Below are positions 1 through 64,000 of a stretch of 64,000 nucleotides of DNA, piece after piece. The DNA is taken from assembly GCA_025738555.1 (NCBI GenBank), contig JAOVFP010000017.1, forward strand, positions 2,790,001 to 2,854,000. The letters run 5' to 3'. Position numbers and translations under genes: made by a program. This DNA is from Cyathus striatus. Taxonomy: Eukaryota; Basidiomycota; Agaricomycetes; Agaricales; Nidulariaceae. The notes beneath the pieces were generated by a model. It was not told the origin of the DNA. It saw only the letters and a program-made list of their open reading frames with translations, and made no database searches. The stretch's first letter is position 1, and every line of letters starts with the position of its first letter.

Positions 1-346
1 ACTCCGTACCGAGTCTCAACATTGATCCCCTTTTCAATTTCTACTCTTGCCGCTGTTCGTAATCATCTCAATTTCACTCTCGCTGCTTACAATCCCACCC
101 ATAGTCATACTTGTATCGCACTTCCCTCTCGGCATCGCATGCAGCAGCTGCTTACTTCCAAGGGGGGATCACTACAAAAATTTTGGACAGGGGGGTCGGA
201 TTTTTTGTTAAGGCCCCCCTGCTCTACCCTACCTATCAATCGTGTGAATATATTGCCTTATATAGGAGTATTAGTCATCTTACAAGGGCGACTGGTCAAT
301 TGAATTGAATTGAAGTGAATTTTCGAAGTAAAGCATTAGACAATGT
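1..346. other. Repeat-derived flank left of the Gypsy element
   Basis: No gene is supported here. Bases 159-258 hold an end-like repeat that starts CAAGGGGGGATCAC and contains GGGGTCGGATTTTTTG. The same segment recurs in inverted orientation at 8997-9096. It looks like the terminus of an old DNA transposon into which the LTR element inserted. The open frames at 22-308 have no recognisable protein character. Confidence 0.5.
159..258 (+). repeat. Transposon-end-like repeat, copy A
   Basis: Starts CAAGGGGGGATCAC and continues through a shared GGGGTCGGATTTTTTG core and a CTACCCTACC segment. The reverse complement of 8997-9096 aligns along its length with small gaps. The CAAGGGGG..TCAC start is also shared with the ends of the hAT element at 7689 and 12197, so all are probably ends of related hAT-type elements. 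Confidence 0.5.
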
Positions 347-398
347 TGTTAGGATTTCACCATTTATCTAATCTTTTATCTAATCATATCTTATCTCT

Positions 399-420
399 GT
401 CATGTGACTAGTCACATGAC
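399..420. promoter_or_regulatory. 22-bp perfect palindrome in the LTR U3
   Basis: The half-site is GTCATGTGACT followed directly by its exact reverse complement. It lies about 165 bp upstream of the TATA box and is repeated in the 3' LTR at 6859-6880. A dimeric transcription-factor site is one reading; no factor can be named from sequence. Confidence 0.45.
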
Positions 421-584
421 CTACAATGCGGACACCATGCGTATCAACATACGTTACTCATCATCACTGTGGGCACAGTTGCACAGTCCGGCCATACGTA
501 TTACATGAGTTCTTAATGTAGAAGCACAGTAACACGTGTTGTAGTGTAGGCTAATATACATGCGATTACTTCATGGTTCTTTTC

Positions 585-592
585 TATAAATA
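585..592 (+). promoter_or_regulatory. LTR TATA box
   Basis: TATAAATA in the LTR. A start 25-35 bp downstream would fall at about 615-622, which is exactly where the putative self-primer begins (619). The same box is at 7045-7052 in the 3' LTR. Confidence 0.65.
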
Positions 593-722
593 CGGTCTTT
601 CTAGTCAGTAGTTCATTATTCTTGTGCTAGTTTATTCCAGATTAGCAATAAGACTCACTTCTCTCTCACGTTCGAGTGTTTAAGTTCGGCTTCGAGTATT
701 TTGCTCGTCTGTCGCTAACAAA

Positions 723-732
723 AGCACAAGAA
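723..732 (+). promoter_or_regulatory. Primer binding site, probably self-primed (Tf1-like)
   Basis: AGCACAAGAA begins two bases after the 5' LTR. It is the exact complement of TTCTTGTGCT at 619-628, the predicted 5' end of the element's own transcript. No TGG-start tRNA-complementary site is seen next to the LTR. In Tf1/sushi elements the first ~11 nt of the mRNA fold back to prime reverse transcription; position and length here fit that mechanism. Confidence 0.65.
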
Positions 733-1085
733 TCTCCTCATTCCTCGACCCCGAACTTCTCTTCTCCTGCCGAACCCCGGCAAAACTTTTCTTCTATACC
801 TCATTCCCCGTCTTGGACCTCTTGGACCAGACGTACACTCCGTTCGATAGACTTGATTGTTGTACTTGGAAGTACGAGAGGACTGGTGTAACGTTGAGCC
901 CGACACTGTCCGAATTACCGATCATCTTAGGCCCTCTGCCTTGAGTTTGGCACGGCGCCAGTGACTGGGGAGGCTACCACATGTTGCCCCAGCTGGTTCT
1001 ATCTGCAAGAAAGTGTGCGTGAAACTTAGGACGTCTCGCTAGTTTCCGAGCATCCTCAAAAGCTTCTGTTACTCGATCTATCACG

Positions 1086-1529
1086 GTGGCACCAATTACT
1101 CGCTCCCAAACCCTTCGATCCCTTCGATCTCGATCCTATCACATTCCATCCACATCCGTACCCCTCTATATTCCTCGATCTCGCCCTACACCCTATTCCT
1201 GTCCTCAAATTCTGAGAGCTGTGTCGGTGGACTCCGACGACTCGGACTTTGATCCCAACACCTACCTTTCCCTTCATCAAATCCCCAACTATATTCCACC
1301 ACCCCGTCGCCCTACTCCTCCCGAACATTCCATTCTCCGAACCCTTACTATTATCACCGAACCCGGACACGACGACGTACTAAGATTTAGTACTCCCACT
1401 CGATACATTTCCCCTTTCGAAAGAGACTTCTATTCACCCTTAGGATATGAAACCCTTATCAACACTGTTGATAACGATGGAAGAGAACTCCCTACACTGA
1501 CATACCCTGACTCTGACACTGATCTATAA
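1086..1529 (+). CDS. Accessory ORF upstream of gag, unknown
   Basis: A 147-residue product, rich in Arg, Ser and Pro at the N-terminus and acidic at the end (ending PDSDTDL). I recognise no domain. The first residues after the start include MAPITRSQ, a basic stretch. Its TAA stop overlaps the gag ATG as TAATG at 1527-1531, which suggests translational coupling by termination-reinitiation. It may be an N-terminal Gag part or an accessory protein. There is no in-frame fusion with gag, which lies in another frame. The frame is open throughout in an otherwise young element, which argues it is used. Confidence 0.5.
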   Translation: MAPITRSQTLRSLRSRSYHIPSTSVPLYIPRSRPTPYSCPQILRAVSVDSDDSDFDPNTYLSLHQIPNYIPPPRRPTPPEHSILRTLTIITEPGHDDVLRFSTPTRYISPFERDFYSPLGYETLINTVDNDGRELPTLTYPDSDTDL

Positions 1530-2779
1530 TGATCACCGCCGAAGTTATTCTTGGCTTCATCACAGCCATAGTGATGGTTTTCATGAAAGACGAGATTGTG
1601 ACTAGATGGACAAACATGACTCCTGCCAACAAGCAGCTAGTCACAGAAAGTGTTTCTGCGATGACTCAAGGAGTTATTAAAGAAATTAGAGACGGAATTA
1701 AGGAAGATCGACCAGAACCTAGGGAAAAGGTTGAAATTCCTGAAGATTACGAAGGAGATCCCCATATGGTCAATAACTGGATTAGACGTATGATGCTGTA
1801 TTTTCAGGAAAAGAATATTATGAATGATTGGAAGAAAATAACGATTGCTTTACCAAAAGTAAAAAAGGGAAAAGACAATCGGGCCCAACGATGGGCAGAC
1901 ACGTTTTTAGGCGATCTGATCTTGTTTAATGAGGAACGAGCTCAATGGAAGTTACTACACGACAGAAAGGAACCCACACTACAGGACACCCAAAAGGTTA
2001 ACATCCCAGAAACCGACACATCACCAGCCATTATCCATGATGCATTCAAAACAAGTTGCCCATTTGCCGATTGGAACACGTTTGTCGAAAGACTCCAATT
2101 CTTCTTTATCTCTACGGAAACCCAGAATAACGTGATCGAACAGATCAACAAAGTCGTACAAGGAAATCGACCAGTAGAGGATTACACGATCGATTTCATG
2201 CAATGGATGAACCTTACTGGATTCGATAACACGGCCCTTGTAGATAAATATCGACGCGGCATGCACCCATTATTGGCCAGGAGACTTATGGAAGTTGGTG
2301 GACTTAAGGTCACTGATAAACTCATCGATTGGGTCGATAAAGCTGTGGAATACGAGAGGAATCGCCGAGAAGCTAATTTCGGACGCACTCAGCAGAATCT
2401 TGGACGACCTCAAAATCAGAATCAGAACCCTGGGCGCCCTCAAAATAATACGAACCCCGGAACCTCACAGACGCAAAACACACAACAACGGACACCCGAT
2501 CGTTCCAATCTTACAGTATCACAAGGCAGTAATCGTATGGATCTCGACCAACTTAAGAAAGAAGGTCGTTGTTTTTATTGTAAAGAAAAAGGACACATGT
2601 CCAACACATGCCCAAAGAAACCACGCGGACCTTATGTACAACGTAATGTAAATATGGACAATTCTATACCTGTAGCTTCCACTAGCGGAATAGTAGAATT
2701 ACCAGATGTAACTAAATTATCGGAAGAGCAACGTGCTCTACTCATTGCTCAATTGGGTTTTCCCCAAGGCCAGCAGTGA
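1529..2779 (+). CDS. Gag polyprotein of the Gypsy element
   Basis: 416 residues. A hydrophobic segment at about residues 2-18 opens the protein, which is unusual for Gag. Residues about 180-260 (from DWNTFVERLQFFF) match the retrotransposon Gag capsid region. A Gln/Asn/Pro-rich linker follows, then a CCHC zinc knuckle, CFYCKEKGHMSNTC, at about 348-361 for RNA binding. The ATG overlaps the stop of the upstream ORF. The 3' end overlaps pol (2716-2779), which is in the -1 frame. Gag should assemble the virus-like particle that packages the element RNA in the cytoplasm. No break is seen. Confidence 0.9.
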   Translation: MITAEVILGFITAIVMVFMKDEIVTRWTNMTPANKQLVTESVSAMTQGVIKEIRDGIKEDRPEPREKVEIPEDYEGDPHMVNNWIRRMMLYFQEKNIMNDWKKITIALPKVKKGKDNRAQRWADTFLGDLILFNEERAQWKLLHDRKEPTLQDTQKVNIPETDTSPAIIHDAFKTSCPFADWNTFVERLQFFFISTETQNNVIEQINKVVQGNRPVEDYTIDFMQWMNLTGFDNTALVDKYRRGMHPLLARRLMEVGGLKVTDKLIDWVDKAVEYERNRREANFGRTQQNLGRPQNQNQNPGRPQNNTNPGTSQTQNTQQRTPDRSNLTVSQGSNRMDLDQLKKEGRCFYCKEKGHMSNTCPKKPRGPYVQRNVNMDNSIPVASTSGIVELPDVTKLSEEQRALLIAQLGFPQGQQ

Positions 2780-5700
2780 GTGCAAACTCGCCGGCCTCGT
2801 TTTATGTACCCTCTAATGTAACTGTACCTACGGTAGATCTGGAATCGAAATACGTATTGTTACAAAAAGAAAGAACTAAACGCGCCTTCCCTAATCAGGA
2901 AGTAAAACCTGGAAACGTGTACTGGGTCGCATGGAGATTAAAAGACCAAACATCGGAACTTGCCCTAGCCACATTGAGTATTTGGACACATCCCAAACGG
3001 AGACCTGAAGTAATTCAGAAAACGATCATGGAATTAAACGATCTTTCAGATCAAGATGTAATTCCAGCATTAGAAGAATTAAAAAGACCTAAAAGATTTA
3101 TCCGAGGAACAAACGGAAATCAAATGGATCTTGATTTAATGGTCACTACTTTGGATACTCAACGAACATATGGATTAAAAGCATTACTCGATAGCGGAAG
3201 TACTGGGACCTGTATTAATCGAAGATTCATAGAAGAACATCAACTCACAACAAAGAAATACCCACGACCCTCTCCAGTTTACAATGCAGACGGAACTCTT
3301 AACAGTGATGGATCTATTACCGACTATGTCGAACTAAGAGTAAGACATGGAAGACATGTAGAGATATTACAATTAGCTGTTATCAATCTGGGAAAAGCAT
3401 CCATGTTTATTGGACACGATTGGCTTCGAACCCATAACCCAGAAGTAGACTGGAAAGAAGGAACGATTAAATTTACCAGATGCCCGATAGAATGTACTCC
3501 GTTAATAAACACAATGGATCCTGAAGAAGATGAATCTGATCTAGACAAACAGATAAATCTTGAATCCGAAGATCACATCATAGCAGTTAATATATTTGAA
3601 CAGATCGAACTAAGAGCCTTCCAAACCACGGCTTCGAAAATTGCTGAAGCACAAAATCAGCAAAAACCGAAAAAGCATTGGAAGGAAACTGTTCCAATGT
3701 ATTACCACGAATTCGAAAGAGTATTTTCAAAAGAATCATTTGATAAACTTCCTCCTCGTCGACCATGGGATCATGCGATCGAATTACTCCCAGGAGCTAC
3801 ATCATTTGATTGTAAGATCTATCCATTGAACTTAGATGAACAAAAACAATTGGATGAATTCCTTGATGAAAATCTTAATTCAGGACGCATCAGACCTTCT
3901 AAATCACCTTGGGCATCACTGTTCTTTTTCATCAAAAAGAAAGATGGATCTTTAAGACCGATTCAAGATTATCAAAAACTAAATGAATTAACGATTAAAA
4001 ATAGATACCCTTTACCGTTAATCCAAGAGTTAGTAGATAAACTGAAAAAGGCACGATATTTCACCAAATTAGATATTAGATGGGGATACAATAATGTTCG
4101 AATCAAAGAAGGAGATGAACAGTATGCCGCATTTAGAACTAATCGAGGATTGTTCGAACCTTTAGTTATGTTTTTTGGCCTTACTAACTCCCCGGCAACG
4201 TTCCAAACTATGATGAACGATATCTTTAGAACAGAAATTAATGAAGGAACTGTCATAGTTTACATGGACGACATTCTCATATTCACGGAAACCTTAGAAG
4301 AACATAGAAAAATGGTGAAACGAGTTCTTAGAAAACTAGAAGAACACGAATTATACCTAAAACTGGAAAAATGTTTCTTTGAAAAGGCTGAAGTAGAATA
4401 TCTAGGTCTTATCATTTCAAAGAATTCAGTACGAATGGATTCTGAAAAAGTAAAAGCAGTAGTCGATTGGCCAGTCCCTAATAATAAACGTGAACTTCAA
4501 CAATTCCTGGGTTTCATAAATTTTTATCGAAGGTTCATTCAAGGATTTGCCAAGATAGCAAAACCCCTTCATGAATTAACTGGGAAGAACGAATGGAAAT
4601 GGGAACTTGCTCAAGCACTGGCGTTTTCTGAATTAAAAGATCAAATCATTTCGGCACCAATATTAGCAATGCCGAATGATGAAGGAAAATATCGTGTTGA
4701 AGCTGATTCATCTGACTTCGCAAATGGAGCCATTCTTTCCCAGGAACAAATTGATGGAAAATGGAAGCCGATCGCATTTTTATCACACGCCTTGAGTCTG
4801 ACAGAAAGGAACTATGAAATCTATGATAAAGAAATGCTTGCAATCATGAGAGCATTAGATACATGGAGACAGTACCTTTTAGGAGCACGACAAATATTTG
4901 AAATCTGGACAGATTATAAGAATCTTCAATATTTTAGGAAACCACAAAAATTAAATCGTTGACAAGCAAGATGGTCAACTGAATTAGCAGAGTTTCACTA
5001 CACATTACATCACAAACCCGGAAATCAAATGACAAAGGCAGATTTATTATCCCGACGAGCTGGACATGAACAAGGAGAACATGATAATGAAAATATTATT
5101 CTTCTTAAACCAGAACACTTCAGACAAACATACGAAGTTCATGGTGAAGACGAAGATATAATGGAACAAGTTCGAAAATCCAGAAAGAATCGAGATAAAG
5201 AAGTAATTAAAATGCTTCAGCTTAAATCTAAAGATTGGTCCGAATCACCAGAAGGAATCATTACATGGAAGGATTGAATTTATATTCCAAAAAATGCAAA
5301 ACTCAGGGAACGTATAATTAAACTATGCCATGATTCTGCCATATCGGGACACCACGGTGAATATAAAACGATGGAATTAATCACAAGAGATTATTGGTGG
5401 CCTAGAATAATGGCAGATATAAAGAAATACGTTTCCGGATGTGAGGCATGTCAAAGGACAAACATACATAGATCGAAACCAATAGGATTATTAAATCCTA
5501 ATAGTATTCCAGAAGGACCTTGGCATACTATTTCAATCGATTTTATTGGACCACTTCCTTATTCTCAAGGATTTGATTTTTTAATGGTTGTAGTTGATCG
5601 ATTTACTAAAATGGCAGTGTTTATTCCATGTAATAAGGAAATCGATAGTCCAGGAGTTGCCGAGTTATACTTAGAAAAAGTATTTAAGAACTTCGGTATG

Positions 5701-6591
5701 CCACAACGTGTCATCAGTGATAGAGGATCGCAATTTGCATCTCATTTCACGAAGGAATTCACAAAACGATTAGGAGTAAAAATGAACCTATCGACTGCAT
5801 ATAGACCACAAACCAACGGACAAGTAGAACGAGTAAATCAAGAGATAGAACAATATCTCAGAATTTACGTAAACTACGATCAAGACGATTGGGCTGATAG
5901 AATAGCAGTAACAGAATTCAATTATAACGACACAGTACATCGAGCAACGGGATATACACCGTTTTATTTAATGTATGGACATCATCCTTATGGAGGAATA
6001 AGACCAAACGGAACATCACGAACTATTGGAGTAGATGAATTCATTTCTACAATAACCAAGGCTAGAGAAAACGCAAAAGCAGCACTTACCTTATCTAATG
6101 AAGCCATGAAACGTGGATACGATAGAAATAGGAAAGAATCACCTGAATACAAACCAGGAGATCTAGTTTATGTAGAAGGGATTAATATTAAATCCGATAG
6201 ACCGGTTGCAAAATTAGACGACAAAAGATATGGACCCTTTAAAGTAATAAAGAAAGTAGGTTTAGCCCCCCATGAAATCCAATTACCGAAAACTTGGAAC
6301 CGAAAACACCCCGTGTACAACATGCAACTACTTACGAAACATATTCCGTCACAATACAAATCACAACAGAAACCGAAACCCCCACCTGTTGTTGTAATAG
6401 ATGATCAGGAACAATACGAAGTAGAAACGATACTTGCATGGAAAATAAATCGGAAGAAAGTTCTCTATAAAATTAAATGGAAAGGCTATTCTTACGATCA
6501 CTGCACATGGGAACCGATCACGTCATTATCCGGATCTAAAAGTCTTTTAAATAAATTTCATCAGGAAAACCTGGAATGTCCTAACGTATAA
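2716..6591 (+). pseudogene. Pol polyprotein with two in-frame TGA codons
   Basis: Domains in order: aspartic protease with LLDSGSTGT near 3180-3210; reverse transcriptase with VYMDD (catalytic YMDD codons from 4261); RNase H with EADSSDFANGA near 4700; integrase with an HHCC zinc finger at about 5324-5452 and DD35E residues at 5539, 5719 and 5827; and a C-terminal chromodomain at about 6409-6546 (YKIKWKGYSYDHCTWEP). The frame is broken by TGA at 4960-4962 (LNR-stop-QARW, normally LNRRQARW) and at 5275-5277 (WKD-stop-IYIP). Both are one C-to-T change from CGA arginine. Everything else is in one frame. The start is by frameshift from gag. The product would reverse transcribe and integrate the element, with the chromodomain guiding it to chromatin. 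Confidence 0.93.
2755..2761 (+). promoter_or_regulatory. Candidate -1 frameshift heptamer between gag and pol
   Basis: GGGTTTT lies in the gag frame as G GGT TTT, which fits the X XXY YYZ rule for -1 slippage. It falls inside the 64-bp stretch where the pol frame is already open (last upstream pol-frame stop at 2713-2715) and gag has not yet ended (TGA 2777-2779). Pol has no ATG near its start, so frameshifting is the simplest way to express it. A downstream structure was not assessed. Confidence 0.6.
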
Positions 6592-6627
6592 ATACAATGA
6601 AAATATCTGAAGTAATAATTATTCAAA

Positions 6628-6780
6628 ATGCTCTCTAACAACATCACTCTTTTGATATACGTCATTGTAATATTCATCCTTTGTATGGCCGTATTCATAC
6701 TCGGTCATTACATTCCTCGTATCATTCTTCGAATCCAAGAACGACCACCCCGAACGGAAGAATCTATTGAAATGTCGTGA
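6628..6780 (+). CDS. 50-residue single-TM ORF in the env position
   Basis: An ATG ORF of 51 codons lies between the pol stop and the polypurine tract. Residues about 5-30 (NNITLLIYVIVIFILCMAVF and on) form one strong hydrophobic helix, followed by a basic stretch (RIILRIQERPPR) and an acidic tail. A single-pass membrane protein with a cytoplasmic basic flank is predicted. I recognise no family. The place is where retroviral env genes lie, but the size and lack of Cys or fusion motifs do not support an envelope function. It may be chance, or an accessory membrane factor of this lineage. Confidence 0.4.
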   Translation: MLSNNITLLIYVIVIFILCMAVFILGHYIPRIILRIQERPPRTEESIEMS

Positions 6781-6793
6781 GGACACGACTCTT

Positions 6794-6803
6794 AAAGGGG
6801 GGG
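6794..6803 (+). promoter_or_regulatory. Polypurine tract
   Basis: AAAGGGGGGG stands three bases (TAA) before the 3' LTR. This is the expected primer for plus-strand DNA synthesis. Confidence 0.75.
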
Positions 6804-6806
6804 TAA

Positions 6807-7180
6807 TGTTAGGATTTCACCATTTATCTAATCTTTTATCTAATCATATCTTATCTCTGTCATGTGACTAGTCACATGACCTACAATGCGGACACCATGC
6901 GTATCAACATACGTTACTCATCATCACTGTGGGCACAGTTGCACAGTCCGGCCATACGTATTACATGAGTTCTTAATGTAGAAGCACAGTAACACGTGTT
7001 GTAGTGTAGGCTAATATACATGCGATTACTTCATGGTTCTTTTCTATAAATATGGTCTTTCTAGTCAGTAGTTCGTTATTCTTGTGCTAGTTTATTCCAG
7101 ATTAGCAATAAGACTCACTTCTCTCTCACGTTCGAGTGTTTAAGTTCGGCTTCGAGTATTTTGCTCATCTGTCGCTAACA
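6807..7180 (+). repeat. 3' LTR
   Basis: 374 bp, same length as the 5' LTR with three transitions. Ends TGTTAG...CTAACA. Followed by ATTGT, a near match to the AATGT that precedes the 5' LTR. Confidence 0.95.
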
Positions 7181-7686
7181 ATTGTGAGTACTGCCATAAT
7201 TACTTGCACTTGACTACACGTCACCACGTCTCCTCTTCATTGATTTCACTCCCACTTTACAGGCTTCACATATCCAGTTGCTTATTGCATACTCCATGTT
7301 GACACTAGATGGTACTAACTGGAGGTGAGTATTCGATCTTTCAGTAATCTATGACTTCTCACATACCCATTTTGTTTCGCAGGTCACCTTCCGGCACCTG
7401 ACAATATCAGTCATGCTTGGCTCTATAAGATCTCCATCCTCATCAATGAGGCTCACTCCGCAAACACACTGCGATAGCATCTCAAATACACGTCATCGAT
7501 GCTGGCGGCCAGAACAAGTTTTCTCCACATTGACGAAAAGGCATTCATCAGCTTCCCTCTCAGCCAAAGTTGTCACTGGAAGCGGAGGGGATGGTGCTTG
7601 GGATGATGTCTCCATGTTTAAAAGGTAAGCTGCAAGTATAACATGCTAAATGTAAATGACTGACCATTCCCTCCATTACGTTGGTA
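7181..7686. other. Intergenic DNA between Gypsy and hAT elements
   Basis: No supported gene. Short frames with GTGAGT...CAG intron-like punctuation occur (for example 7325-7382), so this may be a remnant of a host gene or an older element, but no protein family is recognisable. A 71-residue frame at 7413-7628 looks random. Confidence 0.35.
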
Positions 7687-7718
7687 GGCAAGGGGGTGTC
7701 ACGTGTTGAATTGGCTAC

Positions 7719-9456
7719 CAGGGGTCTAGATAGATAGGGTACCTCATTCGCTCTTAGAAAATTTTTGGAGGTCGATTTTTTGGGAATAAATATTGGCTAA
7801 AGCAGGATATTTTCAAACAAAAGTTGACAGAGCAATCACAAATTTGCGATTTGATTGCAATACTGAGCTTTTGGGGATCAAATTCAACAATATTGAGATA
7901 TATGTCCATTCTAGGCAGCTTGCTTGCTTGGTTAATGGGGAGAACTGTAGCAGCTGTGTACTTCAACCTCCTATTCTCATTCATTGTCAACACAACCATT
8001 CTCTGTAAGTATCAAAGCAGTAATGATAAATGTATGTAAAAGCCTAGCAACAACATTCAATATGAGGAGGGGATCAGTGTAAATAATGATAATACACCTT
8101 TTGCATCCCTAGACTCTTCAACATTTGACAATACCACTTCAGATGTAGGGGGGTGAAGATGACACAATTGAAACAGTTGACAACACTAACCTCGAAAAAG
8201 AAGCTACAATTAACGGCGATTGCACAACTGTTATATGGAGTTGCGAAGATGCCACTTGAGGATTTGGCGCTGACACTGCATCAGAAGTCGAGCTTGAATT
8301 CACTCAAGGATTCAATGCTGTCGATGTGCCATTCAAAGTGACAATAATGAACTGCCCAGTTTTGTAGCAGATGGCAGTGAAGGAGGGGAGTCAGGCACAT
8401 CTACGCAACACAAGGATACCAGTGTCACACATCTCAACAACTGATAACATAATAAGTACTGGTGGGAGGTCTTGTGCTGGGTGACAGTATCACTGTAGAA
8501 TTTTTGGAGTACTATCAGAAAGCATGTGTGGGTGAACCAAATTGAGGAAGCCAGGGTAGAGAGCTCGAAAATGTGGAAAATACCATTAAATGTCGAAAAG
8601 AACACTGTGAAACAAAAAGGATGAATTCTCTGGCGAGCACTCTAGATCAATGATTACTCACTTTAAACCCCAAGTACTACCTTAGCTGCAGTAATTGGGA
8701 GTATCAATTGAGCAGTTGGACATGTAAAGCTTGCAAGGCCAATAGAGGTTCTAAAAGAAGGCGTGTGTGTGTGTGTGAAGAACCTGGTATGCTACTTGCT
8801 ACTTTGACCAGAAAGGCTGCATGAAGTAAGGGAAGTTAGTGTCATAGCCAGCTACAGAGTGATTACACATACCGAAGGTTGATAAATGCACTGCTGGTAA
8901 AGTGCAAGAGACGACGTGAATAGGAAACTTCAAAGATGAACGGAGAACAAGGGCCAAAGCAAAACGTACTGGACATGTGACACAATATGTCCTAATAAGG
9001 AATATAATTCACATGGTAGGGTAGGTAGGGTCTCTGCATAGGCCTTCGCAAAAAATCCGACCCCTGGTGTATTATTTTTTTGGTGACACCCCCTTGTTGG
9101 TAGGTATATTATAAGAAGTCTCACTATCCTGCTCCACGCTGGTGGTGGGTGCCATTTTGCAGGGCATGGTTTCCCCAGGGGTTTCCTGCAGGTATGTAGG
9201 GCTGTTGGCAGTGGTGGCAGGGGTTGTGTCCTCTTGTCCTATTGGGTCGCTGGGCATGTCGCATGTGTCGGGGGTGGGGTCTTCATTGTTTGCATGAGTG
9301 GCACTCTCTGGGCGGCTTGTTTCGGGGGTACCTACTGGTTCGGTGCCGGAAGTTCGACCGATTTTACACACGAATATATGATTTCAGGTAGGAAATTTTT
9401 TTACCTCCAAAATTTTTTTAGTATAATATCCAGGGGTACCCTATCTACACCCCATG
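7719..9456. mobile_element. Probable non-autonomous element nested in the hAT left end
   Basis: Imperfect inverted repeats bound the segment: CAGGGGTCTAGATAGATAGG then GTACC at 7719-7743 and, reversed, CATGGGGTGTAGATAGGGTA at 9456-9437. The homology goes on inward to AAAATTTTTGGAGGT. Between them no transposase is seen. A 99-residue frame at 9072-9371 (minus) is Thr/Pro-rich and unconvincing. A short GT microsatellite lies at about 8763-8776. Removing this block would rejoin the hAT left terminus. Confidence 0.4.
8997..9096 (-). repeat. Transposon-end-like repeat, copy C
   Basis: The reverse complement begins CAAGGGGGTGTCACC and continues to GGGGTCGGATTTTTTG and CTACCCTACC, matching copy A at 159-258. 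The two face each other across the Gypsy element, but because the hAT ends at 7687 and 12199 would interleave with them they cannot simply be the two ends of one intact element. Confidence 0.5.
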
Positions 9457-9834
9457 TATAGTGTACAGGGCAAAACCTCACGGAGAGCCTCGCTGTGCCA
9501 GGCGAGGGCAAAACCTGGCATGAGAAAATGGCAAAAGGTGGCAAGGCTGGCGAATGTATTAGTAATCGATGTAACTACGTAATACAGAATTTTATAGTCC
9601 CATTGAATGAAGCAATGATTTGCGATCCCAATTTCCACTATTTCCTTCAGTCGGAGTATCAACGACAGTGATCTGAATTGAAGGGAGCTGTCCTCTGCGT
9701 ATGATATCAATGAGAGAGGTGTTGTAAACATTTTCCACAGGTATAGTGGCACTAAAACCATCACCACTAGCAGTTGTGAAGCCAGATTGTTCCAATGCTG
9801 TGAACTCGGCATCCAGTTCTTGCATTGAGATAGC

Positions 9835-11988
9835 TTAAACTCCATCAAGATCTATATCTGCCCCTTCATATCCAGTCTGAAGAGGAATAGGTACCATAAA
9901 ATCTTCAGTCATGATTTCAGCACGTTCAGTATTGATTCCCTTTCCAGTTATGTGCATATGAGCATGACGGCGGCAAGGATCCTTTCCTTCAGCAATGGCC
10001 TCTTCATATAAATGGCGGTTATAGAAATTACGAAGCATTCCAAGTGATCCCAAATGATCAACTGTCAAACGAGATCGTTTGACACTCTGAACTCTGCCCA
10101 AATTGGAAAAGAAGCACTCCACTTCTGCAGCATGTGGAACTATGGCCATGATCTTGAGAGCAAATGTCCGAATTGGGTGAAATCCAATGTTGACAGATGT
10201 CCACCATGCCTTCGTGTCCGCTTTTCCCCCAGTGAAAGGTGACTCTTCACTTGCATATGCTTGGATATCCCTCAAAAGCTGCTCTGTATGTGCCCGTGAC
10301 CATTCCCACTTTTCCACTATGATGAGTGCAATATTGAATGCATCCTTCAATGTCCTAGAATGTACTGATGATGATAGGGCTAATTTTCGACATAGTGGGT
10401 GAAGGAAGAGGGAAAGCCAATGAAGTTCTGTGTTCATGGTATGGAAATAGTGAGTTACAGTTTCTTTAGCATGTCAAAGGAACTGCTTGTCTTCAAACTC
10501 AGATTCTGGTAAGTTGTTGATCTCGCGATGAGCCCAGATTAACTGTATCATACAATCAGCCAGCGTCACATCCCGAGACTCTGTATCACCAATTAGGTCA
10601 ACAAGAGGCTTGCAAATGCGAATGAACTCCTCATTGAGTTGCCACCGGCCAAGCTCGAGAACACAAGATATAACATTGCGCCATATAGGAGAGAGGCCAC
10701 CAATTGTATGTTGGGCTTCATCACGAGAGCAGAGCTCATAGAGAACCTTTTTGTGCTCCTGTATGCTAAGAGCCTGAAGGATAACAGCATAGAAGTGGGA
10801 CTCGGTATTCTTCTTCAATCCACGTGTTATATTATTCTCTTGTGCTAATTGTTCAAGCTGACCACCCCAATAGTGTGATGCATTGAAAAAGGTTATGATC
10901 TTTGTATTCTTTTTGATCAAGCTCTTCACACTTGCATAGCTTGATACCTTTCCTAGAATAGTGTTCACGCCATGTATAAAACACGGCAATGGCTGTTAGT
11001 TACCAAGGTGAGTTGATTATGAATAGCAATTCATCTAGCAGAATTACTTACTAAGATCCAAGGGTAGTGGCCTTCAGTAGTCCACTTTCGACGAAATGAT
11101 TGCATCGTTGTTGGGTTGTCAGTACAGACAGCAATAATAGACCATGCTTTCACAGCCTTTTGTCTCAAGGCTTCATCAGCAACAGTAACAAGGTTATCTG
11201 CTGTTGCTCGTATACCTGTAAGCTCCTTCAGTGCTAGAACGATTGGAAACTCTCCAACTTCAGACAGCAGGCATCCATATAAACTGCGCTTCATGCTATC
11301 CTCCCAACCATCCATCAAGTACGTCAAATTATCCCTCTTCTTTAGCCTCTCCATGTTGTCTTCATAGGCTCTTCCTTCTTCTGCTGGAAGATACTTCATT
11401 GTGAGAACGAAGCGAGAAGGTGGTGAATAACATGGGCGTATATTTCCCACCCATTTACGAAAGAAGGGGCTGTCGGCTTGCTTGAAAGGTATATTCCCAT
11501 GAATAAACCACCTGTAAATTTACTCCATATCAGACCTATCACCTCAATGCATGCAGGCCATCAGTAACTCACTTTATAAGATGGGTATTTGCTCTGTCCT
11601 CCTCCTTCTGTGTAAGTGCCCGATCCACAAAGCTTTGCATACCGCTAATAATAGTAACAGCATTCCTGGCATCGAGCTTGTGCTTCTTATGGGGATGCGC
11701 TTCCTCATCTGCAATGACTTCAGGCTCGGAGTCCGATAATTCTATTATAGCCCCTCCACCACGAGAAACCAGATGTTGATTGGCTTCCTTTTGCACCAGC
11801 TCAGGTACTTTAGAGCATTGTAGGCCATTAGCGAGGTGTATGGAGCATCTTCCATTGCAGTGAACTAGTTCTTTCAAGCAGTAGTTACAAACAACTGTCC
11901 ATCATTTTGTACTAGGATTACACTCCTTCTTTGTAAAATGGTTGTTGATAAATGTGTCCACAGGTCTTCCTCCCTTGTTTTTTCCCAT
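9835..11988 (-). pseudogene. hAT transposase, inactivated
   Basis: Read on the minus strand from ATG at 11988. A BED-type zinc finger (WTVVCNYC...HLANGLQC) comes first, then a DUF659-like region (DGWEDSMKRSLYG), a central helical region, and the hAT C-terminal dimerisation domain (AWWTSV...AAEVECFFSNLGRVQSVKRSRL). Two clean introns are visible: 11512-11572 (GTGAGT...TTTACAG) and 10993-11051 (GTAAGT...CTAACAG). In-frame TGA codons at 11904-11902 (in the BED finger) and 10476-10474 break it, and both could be CGA arginine before a C-to-T change. A TAA at 9837-9835 may be the true stop, or another break, since the frame stays open to 9592. The gene is probably dead, though related copies may be active. 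Confidence 0.85.
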
Positions 11989-12199
11989 TTTGGTGCGATT
12001 TCGGTATTGCAATGATGCCAGCATGACAATAAAATTTTACAAATTACAAATTACATAATTCTACTTTCGCCGAGTATCGCCGCTCTCCTTCATGCTCATG
12101 GTTTCACCACCCGGCGATCGCCAGTGGCAAGGCGAAATGGCGAGGTTTTGCCCACCACATTACCCATGTAGCAGATTGTACACGTGATCCCCCCTTGCC

Positions 12200-13176
12200 A
12201 AGGTTAGTACAAGAAGTCAACAAAGAACTGATATATCAACATACCTCCATCATGCCCATGGCGAATTACAGCTTAAAAGTCAGCAATACCACATGAAAAC
12301 CGGCATGGACATCAATATGGTATACCAACTGTCATAAAAACGAGAGTGCCACATTTCGTGACTTGTGACAAATCACAAATGTCACCAAGGTGTAACGATA
12401 TGTAATGCTGTACAAATGACTGATGTCAGCCCAAATTCCTGAAAAACAACAAATCAACATACTACTCCTTCAGTTCAAAGTGTATGCTCTTCAACTTTTA
12501 CAGATATGATATTTGAAGTACTGCAAACATTTCTGTAAAATCAAAATCAATTTTTAATTAACTACATAATCTACAATTCTAACATCAAAATTTAGTGTAC
12601 AGAGGAACAGTTGAAAACGGTACCTACCCTCACTGGTGGCGGGTAACTTTTTTGCAGTTGGCAAAATCCATGTAAATTTGACATCAATAACGTTACATAT
12701 TGGGTACATATGTGCCATCGCAAGATGTAGACAAAATGTAAGCAAAATCTATTACCATAAACGGAAATAATTTCCATATATAGGAAATTATTTTGCCTAT
12801 GTTTTACAATTGTTTTGCCAATTGCAATATCTAACGCTATTGCTGTCGATTTTGCCGGCCAATGGCGACGGCAGAATAGTTGCCTGCCACCTGTGCCTAC
12901 AAACCTAACAGGTCCGTGATGTCATTACCATGTATCATCAGTTCCAACCCAAAGTTACATTACCGCCCTGATAGTGATTGACTTTTAATTCCTAATCAGT
13001 AACTGCTGTGAGAGCTTGAGCCTTGGGGTATTAATCCTTGCGGGCGCTAGTGAATGGTAGCCAGTAAATCTTAGATCTATTTAAAGGATTCAGGATAGAC
13101 AGCCCCCCGGTACTCATTGACCCAACTTTTACTAACAACTTCTTCGATACCCTTTCACTCGATATACTTATTACTT
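12200..13176. other. AT-rich intergenic region
   Basis: No gene supported. Small frames on the minus strand near 12554-12777 have no protein character. TATTTAAA at 13078-13085 is a possible TATA element for the gene that starts at 13177. Confidence 0.4.
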
Positions 13177-13906
13177 ATGTCGGGCCAACCATACGACCGT
13201 AATCACTTGGAGGCTGCATTGTAAGTGGCCGTAAAACTCAATTTACCTTTGAAAGATTTTTCACTTCGGTCGTCTAGCTGGGGTGAGTACAGACAGCAAA
13301 CAAAATTTTAATGTTCCAAATTTTAATGTTACTAGTGGGGACGACGTTTGTTATTCTCATGTACGGCTGTCGTGACTTTCATTGTACGCGGGCACTCGCG
13401 CTGAAACATGACTCTTTCGCAGGTGTTGCTTGGCACTAAGATGGACCTTGGCTCAAACCACCATACGCAATGCTCGAGAACACCAGAATATACTCTTCAG
13501 CACAGGATATTCCAGAAAATGGTTTGCAAAATTTATGCAGGCGACAGGTTACTATAACTTCGTCGGCAGCATAATACGAATTATGCAGACGGAATATGAC
13601 CAGTCTAAACCACACCCGGCAGTGAAAGATCCCGTCATCAGTTTGATCTTGGCTGGCATGCATCTCATTACAATCTTTATTTGTTTTGGAAATGCAGCGA
13701 TTTTGGATTCTCTATCTCCACCTCGGGAGGAGGACAGAGATATTATCCGTCTTCAGCAGCTATTGAGAGATCCGGTGTATCTCAGTGGTGCAGGGTTGCC
13801 AGTTGCGTATTCGAGATCTCCACATATCAACAACACTGCGTCCGGTCCCGACGACATTATGGAGACAGTGCAGGCTATCCTTCCTGTGTCCGGGGGAGAA
13901 TCTTGA
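13177..13906 (+). CDS. Unknown small protein with a hydrophobic segment
   Basis: A two-exon model joins ATG at 13177-13220 to 13423-13906 through a GTAAGT...CGCAG intron of 202 bp and gives 175 residues in frame. The intron is long for this window and may hide a micro-exon: an acceptor-like CTAG and a donor-like GTGAGT flank only CTGGG near 13280, and using it would break the frame. The product starts MSGQPYDRNHLEAAL, has one hydrophobic stretch (VISLILAGMHLITIFICFGN) at about residues 85-105 and a polar C-terminus. I recognise no family. A TATA-like box lies about 95 bp upstream. It could also be a remnant of a larger gene. Confidence 0.45.
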
Positions 13907-14384
13907 ACAAGGTGTGCATCTACTAGTGCCTGTATGATGTGTGATAAATTCATTGACATCATGGACCTGTGTTTGTAGGATAGGTGTGTGGAAAGGGAAT
14001 GTAATTAGATATCGTTACTCTGCGGACCGTATCATACTACTACATTACATTGTAGTCAGACTAAAGTCAAACCGCTTGTAGGACGATAGTACTTACCATG
14101 TGTTGCTAGGAACCTTGGGGGAAATGAGAGAAAACGCGAGGCAATAAATGCGAAAGTCTTATGTAGGAAGGGGCTGCAGCAACAGCAGCCAGCTGCAACG
14201 CATCTTTTCAGTTAACCATTCCCGAGTCCAAAACCAACCGTGGCAGGAGCCTGCTACGTCTTGTTAAGAGTTTTGTCACGCAAGAGGAATATCAATTGGC
14301 CACAATGTAAGGATATGATTTGAAGTGATCAATGACAATGACAATGAAGAGATGAAGCTGTAGGCTGCTGAGCGCTGGAGCCTG
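13907..14384. other. Intergenic region, nothing recognised
   Basis: No gene or repeat is supported between the small gene and the start of homology of the truncated synthase copy. Confidence 0.4.
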
Positions 14385-15745
14385 GGTTATCAGCAGAAGC
14401 TGTATCGGATATTCTTTCAAAGGAGGTTCATATGCGCAGTAATGCTTTACCATCTAAGAGCACTGTCGGGGCGTATCGACGAGCACCAGGAGACGGTTCC
14501 ATCGTGAGGCTGGTTCCTGTGCTTCTTCCCAAGGCCGAGGAGAGAAATTCTCCAACACGATCGATGGACGGACTCGTCGTTATTGTTGGAATGGGTAGCA
14601 TAGGTCAAGCTCTGGCCAGCTACTTGGCTGGTTCAGGATGTAGGACCATCGTCTTCATGGGAAGACGGAGTGCTGGCGATAATGAAGCAAGCATTACTTC
14701 CTTTGCTTTTGGTATCCAGCCAACATTGATGTCGTCGTGCTAAGATTACACAAGGCTTGCAAAGCTTAAGATCAAGTCATCCTTCCGTCACCCTGGAGTA
14801 TGTTCAGACAGATGTCACCGACATGAAGAGCCTTCGCTCTTCGATAAACGCAATAGTCAGCCGCTTTAGCGATGTGAAACATGTCGTATACACAGCAGCA
14901 GTCATCCGTGACGCTACGATTTTGAATGTGTCCAATGACGAATTTGCGAGCGTCCTCGATTCTAAGGCTGTGGGGGCTTGGAATATGCACCTCATCAGTC
15001 AGGAGATGAAGTGGAATCTGGATACGTTTGTTCTGCTCAGTAGCATAAGGTCAGTTTTTGAAGGTAATTCTCGCGTTCGACTGCTTACCGTATACTAGCG
15101 TACCATTAGGAAAAGAAGGTCAGGTAGCATACGTTGCAGGTAATTCGTTTCTCGACTCGCTAGCAGCCTATAGGAAGAGTATCGGACTTCCCGGAATGTC
15201 GCTTCAACTTGGAGCCCGGGAATCCAAGGTCATTGAAAATGATAACTTTCCGCAGACGCATTTGCAGATCATGAACCACGAGGAAGGGATACCCTTAGTA
15301 CTGCAGTCCCTTTCTGAAAATGACCCCGTCCAAGTCATAGTGAATTGGGATGCCGAGAAAATGGCGCAGATACCTGCGTATGGAAGCGATGCAATGTTCC
15401 GCGAACTTTGGTTGAATGTCGCAAGTAAAGAGCGTGTGGTGCAAAAGACGTACTCCAGAACAGAGGTATCTGAAAACATTGTGCGAGCTGTGAAGGATGT
15501 GCTTGAGATCAAGGGGAGTGATCCATTTGGTACGTTGTTCGGTAGTTCGTGTCTCTGTTGAAAGCTGATGACTTTCAGATCCGGAGGAATCTCTCATTTC
15601 ATGTGGGATGGACTCGATATCGTTTGCGCAGATGCGAGGGAGTGTGCTGCAGAGATCGGGTATTGAGATTCCAGTGCAATATCTCTCGGAGACTTTTTCT
15701 ATCAACAAGATCGTGGAGGATGTTTGTAAAGCACATACGGACTAA
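14385..15745 (+). pseudogene. Truncated KR-ACP copy of the polyketide synthase
   Basis: This matches the last part of the complete gene (about 25945-27313) in both sequence and exon layout. It carries the ketoreductase nucleotide-binding loop (VGMGSIGQALASYLAGSG), the KR core with FVLLSSI and GQVAYVAGN (Tyr-x3-Asn), and a C-terminal acyl carrier domain (LISCGMDSISFAQMRG, with the phosphopantetheine serine in DSIS). It ends at a TAA in the same place as the full gene's stop. Introns are kept at about 14670-14745, 15049-15098 and 15530-15580. Homology stops abruptly at about 14385: no A, KS, AT or DH is present. It is either the tail of a lost tandem synthase or a partial duplication. ATG at 14432 could in principle start a free-standing KR-ACP protein. 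Confidence 0.75.
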
Positions 15746-16793
15746 GAGGTTCTGCAAAAACGTAGGATGTGTTGGGAGTTTCTCATGATTAACCAGGCAT
15801 TTGTGTAGCTTGTGCAGACCTAGATATGTAGTTTTTTCTCGTTTAGAATGGTTGCTGCGTCCCTCGCTGTGCTCAATCCCGAGCCACGGCACGAACACAT
15901 TAAGAACAGGCAGAAAGGATGTACCCCGCAGGAGAACATAACCGCCTGTACCAATTCCGAGACACCATCCCTATCCCGCCCAGAAGCCCATCATAGTCTT
16001 CATGTTCATCCCGCGTTTGGAGCACTTTTGGTTGGATGGTGTACAGCTGGGTACTTCCATCGAATCAGTACCAATGGTCCCGATCAATAGCTGCAGGGCG
16101 ATTAACCAGAACTCCAGAGACGTAGCATCGTGTGTGTGAGGGAAGGTAAGATTTGAGCGGAAACTCCGTACCCCAGGATGTGACACGAGTGACTATCGGA
16201 ATGGAGCGTCGGGCAGTGGTGTACGGCAAGTTGACGTGTGGGATTCGTTGAGCGGTCCGTACCGGCGGGAGCAAAAACGCGTAAGTAAACCATATCATTG
16301 TTTGCATTTGTTGTGCAAGACCTTTACTGTTTACATAGTTCTGCGGCACGTCGATTGTTGAACGCGAACACCCAGATAAGTAAACGGTAGAAATCGACGC
16401 TTTCAGCCTTCAACTGTGTACTTACTGTATATTTCTTCGCGGAAAACCTGGAATAAGAACATATTTGACGGAATGCGTTTATGCTAGCGGGCGCAAGTTC
16501 GAAACGGAATAATTCTGGTGATTCCGGATTTCCCAAATCGACCCGGAGCTAGAAGTAGCAATTTCGGAGGCAGAAGGCTAACCTCACACTTCCGCGGGGA
16601 TATTGACACGTTCGATTACCTGTTTATATTCTCAGTGCAAAAACAGTAGATATGCCCATACTGCCCACTGTTAGAAAGGTTTATGGACATTATGAAGCTC
16701 TTCAAATTTTACATTAGGGTGCATAAGTCAAGTGGGACCCGAAAATGTAAACATGCAGGTACATATTCTTCCTTTCACGTATCATTTATATAA
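15746..16793. other. Intergenic region
   Basis: No gene is supported. Frames on the minus strand at 15599-15898 and 15971-16349 overlap each other and lack any recognisable motif. Confidence 0.4.
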
Positions 16794-17777
16794 CTACAGA
16801 GCCTTCCTTCCAAAGCATACCACCCACTCATACGTGCATTGCAAGTCCTCGTATTCCTTCACAACCCCGTCCATCATTTTATCGAACTCCTCCCTTGATT
16901 TCAAGAGATCCCCAGCCACGTCAAATATCTTAGGCCTCAACGCGTCCATTATGCGAAGCTGACTCTGCTGCTGCATAACACCTTGCTCCCCGCCCCATTT
17001 TCCAATCGGACAACTACAAACTACCATCTGGACATCCTCAAAGCCCGCTTCACGCATCATAGATTCCAACCGCTGGCCACAATCCAGCTGGAATCCCATC
17101 CTGGCGACGACTTTCACTCCCAACTCCCAACACTGGTCATTGGCCGGTCCTCCGCCCCACTTTGCGAATTCGCAAAGCTCTACCCATCCTCCTGGCTTCG
17201 TGACTCGATGAAGCTCTTTCAGCGCCAGAGGCCACTCTTCACGTCGAAGGCCCATAACCAGCAGACGCTGATGGACGACCGAGAATCTGTTCGTCCACTC
17301 GGACGGAAGAGCTAGGACCGAGTGAACAGAGAACTTGACGTTCTCTGGCCTTGATTCCTCTGCGGGAAAGAGGCGTGGTTCTATATCGAAGCCCTCTAGC
17401 TGCACGCCCTCGGGGACGCCTTTAGCTAGCTCAAGAAGCCAGATGCCTGGAAATATGGGTTAGGCATCACCTTGTATTTCTTGGGGTAACTAATACCTGT
17501 TCCTGTGCAAGCATCCAGCACTTCGTCGCTGTCCTTTAGGGACACTGGAGCTAACAGTATTCTTCCCCCGAAGGTGCGTTTCAAAAACTCATGCTGGTCA
17601 GTGAGCCTGCAACATTGAACATATTGGCTTAGATCTACATATCTTGCTGTACGACTAAACATACCTCAATCGTTCTTCTTCATCGGCTGGAAGGGCATAA
17701 GTGGCCCCTGGATAGGAATGATATGTCCTTGTCGTCGGCGATTTGGCATCTTGAGGAGCCGACTCTGATTCAAGCAT
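16794..17777 (-). CDS. SAM-dependent methyltransferase, LaeA-like (MT-A)
   Basis: Three exons on the minus strand (17777-17665, 17606-17497, 17446-16794) give 291 residues in frame, with 58- and 50-bp GT-AG introns. The N-terminal signature YHSYPGATYALPADEEERLR is followed by LTDQHEFLKRTFGG, then motif I (VLDACTGTGIW), an acidic post-I segment (GFDIEPR), and VTKPGGWVELCEF. These mark a class I SAM methyltransferase of the fungal LaeA-like/Methyltransf_23 type. The second intron falls inside motif I, as in all paralogues here. The start is the ATG 5' of LESESAPQ. It is transcribed away from the synthase at 18949 with 1171 bp between start codons. It is the most diverged member of the family, and no break is seen. 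The substrate is unknown. Confidence 0.85.
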
Positions 17778-18948
17778 GTCTACTATACTAGTGAAGATTG
17801 CAATGATTCCAAAAGGTGCAGGTGTTAAACCTCCCAGTTTGTACGTGCTTATATGTCTGGTCATCTATTCTCCCTGGCATGGGTATCATGTCTCGCTAGT
17901 ACTACCTTTAGCGGCGCAGTACGTTACTATTGTGGTTATGTTTTTCGAGGCAACATCAGTCTGGTGATGGAGTATTCTTGATAAGAAAGAACCTCCGATT
18001 GGATGGTACACCATATCTGCTGTCTGCACATCTTACTCTGCGTTCTAGCATATCGTAATTGGAACAGCGCCCCACCGAATGTTAAAATAAACAGGCCCGA
18101 AGTGATTATTATCATTTGCGAATGCATCCAGCAAGATACCTGTCCAACCAGATGCTATTTAGGTGGCTTTATCAGTATCATCAGCGCACGCCTACCTATC
18201 AGGGTCACTTCTCTATGATTTCGTTTCGGCATTAAATGATCCACTGGATGATTAACATTTATGCGATTAGCTGGACCTTGATATTAGTAGCACATAGGTT
18301 CAAGCCTTCAAGGTGCGTTTACTACTCGTCAATGCTTAACAAATGTTTAATGCTCAGTTTCAGGTTCGTTATAAGTTATGCATAACTAGATTAACATAGC
18401 AGAAAACGGCAATGTGCTGTTATCATTATGCCTTTGTTGTCGCATCAAATGTTCGTCGTTATGTTTTGATCTACCGCCCTATTTTTTCCTGAACATCAGT
18501 GTTCGTGCCAGGATCGTAAATATAGAAGTGCTAGTTCAATTGAGCTCCAGACACACCACAGGTATCACAGGTATCACCCAGGTACTACAATTATTACCGT
18601 TTCATACGGGTTCACTGTGATAAAATCTGTGCACCTGTCCTTCCGTAATTACGTACTTACTGAATTCAGTGTAGCCCTGCGAGTGTCAATGGGGACCGAT
18701 GCTTGGCACTACCAGATATGCATGCAGTATTAGGCCGCTCTTCATGCATTGCGGCACAATGCCGGGGAGCCACTTCCCCGAGAAGATGTATATGGTAACT
18801 CCAACTGAGGTGATTCGTAGGTACAACACTACAAAAGCGACTCCTAAAGTCAGTGTATGCCCGTTGTGGCTCAACCTATACTCCTAAACAGTGCGTATCA
18901 TTGTTGCTGCTTTCACTTTGGCTCAAAGCCAACTGACAAGACTTAGGC
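17778..18948. promoter_or_regulatory. Shared upstream region of MT-A and the synthase
   Basis: 1171 bp lies between two divergent start codons, so it should hold the promoters of both genes. No factor site can be named with confidence. Short frames within it show no protein character. Confidence 0.4.
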
Positions 18949-21900
18949 ATGGGCACATTACTCGAACTCTTCTTAAATCTCGCGTCTGACCCAGCAACAT
19001 CTGGGCGTACAGCGGTTGAATGCTGCGACGACTGTTGGACATACGATGAGCTGCATTCAGTCACCTCTGTTCTTGCCGCAGAGCTCTTCGAGACCTATGG
19101 TGCTAGACCCACCGTTGCAGTTATTTCAGAGAACCATCCTTATTATATTGCGTTGATATTGGCCGTATGGAAGCTTGGAGGGGCGGTGGCCCCACTCGAT
19201 TGCCACGCACCGTCCCATCTCATGAAAGCTATGCTGCAAAGTATATCTCCTACATTTACTGCTATTCCCCAAATGGACGTGAAAAATATTAAACTAGCTC
19301 AAGGTTGGCATTGAGTTCCTTATCCTTCGTTATATACGTATGTCTGACGTTTTTTCCTGGAAGATATCAATATTCGCGTCCACGTCCTTGGAGATGTAGA
19401 AAGTACAATCTCATCTCTGACAACACACATCCTTAATCACAAGTCCAAATATTCATCCCTTTTTATCGATCCAAGTACTTGTACACTAAGGCCTGAGGAT
19501 GTAGCCATATACCTTCATACTTCATCAGCAACTTCAACCACAAATCTCAAGTGTGTTCCTATGACACATGAGTTGCTCATCTCAGATGGCCGTGGCCAGC
19601 GGGACTGGTTCCAACGAAACTTATCGATGGAGCCCATGTATCCTATTCGCATGCTTGGCTGGTCTCCGTTTAGTCATGCCATCGGCATATCTGTGGACCT
19701 CGTTCCGTCCATTCTTCTTACTGGCGGATGCTACATATTTGCACTGACGCCACCAGGATACGCCTCGCAAGATCATGCTCCATACGATGTTCCGAAAGCC
19801 ATCTTAGAAGCCATTTTAGTGCATGAGCCGGATGTCTTTGCCGCCGTTCCATGGATTTTGGATGGGATCATGCATGCGTATAACGCCGAACATGATCCCT
19901 CAAGGCGTATTCGTATAATCTCAGCTTTTAAGAAATTTAAATATTATATTGCTTCCGGGGCGGCTACTCCACAAGAGACTGCCGACTGGGCGAGGGAACA
20001 GGGGCTTCCAATCATTATAGGTATCGGAATGACGGAAACTGGAGGTACTAAAGTTCACTCTGGTTTTAACACGCCATGTCTTAACGATTTTTTAGGCATC
20101 ATGTTCCATTCCTTTGCTCAGGATGTGATCGGAGGCTTTCGCATTGGCGATAGCTGCGTACGAGATGCTGTGTACACACTTGTTGATGAAGACGGAGTTA
20201 CCTCTGATCAGGGTCGGTTTTCACTTTCTTGAGTATAATTCTTATACTAACGACGTACACAGAAGGCGAGCTTTATATTAGCAGTAAATATATTGCTAAG
20301 GGATATTTCAAATATGAGAGCTCTTCTTTTACGGAAGATGATCACGGTATAATCACTTTCCAGACGGGTGACATATATTGCTACGGATCCAGCCCAGATC
20401 GTATCATATGGAAGGGAAGAAAAGATGATTTCATTCAGGTACGTCTGGATGTTATTACCGTCGAAATTTAGATAGCTGATATCTTGCAAATAGTTCAAGT
20501 CAGGGGAGAGTCTCGACCCCCGACCCATCGAGCAAACGTTAAACGGATGTGATGCCATTGCACTTTCCTGTGTAGTGGGAAATATATTTTTGTCGGGACC
20601 AGCAGATTTCACCTGTGCCATCTTGCAACTTACAAGCGAAGCTCTTCGGAACCATCGTTCTGCTAAATTGCAGATATCCAAGGTCCTAGCTTCGATAAAT
20701 GGCAGCCTCCCGCCGCCTCTGCGCATATCGTGGTCTAGAATTCTTCTTCTGCCATCAGGGCAAGCTATTCCATATACGAAGAAAGGAATGGTGTTCCGTA
20801 AAAAGCTACAATCCTTGTTTGGCGATCAGCTGGAAAAACAAGTTCTCGGTTATATTGATACGGAAGAACCAAAAGTCACTCGGGTAACACGCACGCAAAA
20901 CTTCGTATCAGACGTCGTTCTTGATGCGGTTTCTGGTATCCTTGGAATCGAACTAAACGACTTAAGTGACAATTTGGAGTCATCATTTGCGGAGGTTCGT
21001 GGTCTTGTCTACTCGACTTTTTTACTATAACACATTTTCTTTCAGTTAGGAATGGATTCTACAATGGCAATTAAAATTGTTAATAAAATTAATCAAGCGC
21101 TTGACCTGACGTTGCCTCCGAATACTTGTCACATTTACCTTGATATTGCATCTCTGACCAAATTCCTGTGCGAGAAACTTTCGATAAACTTCAATCAAAG
21201 CTCCATGCAGACCCCAGTCATCAAGCAACAAGTTGCTCCCATGCACGAGCCAATCGTAATAGTTGGGAGAGCTCTCCGTCTTCCTGGAGATATAAATGAC
21301 TCAGCTTCCTTCTGGCAAGCTTTAGTTGACAGACGCACCGATATATTGACCTCCACGCCGGAAGACCGTTGGGATCACAAAAGCTTCGTGAACGACTCTC
21401 CTGGCCAAATTACATTCTCAAAATCTGGATTTGTTGACATTGCGAGCTTTGATAACGCTTTCTTCGGTATACCTGGGTCAGAAGCATTATTTATTTCACC
21501 CGCGACGCGACTAGCGCTCGAAGCCTCTTTTGAGGCGCTTGAAAATGCAAACATAGCGCTTTCAACAATTAAAGGATCGGACATGGGTGTGTTTGTCGCA
21601 ACTGGCTTGGATACTCAATATGGCGAACTATTGTTCCAGGACAGAGGATACGAAGGTAGAATTCAACTAGACAATTGGTGCCATCATACTAATGTATGTT
21701 TAGCTTATAGCCGGTTTTATGGAACAGGTGTAATCCCCAGCACAACCTGCGGACGCATAAGCTAGTGAGTGGTGTAAATAATGAAAGGTGCTGCATGCTG
21801 AGCAATTTCGTAGTCTTCTTGACATTCACGGGCCATCTACCACTGTGGAGACTGCCTGTAGCGGAGGCATGGTCGCTTTAGATCAAGGTAAGTATAAACG

Positions 21901-24900
21901 AACAAACATGTATTTTATGCAACTTATAGGATTTATTTAATAGCTGTCAGACATCTTCAATCGGGTAGAGGAGAGTCTGCCATTGTCACCGCAGTAAATA
22001 CCCATACGATGCCAGGAATGTTCGGGTTCGTACGAAATGTCCATCTTCTTGCCGACTTTCTTAAGGCGCACATATAGTTTCTTATCTGCTCAGCAAATGA
22101 CATCAAAGAACTCTCGGAGTGCAACATTCACCAACGAAGCTGATGGGTCAGTTGACATCATAAATTCTCGCACCACGATATTGATTGTCTTTACAGTTAT
22201 GCAACATCTGAAGGAGTTGTTTCTCTCATTGTAAAGACACAAAGTGCGGCTGAGCGAGATGGCGATACCATCATAGGAGTGATTAGATCTACGGATACGA
22301 GGCATAACGGGAGAACACAAGGGCTTGTCGCTCCAAGTATTTCAGCGCAGGTTGCCCTTCAGCGGTCAGTTCTTCGGTTGGCTTCATTAGAGCCAAGTGA
22401 TATCAAGTACGTGTTTTCTTGAGCTTTAACGGTATAAACAGCCAAACTTACCTTTATCCCCAGCTTCATGGAAACGCATGGAACTGGTATGTACTGCTTC
22501 GACTGATTGCTTGAACATAACTTTAATAGTACGATCCTCTGCGTATAGGGACCTCTCTTGGTGATTTGATGGAGATTCAAGCAATTAATGAAGTATTCCA
22601 GAATTCGCACACACCTTTGCATCCGCTAGTTCTTGGAGCCGCCAAGTCTTGCATTGGTCACACCGAAACAGCATCTGGCCTTGTGGGAATCGTAAAGACG
22701 CTGGAATCATTCGCAAGAAATGCCATACCAGGTCTTACTCATCTTAGTGAACACAACATGAATCCAGCAATAGATACTAATGCTGTCCCTTTACACATTC
22801 CTTGTCGCACATATGCCTTGGAGCCACGGTTGGGTATCCCGCATCGTGCTCTTGTTGTGTAAGTCTTATACCGTGATGCACAATATGTTACTGTCTAATG
22901 ATTTGCGTTAGAGCTTACGGATTTGCTGGAACGATCTCAGCCACGGTTATCGAAGCGCCAGGTTCGAAGTCAGAGGCTGGAGTGAGTAGGAAGGCCATTC
23001 CAGATGGGAAGCCACTACTATTTGTTGTCAGCGCCAAATCCGAGCATGCACTCATTTCATACATCAAGAAATACATTTCATTCTGTCGGTCAGCTCCGGA
23101 GGCACTCTTTCAATCAGTCTGCTACACGAGTTGTGTTGGCAGAGAACATTATCGTCATCGTTTTACTTGTGTCGCTGACAGTCTTTCTGAGCTTAGTCGG
23201 AAGCTGGAGGACAGACTCCACAACCTGAGCGGATATGCTGGCATTTCAAATCCACGAGTTCTTTTCGGCTTTCCTGGCCAAGGCACTCACTTTAATGGAA
23301 TGGCCCGTGACTTAGCCAATGCGTATTCAGGATTCCGAGCTATCTTAACGGAGTACACCAAGTCGGCATCGAAGCACACAGACCTTCCAATTCTTGCGCT
23401 TCTACTGGGAACTGACGAATCTGTAGAAGGTACTGATCAGAGTGAAGCAGCTCAGATATGTATCTACGTTTTCCAATGCGCTGTAACAGCGTGGCTTAAA
23501 GATTTAGGGTTGCGACCAAGTGCTGTCTTAGGGACTAGTCTTGGTGAAATTTCTGCCGCGGGTATGTGCATTTTGATCCACCGGACCATAGCCTCGCTTG
23601 ACACTTATCGCAGTTACTGCCGGAGCTCTTCAATATGCAGATGGGTTACGGCTGGTGATTGCAAGAGCACACACTTTGAAATCAAATCCTCCATCTTCTG
23701 GCGCAATGGTCGCTATTGCTGCTCCTGAGCAAGTGATTCTGGGCTACATTGATTCCCTTCACGTAGAAGACCGAGTTGTTCTCGCAGTCTCCAACGGTGA
23801 AGAAAGCCATGTCATCTCAGGATTTTCTGACGCTGTGGAATTGGTTTATCAAACTGCGAAGATGGAAGGGCGGCGTTGCGCGAAGCTGAAGGTTCATCAA
23901 GGTGAGAATGAGGACATGCGAACATGCGCGATATTCTTACCTTGTATAGGTTTTCACAGTCCCAGCATTGAGCCAGGACTGGTGCCGCTTGGGCAATGGC
24001 TCTTGGCTAATAAGTCAAGCTTTGGCCCACTGAAAACACCCTTTTATTCAACCTCCACCACCGAGGTGATTCCTTCTGGGGAGTGCCTACCTCCTGAGTA
24101 TTGGGTGCGTTTTGCTATTCCCTGTAAGAAGTAATATAAGTACTAAAATGAATGCAGATTGCGCATGCACGGAACCCCGTTAAGTTTTGGCAGACTGCAA
24201 GAAAGCTTAACCAGGATGATACAGTGAACATCTTCTTAGACGTTGGACCTCAGCCAATACTATGGTCTCATATGCAAGGTCTTCACAGTACTAAAATGGC
24301 GACATATGCCACCACTGGCAAGCAGGGGTCCAATCAAGAGTACGCATTTCTTCAAGCAATTGCGCAGCTTTTTGAGAGAAACGTCTTCGTTGATCTGAAG
24401 AAGCTATACCATGAACGTGGTCACTTCTCCAATACCTCAATCCCCACGTATCCTTTCCAGCATCACCGACACTATCCCAATTTTGTCCCATCTCTCAACC
24501 AAATGCAAGCGGAGCGGTATACCGCTCAAACTATACCGCTACTTTCCGTTAATCAGGCACTCCTTGATCTCCTTTACGACCATAGAATAGAGGGAAGACG
24601 GGTCCTTCCTGGAATTGCATTTGCAGATCTCGCAGCGAAAGGCATAGAAGACTGCGAACGCCGAATAGGAAGTATTCGCTTCCATCAGCCTCTGGTACTG
24701 GAAAAAACAGGGTCCGCTATTCAGGCAGAAATACAAAAAGATGGGACATTCATCATATATTATGGTGTAGAAAAAAGCAAGATATGTTCTGGATCCTTGG
24801 TTTATCGCAAGCCTGCAAGGCCTAGAAAAGCTATTGAAATGGAGGCGCCACCTCTCCGGGTCTTGAACAGAGAGGCAGTATATGCTTCCTTCGAGGATCA

Positions 24901-27313
24901 AATTTTATTCGGGCCTGCTTTCCAGAACATTAAGAACATCTCCGTATGGCCCAATTATGTACAGGCTGCCATACATGTTCAAACGTCTTTAAATACACAA
25001 CTAGATCGTATTCGCAAGCTGGATCCTTGTCTGCATATGTTCGGCGCGATCTTACAGTTCATGGACATTCCAGATCACATTCACAAAGATGGTTTATACT
25101 TGCCTACAGCTTTACAAGGGTTCATATTACATTCAGAAACTATCCCTTCCGAGTTTTACTGTAGGTATTATCTTCCTGCTGAAACGGGAGAGAACTACAC
25201 CACTAGCTCCGTAAGCTTTGATGTCTTTTCACTGTCTGGTGACCTATTAATATCTTGCGAGTAAGTGTGGTTCTATGACTAATGTACGTTTGTGTTTTCT
25301 GACGAAATTTCATTAGAAAATATTTAGTGGCACGGTTACCGAAAGGTGTTGCCATTCAAACACCTGCTATGGACAAGCTGTCCAGGAAATGGATGCAGAA
25401 TACATGGCGACGGGAAGACGTTTTACAGGGACTCGAGTCTCCTAGTTCGTTTGGAAGAAGTGAAACTGTGGCATACTTCAGCGATTCAATCAACAATGCG
25501 GTATTGTCTGCCTTCGTTACGTCTTCCAATGAAGTTTTTATTGGAGAACTTGCGGTTTCAGATAGTATTCGCCATATAAAAACTGATTCTACTAAGCTCA
25601 CAGGCGTTATTGGCTCCCCAACACTATCGGATAAAACACTTACCGACGAACTAGAGGGAAAAACGATCTCTATCGTTTTGGATGTCACTCGTTATCATGC
25701 TCCTGGATCGGATATGTATGTATCACTGTGGAAGCATGCAATGCGGCTCATGAAGTTCGCATTAAGTGGGAAAGTCGATCTTTCTGCATTTGTTGTGGTG
25801 TCGAGCCTTTCATTGCCAACTGGTCCAGCTTATTGTTTGCGTCAGCCGCCGGGAATAGGCGCCGTTTTACAGGGCATGCTTAGAGTTTACCGCCGTGAAT
25901 CTGGACTTTCTACTGATACCGTTTGGGGTGTCGACCTCCCAGACCAGTTAACACAAGAAGCAATCACGGAGATTCTTTCAAAGGAGATACATATGCACAA
26001 CCAAACTTCAACAACCAAGAGTACAATTGCAGCCTATAGGCGACCACTAGGGTGCCACGAAGACGATCCCATAGTGAGGATGGTTCCAGTGCTTCTACCC
26101 AAGGCTGAGGAGGGAAATTCCCCAACAATGGCAATTGAAGGACTTGCTGTTATCGTTGGGATGGGTAGTATAGGACATGCCCTAGCTAGGTACTTGGCCG
26201 GTTCAGGTTGTATGACCATTGTCTTCCTGGGGAGACGCAGGGGTGATGATAACGAGGCGAGCATAACTCCTTTAGATTACATATTAACCATCTAACGTTG
26301 CTGTCGCGTCCAGATTATACAGGGGTTGCAACGCCTGATATCAAGCTGTCCTTCCGCCACCATGGAGTATGTTCAGGCAGATGTCACAGACATAGTGAGC
26401 CTCCGGGTCTCGATAGAAGCGATAGTCAGCCGCTTCGGCGAGGTGAAACATGTCGTATATACGGCGGGAGTCATCCGTGACGCTACGATTTCGACTGTGA
26501 CCAATGACGAATTTGCAAGTGTTCTCGATTCGAAGGCCATGGGTGCTTGGAGTTTGCACCTCATCAGTCAGGAAATGAAGCTGAACCTGGATACGTTTGT
26601 TCTGCTCAGTAGTATAAGGTGAGTTGGTAAGGGAAATCTTTGAATTCTACTGCTCACCGTACTCCAGCGTACCATTAGGGAATGCAGGTCAGGTTGCATA
26701 CGTCGCAGGCAATGCGTTCCTCGACTCTTTAGCAGCCCATAGGAGGAGTATTGGACTTCCCGGAACGTCGCTTCAACTTGGAGCCTGGGAATCTAAGGTT
26801 ATCGAGAACGTTGACCTTTCACAGACAGACTTGAATGTTATGAGCCATGCAGAAGGGATACCCCTCGTATTAAAGGCCATATTTGAAAGTGACCCCGTCC
26901 AAGTTATAGTGAATTGGAACGCAGAGAAATTGGCACGGGGCCCTGCATATGCAAGCGATGCTATGTTCCGGGAACTAAGACTGACCAACCCAGGCAAAGT
27001 ACATGTCATCCAAAAGACATATTCTAAAAAGGAGATCTCTGAGATTATTCTGAGCACTGTGAAGGGTGTACTTGAGATCAGGGAGAATGACCCATTCGGT
27101 TCGTCTGATGCTTCGTAGTCTTAATCGAATGCTAATCGACTATCAGATCCGGAGGAATCTCTCGTTTCCTGTGGGATGGACTCAATATCATTTGCGCAAA
27201 TGCGTGGGAACGTGCTTCAGAGACTAGGTATCGAGATACCTGTGCGCTACCTTTCAAACTCCTTCTCCGTGAGCAAAATGATGTCAGATGTTTGCAAAGG
27301 ACGCTTTGTATGA
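18949..27313 (+). CDS. Hybrid polyketide synthase, A-ACP-KS-AT-DH-KR-ACP
   Basis: A large multi-intron gene from ATG at 18949 to TGA at 27311-27313. Domains in order: adenylation/acyl-ligase (A3-like LHTSSATSTTNLKCVPMTHE, A5-like GIGMTETGG, A7/A8-like GELYISS and FQTGDIY...GRKDDF, KKGMVFRKK) to about 20870; carrier 1 with LGMDST near 21050; ketosynthase from EPIVIVGRALRLPG (21250) with the active Cys in VETACSGGM (TGT 21857-21859), METHGTGT and KSCIGHTETASGL; acyltransferase with GTSLGE (Ser codon 23537-23539) and GFHSPS; dehydratase with LYDHRIEGRRVLPG at about 24570 and a LDPCLH second motif; ketoreductase with VGMGSIGHALARYLAGSG and GQVAYVAGN; carrier 2 with SCGMDSISFAQ. No ER or C-methyltransferase was seen. 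The A domain would activate a starter acid and load it on carrier 1 for extension and partial reduction. Exon joins near 26240-26320 are uncertain: a TAA at 26293-26295 must lie in an intron or be a break. Confidence 0.85.
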
Positions 27314-29669
27314 ATGATTATGGACAAACTTTAATTGTAACTTTAGTTGTAACCCTTATTTACTTCGTGCAAGCGCAAGAAAGGATGGACCAATGTGCTC
27401 GATGAGTCGTCCTGACTCCTGACTCCTGAGTCAGTGAGGGAAGCGGCATCAGTTTAGCATACGATAACTGATAGAGCCCTGGGCACAGACAATCTTGGTA
27501 GAAGTAATTATTGCAATGATGTGCGGTTGTTGTTCCCAGTCGCATGTCGGGTGGTAAGGGAGGTTTAATGGCTTGTAAGTTGTTAATGGCAATTGAATTG
27601 AGGATCGGTGGATACTTTTAGCTAGTGCGTTGCTAAATTTAGAAATAAATACGCGCTGATGCGCCCCGTCTGTGCCGGGGTATCCGCTCCTGCCTCTTAC
27701 ACAGAAATAATCTTTATTATTCAGAGGATGCCAAGAAACAATCCAAAATTACCTTTACATCATAAAACACAGTATATACATCCGATAGTTTAGCAAATAT
27801 ACTATAGAAAATTGAAGGCTTAATTATAAGTAGGAGCTTGTATAAGTACTAGTAAATTGTATATAATAAGATGAGAATAACTTGTGTAATCTGTGGTTGA
27901 CCAGAGCGGAGATGTGATGCCTGAAGGACTGGCTATATATATGGCTCCATAGTAAGTAACGAGTAACGAGTTAGAGACCTAGTATAGGAGGAGTCATACT
28001 ATATGCATCGAATGCTTGGAGAATATTCAGTTGAAAGGTGGCCTCCTGTGGCCTATAGTTAAGATAACGCGCTTGCAGCAAAGGTATGCTGGCTTATCGA
28101 CTCTGGGACCTGTGGAAGAAGTCGAGTTCTGAGTGGCATCCGATGACGATGAAGTGCAAGACAGAGTTGGGCTCCCGCTATTTTCACTGGAGCAGACAGG
28201 CTGCGCGGCGTTGCCGCAATATCGTGGATATCGTGCGAGGGCGGCCTCGATTTGGTTCTTCGTGAACCGTATCACCAATCTTTGCTGGGATACGCATGCT
28301 GGGGTACATTTTGCGGTGGTGTGAGTAACCATACTGTGTAAGTAGTTCGTGTGGGTGGTTATGAGGTAGTAGTAGCTGTGAATAAGTTGAATATGACAGC
28401 TCAAGAGCAAATGGCGCCCGAGATAAAGGTGCAGAGGGCTATTATATGCTGTAAATGAATGGAAGAGCTGTATTGAGTAACTCACGAGGCTGCTATTGCT
28501 CCTGCGGTAAGTGGCATTATGATTTGATCTCCGACTTGCAGACCGAACCCTAAACCCGAGGCTTGGATGGAGAAGAATGGTATATATTCATGAGTTGCCT
28601 GAACCAGGGAATTGTGAATGTAGATCAGTACATACTATATCCCGGAACTCCGCAGATTAGACACGTCGATCCTCGTTAACATCTTCGTCTATTGTGCCAC
28701 TCTAAGAAATTATGCGGTTTATAGAATCATGTAAGTGCACTTGTATGGTCATTCGTCGTTGCGGTCCACCCGATATGAAGATAGCCTCCTTAGTTACTTA
28801 CTGTAAGTTGTTTATCTGCCACATCGGTGACAGCTTCGATGCTACCCGAAGCTCTTCTGGTTTACTACTCTTCACAGACGAAAAAGTGCGAAAAGATGAC
28901 CCAGCCACATAGGCGGAAGGGTGCCCGTTCGTTGACGTGCAAGGTTGGAGGAGTGGAGGCTAGTATCCATTATCTTGGAGTAACAGCACAGCGATATGAA
29001 TAATTCAATAAAGGCATTGCTACCGCAAGACGTTGACACCGCCACCACATGCTTCGCATATAGTAACGCCAGCTTTAGCACTTGAAAACCACGAAAACAC
29101 CATGAAGACTAATGCAAATGGTTACAAACATCTGAGTTGCATAGAACTTTAGAAGGTACAATTCAGCATATGAATATTACATTACGATTCCTCCCTTCCA
29201 CTACAGAGGCGCATCAAGTACGTCTCTATTCCACAGCATATATTGCAATATAGCAACTGTCAGTCCGATTTCGCCACCTCTGGTCCTCTGTCTTCGGTAT
29301 CAGTGGTGTCTGTGCCAGTGCCACTATGGAGCAGTGGCGAGTGCACCGAGTGGTTAGCACCATGAACCGTAGGTGGTGCCAAAAGTATGTAAGATTGCAT
29401 GAGTTCTAGAACTCGAGAGTAGCAGTTGAGTAAGAGACAGTAGTTAAACTTGGGTTACACGAGGTTGAACGGTTCCGGTGGCGAGTCAAAAACAGAGCGC
29501 CCATAGCGTCAAACAAGGTTCTCACGGTCCTCTAATCTTTTCCTGAGCAAGTCATACCGCCGCACCTTCTCCTTGTGCCCACTAGTTGGGATTGTCTTCC
29601 CGTCTTATCAAACTGCCTCGAAAAGCTACTCTAGCAAGGCTCAAATCAAAAGAGCCGGCTGCGGCCACC
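27314..29669. other. 2.36-kb intergenic region
   Basis: No supported gene. The longest frame (28027-28485, minus, 152 codons) starts with low-complexity His/Leu/Tyr runs and shows no domain. The 5' part of the GCN1 promoter must lie at the right end; no TATA box stands out. Confidence 0.4.
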
Positions 29670-32600
29670 ATGAGCAAAACAGAAATCCAGTCTTGGATCT
29701 CCAGTGCAAGAACTGGTGAAAACGGTGATGCAGATGCTTCGAATGGTGAATCAGTCTGGCAGAGAGATCGCGTCCTGAGCGACTGGCCAAACTCGATGGA
29801 TTACGCGCAAAAGACACTATTGGTTTCGCAGACGAGGATACGTGTACAGTTTTTGCGAGATGAACTTTTCTCTCTGGCTAAGCACGGAGGTACGCAGTAA
29901 TTCCATCTTCAGTCTTCAAATATATATGCTAATACTTTATTTTGACTTTTATAGACTTGACGCTTTCCCAGATAATGGATGTATTCAAACTTTTAACCTT
30001 CACATACCCACGTTACGCGGACGATGAATCAAGACGAGCAGTCGAAGCAGTCGGTATGGAGTTGGTGAGGAGAGATGAACTGCGAGGAACTCCCGAAGGT
30101 ACACAGGATGAGACAAAGATGGGAGTCGCCGAGCAGATCTTTGGCTGGCTAGCTAACGAGGTTGGAAGATTAGCAAAACGTGGGTCGGCAACGTGAGTAG
30201 ACGCATCAATCCTTTCTTCTGTGTTCTTGTCATTCTAAACCACATTTAGCGCACATGCGCCTGCAGATCTCTTTGTCCTCCTCAGCTGGTCATGCGGATT
30301 GTACACCATCTGTGTCAAGTATAACCCCGACTTCCCTTCTTCCAACTCGTGGAAGATGTTGGTTGGGTCGATGGCTATCCTTTTAGACATGCTGAACGAA
30401 TCAAGCACTGCTAAACCATCTCTGAAGAAGGGTGGCCTTGTGAAGGTCCGTAGGGCATTGATATCAGTGAGCATTTCGCTATTTTTTGTCCGCGTTATGC
30501 ATTGATCAAGTGCTCCCCGTAGGCCGGAGACAAAATACCAGCTGTGATCTCTGCCTTGCTTGGTATAGCAAAGACGACCCAGACCCCACTAAGGATGATT
30601 TCGCTTATTGGTGTCTCAATCAGCGTGCTGATCAGACTAAAGAATGTTGAAGAGACTCCAGTTGCTCGTCTACCCCAGGATTTGAAGGTATTTTGGATAT
30701 TTGGAGTATTGCGATCAATGCTGATAAACCACAGACCGAAATCGTGAAGATATACTCGAGTACTGTGCTCATGTCTAAAACTGCTGTCCCAGAGCACGTT
30801 TTGGTACGTCTATCTATTATATCCGATTATTAGAACGTTTCTTAAAATACGTTCAGACATCGCTGGACGACTTCATCGCGACATTCGTAAAAGATGACGA
30901 CTTTACCCAAACTATCCTTCCTACAATGGAGAAGGCGTTGCTCAGATCTCCCGAGTATTCCCTTGCAAGTATGCACACTCCCTATCTTCCCTCTATACCG
31001 GAGACTAAGTATCGCACTTCGCCCAGCCGTTACCCAATTCTTCGCCGCCTACCCACATGTACTCAGCAATGACTCCTTCAAGCGCATCCTCACCCAGGTC
31101 ATCAGTAGCTCCAAATCTAGTAATACTACCGTGCGCACCAATTCGATCCACCTATTTCAAGTACTCCTCTCGGCCGGTGAAAGAGGGAACATCGAGGAGC
31201 TCTCAAATCTCGCAGTGACTGAGTTATTTGTCCTTCCCAAGACTGGCAAAACCACAGGGCCCGATCAGCGCGTCGCACTGTATTCCATGCTTCGATATAT
31301 TCGCCCCTCTACTGGTGTTTCTCCCGTTATCCTCCAGAGTATAGTACCTCTGTTGGCGAAGGAAGCTCATGAACTCTCCATTATCACCCTTGTTGGATCT
31401 TTAACTCCGCATCTCGCTATCTTGCTGAAAGAGTCTTCAGTCCCTAACGACACTATCCAGCTCATTGCTAAAGAACTTAATAGCCCCAAGCCTGCTGTGC
31501 GCCGAGCTTTTTCTGGCCTTGTGGGCGCTGTACTCTCCGACGATGGCGTATTAAGCACCGAAAAGGGAGCAGCTTTCGCGAGGAGCGTTGTACCCGCCCT
31601 TGAGAATTGCTTGAAAACAATCACTGCGAACCCACTGAACGCGAGTGGTGGTCCTTTCGAGGGTTATGTAGCCGTATCGGTGTTCCTTGGCCCTCTAGCG
31701 AACTCTGGAAAGTTTGGTACGTATTCGATGACTACTTTAGATTGGAAATACTTAACGTTGCTTTAGCTGATCTAATTGCGAAAAATCCTACGATAAACGC
31801 GATAACAACCAGCACAGCTAAACAACCGTTTTTGTTTTGGGACAAGGTTTATCAGAAAGTCACAGAAGCGGAGGACGAGAAGTGGCTGCTTAATGCCTGC
31901 GAAGCCTCTCTCGTCTACTTCAAATCTGACCTAACAAAAAATGAGACTCTTCGGTAGATATTCTTACAAACAAGAGATTGCGTCGTATCTGATAATCTTG
32001 CAGTGCACAGCTTGGTCTCGTATTTGTGCATCTAGCTCTGGACGGACATTCTCCCGACATTCGAAAGGATGTATACAAAGTCCTCGAGGCTTCTACAGCA
32101 AGAGTACCTCAGCTTACAAATCTCGTCATGTGTGATGCATTGAATGTATTCCTTGCTCGTGGACCTCCTACCCCGAAAGTATCCAGCCCGGAAGATCAAC
32201 CACAGCCCTGGAATAAATACTCGCGTCTCGCGGCCTTGCTTCTGAGTGCAGTTAACTTCGAGGAGGGCGTTGACCAAGCCACGAGGGAAGATTTAGCGGT
32301 GAATCTTGTTATTATTGGCCATCACCAACTTATATGTAAGTACCTCACAACGGAACTGATGTTAGCACTGCTAAATAACTTCGATTCATACAGTCAATCA
32401 ATCACGACTAACTTGGATCGAAGTTTGCCAGAAGGCCGGAGTTGACCCACACGATCTCGTAACAAAGCATCTGGATAAACTTTTCCAGTTGATCTTAGGC
32501 GCTTCTACAGTAGAGTCAAAGGTATGTTGATTTCTGAAGCTTCATGGTATGATAACTGACATTAGCGATGACAGTTTGGTTTCGCCGATGCGAGTTACCG

Positions 32601-35600
32601 TGCAGTCGGAACTCTCGCTTTTGTCGCGCCAGAGGTTGTCTTACCGCGCGTCTTGGAACAGCTTCGACTGGACCTTAACGTAGAAACCCTCAAATCGCTC
32701 ACTGAGCTAGAGTTAGCGGTGTGGATGACACCTGAAGGCACTGCTTACGTCGATGGTATACTTTTTTCGTTCGTTTCCAGAGACCTTTATTTATCCTCGA
32801 ATTAGTGCTATCGGCAAATAACAGCGAAGTCCGAACTGCCAAAGGAAAGGACGCCGAGATCGCCAAGTGGGAGGAAGATATTCGCAAATCGATTGCCAAC
32901 AAGAAGGCCGCCGGGACTAAAACACTTACAAAGCAGCAACAAGCTCTCGTTCAGGCTCAGCTTGAGAAGGAGGGCAAGATTCGTCACCGGGTAACGGGAA
33001 TCAAGGCCAACATCGAACGAGGGCTTAGTTTTATTCGCAGTCTCGTGTCGACGGATGCACACGACCTCAGGAACTACGTTGCTACCATCAGCGCACTGCT
33101 GCTAGGCGGCGTTCTTTCTCATGGTGGTGCTCTTGTAGGAGAAGATGCATTCAATACATATATCGTAGGTTCTGTTACTTTTCCGCTTCCGCCATAGAAA
33201 CTGATGTGAGAATAGGAAATTGCAAAATGCTGCTCTGATCGCCTAGGAACTTTCAGCACGTGGATAGGCATTGCTTCTTTACGATGTCTCAATATCCAGG
33301 CCATCCCCGAAGAACTCCAGGCCGAACCGCTAAACAGTATGCTGCATTTAATGCAAAGTCCACATCTCTAATAACACTACACATTGTCAGGCCTAATTGT
33401 TCGCGTCCTATACCGACTACAATTCTTGTCTGAGCAAGCACCGTTCGACGCACCGACGTTCTCTTATAGTTTCCCATTGCTGGAGCAAATAGTCCTTCAT
33501 GGCGGAATTGCTTCTGAGGACAGCGAGGAAATTTTGGAACAAGTAGCATTATCATTGGAAATTATTAAATTCCATTGTGGAGAGTGTGAGTTTCTTTCAC
33601 TTTTTTCCACTGACTCCAAGCTTATTTTGTGCTTAATCTTTCAGTCGCCGATCCCGCCTTCCCAAGAGTAGAGACCATGAAAACGCTCATCCATCTCATT
33701 CGTAATCAACCGAAGCTCAGCAAGGATGCTTCATCTGCACTCGTCGACCTTGGCCAAGCTATTCATGCATCTGCTAGTCGGGAGGAGACGAATGTTCTTC
33801 TCCATGGTGTCCTTTTGCAAGAGTCCTACGCAAGGAATTCATGTCTACAGGCCATTCAGGTTAGCGACGTTAATGGCGTAGTTGAGCGGTGTTCTGAATC
33901 CTGTATATTTTAGCCATTTGATTTGACTGATCTTGACTGGTCGCCTGAATTATGGGTAGCTTGCCATGACGATGACGAGCAAAATGCTCGTCTTGCGCGT
34001 CACGCGTGGGAGGACAACGGTTTGGACATACCTGAATCGTTTTTAGATGAAATCCTTCCGTATCTTGGTAAAGTTGTTATATCCTTGATCTGGCTAGTTC
34101 TGATGTTAATTTGTTTCAGGACATGACAACGCATACGTCCGCTCAAGTTCAGCCTCTTCTATTGCAGGTGCATTGGATCAATGGCCACAGGCAATACAAA
34201 ACGTGGTGGTGCGCCTGCAAGACTACTACCGCGACAAGGTAGAGTGGTTCTTCTGTTATTCAGCACCTAGCTCATTAGTCCCTCCCAGGCTAAAATTCTT
34301 GCTCCTGAATTCGATGAATATGTAAGCTTCAGTCATTGACACTGCGAGATCATTCTGACAATAGCATAACTTAGGGCATGGTCATTGCTTCCAGTTTAGA
34401 TCGGTCAGACCCTTGGTCTGCGCGCCTAGCTACAGCGCGTGCGTTTGAACTCTCTGCTCCCTACTTCACCGAGGAGGTACTAGAACCGTTCTTCAAGTTC
34501 TTGATCCAAGATCAAGCCTTGGGAGATCGAGAGGCAGAAGTTCGCCGCGGAATGCTTTTGGCCGGCACTACCGTTATTGATATTCATGGAGACAAACGAT
34601 TAGCTGGTCTAATTTCAATATTCGAGGAACACCTCGGAAAGACAACGCCTGCCACCGAGGCCGAAGACTACATCAAGGAAGCAGTTGTTATTTTGTTCGG
34701 GCGTGTTGCTCGCCATTTGCAGCCTACCGATCCGCGAATCCCCAAGATCGTGGATAGGCTCGTAGAGGCACTGAGAACACCAGCTGAACAAGTGCAAATT
34801 GCTGTGTCTGAGTGCCTGGCACCGTTGGTGAAGTTGATGAAACCTCGGCTACCAGCTCTTGTGGGCAGTCTCTTCGACGATCTTTTCAACGCACCAAAAT
34901 ATGCTGCTAGACGTGGTGCTGCGTATGGACTTTCCGGTGTCTTGAAGGGGACAGGTATTGCGGGAATGAAGGAATTTGAAGTTATACGGAGACTTCGTGA
35001 AGCTGCAGAGGAAAAGAAGCACTATGAACCACGTCAGGGGGTGATGTTTGCCTTGGAAACGTTATCGAATGGCCTCGGACGATTGTTTGAACCGTACATC
35101 ACGTATGCTTTGCCGTTGCTTTTAACTTCGTTCGGTGATGCAACAACTGATGTCCGTGAGGCCACCCAAGATGCTGCTCGTGTTATTATGGGTAATCTCT
35201 CCGGTTACGGTGTAAAACTGATGCTGCCCACGTTGTTGGAAGGATTAGATGAGAAGCAATGGAGAACAAAGAAAGGTTCTATCGAGCTGTTGGGTATGAT
35301 GGCATACTGTTCTCCCCGACAACTCTCTATCTCGTTACCCATCGTTATACCCCGCCTGACTGGAGTTCTTACGGACTCGCATGCCCAGGTACGAGCTGCT
35401 GCTAACAAGAGTTTGAAACAATTCGGTGAGGTTATCAGCAACCCTGAAATCCAGTCGCTTGTTCCTATTCTCCTCAAGGCATTAGTAGATCCTGGAAAGA
35501 CTTCGAATGCTTTGTCTTCTTTACTAAAAACATCTTTCATGCATTATATTGATCATTCCTCTTTGGCATTGGTGAAGTCTATTTATCTGTTTGCGTTGTT

Positions 35601-38600
35601 TGCGTTACTGAATGTTGCTGTAGGTAATTCCAATCATAGAGCGTGGCTTGCGTGAACGTGGTGCGGATACAAAGAAGAAGGCTGCGCAGATTGTCGGAAA
35701 TTTAGCATCACTTACAGAATCGAAGGACTTTGTGCCTTACCTTGACGAGCTACTGCCTATGGTGCATCAAGTCCTTGTGGACCCTGTACCAGAGGCCCGA
35801 GCTACTGCTGCCAAAGCACTTGGTACACTTGTTGAAAGATTAGGTGAAATCCACTTCCCCGATCTTGTACCTGGGCTCTTGAGAACTCTCAAGACCGATA
35901 CGTCTGGCGTTGACAGGCAAGGTGCCGCTCAAGGTCTCAGTGAAGTTCTTTCAGGACTGGGAATGGAAAGATTAGAAGGATTGCTGCCAGATATCATTGC
36001 GAATGCTCGTTCACCCCGGCCTACAGTGCGCGAAGGATTTATGTCCTTGTTAGTGTACCTTCCAGCTACATTTGGTACACGGTTCCAGCCGCATCTACCG
36101 AAAATTATACCTCCGATCTTGGGAGGGCTATCGGATAACGAAGAATATGTACGAGAGGCAGCAATGCGAGCTGGAAGGATGGTTGTCACCAATTATTCCA
36201 GCAAAGCTATTGATCTATTGCTCCCCGAACTCGAACAAGGAATGTTCGATCCAGGCTGGCGTATTCGGGTGAGTAAAGTTTCCATTTCACAACCATCCTC
36301 AGTGATCTTACAATTTATTAGCAATCGTCAATCACCTTGGTCGGTGAACTCCTTTTCAAAGTTTCTGGCGTGTCCGGAAAAGCATCAGACCTGGAAGAAG
36401 AGGAAGTTGCTGCGGAGTCTACTGTCATTGAATCATCTCGCCGCGCACTCGTTGAGGTTCTTGGTCCAGAACGCCGTGATCGTATTTTGGCAGCTCTTTA
36501 TCTCGTTCGTCAAGACGGAGTCGTTGTAGTTCGACAAGCTTCTATCCAAATCTGGAAAGCCCTGGTTCATAACACACCACGCACCGGTATGTCCTTGTTT
36601 TCATCCTTGTGTTTTTATTATCATTCATATCCTTGACCAGTGCGCGAGATACTTCCCGAACTTGTTAATCAGATCATAAAGTTGATATCGAGCGACGAAC
36701 CGGAACAAAATGAGACAGCAGGTAGGACGGTTGGCGAGCTTTGCCGCAAGTTTGGTGAAAGAATATTGAGTGAAATAATACCCATTATGAAGACAAAATC
36801 AACTTCGACGGATGTCAGGACCCGGGCCGGTGTCTGCGTTACATTAAGTGAGATTATGTGCGTAACTTATCACTCCAGAATGAGACTACCTTTTCTAAAC
36901 CACATTTTTAGGCAAAATGCCACGGAAGGTCAACGAGAAGACCACGAGGATGATATCATATCTATGGTCCGAGTTTCTCTTGTAGACGATGAACCCAGCG
37001 TTCGCGCTGCGGCTGCGCAAGCGTTCGATGTTCTTCAAGAAGAACTTGGAGTCAAAGCCATCGACCAGACGATACCTACACTCTTGGAGGCTCTCCGACA
37101 ACCTGGAAAAGGTTCCGGAACTGCTCTTCAAGCTCTCCGAGAAGTCATGGCAGTTCGTGCTTCTACAGTATTCCCTGTTTTGATACCGACACTCACCGCA
37201 ATACCGATGACGGCCTTCAACGCCCGTGCTCTAGCATCTCTTATCACAGTGGCTGGGACTGCCCTAAGTAGACGTGTGTCTGTCATTCTCAGTGCTCTAA
37301 TAAAGGTATCAGAGGATGATCTTAGTGAGGACTTGCGTCCTGCTGTAGACGAAGCTGTTCACGCCCTTCTCTCCTCCATTGGCGATGGTGAAGGACTCAA
37401 CACGTTAATGATGATGCTGATGGGATGGTAAGGGATTTTTTGCATCGACATATTATTGTTTTATTCACTCATCATGTGTAGGGCAAAGCACGATAATCCA
37501 CTCCGTCGTGTTAGCGCTTGTAATTTCTTCGCGCAGTTCTGTGAAGTAACAGAACTCGACACCTCTTTATACCGAATTGACTGGATTCGCCAATTGACAA
37601 CGCTCTTGGACGATCCTCAAGTACCAGTCCACACAGCCGCCTGGAACGCTTTCGACATCTTCGTCAGGTCTATACCGAAGGACGAACTTGAACCGCTGGT
37701 CGTGCCTCTGCGCCGTAGCATTGAATCATCTGGCGCGCCAGGTCAGACTGTTCCAGGTTTCAGCCTTCCAAAAGGTGTTGCGCCAATAGTCCCGATCATC
37801 ATTGCTGGTCTTACCACTGGTAGCAATGAACAACGCGAGCAAGCGGCGTACGCCATTGGTGACTTGGTAGAACGTACTGAAGAGAGCGCGATTAAACCGT
37901 ATGTTGTCCAGTTGACCGGTCCACTCATTAGGGTTGCTACGCAGGCGACAACATATCCTCCTTCCGTGAAGACAGCTATCCTAAGTGCATTGATATCGAT
38001 GCTTGAGTCTATCCCAACATTTGTCAAACCTTTCTTCCCTCAGCTGCAGCGTACCTTCGTTAAGAGTGCAACTGATCCCGCAAGTAATGCTGTTAGAATT
38101 CGTGCTGCGCAAGCACTTGGAGTGCTAATGCAAAATCAACCGCGTGTTGATCCTGTCATTACGGAGCTTATAACAGGTGTAAAGAGCAACGAAGAGTCCA
38201 TTGCAAGCAGTCTTGTTGTGGCGTTAGCTCGAGTTACAAAGAGTGGATCCAAAAATATAGGTGAAAAGGCCAGGGAGTCATGCGTAGAACTTGTGTCTGA
38301 CGCGTTCCGGGAAACACATGACGGTATGTTCTCCGTCAATTGTTATTTATCTGTTTGTTGATGAGCTTTGTCCAGATAACTATTGTCAAGCTATTGGGGA
38401 GCTGGTGGCCTCTCTGTCTGATCATCCCGAGCTTTTACAGCCTATTGTTAGGTGCGTCCATTCCCTACTATGTCATGTACTCGTTTTGATCATATCTTTT
38501 ATAAGCTCTCATCTTGTGGCTGGGACTCCTCCTTCCGTCCTTTCATCTCATCTCATACTAGCAGTTCTGACGCCTGACGAAGATCTTCACGACCAACCCA

Positions 38601-38755
38601 GCAACTTGTTCCAGAAATTAGGTGTCCTCCGCAGTGTCGCTCAAAAGGTGCTAGATAGCGCTGCAAACGAAAAACCAGGTATCGCGCGTCCCGCGCGTGA
38701 ATCAAGAGATCTACTAAAAGAGCTTGATGACGAAACCCTGAGTGGTTTGTTTTAA
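29670..38755 (+). CDS. GCN1, activator of the eIF2alpha kinase GCN2
   Basis: A 9.1-kb gene with about two dozen introns of about 50-60 bp encodes a protein of roughly 2,600 residues built almost wholly of HEAT repeats. GCN1 binds translating, stalled ribosomes in the cytoplasm and passes uncharged-tRNA signals to GCN2, starting general amino-acid control. Typical blocks include VLEPFFKFLIQDQALGDREAEVRRGMLLAG, the EF3-like central HEAT region (AARRGAAYGLSGVLKGTG; RRGADTKKKAAQIVGNLASL) and the C-terminal repeats to LKELDDETLSGLF. In yeast the EF3-like part contacts the ribosome and a later part binds the RWD domain of GCN2. The start is taken at ATG 29670 because it has a strong GCCACCATG context and the frame upstream lacks another ATG. 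No frame break was noticed. Its 3' half was copied into the methyltransferase array. Confidence 0.9.
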
Positions 38756-39272
38756 AGACCGATACTTCTTGTGTGTATCGCAAATACGTACGGAAAGGAC
38801 TTATTTCATTTTAAATTCAGCTGTTGCACTGTTTCATTTACAAGCAATGCACATTGTACTAGAGAGCGGACATTCTCACAGTGTAGTGAATTTTACCATC
38901 TGCCAACGACTAATACCTCCCTGCCAACGATGCCTCCCTTCGTCGCACCTCACAGCATTAACAAAATATTGAAACATGGGTGTGTATATGTAGTCAGCTG
39001 CTCCAAATCGCGTCCGAGTACAAACTTGACGTGGCAACAACGATGCGTTTACGACCGTTAAAGGCTAATTATGCGTGTTTCTCAAACACTCCGAGTAAGG
39101 TCGACTCTTGCTAGTCTCAACTTGCACCCAACACATAAATACCAACATACCAAGACCTACCAAGTACTTTACCCTGATCTAAACCCAACGAATCTCGCAA
39201 ACTTGTTTCCGGTGAGCCTTATAATGTGCGCTGAGCCTCCAAGGGTACCCACCAAAACTCGCTCTGTTCACT
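38756..39272 (+). promoter_or_regulatory. GCN1-MT-B intergenic region, duplicated unit
   Basis: 517 bp between the GCN1 stop and the MT-B ATG. Recognisably the same sequence follows the GCN1 fragment at 44396-44917, and part of it recurs at about 50970-51470. The segment therefore travelled with the duplicated block and should hold the MT-B-type promoter. It contains TGATCTAAACCCAACGAATC about 100 bp before the ATG, kept in all three copies. Confidence 0.55.
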
Positions 39273-40270
39273 ATGTCAGACACCGACACAGATAGTTCAT
39301 TTGAGGCAACAACAAAGAAACTAGATCACCTAACAAGACCTCGGCATTCGTATGTTGGTGCAGCGTACACTCTCCCCGCTGACGACGCAGAGAAAAAAAG
39401 GTATGGAGTTCAATTTGTCAATGTCAGACGTGCTAATGGTACTTTCCAGGCTCATTACCCAACATCACCTATTGAAACGCGTCTTCGAAGGTAACCTTTT
39501 AGCACCCGTAATATTGAAGGGTGACGACAAGGTGCTGGATTCCTGCACCGGGACTGGTATGTAGTTCCAAACCATTATACTCATCATAAATCACAAACAC
39601 TAATGTTAAACTTAAAGCAATTTGGCTCCTTGAGCTGGCGAAAGAAGTGCCAGCGTCCGTGTTACTGCATGGATTTGACATCGAAACACGTCAATTTCCA
39701 GCTATAAATTCTCTGCCTAGTAATTTGGAACTTTATCAGCATTCAGTACTCTCTCTTCCGCTTGAATGGACGGATAGATTCACTGTAGTCCATCAACGGC
39801 TAGTGGTAGATGGACTTCGGCGCACGGAATGGTCACGAGCTCTAAAGGAACTACATCGAGTCACAAAACCTGGAGGATGGCTGGAGCTTTGTGAAACACC
39901 TGACTGGAGTGCAGGACCTGTCAACCAGAAGTGGAAAGAATTACTGCGAGAAGTGTACAACGATCTCGGGCTCGTCCTGGACGGGGGCAAAGATATCGAG
40001 TGTATGATGCGCAATGCGGGGTTCATAGATTTGCAAGTTGTAGAACAAAACGTGGCTCTAGGAGGTTGGGGCGGAAAGGATGGAAAGATGGAAAGTGACA
40101 ATTTAATGGAGGTTTGGAAGGGGATGGGGCGGGTGGTTTTAGAAGCGGGTAAAAATTGCATAAGAAGTGAAAAAGAGCTAGATGGATGGCTTCGGGAGCT
40201 GGAGAGGGAGTACGAAGAGTTTCAGGGAACAATCAACTGGGTAATTTGTTTTGGAAGGAAAGCTTCATAG
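39273..40270 (+). CDS. SAM-dependent methyltransferase (MT-B)
   Basis: Three exons (39273-39400, 39450-39556, 39618-40270) give 295 residues in frame with 49- and 61-bp introns. It has the family N-terminus HSYVGAAYTLPADDAEKKR, then LITQHHLLKRVFEG, motif I written VLDSCTGTAIW, GFDIETRQF, and HRVTKPGGWLELCETPDW. In motif I the usual last Gly is Ala, as in MT-C, and an Asp-Ser replaces Asp-Ala; the SAM-contacting Asp and first Gly are kept. It ends GRKAS. It heads the B-C-D array, 517 bp after GCN1, and appears intact. Substrate unknown; LaeA-like proteins are often linked to secondary metabolism, but that link is only inference here. Confidence 0.85.
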
Positions 40271-40590
40271 CGTGTTTAATGGGTTGTACATCATGAACGC
40301 AGCACCATGAAGCATTACATATGTAACCATGATCTTTGAAGCGAGTAAAATGGTGGATGGATCCCGTTAATCGTGGCTCTTCAATAGATGACTTAATATG
40401 ATAGCTTGTGGTGAGGATCATGTTAACAAATATTTTAAAAATAGATGCGAGCGAACAACATGTCAAAGGTTGTTCACATGGGCATAAGTACTTAAACCTG
40501 CGACTCGAGAGGCATCTGTAGTCCAGAAAAAGGTACCAAGCTATATATTGGAATCAAGAATTTCAAAGCTTCGCCGAGATGCCTATGAAG

Positions 40591-40599
40591 TATAAATAA
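40591..40599 (+). promoter_or_regulatory. TATA box of MT-C
   Basis: TATAAATAA stands 57 bp before the MT-C ATG (40648). The same box with flanking ACGGGGAAGGACCTTG occurs at 48390-48398, 45 bp before the MT-F ATG, so the promoter was duplicated with the gene. Confidence 0.6.
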
Positions 40600-40647
40600 C
40601 GGGGAAGGACCTTGAACTATGGTTGCCGAAGCAACTTGAAGGACACC

Positions 40648-41589
40648 ATGAGAGTCAGCCATTCATACCCAGGAGCAGCATACATCCTTCCTGCCGACGA
40701 TGGGGAGAAGAACAGGTATAGTACCTACTATACGTTCCTCACATTTTTGAAAATAACGATGTCTTACATAGGCTCGTAATCCAGCACCAGCTGCTCAAGC
40801 GCATGTTCGGTGCTAACATTCTTGCACCTGTAACATGGAAAGAGGGAGACAAACTTTTAGATGCCTGTACAGGAACAGGTGAGCTGCACGTAACACAAAA
40901 GTGGAAGCGAGCTATTGAACAACGAGGTTGCTTTAAAAGCCATTTGGCCACTTGAGGTTGCAAAAGAGATCCCCGAATACGTGCTGCTCAAAGGAATTGA
41001 CATAGAAACACGTCAATTTCCAGCCCCAGAATCTCGTCCCAAGAACCTCGAGCTTTCAGTCAATACTGTCATATCCCTTCCACCCGCATGGACAGATACA
41101 TTCACACTGGTGCACCAGCGACTACTAGTCGAAGGCCTCCGCCGCACAGAGTGGCCAGAAGCAGTGAAAGAGCTTCATCGAGTCACTAAACCAGGTGGAT
41201 GGGCAGAACTTTGCGAATTCACTGACTGGTTCGCAGGTCCCATAAACGATAAATTTAAAGAGACGCTCCATAAGGTATACAACAATGCCGGACTATTCCT
41301 AGATTGCGGCAAATATGTTGAATCCATGATGCGTGATGCGGGGTTCGTCGATATTCATATTGTAGAGAAGAACGTTCCTCTAGGCCCTTGGGGAGGAGAA
41401 GATGGAAGAATACATAGTGAGAATCTTATAGGCGTTTGGAGGGGTATAAAACCAGAGATTTTGAAGCTAGGAGAGTCGGTGGATACGGAGGAAGAGCTGG
41501 ATGGATGGCTGGATGAGGTTGAAAGGGAGTACAATGAGCTTGAAGGGACGGTCGGTTGGGTGATTTGTTATGGAAGAAAAGCCTCGTAA
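40648..41589 (+). CDS. SAM-dependent methyltransferase (MT-C)
   Basis: Exons 40648-40715, 40772-40878 and 40940-41589 give 274 residues in frame. The N-terminus is short: MRVSHSYPGAAYILPADD leads straight into the family signature, then LVIQHQLLKRMFGANILAPV, motif I LLDACTGTAIW, GIDIETRQFPAPESRP, and HRVTKPGGWAELCEFTDW. The intron inside motif I is kept. It ends GRKAS. MT-F is its duplicate, with about a dozen substitutions over the 224 codons of the last exon. This subtype is the only one intact in both blocks, which suggests it is under selection or was recently homogenised. The substrate is unknown. Confidence 0.85.
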
Positions 41590-41939
41590 TCTGACATCCA
41601 TGCCCAATGTACAATGTGTCCTGTGCTGAGCGAAATATAGAACTGCAAATGGCATAAGCGTATTACGATCCTGTGCAAAAGTTCAACAAAAATCGGATTT
41701 TACACCTGATCAGTGGGGTATTTCCGCAATTTCTTCCACGGCATAAAGGTCGTGGAAAACCCTTAAGTATTGTGGAGATACTTAAACACATCGAATGTTC
41801 ACATGCACGATTAACATGCCAGTGGGATAAGTTATAGTCTATGAATAGTCCTGCCGACCGCTACACATACGGCCCGACAGTAAAATGTTCGTATAAATGT
41901 ATGCAGCAACGCTAAGGGTTGAGTAGTTAGACATTTGCA

Positions 41940-42938
41940 ATGGTCACGGTAGACATCTCTACACATGCACCTGTTCCCCACGAAGACAAGCAGGAGAAGG
42001 CAAGGATAGCTCACTCATATCCGGGCGCGGCGTATATTCTTCCTGCCGATGATGATGAGCGCGCAAGGTACAAGCATCCATGAATAAGTTAGTTCGTGCA
42101 GAACTGATACTGACACCTCGTAGACTTGTATTGCAACATCAGTTTTTAAAACGCTCTTTTGGAGGACGAAATCTGCTGGCGCCAGTAAAGTGGAACGATG
42201 GAGATAAAGTATTGGATGCCTGCACAGGAACAGGTAATCAATCACCATCCCGGAGAAAGAGAGATGGCTAAAACATACTTTACAGGTCATTGGATTGTCG
42301 AAGTGGCGGAAGAAGTCCCGGAGAATGTTCAACTACAGGGCATTGATATCGAACCGCGCCTTTTCCTACCAGCTGAATCGCACCCTAAGAATCTTGATCT
42401 CTCCATCCACTCCGTACTCTCGCTCCCACCAGAGTGGACAGACAGATTCACAGTTGTCCATTAGCGTCTGCTAGTAGTGGCCCTTCGATGCGCAGAGTGG
42501 CCCGTAGCATTGAAAGAGCTTTATCGCGTCACAAAGCCAGGAGGATGGGTGCAACTCTGTGAATTCGCAAGCTGGGGAGGAGGGCCTTTGATGAATGAAT
42601 GGTGGGCAAAGGCAGTGAGTACCTTTTCCAGGATAGGATTGGAGTTCGACTGCGGCCAGAGATTGGAGCCTATGCTGCGCGAAGCTGGGTTTGTTGATAT
42701 CCAGGCGGATGTCCGCACCTGTCCCATTGGTGCATGGGGAGGGGAACTGAGCATGATGGCACAAAGAAATGCTGTTGCTGTTTGGAAAACGATGATACCC
42801 ACTATGTTGAATGCAGCCAGGGATCTTTGGGGATTGGAAGAGGAGTTCAACGAATTCATTGATAGAGTCGAATTTGAGTTGGAAGAGTCGGAAAGTAGCT
42901 ACCAATGGGTGGTGTGTCTGGGAAGAAAACCATTGTAA
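41940..42938 (+). pseudogene. SAM methyltransferase with one nonsense codon (MT-D)
   Basis: Exons 41940-42067, 42124-42233 and 42286-42938 would code for 296 residues and are in frame apart from a TAG at 42462-42464. There all relatives have glutamine in FTVVHQRLLV, so it is one C-to-T change from CAG. N-terminal signature AHSYPGAAYILPADDDERAR, motif I VLDACTGTGHW, GIDIEPRLF and YRVTKPGGWVQLCEF are all present, as is the GRKPL end. The gene is otherwise intact, so the loss is recent, or the stop is read through. Its duplicates are MT-G and MT-H. Confidence 0.8.
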
Positions 42939-43163
42939 TTATGTACGCGTACATTTGTGTCCTGTTCCCTGTTAACTTCAAGTGGTATTTAACAGTGCTG
43001 AATGGTCGAAGAGCTTGCCAATTGCAAACATCATACCGCGAAACCGATTCCTTACATAAGCCTCCTTCAGAGGACCTACAGACCCAATACAGACCTGAGA
43101 CAACCTGCACTGACACCAGCAACGTACTTACAAGACTGTACGCATAGGATGGGAATTCATAAG
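42939..43163. other. MT-D 3' flank, repeated elsewhere
   Basis: Features such as GTGTCCTGTTCCCTG, CCTTACATAAGCCT, TCAGAGG and ACAAGACTGTAC recur after MT-H (52660-52850) and again at 61140-61325. It is a non-coding 3' flank that was carried by the D-type duplications. Confidence 0.5.
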
Positions 43164-44395
43164 CATAGGCGTTGCTTCTGTACGATGTCTCAATATCTAG
43201 GCCACACCCAAGGAACTCTAGGCCGAACCGTCAATTAACCGCTAAACAGCATGCTGCAAAGCAATTGCAAAGTCCACATCTCTAATATAACACTACGCAT
43301 TGTCAGACCTAGGCCTAATTAATTAATTGGTCGCGTTCTATACCGACTACAATTCTTGTCTGAGCCGGCGTTCTATTATAGTTTCGCATTGCTGGAGCAA
43401 ATGACTGGTCGCCTGAATTATGGGTAGCTTGTCCTGAAGTTGACGAGAAAATACTCCTCTTGCGCGTCACGCATGGGAAGACAACGATTTGGACTAGTGA
43501 CTTCATAGAATGTATTTAAAGAGAGCGCGACTAAACCGACCAGTCTTCTCATTAGGGACCAAGGTTGCCATGCAGGTGACAACATACCCTCCTCCCATAA
43601 AGGCGGCTATCCTAAGCACATTGACATCGATGCTTGACTCTATCCTAGCATTTACCAAACTTTTCTTGTCCCTCGAGTAGAGGTAGCCTATAAGTGATGA
43701 GAGAGAGAGCTGCCACACCCCCTGTGTGGGCGAGGATGGGGAGGAGGATGGAGATGGTGAGCCGAGGACGGGAGACAGGAGAGCTGATTACATAGCACAA
43801 TGGCTATATTCATTTTGTTTACATTTGTATTTATTTGTATATTTCCTCATTCGCTTCCATTTAAACCCGCTCAGTCGAAGGGACTCGTCCTTCGTAGCCA
43901 ATTCGTAGCCCTCCAATTAGTCCCCTGCATGCGAGAGCCGGTGTGCCTGGTGCCACTAAGCGCGCTCTTGGGACTTGGTTGGGGGGCGATGGGACTGACA
44001 TGTCGCATCATACAAAATTCGGGCTGCCAACAAGCATTGTGACTTGAGCAATGCCGAGAAGCAATTGGGACTCCATCATCGAAACTATACCGGTATATTC
44101 ATTACCATAACACTTTCCTATAACCCTTCTAATACAATGACGACACAGTAGTAGTCTTCCCACAATTAAAGTGGTAAACATTGTGTTCTGGAGCAGGGTT
44201 AGGCGTACCTTCGTTAAGAATGCAACCGCTGTTAAAATTTGTGGTCTCTCTATTGTTAGGTCTGTCCATTCCCTACTGTTGCTTGCACGTTTTTTAACCA
44301 TATCTTCTGTAAGCTCTCATCTTATGTCTACAACTCCTACCTCCATCCTCCATATCACTTCGTACTTGCGGTACTGACATTCGATGTATTGCAAA
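43164..44395 (+). pseudogene. Shredded GCN1 fragment between the two array blocks
   Basis: Pieces in the same order as the GCN1 gene are recognisable: 43164-43400 matches about 33262-33490; 43402-43500 matches 33940-34030 (DWSPELWVA region); 43515-43680 matches 37880-38050; 44206-44250 matches 38048-38100; 44245-44370 matches 38440-38580. Large deletions, stops and substitutions separate them, so nothing can be translated. It shows that the methyltransferase block duplication included at least the last 5.5 kb of GCN1. The stretch 43690-44200 has no clear GCN1 match. Confidence 0.75.
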
Positions 44396-44917
44396 TACGT
44401 ACTGAAAGGACTTCTTTCATTTTAAATTCAACTGTTGCACTGTTTCATTTACAAGCAATAGAGATTGTGATAGAGAACAGACATTCTCACATTGACGATA
44501 CAGTGTGGTGAATTTTACCGTGTGCCAACGATGCCTCTCTTCGTCGCACCTCACAGCATTAACAAAATATTGAAACATGGTGTATACAAGATGTGTATAT
44601 GTAGTCAGCTGGCCCCCTTACTTGGTATAATGAAGACCTGTTGCTGCTGCTCCAAATCACGTCCGAGTACAAACTTAACGTAGCAATAACGACGCGTTTA
44701 TGACCGTTAAAGGGTAATTATGCCTGTTTCCCAAACGCTCCGAGTAACGTCGCCCCTCGCTAGTCTCAGCTTGCACTCAACGCATAACTTATAAGTACCA
44801 ACTTACCAAGTACTTTACCCTGATCTAAACCCAACGAATCTCGCAAACCTGTTTCCAATGAGCCTTATAATGTGCGTTTAGCCTCCAAGCGTACCCGCCA
44901 AAACCTGCCCTGTTTAC
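44396..44917 (+). repeat. Second copy of the GCN1-MT-B intergenic region
   Basis: Matches 38770-39270 with scattered substitutions, including GCAAATACGTACTGAAAGG, CAGCATTAACAAAATATTGA and TGATCTAAACCCAACGAATC. It would be the MT-E promoter, but the Mutator-like element now separates it from the MT-E ATG by about 2.15 kb. Confidence 0.65.
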
Positions 44918-45069
44918 CAGTCTCCTTCCCAGACCCTATAGGAAGTCTCAATCGAGCAGTACACAGTTTTTAATCCAAGTTCGTGGGGTAAGAAGAGAAA
45001 TGTACAAGTCATTATAATCAACCAATCATATCGTTTGAATTGATCAATTCTCTTTTTGGAAATGGGTAC
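44918..45069 (+). repeat. Left TIR of the Mutator-like element
   Basis: 152 bp starting CAGTCTCCTTCCCAGACC. Four mismatches to the right TIR, three of which are CpG to TpG/CpA changes. Confidence 0.8.
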
Positions 45070-45754
45070 AGTCATCAACCATTCAACGTGACAACAAAAC
45101 TTGAAGGTGTGATTGCACATCATTTAGTACATATTCTATTATAAAAATTGTACATATGGATAGATACAATCTTATAGAATCATTCTGTATAATTTTTATC
45201 GCACTGTGTTTTAGTAGGGAACAAACATTCGCAAAATAGTTGACGGGACTGAATTTTGAGCAAAACCACGCGGCGTGACAGCCGTTGATGGCTATACAGT
45301 TCATTACGGAGCACTTCAAAATTAAAGATTGCCGAAGTTCGGATCATTAATATAAACAAAACCTCCTTATCTCGCAACACTGAGCACTTCTGATTTCTAG
45401 TGATATATCAGAGAACATAGATGTACTTTACCATAAAAACATTTATAGAGGTTTATTACATCAAATAATAGTTGCCTATTTTATAAAACAGTTAAATCAA
45501 GTACCTTTATTGAGTAATCTATGCCATGTATTTTTTGGAAATCTCTTGTTTGGGGTAACTCTCCAACTTAATTTATGTGTCATATATCTATTTCAATATA
45601 TACTTGTAAAAATATTGTTTGAACTCATTCCTGGGATACTAGTCCTCAAAATACAAAAAGAATTATAGCGATAGCCACAGATTTGAGGTGAGGAGAGGTC
45701 AATCAATTGGGTTTGTCACGTTGGGTGAGGTGTCATGTTTGATGGTTGATGACT

Positions 45755-45814
45755 GTACTTTGAACTTTAATTCGATGAAACTTCCTATAGGGTCTGGCAC
45801 ATAATATATACAAA
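45755..45814 (+). repeat. Inner 60-bp inverted repeat, left arm
   Basis: Exact reverse complement of 46859-46918. It contains CTTCCTATAGGGTCTGG, the same core as the outer TIR, so it appears to be an end of a second, nested element of the same family. Confidence 0.75.
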
Positions 45815-46049
45815 TAGGAGGGTCGAGCTGACCACCGCAGAGGCCGTGAAGTACTGAGTTCGAATTGACCTCTATGGTTTCCGATAACATCATGGTGATG
45901 ATAACCTTGCGTCAATTAGTAAAGAGATCAATAACTCGTGGCGTGCAACAACTTTGTACGTAGTCTTCACCGCGGCAACGGTTTCGTATTATAGACCTAA
46001 CAGTTGAAATACTGTCTGACATGCACCTACCAACTTTGCCTGGGCCCAG

Positions 46050-46460
46050 AATGAATTTTTGAGCATAGAGATGAAGGATAGACACTAGGAGCGAAGTATA
46101 CACAGTACGAACAAAGTGGGGACAGTTGGATGAAGAAGAGGGGTCCAGATCGAATTTTTAAGCATAGAAACAAAGCATAGGCAGTAGAAACGAAGTCAAG
46201 ATAGTCTAGATGAATCAGAGGGTCAATAATGAAGTTGTGAGCTAAGGAACAAGGCATAGATTGTGGAAATGAAGCAGAGCCAGTAAGAACACAGAAGAGG
46301 GGTCAATAGCAACATAGTGAGCTTAGGGCCGAAGAAAAACAGTAAGAACAAAGCAGACACAGTTTAGAAACATATAAAACACAGTAGGAATGAAGCTGAG
46401 GGGTCAAGAACGGAGAACTGAGCTTAGGAGCGAATCAGAGAGAATAAGAACGAGTTGAGG
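46050..46460. repeat. Purine-rich degenerate tandem repeat
   Basis: Irregular units with GAGGGGTCAA, GTGAGCTTAGG, AGTAAGAACGAAGC and similar phrases recur several times on the plus strand. The strong A/G bias on one strand over 400 bp has no coding explanation. Unit borders are too worn to fix. Confidence 0.5.
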
Positions 46461-46858
46461 GCCCTTTCATGGCTATCAATCTGAAAGTCATATGCCTCTC
46501 CAATGTGTAGTTTTGTTGATCCACAGCTGAGAAACCTTTACGACTAATATGAGATCATATATGCACAATGGCCTCGAATTTCGACCTGTGAGCTCAACAT
46601 CTTTTGAATAAGTATGTTTCCAGAAAATTGAAATAACATCGCGATCACGTTTGAGAACCACTTGCAGCTTTTGCAGGCTGAATCGCACCACATTGATTTG
46701 CCAGTTTTTCAAGGACACAGTGTAAGTATACTAAATGTGTTGAATATTTTGCTCAAGTTTTGCTTTGAATATATTTTGTCTCTGAGCACTGAGCACTGAG
46801 CATTTACTTTCATACTCAGAATGATGTCGGCGAGCTGGCCATCAAGGTGGCTGTGGTG

Positions 46859-46918
46859 TTTGTATATATTATGTGCCAGACCCTATAGGAAGTTTCATCG
46901 AATTAAAGTTCAAAGTAC
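46859..46918 (-). repeat. Inner 60-bp inverted repeat, right arm
   Basis: Perfect 60/60 reverse complement of 45755-45814. Its last four bases overlap the start of the outer right TIR. Confidence 0.75.
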
Positions 46919-47066
46919 CCATTTCCAAAAAGAGAATTGATCAATTCAAACGATATGATTGGTTGATTATAATGACTTGTATATTTCTCTTCTTACCCCG
47001 CGAACTTGGATTAAAAACTGTGTACCGCTCGATCGAGACTTCCTATAGGGTCTGGGAAGGAGACTG
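46915..47066 (-). repeat. Right TIR of the Mutator-like element
   Basis: Reverse complement of 44918-45069 at 148 of 152 positions. Ends GGGAAGGAGACTG followed by the 9-bp target duplication CCTGTTTAC. Confidence 0.8.
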
Positions 47067-47076
47067 CCTGTTTACT

Positions 47077-48026
47077 ATGTCAGACACCGACACAGATAGT
47101 TCATTTGAGGAAACAACAAAGAAACCAGATCACCTAACAAGACCCCGGTATTCGTATGTAGGTGGAGCGTACACTCTCCCCGCTGACAACGCAGAGAGAA
47201 GAAGGTATGGAGTTCAGTACTTTTCAGGCTCACTACCCAACATCACCTATTGAAGCGTGTCTTCGAAGGTAACCTTTTAGCACCCGTAATACTGAAGGGT
47301 GACGACAAGATGCTGCATTCCTGCACCGGGACTGGTATGTAGTTCCAAACCATTATACTCATCATAAATCACAAGCACTAATGCTAAACTTGAAGCAATT
47401 TGACTCCTTGAGCTGGCGAAAGAAGTGCCAGCATCCGTATTACTGCATGGATTTGACATCGAAACACGTCAATTTCCAGCTATAAATTCCCTGCCTGGTA
47501 ATTTGGAACTTTATCAGCATTCAGTACTCTCTCTTCCGCTTGAATGGACGGATAGATTCACTGTAGTCCATCAACGGCTAGTGGTAGATGGACTTCGACG
47601 CACGGAATGGTCACGAGCTCTAAAGGAACTACATGAGTCACAAAACCTGGAGGATGGCTAGAGCTCTGAAACACCTGACTGGAGTGCAGGGCAAGAATTG
47701 CTGCGAGAAGTGTACGACAGTCTCGGGCTCGTCCTGGACGGGGGCAAAGATATCGAGTGTATGATGCGCAATTCGGGGTTCGTAGATTTGCAAGTTGTAG
47801 AACGAAACATGCCTCTAAGAGCTTAGGGCGGAAAGGATAGAAAGATGGAAAGTGACAATTTAATGGAGGTTTGGGAGGGGATGGGGGGGTAGTTTTGGAA
47901 GCGGGTATAAATGGCATAAGAAATGAAAAAGAGCTATATGGATGGCTTCGGGAGCTGGAGAGGGAGTACGAAGAGTTTCAGGGAACAGTCAGCTAGGTAA
48001 TTTGCTCCGGAAGGAAAGCTTCATAG
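47077..48026 (+). pseudogene. Decayed duplicate of MT-B (MT-E)
   Basis: Exon 1 (47077-47204) is intact and starts MSDTDTDSSFEETTKK. The first intron has shrunk from 49 to 23 nt (47205-47227), probably too short to splice. Exon 2 keeps VILKGDD but motif I reads MLHSCTGT, with His in place of the SAM-contacting Asp. Exon 3 has a 1-bp deletion near 47633 (ACATGAGTC against ACATCGAGTC), which leads to an early stop at about 47660, then further deletions and stops towards 48026. It is clearly a pseudogene. The transposon directly upstream also removes its promoter. Confidence 0.85.
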
Positions 48027-48389
48027 CGTGTTTAATGAGTTGTACATCACGAACGCAGTACCATGAAGCATTACGTATGTAACTGTGATCTTTAAAGCGA
48101 GTAAAACTGTGGATCCTGTTATTCATGGCCCTCCAATAGGTGGCCCACTATGATACCTAAGTGGTGAAGATCACGTCAACAAATATGTTAAAAATAGATG
48201 CGAGCGAACAACATGTCAAAGGTTAGCTTCACGTGGGCATACTTACGCCTGGGAGGCATCTGTAGAACTGCGACGCTACGATAGTCCACAAAAAGGTACC
48301 AAGTTATAGCCGACTTCCGTTCATAGTCACACCGCCTGCCTGTGATATTGGAATCAAGAACTTCAAAGCTTCGCGCCGAGATGCCTAAG

Positions 48390-48398
48390 TATAAATAA
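48390..48398 (+). promoter_or_regulatory. TATA box of MT-F
   Basis: TATAAATAA, 45 bp before the MT-F ATG, duplicated from the MT-C promoter. Confidence 0.55.
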
Positions 48399-48434
48399 CG
48401 GGGAAGGACCTTGCGAAGAAACTCAAAGGACACA

Positions 48435-49376
48435 ATGAGAGTCAGCCACTCATACCCAGGAGTAGCATACATCCTTCCTGCCGACGATAGGGAGAAGAAC
48501 AGGTATAGTACTTACTATACGTCCCTCACATTTTTGAAAATAACCATGTCTTACATAGGCTCGTAATCCAGCATCAGCTGCTGAAGCGCATGTTCGGTGC
48601 TAACATCCTTGCACCTGTAACATGGAAAGAGGAAGACAAACTTTTAGATGCCTGTACAGGAACAGGTGAGCTGCACGTAACACAAACGTAGAAGTGAGCT
48701 ATTGAACAACGAGGTTGCTTTAAAAGCCATTTGGCCACTTGAGGTCGCAAAAGAGATCCCCGAATACGTGCTGCTCAAAGGAATCGACATAGAAATACGT
48801 CAATTTCTAGCCCCAGAATCCCGTCCCAAGAACCTCGAGCTTTCAGTCAATACCATCATATCCCTTCCACCTGCATGGACAGATACATTCACACTGGTGC
48901 ACCAGCGACTACTGGTCGGAGGCCTCCGCCGCACAGAGTGGCCAGAAGCAGTGAAAGAGCTTCATCGAGTCACCAGACCAGGTGGATGGGCAGAACTTTG
49001 CGAATTCACTGACTGGTTCGCAGGTCCCATAAACGATAAATTTAAAGAGACGCTCCACAAGGTATACAACAATGCCGGGCTATTCCTAGACTGTGGAAAA
49101 TATGTTGAATCCATGATGCATGATGCGGGGTTCGTCGATATTCATGTTGTAGAGATGAACGTTCCTCTAGGCCCCTGGGGAGGAGAAGATGGAAGAATAC
49201 ATAGTGAGAATCTTATAGGCGTTTGGAGGGGTATAAAACCAGAGATTTTGAAGCTAGGAGAGTCGGTAGATACGGAGGAAGAGCTGGACGCATGGCTGGA
49301 TGAGGTCGAAAAGGAGTACAATGAGCTTGAAGGAACGATCGGTTGGGTGACCTGCTATGGAAGAAAAGCTTCGTAA
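48435..49376 (+). CDS. SAM-dependent methyltransferase (MT-F, duplicate of MT-C)
   Basis: Exons 48435-48502, 48559-48665 and 48727-49376 have the same lengths as in MT-C (68, 107, 650) and give 274 residues in frame. The family signature HSYPGVAYILPADDREKNR, motif I LLDACTGTAIW, GIDIEIRQF and HRVTRPGGWAELCEF are present, and the end is GRKAS. Differences from MT-C in the last exon are mostly conservative. It is the only intact gene in the second block, between the dead copies MT-E and MT-G. The 5' leader is shorter than that of MT-C. Confidence 0.85.
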
Positions 49377-49726
49377 TCTGACATCTATGCCCAATGTACA
49401 ACGTGTTTGTACTGCGCAAAATACGGAACTGCAAATGGCATAAGTGGTATTACGATCTTGTGCACAAGTTCAACGAAAATCAGACTTTACACCTGATTAG
49501 CGGGGAATGTCCGCAATTCCTTCCACGGCATAAAGGTCGTGGAAAAACTATAAGTTATCGCGGAGATACACAGACACCTCGAATGTTCACATACACGATT
49601 GACATGCCAGTGGGGTATGTGATAGTCTATGAATGTCCTGCCGACCGCTACACATACGGCCCGACTGTACAATGTTCGTATAAATGTATGCAGCAACGCT
49701 AAAGGTTGAACTGTTAGACATTTGAA

Positions 49727-50720
49727 ATGGTCACGGTAGACATCTCTACACATGCACCTTTCCCCACGAAGACAAGCAGGAGAAGGCAAGGATAGCTCAC
49801 TCATATCCGGGCGCGGCGTATATTCTTCCTGCTGATGATGATGAGCGCGCAAGGTACAAGCATCCATGAATAAGTTAGTTCGTGCAGAACTGATACTGAC
49901 ACCTCGTAGACTTGTATTGCAGCATCAGTTTTTAAAATGCTCTTTTTGAGGACGAAATCTGCTGTCACCAGTAAAGTGGAGTGATGGAGATAAACTCTTG
50001 GGTGCCTGCACGGGAGCGGGTAGTCAATCACCATCCCGGAGAAAGAGAGATGGCTAAAACATACTTTACAGGTCATTGGATTGTCGAAGTGGCGGAAGAA
50101 GTCCCGGAGAATGTTCAACTACAGGGCATTGATATCGAACCACGCCTTTTCCCACCAGTTGAATCGCGCCCTAAGAACCTTGATCTCTCCATCCACTCCG
50201 TACTCTCACTCCCACCAGAGTGGACGAACAGATTCACAGTTGTCCATCAGCGCCTGCTAGTAGTAGCACTTCGAAGCGCAGAGTGGCCCATAGCATTGAA
50301 AGAGCTTTATCGCGTCACAAAGCCAGGAGGATGGGTGCAACTCTGTGAATTCGCAAGCTGGGGAGGAGGGCCTTTGATTAATGAATGTTGGGTAAGGCGG
50401 TGAGTACCTTTTCCAGGATAGGATTGGAGTTCGACTGTGGCCAGAGATTGGAGCCTATGCTGCGCGACGCAGGGTTTGTGGATATCCAGGTGGATGTCCG
50501 CACCTGTCCCATTGGTGCATGGGGAGGGGAACTGAGCATGATGGCACAAAGAAACGCTGTTGCTGTGTGGAGGACGATGATACCCACTATGTTAAATGCA
50601 GCCAGGGATATTTGGGGATCGGAGGAGTTCCACGGATTCATTGATAAAGTCGAATTTGAGCTGGGAGAGTCGGAAAGTAGCTACCAATGGGTGGTGTGCC
50701 TCGGAAGGAAACCACCGTAA
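49727..50720 (+). pseudogene. Decayed duplicate of MT-D (MT-G)
   Basis: Same exon plan as MT-D. Exon 1 has lost one base (GCACCTTTCCCC against GCACCTGTTCCCC). Exon 2 has GGA changed to TGA near 49948, and motif I is altered from LDACTGTG to LGACTGAG. Exon 3 from 50050 is readable (HWIVEVAEEVPENVQLQGID to GGPLINECW) but a 1-bp deletion near 50395 shifts the frame. The glutamine lost in MT-D is present here (VVHQRLLV), so the MT-D stop arose after the duplication. The coding end GRKPP is still visible. Confidence 0.85.
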
Positions 50721-51076
50721 TTAGTTACGTGAGTTGTATCTGCTCGAGCGCTCTCGCTCAATGTTGAAAGTATAAAGTTAGCAGCACAAGCTCCAACTTC
50801 TTCGGTCTTAATGGCGTTAGCCAAACTTTATGCGCGCGAAAGCGACTGGTTTGGACAAGGTTTGGAGTCTGCACACGTTCTAGATCAACTGCGACTAAAG
50901 CACTCTCATCGCGAAGTTCATGTTTTGTTCCCTGTAAGTATAAGCTCTACTTAACACTGGTTAGTGACAGCGTTGGGTGATATCTAGTCAGCTGGTCCTC
51001 TTACATTGGTGTAGATCAGTTGCTTCGGGGACTGCTCCGAATCGCATCCTCGGAGTACAAACTTGATGTAGCAATA
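50721..51076. other. Flank between MT-G and the MITE
   Basis: No gene. The right part (from about 50970) is related to the GCN1-MT-B intergenic region (GTCAGCTGG, TCCGAGTACAAACTTGA-like phrases). The left part shares TTGTTCCCTGTAAG with other D-type flanks. Confidence 0.45.
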
Positions 51077-51211
51077 CAGTCGAACCACTCTTATTCCATA
51101 CAGGCCGGTGGACCCAGAAAGCGTACAAGTTTCACAAGTACTTGTCTGGGTTAGAGCTTGTATGGTCTTAGAGGGATATACTGTAATAATAGAATAAGAG
51201 GGGTTCAACTG
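51077..51211. mobile_element. 135-bp MITE with TA target duplication
   Basis: The ends are inverted repeats CAGTCGAACCACTCTTATTC and, from the right, CAGTTGAACCCCTCTTATTC (18 of 20). A TA stands on both sides (51075-51076 and 51212-51213). CAGT ends with TA duplication are typical of Tc1/mariner/pogo-type MITEs. The body has a further internal inverted repeat around CTTGTCTGGG. It interrupts the third copy of the MT-B upstream region. Confidence 0.7.
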
Positions 51212-51532
51212 TATCTCAAACGCTCCAAGTCTCGGAGTAACGTCGACTTTCGCTAGTCACGCAACATACTAGCTTGTACTCACCACGGAAGTAAGTTACA
51301 AGTTACCAAGTGCTTTAGTGCTACGGGCTGTTACCTGGTACCCTGACAATCTTGACAGTCCTGACCTAAACCCAACGAATCTTGCAAAAATGTTTTCAGT
51401 GAGCCTTATAATGAACTTTAAGCCTCCAAGGATGCCCGCCAAAACCCGCTCTGTTCACTATGTTAGACACGCATAGTTCATTTCAGGCAACAGCTAAGAA
51501 ACCAGTTGGTGCAGCGTACATTATCCCTGCTA
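51212..51532 (+). repeat. Third copy of the MT-B upstream region and exon-1 remnant
   Basis: Matches 39080-39390: CTAAACCCAACGAATCTTGC, AGCCTTATAATG, CTCTGTTCACTATGTTAGAC, and then a shrunken version of MT-B exon 1 up to GGTGCAGCGTACATTATCCC. This is directly fused to D-type exon 1 sequence, marking a recombination junction at about 51545. Confidence 0.65.
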
Positions 51533-52650
51533 ATGATGCAGAGAGCGCCTGCTCCCCAAGAAAACAAGCAGGCAAGGATAGCTCACTCACATCCGAGCGC
51601 AGCGTATATCCTTCCCGCCGATGAAGACGAGCGCGCAAGGTACAAGCTTTTATAAGTAGGTCATACAGGACCTATACTGACTCATCGTAGACTTGTATTA
51701 CAGCATCAATTTCTAAAACGCTCTTTTGGAGGACGGAATCTCCTGGCGCCAGTAGAGTGGAAAGATGGAGATAAAGTCTTGGATGCCTGTACAGGAATAG
51801 GTAGTCAATCACCATCCCAAAGAACGAGAGATGGCTAAAGCACACTTTACAGGCCACTGGATTGTCGAAGTAGCGGACGAAGTCCCGGAGAGTGTTCAGC
51901 TAGAGGACATTGATATCGAATCGCGCCTTTTCACACCAATAGAATCGCGTCCTAAAAACCTCGACTTCTTCGTCCACTCCGTACTTTCGCTCCCATCAGA
52001 GTGGACAAACAGATTCACAGTTGTCCATCAGCGTCTACTGGTATTAGCGCTTAGAAGAACAGAGTGGCCTGTAGCACTTAATGAACTTTATTGCGTCACA
52101 AAGTCAGGAGGATGGGTGCAACTCTGTGAATTCGCAAGCTGGAGAGGAGGGTCGTTGATGAATGAATGGTGGGATAGGGCAATGATTACAATAAGATTCG
52201 GCTTTCTTTGGGTTTGCCTTGCTCACACTCGCCAAATAATGAGCGCCTCGAGGCTGTGGGTTGAGGGTATCTTGTAGAGCTCTATGCACCGAGGTGGGGA
52301 GAGAGAGGGCGAGTTGGATGATGATGGCAGTGTGCAACAGCGAAGGAGGATTGAAGTTCGACTGCGGCCAGAGATTGGAGCCTATGCTGCGCGACGCAGG
52401 GTTTGTGGATGTCCAGGTGGATTCCCGCACCTGTCCCCTTGGAGAATGGGGAGGTGAATTGGGCATAATGTCACAAAGAAACGTTGTTACTGTTTGGAGG
52501 ACGATGATGCCCACTATATTAAATGCAGCCAGGGATATTTGGGGATTGGAGGAAGAGTTCAACGGGTTCATTGATAGAGTCGAAATTGAGCTGGGAGAGT
52601 CGGAAAGTAGCTACCAATGGGTAGTGTGTCTTGGAAGGAAACCATTGTAA
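51533..52650 (+). pseudogene. Chimeric D-type methyltransferase copy (MT-H)
   Basis: A B-type upstream region is joined to a D-type gene. An in-frame ATG at 51533 lies at the junction and reads MMQRAPAPQENKQARIAHSH into the family signature. Exons 51533-51639 and 51691-51800 and the start of exon 3 (51853) are in frame, but motif I reads DACTGIGHW. Exon 3 is interrupted after NEWWDRA by about 150 bp of foreign sequence (52184-52342), which brings a stop. Downstream the D-type coding sequence resumes (KFDCGQRLEPMLRDAGFVDV to GRKPL, stop at 52650). The insert has no clean GT donor, so disruption is more likely than a new intron. The glutamine lost in MT-D is present here. Confidence 0.7.
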
Positions 52651-53100
52651 TCAGCTGCGTGTACGTTTGTGTCCTGTTCCCTGTACAAGTATTCAATATT
52701 CAGCGCTGAGTCCTCAGTAGTACTGAGTACTGAGTACTGAGTGTTGGTTGAGTGGGTGACGGCGAAGAACTTGCCAATTGCAAACGTCGTAAACGGCGGA
52801 AGCAATTCCTTACATAAGCCTACATCAGAGGATCTACCATCACTAAATTCGGGCGAATCCCCCGTGAGAATGTAATGTAATGTGAGTTGATGTGCGCGGT
52901 ATGAGTTGATGTGATTCTTTGACTCGCGCGCTCCAGGTTCCTTGGGTGGTAGGGATGTTGCTACGGCGGGGATGGAAAGGTTTATATATGATGGTATTGG
53001 GATATTTGGTATGTGTATTTTACTGTTCTTAATGCTATGGTTGTTGTACTTAAGTGGTCTATTTGGCTATTAGTGGTTGTGGAGGATAGGTAATCGAGGG
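52651..53100. other. Flank between MT-H and the DIRS-like element
   Basis: Up to about 52840 it follows the D-type 3' flank, with a short ACTGAGTACTGAG repeat at 52722-52743. From about 52845 (AAATTCGGGCGAATCCCCCG) the sequence is unrelated to the other flanks, so the foreign insert starts near there. No gene. Confidence 0.4.
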
Positions 53101-53229
53101 GTGTGGGTGAGAGTGCATGAAGTGCGCACTTCCCAACTTGGTTTATTCTCTCCTGCTGGGGGGGCCGGGGCGAGCACCGACTCCCACACGCTAGGCTTGA
53201 CGCGACGAGTGAGTCTCGGACCCCAACCT

Positions 53230-54408
53230 TTAGGAAAGACTATGCTTACATGTTTGCAGATTGATGTTGTTTTGTTGTGCGTCGGCATCGTACGTGGTGT
53301 AGCTGACGAAACTTGTATGTACATCTGGAGTTGCTTGAATGTATGGGGCCACCGCTTGTGCGTGTCGTCGTAGGTACAGCTGGAAAGAGTTGCCTGCCCA
53401 TCTGCCCTTGGTTTTTACGACTTCGAATGGAACCCCGCGCAACAAGTACTCTAGGGTGGATCCGATACGAATGCCGTGTCCTGGCATGGATTTCAGGCCG
53501 GCTACTTTGGTCGCTTCTCCGATTCTCGTCATGAAGGCTCTTCTGGACAAAGGCTTGTGCACCCCTTTGGTGTCTCGGTATGCGAAGAGGTGGCCGTCTA
53601 TTGGGGGCTGGTTTATGGCCAAATGGTGGGACATTGCCGCTTCTGGGTCTGTGGGTCCATTCTGTCTCGCCCAGAAGACATCTTCTCCTTCAGGCGCCAC
53701 CTTTGTTCGTGGTATTCGCAAATTGGTTACTTCGTTCCCCTCACGGTCTTGGGTTCAGGATAGGTGTCTGGGGGTGATGTATCGGCGAGGGTCGAATTTC
53801 TGGTTTACGTGTTCCACAGTGAATTCTCCAAGTCGGGCTGTTGCGTAGAAGCATGTCGTTAAACATGCGTATATTGCTGCGTCTTTTGGTATGTCAAGAT
53901 TCAGCCCGCTCTTGATTCCTGTGATGTACCCTGGTGTGTATGGTTCTCGTTTCGCCTTCTTTGAAGTTGCTGGGGTTAATCTGTCTGCTGCCGTTAGCAA
54001 GCTATCCACCTCTGCTTGGTTTATCTCCCATGGGATGCGGTGTAATAAGTGCCAGGCTCGTATTCCCATTACATAGTTGCGTATCGTTTTCCCAGAGTAT
54101 ACATGTGCGAATTGTGCTATGAAAATGGCCAGTATTTCTTGTCGAATTGGTGTTCTGTCTTCCTCTGTCATATTTCGTTTGTCGCAAAAGACTTGGTAGG
54201 ATAAAAGGCCGCTTCCGTATGTAGTGAGGGTGCTTTCTTCCCAGGCAAATTCCATTACTGCTGCTACTCGTTCTTTGTCTTCCCTTGTAACTCCTTGTGT
54301 ATTCGTTGTGATTGCTTGTATGGGTTGCCAGGTTACGAGTCTGTCTTTTGCCCTGCAATGTGGGCGAAGGTGTGATGAGATTGGGGTGAGTTGTAGTGGA
54401 TATGGCAT
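53230..54408 (-). pseudogene. DIRS tyrosine recombinase with one in-frame TGA
   Basis: Starts at ATG 54408 just after the RT/RH frame. The N-terminal SAM-like part (TLTTYGSGLLSYQVFC) is followed by the catalytic core: Arg in CFYATARLGEFT, His-x-x-Arg in PGHGIRIGSTLEYL (53478-53467), Trp in KGRWAG and Tyr in QLYLRRHAQ (53376-53374). All four hallmarks are present. A TGA at 53757-53755 splits the protein (HLS-stop-TQDREGNEVTNLRIPRTK); CGA arginine would restore the frame with one C-to-T reversal. It would resolve the circular cDNA into the genome. With about 390 codons the length is usual for DIRS recombinases. Confidence 0.85.
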
Positions 54409-54498
54409 AGTGTTTTTTCGGATTGAAGTTCGTGACGTCTTTCTGGGAGTTGGTTTCTTTGTTCCTGGTGTTGTCTTCCTTGTTGCGCCATTGCTCTC

Positions 54499-56912
54499 CT
54501 ATGCATTGTATTCAACTGCCCATGTCTCTTCACGTCGTCTTTCATTGTAGTTGTTTCCCCATCCCTTCTGGTCGTTCTGTTGTTTTGGTTTTCGTAATGG
54601 GAGGGGTCTGGCCCAGCTCTCTGTTGTTGGGTCGTCGAAGTTGAACACGAATGGCTGTATAATGTCTGGAATGTCAATTTTGGGTAAGAGGTCTTTTCGT
54701 GGTGGGTATATTCCCCTGGATGGGTTGTCAGCTGGGTTGTTCTTGCTTGATACGTATCTTGTGTGTACTGTAGTGCCGTTTTGCTCACATATTTCATGTA
54801 TTCGTCTGAATACCTCGTTGACCCTCCAGCTTCTACTTCTTCCTGCCCACCAACCTTCGACCACTCCTGTGTTGTCACCATATACCTTGGCTTGCTCCTT
54901 GTTGCCGTTGATTCGTTTTTCGAGTATGATTGTGATGATGAGGAGCTCGAAGCCGACTGCTTCAGCCCATCCGATGTCTCGTCCATCTGTTTGCCATTTC
55001 GGATGTAGTCTCCAAGCTCGCCACCTTTGCCCGATTGTGATACTGATGCCAAAACTGGAGCTTGCATCTGAATAAGCGTTGATGTCTGCCAGTGGGGTTG
55101 GTGCAGGGATTTTTCGTGATAATGTTGGCCCCCTGAGCTGTCTTTCCCACCAAATAAGATCGTCCTCTGTGTGTTTTGGTGGAAAGTGTGGAGTGAACGG
55201 ACTGTTATGGTATGTTCCCAGCATCGCTTCGAGTTTTGTAAGATATGCTCTGCCTTTGGGAATGATGAGCGTAACATGGAGCAGTTTTCCGTATAGCTTT
55301 TGTACTTCTTCCAAAGTATGCTGTTTTCGCGTTCTCCAGTCTGCGATTGCCTGTATGTATTTGTCTCGCTTCTTTTCCAGTAATGAGACAGTTTTGCGAT
55401 CCAAGTCCCAGCTAAAACCCAGAAAAGGTACCACAGGTTGGAATAAGATCGTCTTGGTGCTTTCCCATACTGTACCCAGCTGGTTAGATAGCTCATCAAT
55501 GTCTGCGTCACTGTAGCAATAGGGTTCTTCTTGTATGCTCGCTCTTTTCTTTTCCCAAGCCAAGTCTCTGAACTCTGCACGCATATCTTCGTCATATTCT
55601 TCTGGCCTCCCATCCGGCATGTTTCTCCCCTTGTACCATATTCTAGATCGCTCGTGAACTTGTCCTCCACTTTCTGTGATTTCTTTCTTCCATTGTTTTC
55701 TCTGTTCGTTGTATCTTGCAAGGTGTTCTCGCAGTATCCGAATGAAGATGTGGTCGTCCACCCATCTCGATGCTGGGCCCATTCCACTGTGTCTGACGAT
55801 TTCGAGTGCCGCATCTGCTGTTTCACCATACACTCCTCCTGCTGAGGTAATCCCAAAGTTATTGCTGGTGTTAATTGCGTAGCTATCTTCTCCTTTAAGT
55901 CTGACCACCAGCCCGGGCCACTGGTTTGGGTGAGCCGGAATTGTTCTATATGCTTCTGCAACGTCTCTAATTGATGCTTGTGATCCAGGTGGAAGTCTCG
56001 ACACCAGTAAGCATATTGTGGAGAAGGTTCCCCATGTACATGGGAAATCTGCGGCATTAATGTGTGAATTAATGGATTCCACTCCTGCGACCGGTTTGTA
56101 TGGGAAGGAGAAATTATGTACGGCACGATATCTTCCTGCTGGGCCAGATTTCGGGATGAGGGAGATTGGGGATGATTGGAAGGGCCCAATAAGCGCTTCT
56201 GTTTGACATCGTGTGAGTGGTCCCAAGTATCTTCCGCTTCTGAATTCCTTTTCAGTGATGTCCTTGTGTGCCGTGTCATGTTGATGGATTGATTTGTGAT
56301 TTGGTGGTGTATGTGTTCTGACAATGGAAGGAATGCCGAAATGGAAGCCTCGGCGTAAGCCTTCCACCACTCTATTATATTTTCCCTCCAACCCGGCTGC
56401 TCGTAACAACTTTTCCCACTTTGCGCCCTTGTATGGTGTGAGAGGTTCATAACTTCTCTGCTCGAGGACATCTCTGAGCACCATGGTCTGTGTTTCTGCA
56501 TCCTGAACAGCAGTGTCTTTCCGGGTGGGATGTGTCTCGGCATCCCAGAGGCATTTGCCACTGGAAGCATATGCTGTCGCCATTGGGTTTGGTAAGCTTT
56601 CTGTTTTCTCCTCGTATTGCCCATGATTTGGTAAATCCATCCCATAGTTGGCGTTTGTCGCATTTGGAGAATTCGTGTTTGCGGCGTCCCAGGCAAACGG
56701 CAAGCGGTGACGCTCTGTGGTTTCGCTGCGCCTTTTTGAAAAAACCTGTTGTTTCTGGGTGTTTCCTCTCTGGGTGATGGTGATTCGCTCCGCTGTCGCT
56801 GGCTGTATCGGCTGGATGTTGTTCTGGCTCTTTTGGGTGATCTGGAGCGTGAGTGGTCGCCTCCTCGCCTCTTCTTTGGTGTGTCCAGCAGCATCTGTGA
56901 AGCTCGCAGCAT
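54499..56912 (-). pseudogene. DIRS reverse transcriptase/RNase H with N-terminal frameshifts
   Basis: From 56703 down, one frame of 734 codons holds the RT (VSRLPPGSQASIRDVAEAYRTI; catalytic RWVDDHIF with Asp-Asp at 55758-55753) and RNase H (NAYSDASSSFGI, YGDNTGVVEGWWAG, SKNNPADNPSRGIY). Upstream the reading frame changes twice. An Arg/Ser-rich segment (RSRSPKRARTTSSRYSQRQR) is in one frame at 56912-56740. A Cys/His segment (CLGRRKHEFSKCDKRQLWDG ... HCCSGCRNTDHGAQRCPRAE) is in a second frame at about 56695-56455. The RT is in the third. In intact relatives these belong to one protein, so two small indels are the likely cause. Confidence 0.85.
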
Positions 56913-57086
56913 TATTGCGTTGAGCTATACCATTCCATCATGTTGGTATTGGGGTTTTGTTGCATGGCGTGGTGGTGATGGCAGTGGCATATATTATGTG
57001 TGGCATATGGCAGTAATTGCATGGCAGATATGGCGTAATGAAGGGTTCCATGTGTGGATGCAGTGGGGAGGGGAAATGATTTATTG

Positions 57087-58066
57087 TCAGTCATGTTCTT
57101 TTTCCTGGTTATGGATTTGGATATTACTGACCTCTTTTGCGCAATCTGATCCTTTCTGTATCACAATATCCTGACGGATTTGTTTTAGCAGGTTATCATT
57201 GATTATCCCCAGATTCATGCCCCTCCCAACTTCCATACGATCATACCATTCTCTTCTTACTATGGCCTGGTATTTTACGATTGCCTCATCGCCATATTCC
57301 TCTTCCCTTATTGGGTGTGCGTCTAAACACCCGAAGAAATTGGAGAGGGCCTGTATGATATGTGCTGGCCATAGTGTCTTCCCCAGTTCTAGCATCTGCC
57401 TCATCATTGCGTGGCGTGCAACGTTTACCTCCCCCCAGGTTAATTCTGTATCCTGGCGGATATTCTTCAGGGGTTTTATTGCGGAGAGTGGTTGGAGCAC
57501 AATTATGCCATTGGCGCCTGTCTTGAGGCCTAATGTATCTGTCGAGTTGGTGGAGCGTTCACCTTGTGCTAAGCTACACCCGCGTGGGGTGAAGTAGTCA
57601 ATTTCCACATATTCTTTGTCCTTGAGTTTGTTAATTGCGTATTGGGCTGGTCTGTTTAAGGGCATCGCATCAATGCCTACATTTGGGTCGAATATGAAGG
57701 GTTTGGCTTTTGTTGGTCTGGTGTTCTCCTCTTCCTCGTGTTGGTGTCTTAGCTGGGGACTTGGTTCTCTGCTCGCTTCTTGTCGCCTTCTGTTGTCTCT
57801 TCTCTGTTCACCGTCATTTTGTTCTGGTGGATTAGGTTCCTCTTCTTCTTGTTGGCGTTGCCTCTCCTCATTTTCTGCCTGTACCTGTGCCTCCCATGCT
57901 GCTACTTTCTTTCGTTGGGTTGCATGCCATGTCCTAGTTTCTCGATAGCTTCCTCATCTGTCATTTGTTCATTTCCCCCTTTGGCCATGTTACGCATGTC
58001 TTCAAAAATTTCCCCACTAAAGTCTGGGCATGTTTCACCCAATGGGTCTGTCTCGATTCTAGGCAT
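57087..58066 (-). pseudogene. DIRS gag-like protein, frameshifted near the start
   Basis: ATG at 58066 opens with MPRIETDPLGETCPDFSGEI. The frame runs to about 57940, where it must change to continue into RTWHATQRKKVAAWEAQVQA, a Gln/Glu-rich coiled-coil-like stretch and the conserved body (FIFDPNVGIDAMPLNRPAQY ... LSNFFGCLDAHPIREEEYGD), ending at 57087. It lies upstream of RT, the place of the DIRS gag. It is about 325 codons long. No zinc knuckle is present in this part; the Cys/His motif is in the next coding region. Assigned as gag by position and by general similarity of the composition. Confidence 0.65.
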
Positions 58067-58170
58067 TATTGTATGTTTAGGTCTGATTTATTAGTTTGTG
58101 TTGATATGGCTTGTTAATGAAAATTCTGGTGAAGACTCTGCGCGCGTGCCGGTTGGGAACTTCTGAAGGT

Positions 58171-58218
58171 GGCAGGAAGGTGGTACGAGGAGAATTGGTC
58201 ACATGTCACCTTCCTGCC
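58171..58218. repeat. 12-bp perfect inverted repeat (hairpin)
   Basis: GGCAGGAAGGTG at 58171-58182 is mirrored by CACCTTCCTGCC at 58207-58218 with a 24-bp loop. It lies about 105 bp upstream of the DIRS gag start and may be part of the element's terminal region. Confidence 0.5.
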
Positions 58219-59849
58219 GGAGTCGAAGACTATCGTCTCTCTTTCGGTTCCCTTCACGCGAGACCTACCACTTATGGTTTGATCATATAGGAGTAGATGT
58301 TAATTTGCGGCCACCTCAAGTAGCTCTTTCTTATGGCCACTCATGCTGCTCATGGGAAATCATGAATGCGATATATTATCACATCGACCATATGAGATTG
58401 TAGTGAGTCCCCCATTGAATTATGAGCTCAATAAAATCTGTCTGTGCTATTATAATTTTTATGCACAACAGTATTGCTCTTATTCTTTCTTTCCGGGAAA
58501 ATGGATATAGGATGTATGCAATAGCAGTGGAAATTTGTAATAAAATATATTTCTGCCTATATACTTGTACATAGTACTACGAAATACTAAGTCTAGGGAA
58601 TGAAGTGCACCTTTCCAGCCTCCTCCTTTACTACTAAAGCTCATTTGCCTATCAATCAGCCCGTGACAGGATTTTGGGGTGGGAGGAGTGACAAATGTGC
58701 GACGTACTATTAAATGGTAAAGGTCAGAAAGATACGATGAACACACTGAAGCTCTTGCAGACTTACTCTTTGCGCCCTTCATACAAAATAACCCAGGAAT
58801 CTGCTCCCAATCTGCACCAACTGAAACAAGTAGGCACCTAGTAAACAACTTGGATGAAGATTTAAGGGAAAGAGATGGATAATGACATACTTATGCACAA
58901 ATAAACACCGAGAAACTTGAGGATGATTTGGTAAGACTCGAGAGGGTAGACTAGAAATGCAGAATGAAAATCTGAGGTATGGAAGGGTGGTACATATATT
59001 GCATTTGTTATTGCCAAACGGGGCATTTTTTGCTTGGCCATGGCAGGATTTGGCGAGATGGGTCCTGACAAGGTCCTGATGTGTATCAAATCGATTGCGG
59101 AGACTCGACCACAATGTTTTGACATACGTATTTCCAGACCCGAGCAGTCCAGCTTTACATATGTGCCTGTGTCATCAAATGCCTAGGCGCAATTATGTGA
59201 GTATGGGATACGACAGGCGGCCACAGGCTTGAAGGCTGAGTGACTGTGACTTCGAGCTGCTGTTGGTCTTTCCAAGCACGTATATTGCCCAATTACCCAG
59301 ATTGGTCAACCATGGGACTGCCATACTGAACGGTACCAACACCTCGCGATCACTGATGCCCGCTCTATAACCACCGAGAACAATGTCGGAACACGGACAG
59401 GCTTCTTTACTTCATAGTTAGACACTTCGGAAATGCTCGGCTGGATGGCTCGATAAGAAGAGATTCGGTGGCTGTAGGGTAACGGCGCATAGCATGTGTA
59501 CATAGGTCGGACGTTAAAAGACGGCGAATAAGCATGCAGCAATTGACCTGAGAAGTAGAAGTTGGACGGCACATTGGGTTACAGTCTCTTGCAAAAATAA
59601 CTGCAGTCACGATTTTTGCTATACTGGTTTGTACATATTTACCGATGGCTAACAACATCCAAACTGTGACACTCGCCAATGCGCCAACGCATCATCGCAA
59701 CCAGCCGTCCCTGAGACAGGATCGCTTGCACGCATTGTCAATGCATTGTCTCCCTCTTGGTCTCCTTCCCTGGACTCACACTACCTTCACTTCTCCTCTT
59801 CATCCTTCCATTAAATCGCAAGCCCATTTGTTTTAATAAAATTGACAGA
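58219..59849. other. Intergenic, nothing recognised
   Basis: No gene is supported on either strand. Frames on the minus strand at 58480-59125 and 59306-59679 overlap each other and show no domain. Confidence 0.4.
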
Positions 59850-60507
59850 TATTCGTGTACCTTGAGAGACCGTGCTTTAAAGCCAGTGAAACGTTGAGAA
59901 CGATATTACTTTCGCTCCAGAGGACACGAGAACAGGACAGAAAATTGTTGTCCACGTATGAATATATGAATGCTGATCTGCGTACACATGCTTGACCCAA
60001 TGTGCTCCAGCCAGTTTTTCATTGGTTTGTGTGGTCATCTACGGCAGCTTCATCAATCCAGACAAAATACTCCATAGGAATTTGCCTATTTACAGCCTGC
60101 CATATAGCACGAAGCTCATTTCTTTCAAGGGAAGAGGCAGCAACATTCTTATGCGATATTGCAAGGCGGCACAAAGCTCGAGATATAGTTGCAATTGATA
60201 CCTCAATGTTATGCACTGTTTCAAGTCTGTCCTGTAATTCATCAAGATAAATGGCCAGATTTGCACTGATAAGTGAAGCCAGGTAGTTCATATCACTTGT
60301 ATCAAGTGCACACGACCTCCCTTGCTTGCGAGCATAGGGATTGGATACTTGCCCAAATTCATGGTGAAGACAAAGCACTGTATAAACTGTACGTTCCGAG
60401 CACCCTGCAATTTCGGCTATCTCTTCAATAGGTTTTTGAAGTTCATATCGCCAGTGAACTATTTGTTCTCGAAGCTCAGTGGAGAGATGTGGGGGCATTG
60501 GTAACAA
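59850..60507 (-). pseudogene. Tc1/mariner-type transposase remnant
   Basis: From ATG 60507 the minus strand encodes an N-terminal helix-turn-helix (LSTELREQIVHWRYELQKPI; EEIAEIAGCSERTVYTVLCL), a second HTH-like region (TISRALCRLAISHKNVAASS) and the first catalytic Asp in YFVWIDEAAVDDHTN. A TGA follows at 60021-60019 in place of the usual residue before KTGW; CGA is one change away. Beyond it KTGWSTLGQACVRRSAFI can still be read before the homology dissolves near 59850. The second Asp and the last acidic residue of the DDE/DDD triad are missing. A dead, 3'-truncated copy. Confidence 0.8.
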
Positions 60508-61139
60508 TGATTCATATCAATCTTTCAGATTCGACGTTTCAAACAATCAGTCTCGCCTATCGGTAATCACTTATCTCAAACAGCGTGACAATGTCACAAT
60601 TTGTACATGCTTCTACAGATAACATACACTAACAAATAGGATTTCGACAAATTGACACTGCAGTTTCTAATGCAAGTGACTGTAGTGACACTGCGAACCA
60701 GACTTACCCAGTAGAGCAACTGACAGTCGACGTCCTAGAACAGGGCAGTCAGCGACTCTCGAGAAAGTGAATGAGGAGTGCACTGCGTTGACATCAAGTT
60801 CTAAGGTTTTGTCCATGTACAGTCAAGATTTGGCAGTAGTTGTCTTCCTCTAATTAAGAACACAACGAAAGCTGCTCAAGAGATACTATGATAAAAAACT
60901 TGTAAGTTAAGCATGGTATGATGATAGGAATATAATCACGTATCATTTGCGTCTGATCTCGTCGTGAGCTCACAACTACTTATACATAGTATACAATATC
61001 TTGGTGAGATCATGAATGTTGTATACTATGATATTAACATCACAACCAACGCATAACCGCTCATAACGCCCGTGAGAAATGTGCGGCTATTTGAGACTTT
61101 CACCGATTTAGTGATGACAGTTGACTGAAGTACTCTACC
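60508..61139. other. Intergenic, nothing recognised
   Basis: No coding signal or repeat was recognised. Confidence 0.4.
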
Positions 61140-61330
61140 GCAAAGTTCGTGTTCTGTTCCCTGTACAAGCCGTACTTATAAACAGTGGATGGCGGTTCGT
61201 GCTCAAGCTCAAGGTTAGGTGGCGGCGAACTTAGAAGAGCTTCGTCGTGAACGATTCCTTCCTTACATAAGCCTCTATCAGAGGCAACAGCTCGTTCTCC
61301 GCATCGTACAAGACTGTACATATTAGCTAC
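61140..61330 (+). repeat. Detached copy of the D-type methyltransferase 3' flank
   Basis: GTGTTCTGTTCCCTGTACAAG, CCTTACATAAGCCTC, ATCAGAGG and GTACAAGACTGTACAT appear in the same order as in the flank of MT-D (42950-43140) and in part after MT-H. No methyltransferase coding sequence precedes it, so the array probably once reached this point. Confidence 0.5.
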
Positions 61331-61388
61331 ACGAATTTAAAACTAAACCACACGACAAGCGGATATCACACATCCACAACAACAACAC

Positions 61389-62577
61389 CTACAACCACAA
61401 GAATCCAGTCGGAGCCTCCACATCCACCTTCGCAATCTCCTTCAAATCCTTCCCGCCATCCACCCTCTCGAACACTTTCACCCCACCCCCATTCGCACCA
61501 CCAGCAATCAAGTATCTATCATCGGACCCCCCGAACACCATCCCGCGCAGATGCTTCAGTCCACTCCGTACCTCCTTCACAAGTTCCAGTTTCTCCTTAT
61601 TGCCAATGGCGAATATGGAGATGATGTCTCCCTCCGGGCTGGGATCATTCCTGTTTGAAAGGTACAGATACGGTGTGGAGAATGTGGCGTTGGGTGTGGG
61701 GATGAGGTTTTCAGCCGCGAGCATGTCGTTGGGCGTTGGTTGGGGATTGGACAAGGTAGGCGTAGAGGCGACTAATTTAGGAAGAGTGGGCAACGGAGGG
61801 AAGACGTGTCGCACGAGCTTGCTAGACAACTCGAGGAGAGTGAACAGATGACCCTCTGTTGAAAAACAAAAAGTTAAACCAGGGCTGGACATGATAAACT
61901 AATATACGGACCATAGAAAGATACATGGCGCGGCCCACCGCCGCTCTCGTACTGAATGTGTCCCCGGAGCTCCCAGAGACCACTACTGGACTTCTTGTAT
62001 CGTATGACGCGATCGGCGCCAAGATCGGGAACAATGAGTTCCTGATAATCATCCTTAATAACTACCTGGTGCGGGTGTGGTCCTTGCTGTCTATCTTTAT
62101 TAGGTCCGCTCCCAACTAGCGTTAACACGTTTGGGGATGAAGAAACCAAGTACGGCGCCTCTGTTGAGACTTTGAATTGCGCCACTGTACCGGAGGAGTA
62201 CTATTGGAGACGAAAAGACGCCATTGAGTGGCATGATTAAGGATTAACGCGACTTTTGAGCGAGATTAACGCACGTTGGCTACCAGCAGCTCGTCGTCCT
62301 CTGTCGCGAGCAACGAACACGGATCCTTCCCTGCGCTTGAAGCGTCCGCAACGATCGCGCCCTTCCCATCGGCGTCGTACTTGAGCACTATAACCCGCCC
62401 ATCCGCTTGTTCTAAACCCGTATACACCAACGATCTTTCCTTGGGATGTTGCGCGATCCAAGATGGATGGTGTCCGACACTGATAGCACTCTTGATCGAT
62501 AAGCTTCCCGCCTTGTTATCGAAGTCTAGAGTGGTGATTTCATTCGAGTACGAGGCGACGAGAATGCGATGGGCCAT
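61389..62577 (-). CDS. Lactonase-type seven-bladed beta-propeller protein
   Basis: Three exons on the minus strand (62577-62275, 62200-61912, 61855-61389) give 352 residues in frame, with 74- and 56-bp introns. The N-terminus MAHRILVASYSNEITTLDFD, the repeated blade strands (GHHPSWIAQHPKERSLVYTG; QQGPHPHQVVIKDDYQELIVPDLGADRVI; GGPRHVSFYG; GLKHLRGMVFGGSDDRYLIAGG) and the length match the 6-phosphogluconolactonase/muconate-cycloisomerase-like lactonase family (PF10282). The HPHQ and PRHV motifs are typical of that family. The true substrate of fungal members is mostly unproven, so a role in the pentose phosphate pathway should not be assumed. No signal peptide is apparent. The gene is intact. 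Confidence 0.85.
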
Positions 62578-64000
62578 GTTATCCCTAGGAGGTCCTCACA
62601 AGATCAATGCAATCGTCAGCGAAAGTTGATTTCCCTTTTATATGTACCCCTCCGATAGCCGAGAATTTGCCGTTCGGCGAGATAGGACGAGGATTGCAAT
62701 ATGTGCAGCCGAGTGGTATACAGAGGGTCATTGTAGCCTTTCAGAGCGTTTCGACTTTCGCTCGGCAACTAGGACTATAATAGATCAAAAAATGAAGAGT
62801 GGCGTAATGAAGAAATAGACAGGATTCTAAACTCCTCCCCGAGTTTTCTCCTTGATCACGTGATACATCGTGTTGACCAGAATGCCACAGTTAGTAAAAC
62901 TAGATTAAAGCACTGTTATTGAACGGAGAAATCGCATAATGCACGCTCGAACTGAAATTAGGATATCTCTTGATGTACCTTAACCCAAACTCGGTACCGA
63001 CATTTCTCCATCGCTGAAGAGCAGCGCAGTCCATGGAGCTAAATGCCAAAGACAGACGGGAGTAGATCTATTCTTTCGTCGCAGTGTGAGAACGATCTGT
63101 GGACACCGTAGCGACACGCGCCTCTACATGGAAAATGCACAATAGACTGTGGTCAGCTGAACACCGGCATTCCTAAATCCAAAATGAGTAACGGAGGTAA
63201 GGCACCTTGATATCCGGATTCTCTGAGTCGACAAGTTTCAGCTACAAGCTTCGTCCTCATCGACAGTTCCTAGCATGCATCCTGTACGCCAAAATAACTC
63301 TTCATGCCAGACAAGATAGATCATCATCGTCAGGGCTCTCAAAGATATGACGTTTCGCCGAAGAAAGATTCCAAAATCGGCCCGGACATACACTCTTCTC
63401 GCTAGACCACGCAGAACATCGTATTTCTTCTCTAGAACGATATATCGTTCCATCAACACTAGAAAGCAACATTTCATGGCTACAAGGAGTCTAAGAATGT
63501 CTCGACATTTATGAAACCTCGGAGGAACCTGCGTACGTTGCGCAGTTGGTTGTTAAATATCGCCAACACAACCTAGAGATAGATTACATCGTTAATTCAC
63601 GTGAATATGCGTCTTCTTGTTCTCAGAGGATCCTCCGATGCCCCTGAAGAATGAAGCAGATGGAAGAGTAACGAGAACAGAGGTAGCATGAGGATAACGA
63701 CACTACGGAGAATAGCCCACTAAGTTGTTATTTCAAGAGACCAGTTGCCCACGTGGCATTTATTGAACAACGTGGCAACGGAGGTAGAGAGACATTATGG
63801 CCGTCGGAACGAATGCGGATGAAGAGGTCGTACGACGTAAAGAGGTCAAGATTTGGTCAATAATGGGTGATGGCCGTCCAATAGTTCGCATGGCTAACGA
63901 TCCTTTGTTAGCTCAGTTGAAATCGATAGAAATGTTCCATGTATGAAGCTGACGATTTAAGCCTTGCCCTATGTTCCTGAATGCCCTGTCGCCTGCAAAT
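62578..64000. other. Right end, nothing recognised
   Basis: The first few hundred bases must hold the promoter of the lactonase gene. A 79-codon frame at 63238-63477 (minus) has no recognisable motif. No RNA gene was found. Confidence 0.4.

What the first reader, a model, noticed from the sequence alone, without database searches (positions are those of the whole stretch)
18949..27313. Polyketide synthase with an N-terminal adenylation-carrier loading unit plus DH and KR
The domain order A-ACP-KS-AT-DH-KR-ACP is not the usual fungal reducing PKS order, which starts at KS. From memory, an A-ACP-KS-AT start is known from mushroom hispidin synthases, but the added DH and KR set this one apart. 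An activated starter acid, perhaps aromatic, would be extended and partly reduced to an unsaturated chain. All catalytic residues checked are present, and the absence of ER would keep double bonds in the product.
Basis: partly seen in the sequence, partly recalled or inferred. Interest (0 to 1): 0.75.

Follow-up and report, generated by a model that had tools for sequence, protein, structure and literature searches.

The report
Mushroom acid-loading polyketide synthase gene
A bird's nest fungus carries a complete gene for a large enzyme that activates a free organic acid and lengthens it into a partly reduced chain; enzymes of this kind are already described in mushrooms, so the find is ordinary, though its own starter acid and product are unknown.

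Summary
One gene, window 18949-27313 (+), 21 exons, 2435 aa, encodes A-ACP-KS-AT-DH-KR-ACP; it is 96.5% identical, without internal gaps, to Cyathus striatus BDQ17DRAFT_1344564. The claim that DH+KR set it apart fails: such hispidin-synthase orthologues are published for non-luminous Agaricales (PMC9866795), Cyathus olla has three A-T-KS-AT-DH-KR-ACP genes (PMC11186289), and FnsA, with this order plus TE, makes naringenin from p-coumarate or p-hydroxybenzoate (PMC9606254). On a KS-AT tree the gene sits in a small clade with Hypsizygus, Hysterangium and a Mycena, outside the hispidin-synthase clade. By motif alignment its adenylation pocket has Ile where 11 of 11 readable hispidin synthases have Glu, and no readable row of 62 has Asp235. 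I infer a carboxylic-acid starter, probably aromatic but not caffeate, extended iteratively with malonyl units and partly reduced. Extras: a second full-looking copy and many 3' fragments within about 120 kb, several beside a co-duplicated methyltransferase, and a probable frameshift in the other haplotype's allele. New member of a known kind.

The parts
18949..27313 (+). PKS gene, 21 exons, 2435 aa, A-ACP-KS-AT-DH-KR-ACP
   Evidence: splice model; Pfam; 96.5% identical to P0001
19000..20838 (+). adenylation domain (AMP-binding 19000-20309; C-terminal subdomain 20424-20838; presumed catalytic Lys540 at 20782)
20914..21126 (+). loading ACP (Ser615 at 21058)
21247..22745 (+). ketosynthase (Cys849, His984, His1024)
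23264..24355 (+). acyltransferase (Ser1299, His1405; GTSLG motif)
24563..25347 (+). dehydratase (His1596, Asp1743)
26149..26791 (+). ketoreductase (Ser2235, Tyr2248, Asn2252)
27147..27313 (+). last exon with C-terminal ACP serine 2393 (27182) and stop
26257..26313 (+). GC-AG intron 18; the protein junction GDDNE-I(I/V)QGLQ is as in P0001, and the donor is GC in the other haplotype too
14387..15733 (+). truncated tandem copy: 3' part only (KR and C-terminal ACP, residues about 2045-2444 of P0001), in several tblastn pieces
16797..17459 (-). methyltransferase ORF between truncated and full PKS copies, divergent to the full copy; its family recurs beside PKS fragments of the array

Best explanation
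The gene encodes an iterative, partially reducing type I polyketide synthase with its own acid-activating loading unit. The A domain adenylates a free carboxylic acid (not an alpha-amino acid; probably an aryl or arylacrylic acid, probably not caffeate) and passes it to the first ACP; KS and a malonyl-type AT extend it with malonyl units on the second ACP; KR and DH reduce and dehydrate some beta-keto groups; without ER the double bonds stay. The chain leaves without a thioesterase domain of its own, by lactonisation or by a separate enzyme. It belongs to the known basidiomycete family of DH-KR-bearing hispidin-synthase orthologues, in a sub-branch of its own. Shown here: gene structure, domains, residues, kinship, pocket differences by alignment. 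Inferred: starter, number of extensions, reduction pattern, release, product.
For: Complete spliced frame colinear with P0001; Pfam order; key residues; ACP1 serine and KS start in one exon; 33 of the 120 listed relatives cover at least 97% of the query; KS-AT trees of 58 and 65 rows: window with P0001-P0005 (six rows, SH-aLRT 99 and 100), hispidin synthases a separate clade (10 rows, 12, both 100); no Asp at pocket position 235 in 62 of 62 readable rows, Ile at 299 against Glu in 11 of 11 readable hispidin synthases. Precedents: PMC9866795 (parts 1-3 of 4 read: full-length hsPKS with DH-KR gives dim light from caffeic, coumaric and ferulic acids, main product unknown) and PMC9606254 (parts 1-2 of 8 read: FnsA activates p-coumarate or p-hydroxybenzoate and adds three or four malonyl units).
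Against: No expression or product data. The pocket positions rest on motif-anchored alignment with recalled PheA/DhbE numbering, not on a structure; PDB hits to the A domain are weak (best E 2e-8). AT GTSLG departs from the commoner GHSLG (H in 41 of 54 rows), so AT activity could be altered, though N (8) and S (2) also occur there. Three non-HispS Mycena galopus rows also have Glu at 299, so that residue is not a strict mark. The other haplotype's allele carries a 2-base deletion at the intron 3/exon 4 junction that would shift the frame, so the gene may be dispensable.
Confidence: 0.85

Rival explanations
1. It is a hispidin (styrylpyrone) synthase in practice: it loads caffeic or coumaric acid, adds two malonyl units and releases a pyrone, with KR and DH idle.
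For: Same wider family; full-length hsPKS with DH-KR gave dim luminescence from caffeic, coumaric and ferulic acids (PMC9866795).
Against: Outside the hispidin-synthase clade; pocket AISAISGGI against VLM[CTA]EGGG[AT] in the 8 hispidin synthases that are readable and exact; DH and KR residues intact; two of the three tested DH-KR orthologues gave no light, and LC-MS found no hispidin from the full-length ones.
Confidence: 0.1
2. It is a dying or inactive copy: one survivor of a decaying tandem array, with an altered AT motif and a broken allele on the other haplotype.
For: Many fragments around it, several in broken frames; allele with a 2-base deletion; AT His to Thr.
Against: Frame, splice sites and the other key residues intact in the window copy; 25 codons differ silently against 20 with amino acid change between haplotypes, of 2434 compared, fewer replacements than I would expect without constraint (rough, no formal test); 96.5% identical full-length model in the C. 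striatus reference. The deletion could be an assembly error.
Confidence: 0.12
3. It works like FnsA in detail: benzoate-type starter, one reducing round that makes a cinnamoyl-type chain, then unreduced rounds and cyclisation to a flavonoid-like product.
For: Same domain order as FnsA without TE; FnsA takes one more malonyl unit on p-hydroxybenzoate than on p-coumarate (PMC9606254), which I read as KR-DH acting in that extra round.
Against: No TE; FnsA's sequence was not among the listed hits, so kinship was not tested; starter unknown.
Confidence: 0.2

Closest known systems
DH-KR-bearing hispidin-synthase orthologues (hsPKS, gcPKS, cgPKS; Palkina et al. 2023, PMC9866795)
   Same: AMP-binding, ACP, KS, AT, DH, KR, ACP in one protein; Agaricales
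   Different: The three named sequences were not in my set. The window's pocket (AISAISGGI) differs from [VI]ISGGGDGP, read in 12 of 21 rows of the largest DH-KR clade
Cyathus olla NRPS-like-PKSs g10529, g391, g6859 (PMC11186289)
   Same: Same genus, three genes with A-T-KS-AT-DH-KR-ACP
   Different: Sequences not fetched, orthology not tested; the passages I saw name no product for them
FnsA naringenin synthase, Pestalotiopsis fici (PMC9606254)
   Same: A-T-KS-AT-DH-KR-ACP, free aryl acid loading
   Different: Has a C-terminal TE; an ascomycete (recalled); sequence not compared
Hispidin synthase, Neonothopanus nambi (P0045)
   Same: A-ACP-KS-AT...ACP, A-domain core motifs
   Different: Lacks DH and KR (1678 aa); separate clade; Glu in pocket
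Inonotus IgPKS2 type (PMC12634532, passages) and Hymenochaetales rows P0039, P0122-P0128
   Same: AMP-ACP-KS-AT-DH-KR-ACP order
   Different: Extra C-terminal ACP in IgPKS2; separate deep branch in the tree as rooted

Membership tests
DH-KR-bearing hispidin-synthase orthologues | Single protein A-ACP-KS-AT-DH-KR-ACP | tested here: met
   (no transcript evidence)
DH-KR-bearing hispidin-synthase orthologues | KS-AT within the basidiomycete family that holds hispidin synthases | tested here: met
DH-KR-bearing hispidin-synthase orthologues | Key catalytic residues of all domains present | tested here: met
   AT GTSLG instead of GHSLG noted
DH-KR-bearing hispidin-synthase orthologues | Trace styrylpyrone-type light from phenolic acids (one of three tested members) | not testable with these tools
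   needs expression; literature
Hispidin synthase proper | No DH, no KR | tested here: not met
Hispidin synthase proper | Member of the hispidin-synthase clade | tested here: not met
   (12 rows, 100; window outside)
Hispidin synthase proper | Pocket with Glu at position 299 (motif alignment) | tested here: not met
   Ile in the window; Glu in 11 of 11 readable hispidin synthases
FnsA-type naringenin synthase | A-T-KS-AT-DH-KR-ACP followed by TE | tested here: not met
   order met, TE absent (protein ends after ACP2)
FnsA-type naringenin synthase | Activates p-coumarate or p-hydroxybenzoate | not testable with these tools
   needs an enzyme assay
Fungal highly reducing PKS | Starts with KS (recalled) | tested here: not met
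   A and ACP precede KS in one frame

The most novel reading that the evidence does not exclude
The branch of Cyathus, Hypsizygus, Hysterangium and Mycena sp. has changed its starter: it loads a benzoate- or cinnamate-like (or short alkyl) acid and uses KR-DH in a programmed first round, so that it builds its own arylacrylic chain. Copies A and B (pockets AISAISGGI and, from P0002, GMCGMAAGS) would make different members of a set of aromatic polyketides of bird's nest fungi, trimmed by the co-duplicated methyltransferase. Raspberry ketone, known from the bird's nest fungus Nidula niveo-tomentosa, would be one candidate product type.
Probability: 0.15. Interest if true: 0.5.

Novelty: new member of a known kind. 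Interest (0 to 1): 0.25.

Why it matters
It adds a distinct branch to the family that also holds hispidin synthases, the makers of the fungal luciferin precursor, with an adenylation pocket that by alignment is unlike that of either the hispidin synthases or the largest DH-KR clade. In the papers I read no main product of a basidiomycete DH-KR member is given, so a branch with a different predicted starter is a usable test case. The window by itself changes no accepted view.

Tried and rejected
Rejected: two separate genes (ACP1 serine and KS start share exon 6). Rejected: hispidin synthase proper. Doubted: that the partial DH-KR-ACP copies of the array are intact separate genes. In L030, L031 and L019 tblastn pieces overlap in different frames, so I read them as relics; but the KR-ACP part of the copy in L033 shows no clear break beyond intron places, and I made no splice model of any of them. 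The AT GTSLG motif was first taken as a possible sign of altered extender choice; relatives carry H, N, S, A or R at that column and I dropped it. A structure prediction was not run: the protein exceeds the size limit and it was unclear whether cut pieces are admitted. Rows: one search counts the window and 53 of the 120 proteins listed. The tree has these 54 rows plus P0090, P0099, P0101 and P0119. The tree drops P0044, P0052 and those four and adds 13 of the 120 listed. Against a neat split: seven rows outside the hispidin-synthase clade also have a gap at the KR tyrosine column (P0027, P0033, P0037, P0038, P0040, P0041, P0128; three of them also at the DH histidine column); I did not settle whether these are partial models, misalignment or real losses. 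In one search the bacterial row P0101 reads Asp at position 235; it is outside the family count.

Papers: searches listed none. In the listings I saw no paper that gives the product of a Cyathus enzyme of this kind; titles and abstract starts only, save the papers opened. PMC8911701 uses the word cyathusal ten times and was not opened. Of the four papers I opened one, where Nidula occurs once, in the reference list. PMC10923510 was searched for words only. Kotlobay et al. 2018 was not held. Most subscription papers are not in the library.
Full report
What is there. The window lies in a 107 Mb, 24-contig assembly of an unnamed fungus (G000:C17:2790001-2854000). The best relative of the gene product is BDQ17DRAFT_1344564 of Cyathus striatus (P0001), with 2349 of 2435 residues identical and no internal gap, so the source is C. 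striatus or near it. A copy on contig C23 is 98.9% identical over 9.9 kb, which fits two haplotypes of one dikaryon.

Gene model. I read exons by hand from the stop-to-stop frames, joined them and corrected one missed intron against P0001. The result has 21 exons and 20 introns of 48-62 bases, 19 GT-AG and one GC-AG (26257-26313). The protein junction at the GC-AG intron is as in P0001 (GDDNE-I(I/V)QGLQ), and all 20 splice-site pairs, the GC included, are the same in the C23 copy as aligned. Pfam on the draft gives AMP-binding, AMP-binding_C_3, PP-binding (two stretches), ketoacyl-synt N and C, KS-AT linkers, Acyl_transf_1, PKS_DH_N, PS-DH and KR, and no ER, methyltransferase or thioesterase family at E <= 0.001. 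Domain coordinates are in the parts table.

Key residues. The twelve residues that I looked up are there. Across window + P0001-P0053 the KS cysteine is C in 54 of 54 rows and the DH aspartate D in 42 of 42 rows with letters. The AT motif reads GTSLG in the window and GNSLG in P0001; at that column H stands in 41 of 54 rows, N in 8, S in 2, and T, A and R in one each.

Kinship. The homologue search scored 7988 candidates and found 380 at E <= 0.001; of the best 120 listed, 33 cover at least 97% of the query, all fungi by the names given. A KS-AT tree of 58 rows (LG+G4, quick) and one of 65 rows (LG+C20+F+G4, quick, rooted on Hymenochaetales) agree: the window falls with Cyathus P0001 and P0002, Hypsizygus P0004, Hysterangium P0005 and Mycena P0003 (99 and 100), while the hispidin synthases (10 and 12 rows, with Neonothopanus P0045) form another clade (100 in both). 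The 12 hispidin-synthase rows all have gaps at the DH histidine and KR tyrosine columns; so do three other rows (P0038, P0040, P0041), and four more lack the KR column alone. Seven of the eight Hymenochaetales rows, and P0036, have letters at both columns, so loss in the hispidin synthases is the simpler reading; the tree does not prove it. The two other bird's nest rows (Crucibulum, P0006 and P0008) lie elsewhere in the tree. Fourteen inner forks are weak, and quick trees overrate support for long rows.

Adenylation pocket. Aligned by motif to nine usual NRPS positions (numbering recalled), the window reads AISAISGGI, P0001 GISAISGGI, P0002 GMCGMAAGS, P0003 IMCGIASGV, P0004 IMGGIATGV; P0005 is unreadable. 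Of 12 hispidin synthases 8 read VLM[CTA]EGGG[AT]; P0042 reads IFMCEGGGT, P0149 ILMCEGGGT, and P0051 and P0053 are partly unreadable. In the largest DH-KR clade, 12 of 21 rows read [VI]ISGGGDGP. Position 235 is Asp in none of 62 readable rows (3 of 65 unreadable), which speaks against alpha-amino acids. Glu at 299 is in 11 of 11 readable hispidin synthases and in 3 of 49 readable others, all Mycena galopus. So caffeate is an unlikely starter here. An aryl or arylacrylic acid without the catechol is my guess from the family.

Mechanism. By analogy with FnsA (PMC9606254), which adenylates p-coumarate or p-hydroxybenzoate, loads it on T and adds three or four malonyl units, and with hsPKS (PMC9866795), I expect A to load a free acid on ACP1, KS-AT to extend it iteratively and KR-DH to act in some rounds. 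All of this is inferred for the window's enzyme; none of it was measured.

What is known already. [quoted passage not shown] cutting these domains out did not give hispidin, and one full-length enzyme of three gave dim light. PMC11186289 (passages) reports three A-T-KS-AT-DH-KR-ACP enzymes in Cyathus olla. PMC12634532 (passages) reports AMP-ACP-KS-AT-DH-KR-ACP-ACP in Inonotus. PMC9606254 (parts 1-2 of 8) counted 502 fungal NRPS-PKS hybrids, five with known function before FnsA. The architecture is therefore not new.

Array and neighbours. A second full-looking copy (B, best matched by P0002) lies at C17:2700955-2709283; I made no splice model of it. No B was seen on C23, but only 19 of 78 candidates were scored. 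Besides A and B I count, by my own grouping, 14 PKS pieces on the C17 stretches fetched, 13 of them within residues 1507-2425 of P0002, and five on the C23 stretches fetched. Several break into different frames. Methyltransferase ORFs of one family sit in the array at six places on C17 (one partial) and two on C23. Not fetched: C17 2719501-2719999 and 2753501-2754999, and C23 1887801-1910999, 1919501-1935499 and 1943001-1949499. The window's own truncated copy (14387-15733) ends about 1 kb from the methyltransferase at 16797-17459. On C23 the truncated copy reaches further upstream (to residue about 1432 of P0001).

Other haplotype. Of 2434 codons compared, 25 differ without and 20 with amino acid change; two codons at the intron 3/exon 4 junction were set aside because of a 2-base deletion, which would shift the frame unless another splice site is used.

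Verdict. Real, complete and correctly described, but a new member of a known kind.

Noticed in passing
G000:C17:2700955-2817313 and C23:1868490-1954349 (loci L017-L019, L030-L042): Tandem array: two full or full-looking PKS copies and many fragments, mostly the DH-KR-ACP end, several close to a divergent methyltransferase of one family; a truncated methyltransferase + DH-KR-ACP unit seems itself to have been amplified.
   Followed up: partly
L018 against window 20263-20267: Allele on C23 has a 2-base deletion at the intron 3/exon 4 junction; predicted frameshift or assembly error.
   Followed up: partly
window 39590-52650 (+): Seven places with methyltransferase ORFs or pieces, 43-71% identical to the one at 16797-17459; those at 40894 and 48681 are 94% identical to each other.
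   Followed up: partly
window 30891-38358 (+): Frames matching Gcn1_N and EF3/GCN1 HEAT repeats: a GCN1-like translational activator gene.
   Followed up: partly
window 2716-4959 (+) and 9838-10995 (-): Reverse transcriptase and RNase H frame of an LTR-type retroelement; two minus-strand frames at 9838-10995 look transposase-like to me but gave no Pfam family.
   Followed up: partly
window 52000-58000: Strong strand asymmetry (AT skew about -0.35 at 54-58 kb) with two overlapping minus-strand frames of 863 and 812 aa; the 863 aa frame has no Pfam family (the 812 aa frame was not searched), and no tandem repeats were found.
   Followed up: partly
G000:C17:3337298 / C23:1271914, C9:724550, C21:766514, C2:3058569: Other ketosynthase-domain genes of the genome; by tblastn only distant from this family.
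   Followed up: partly
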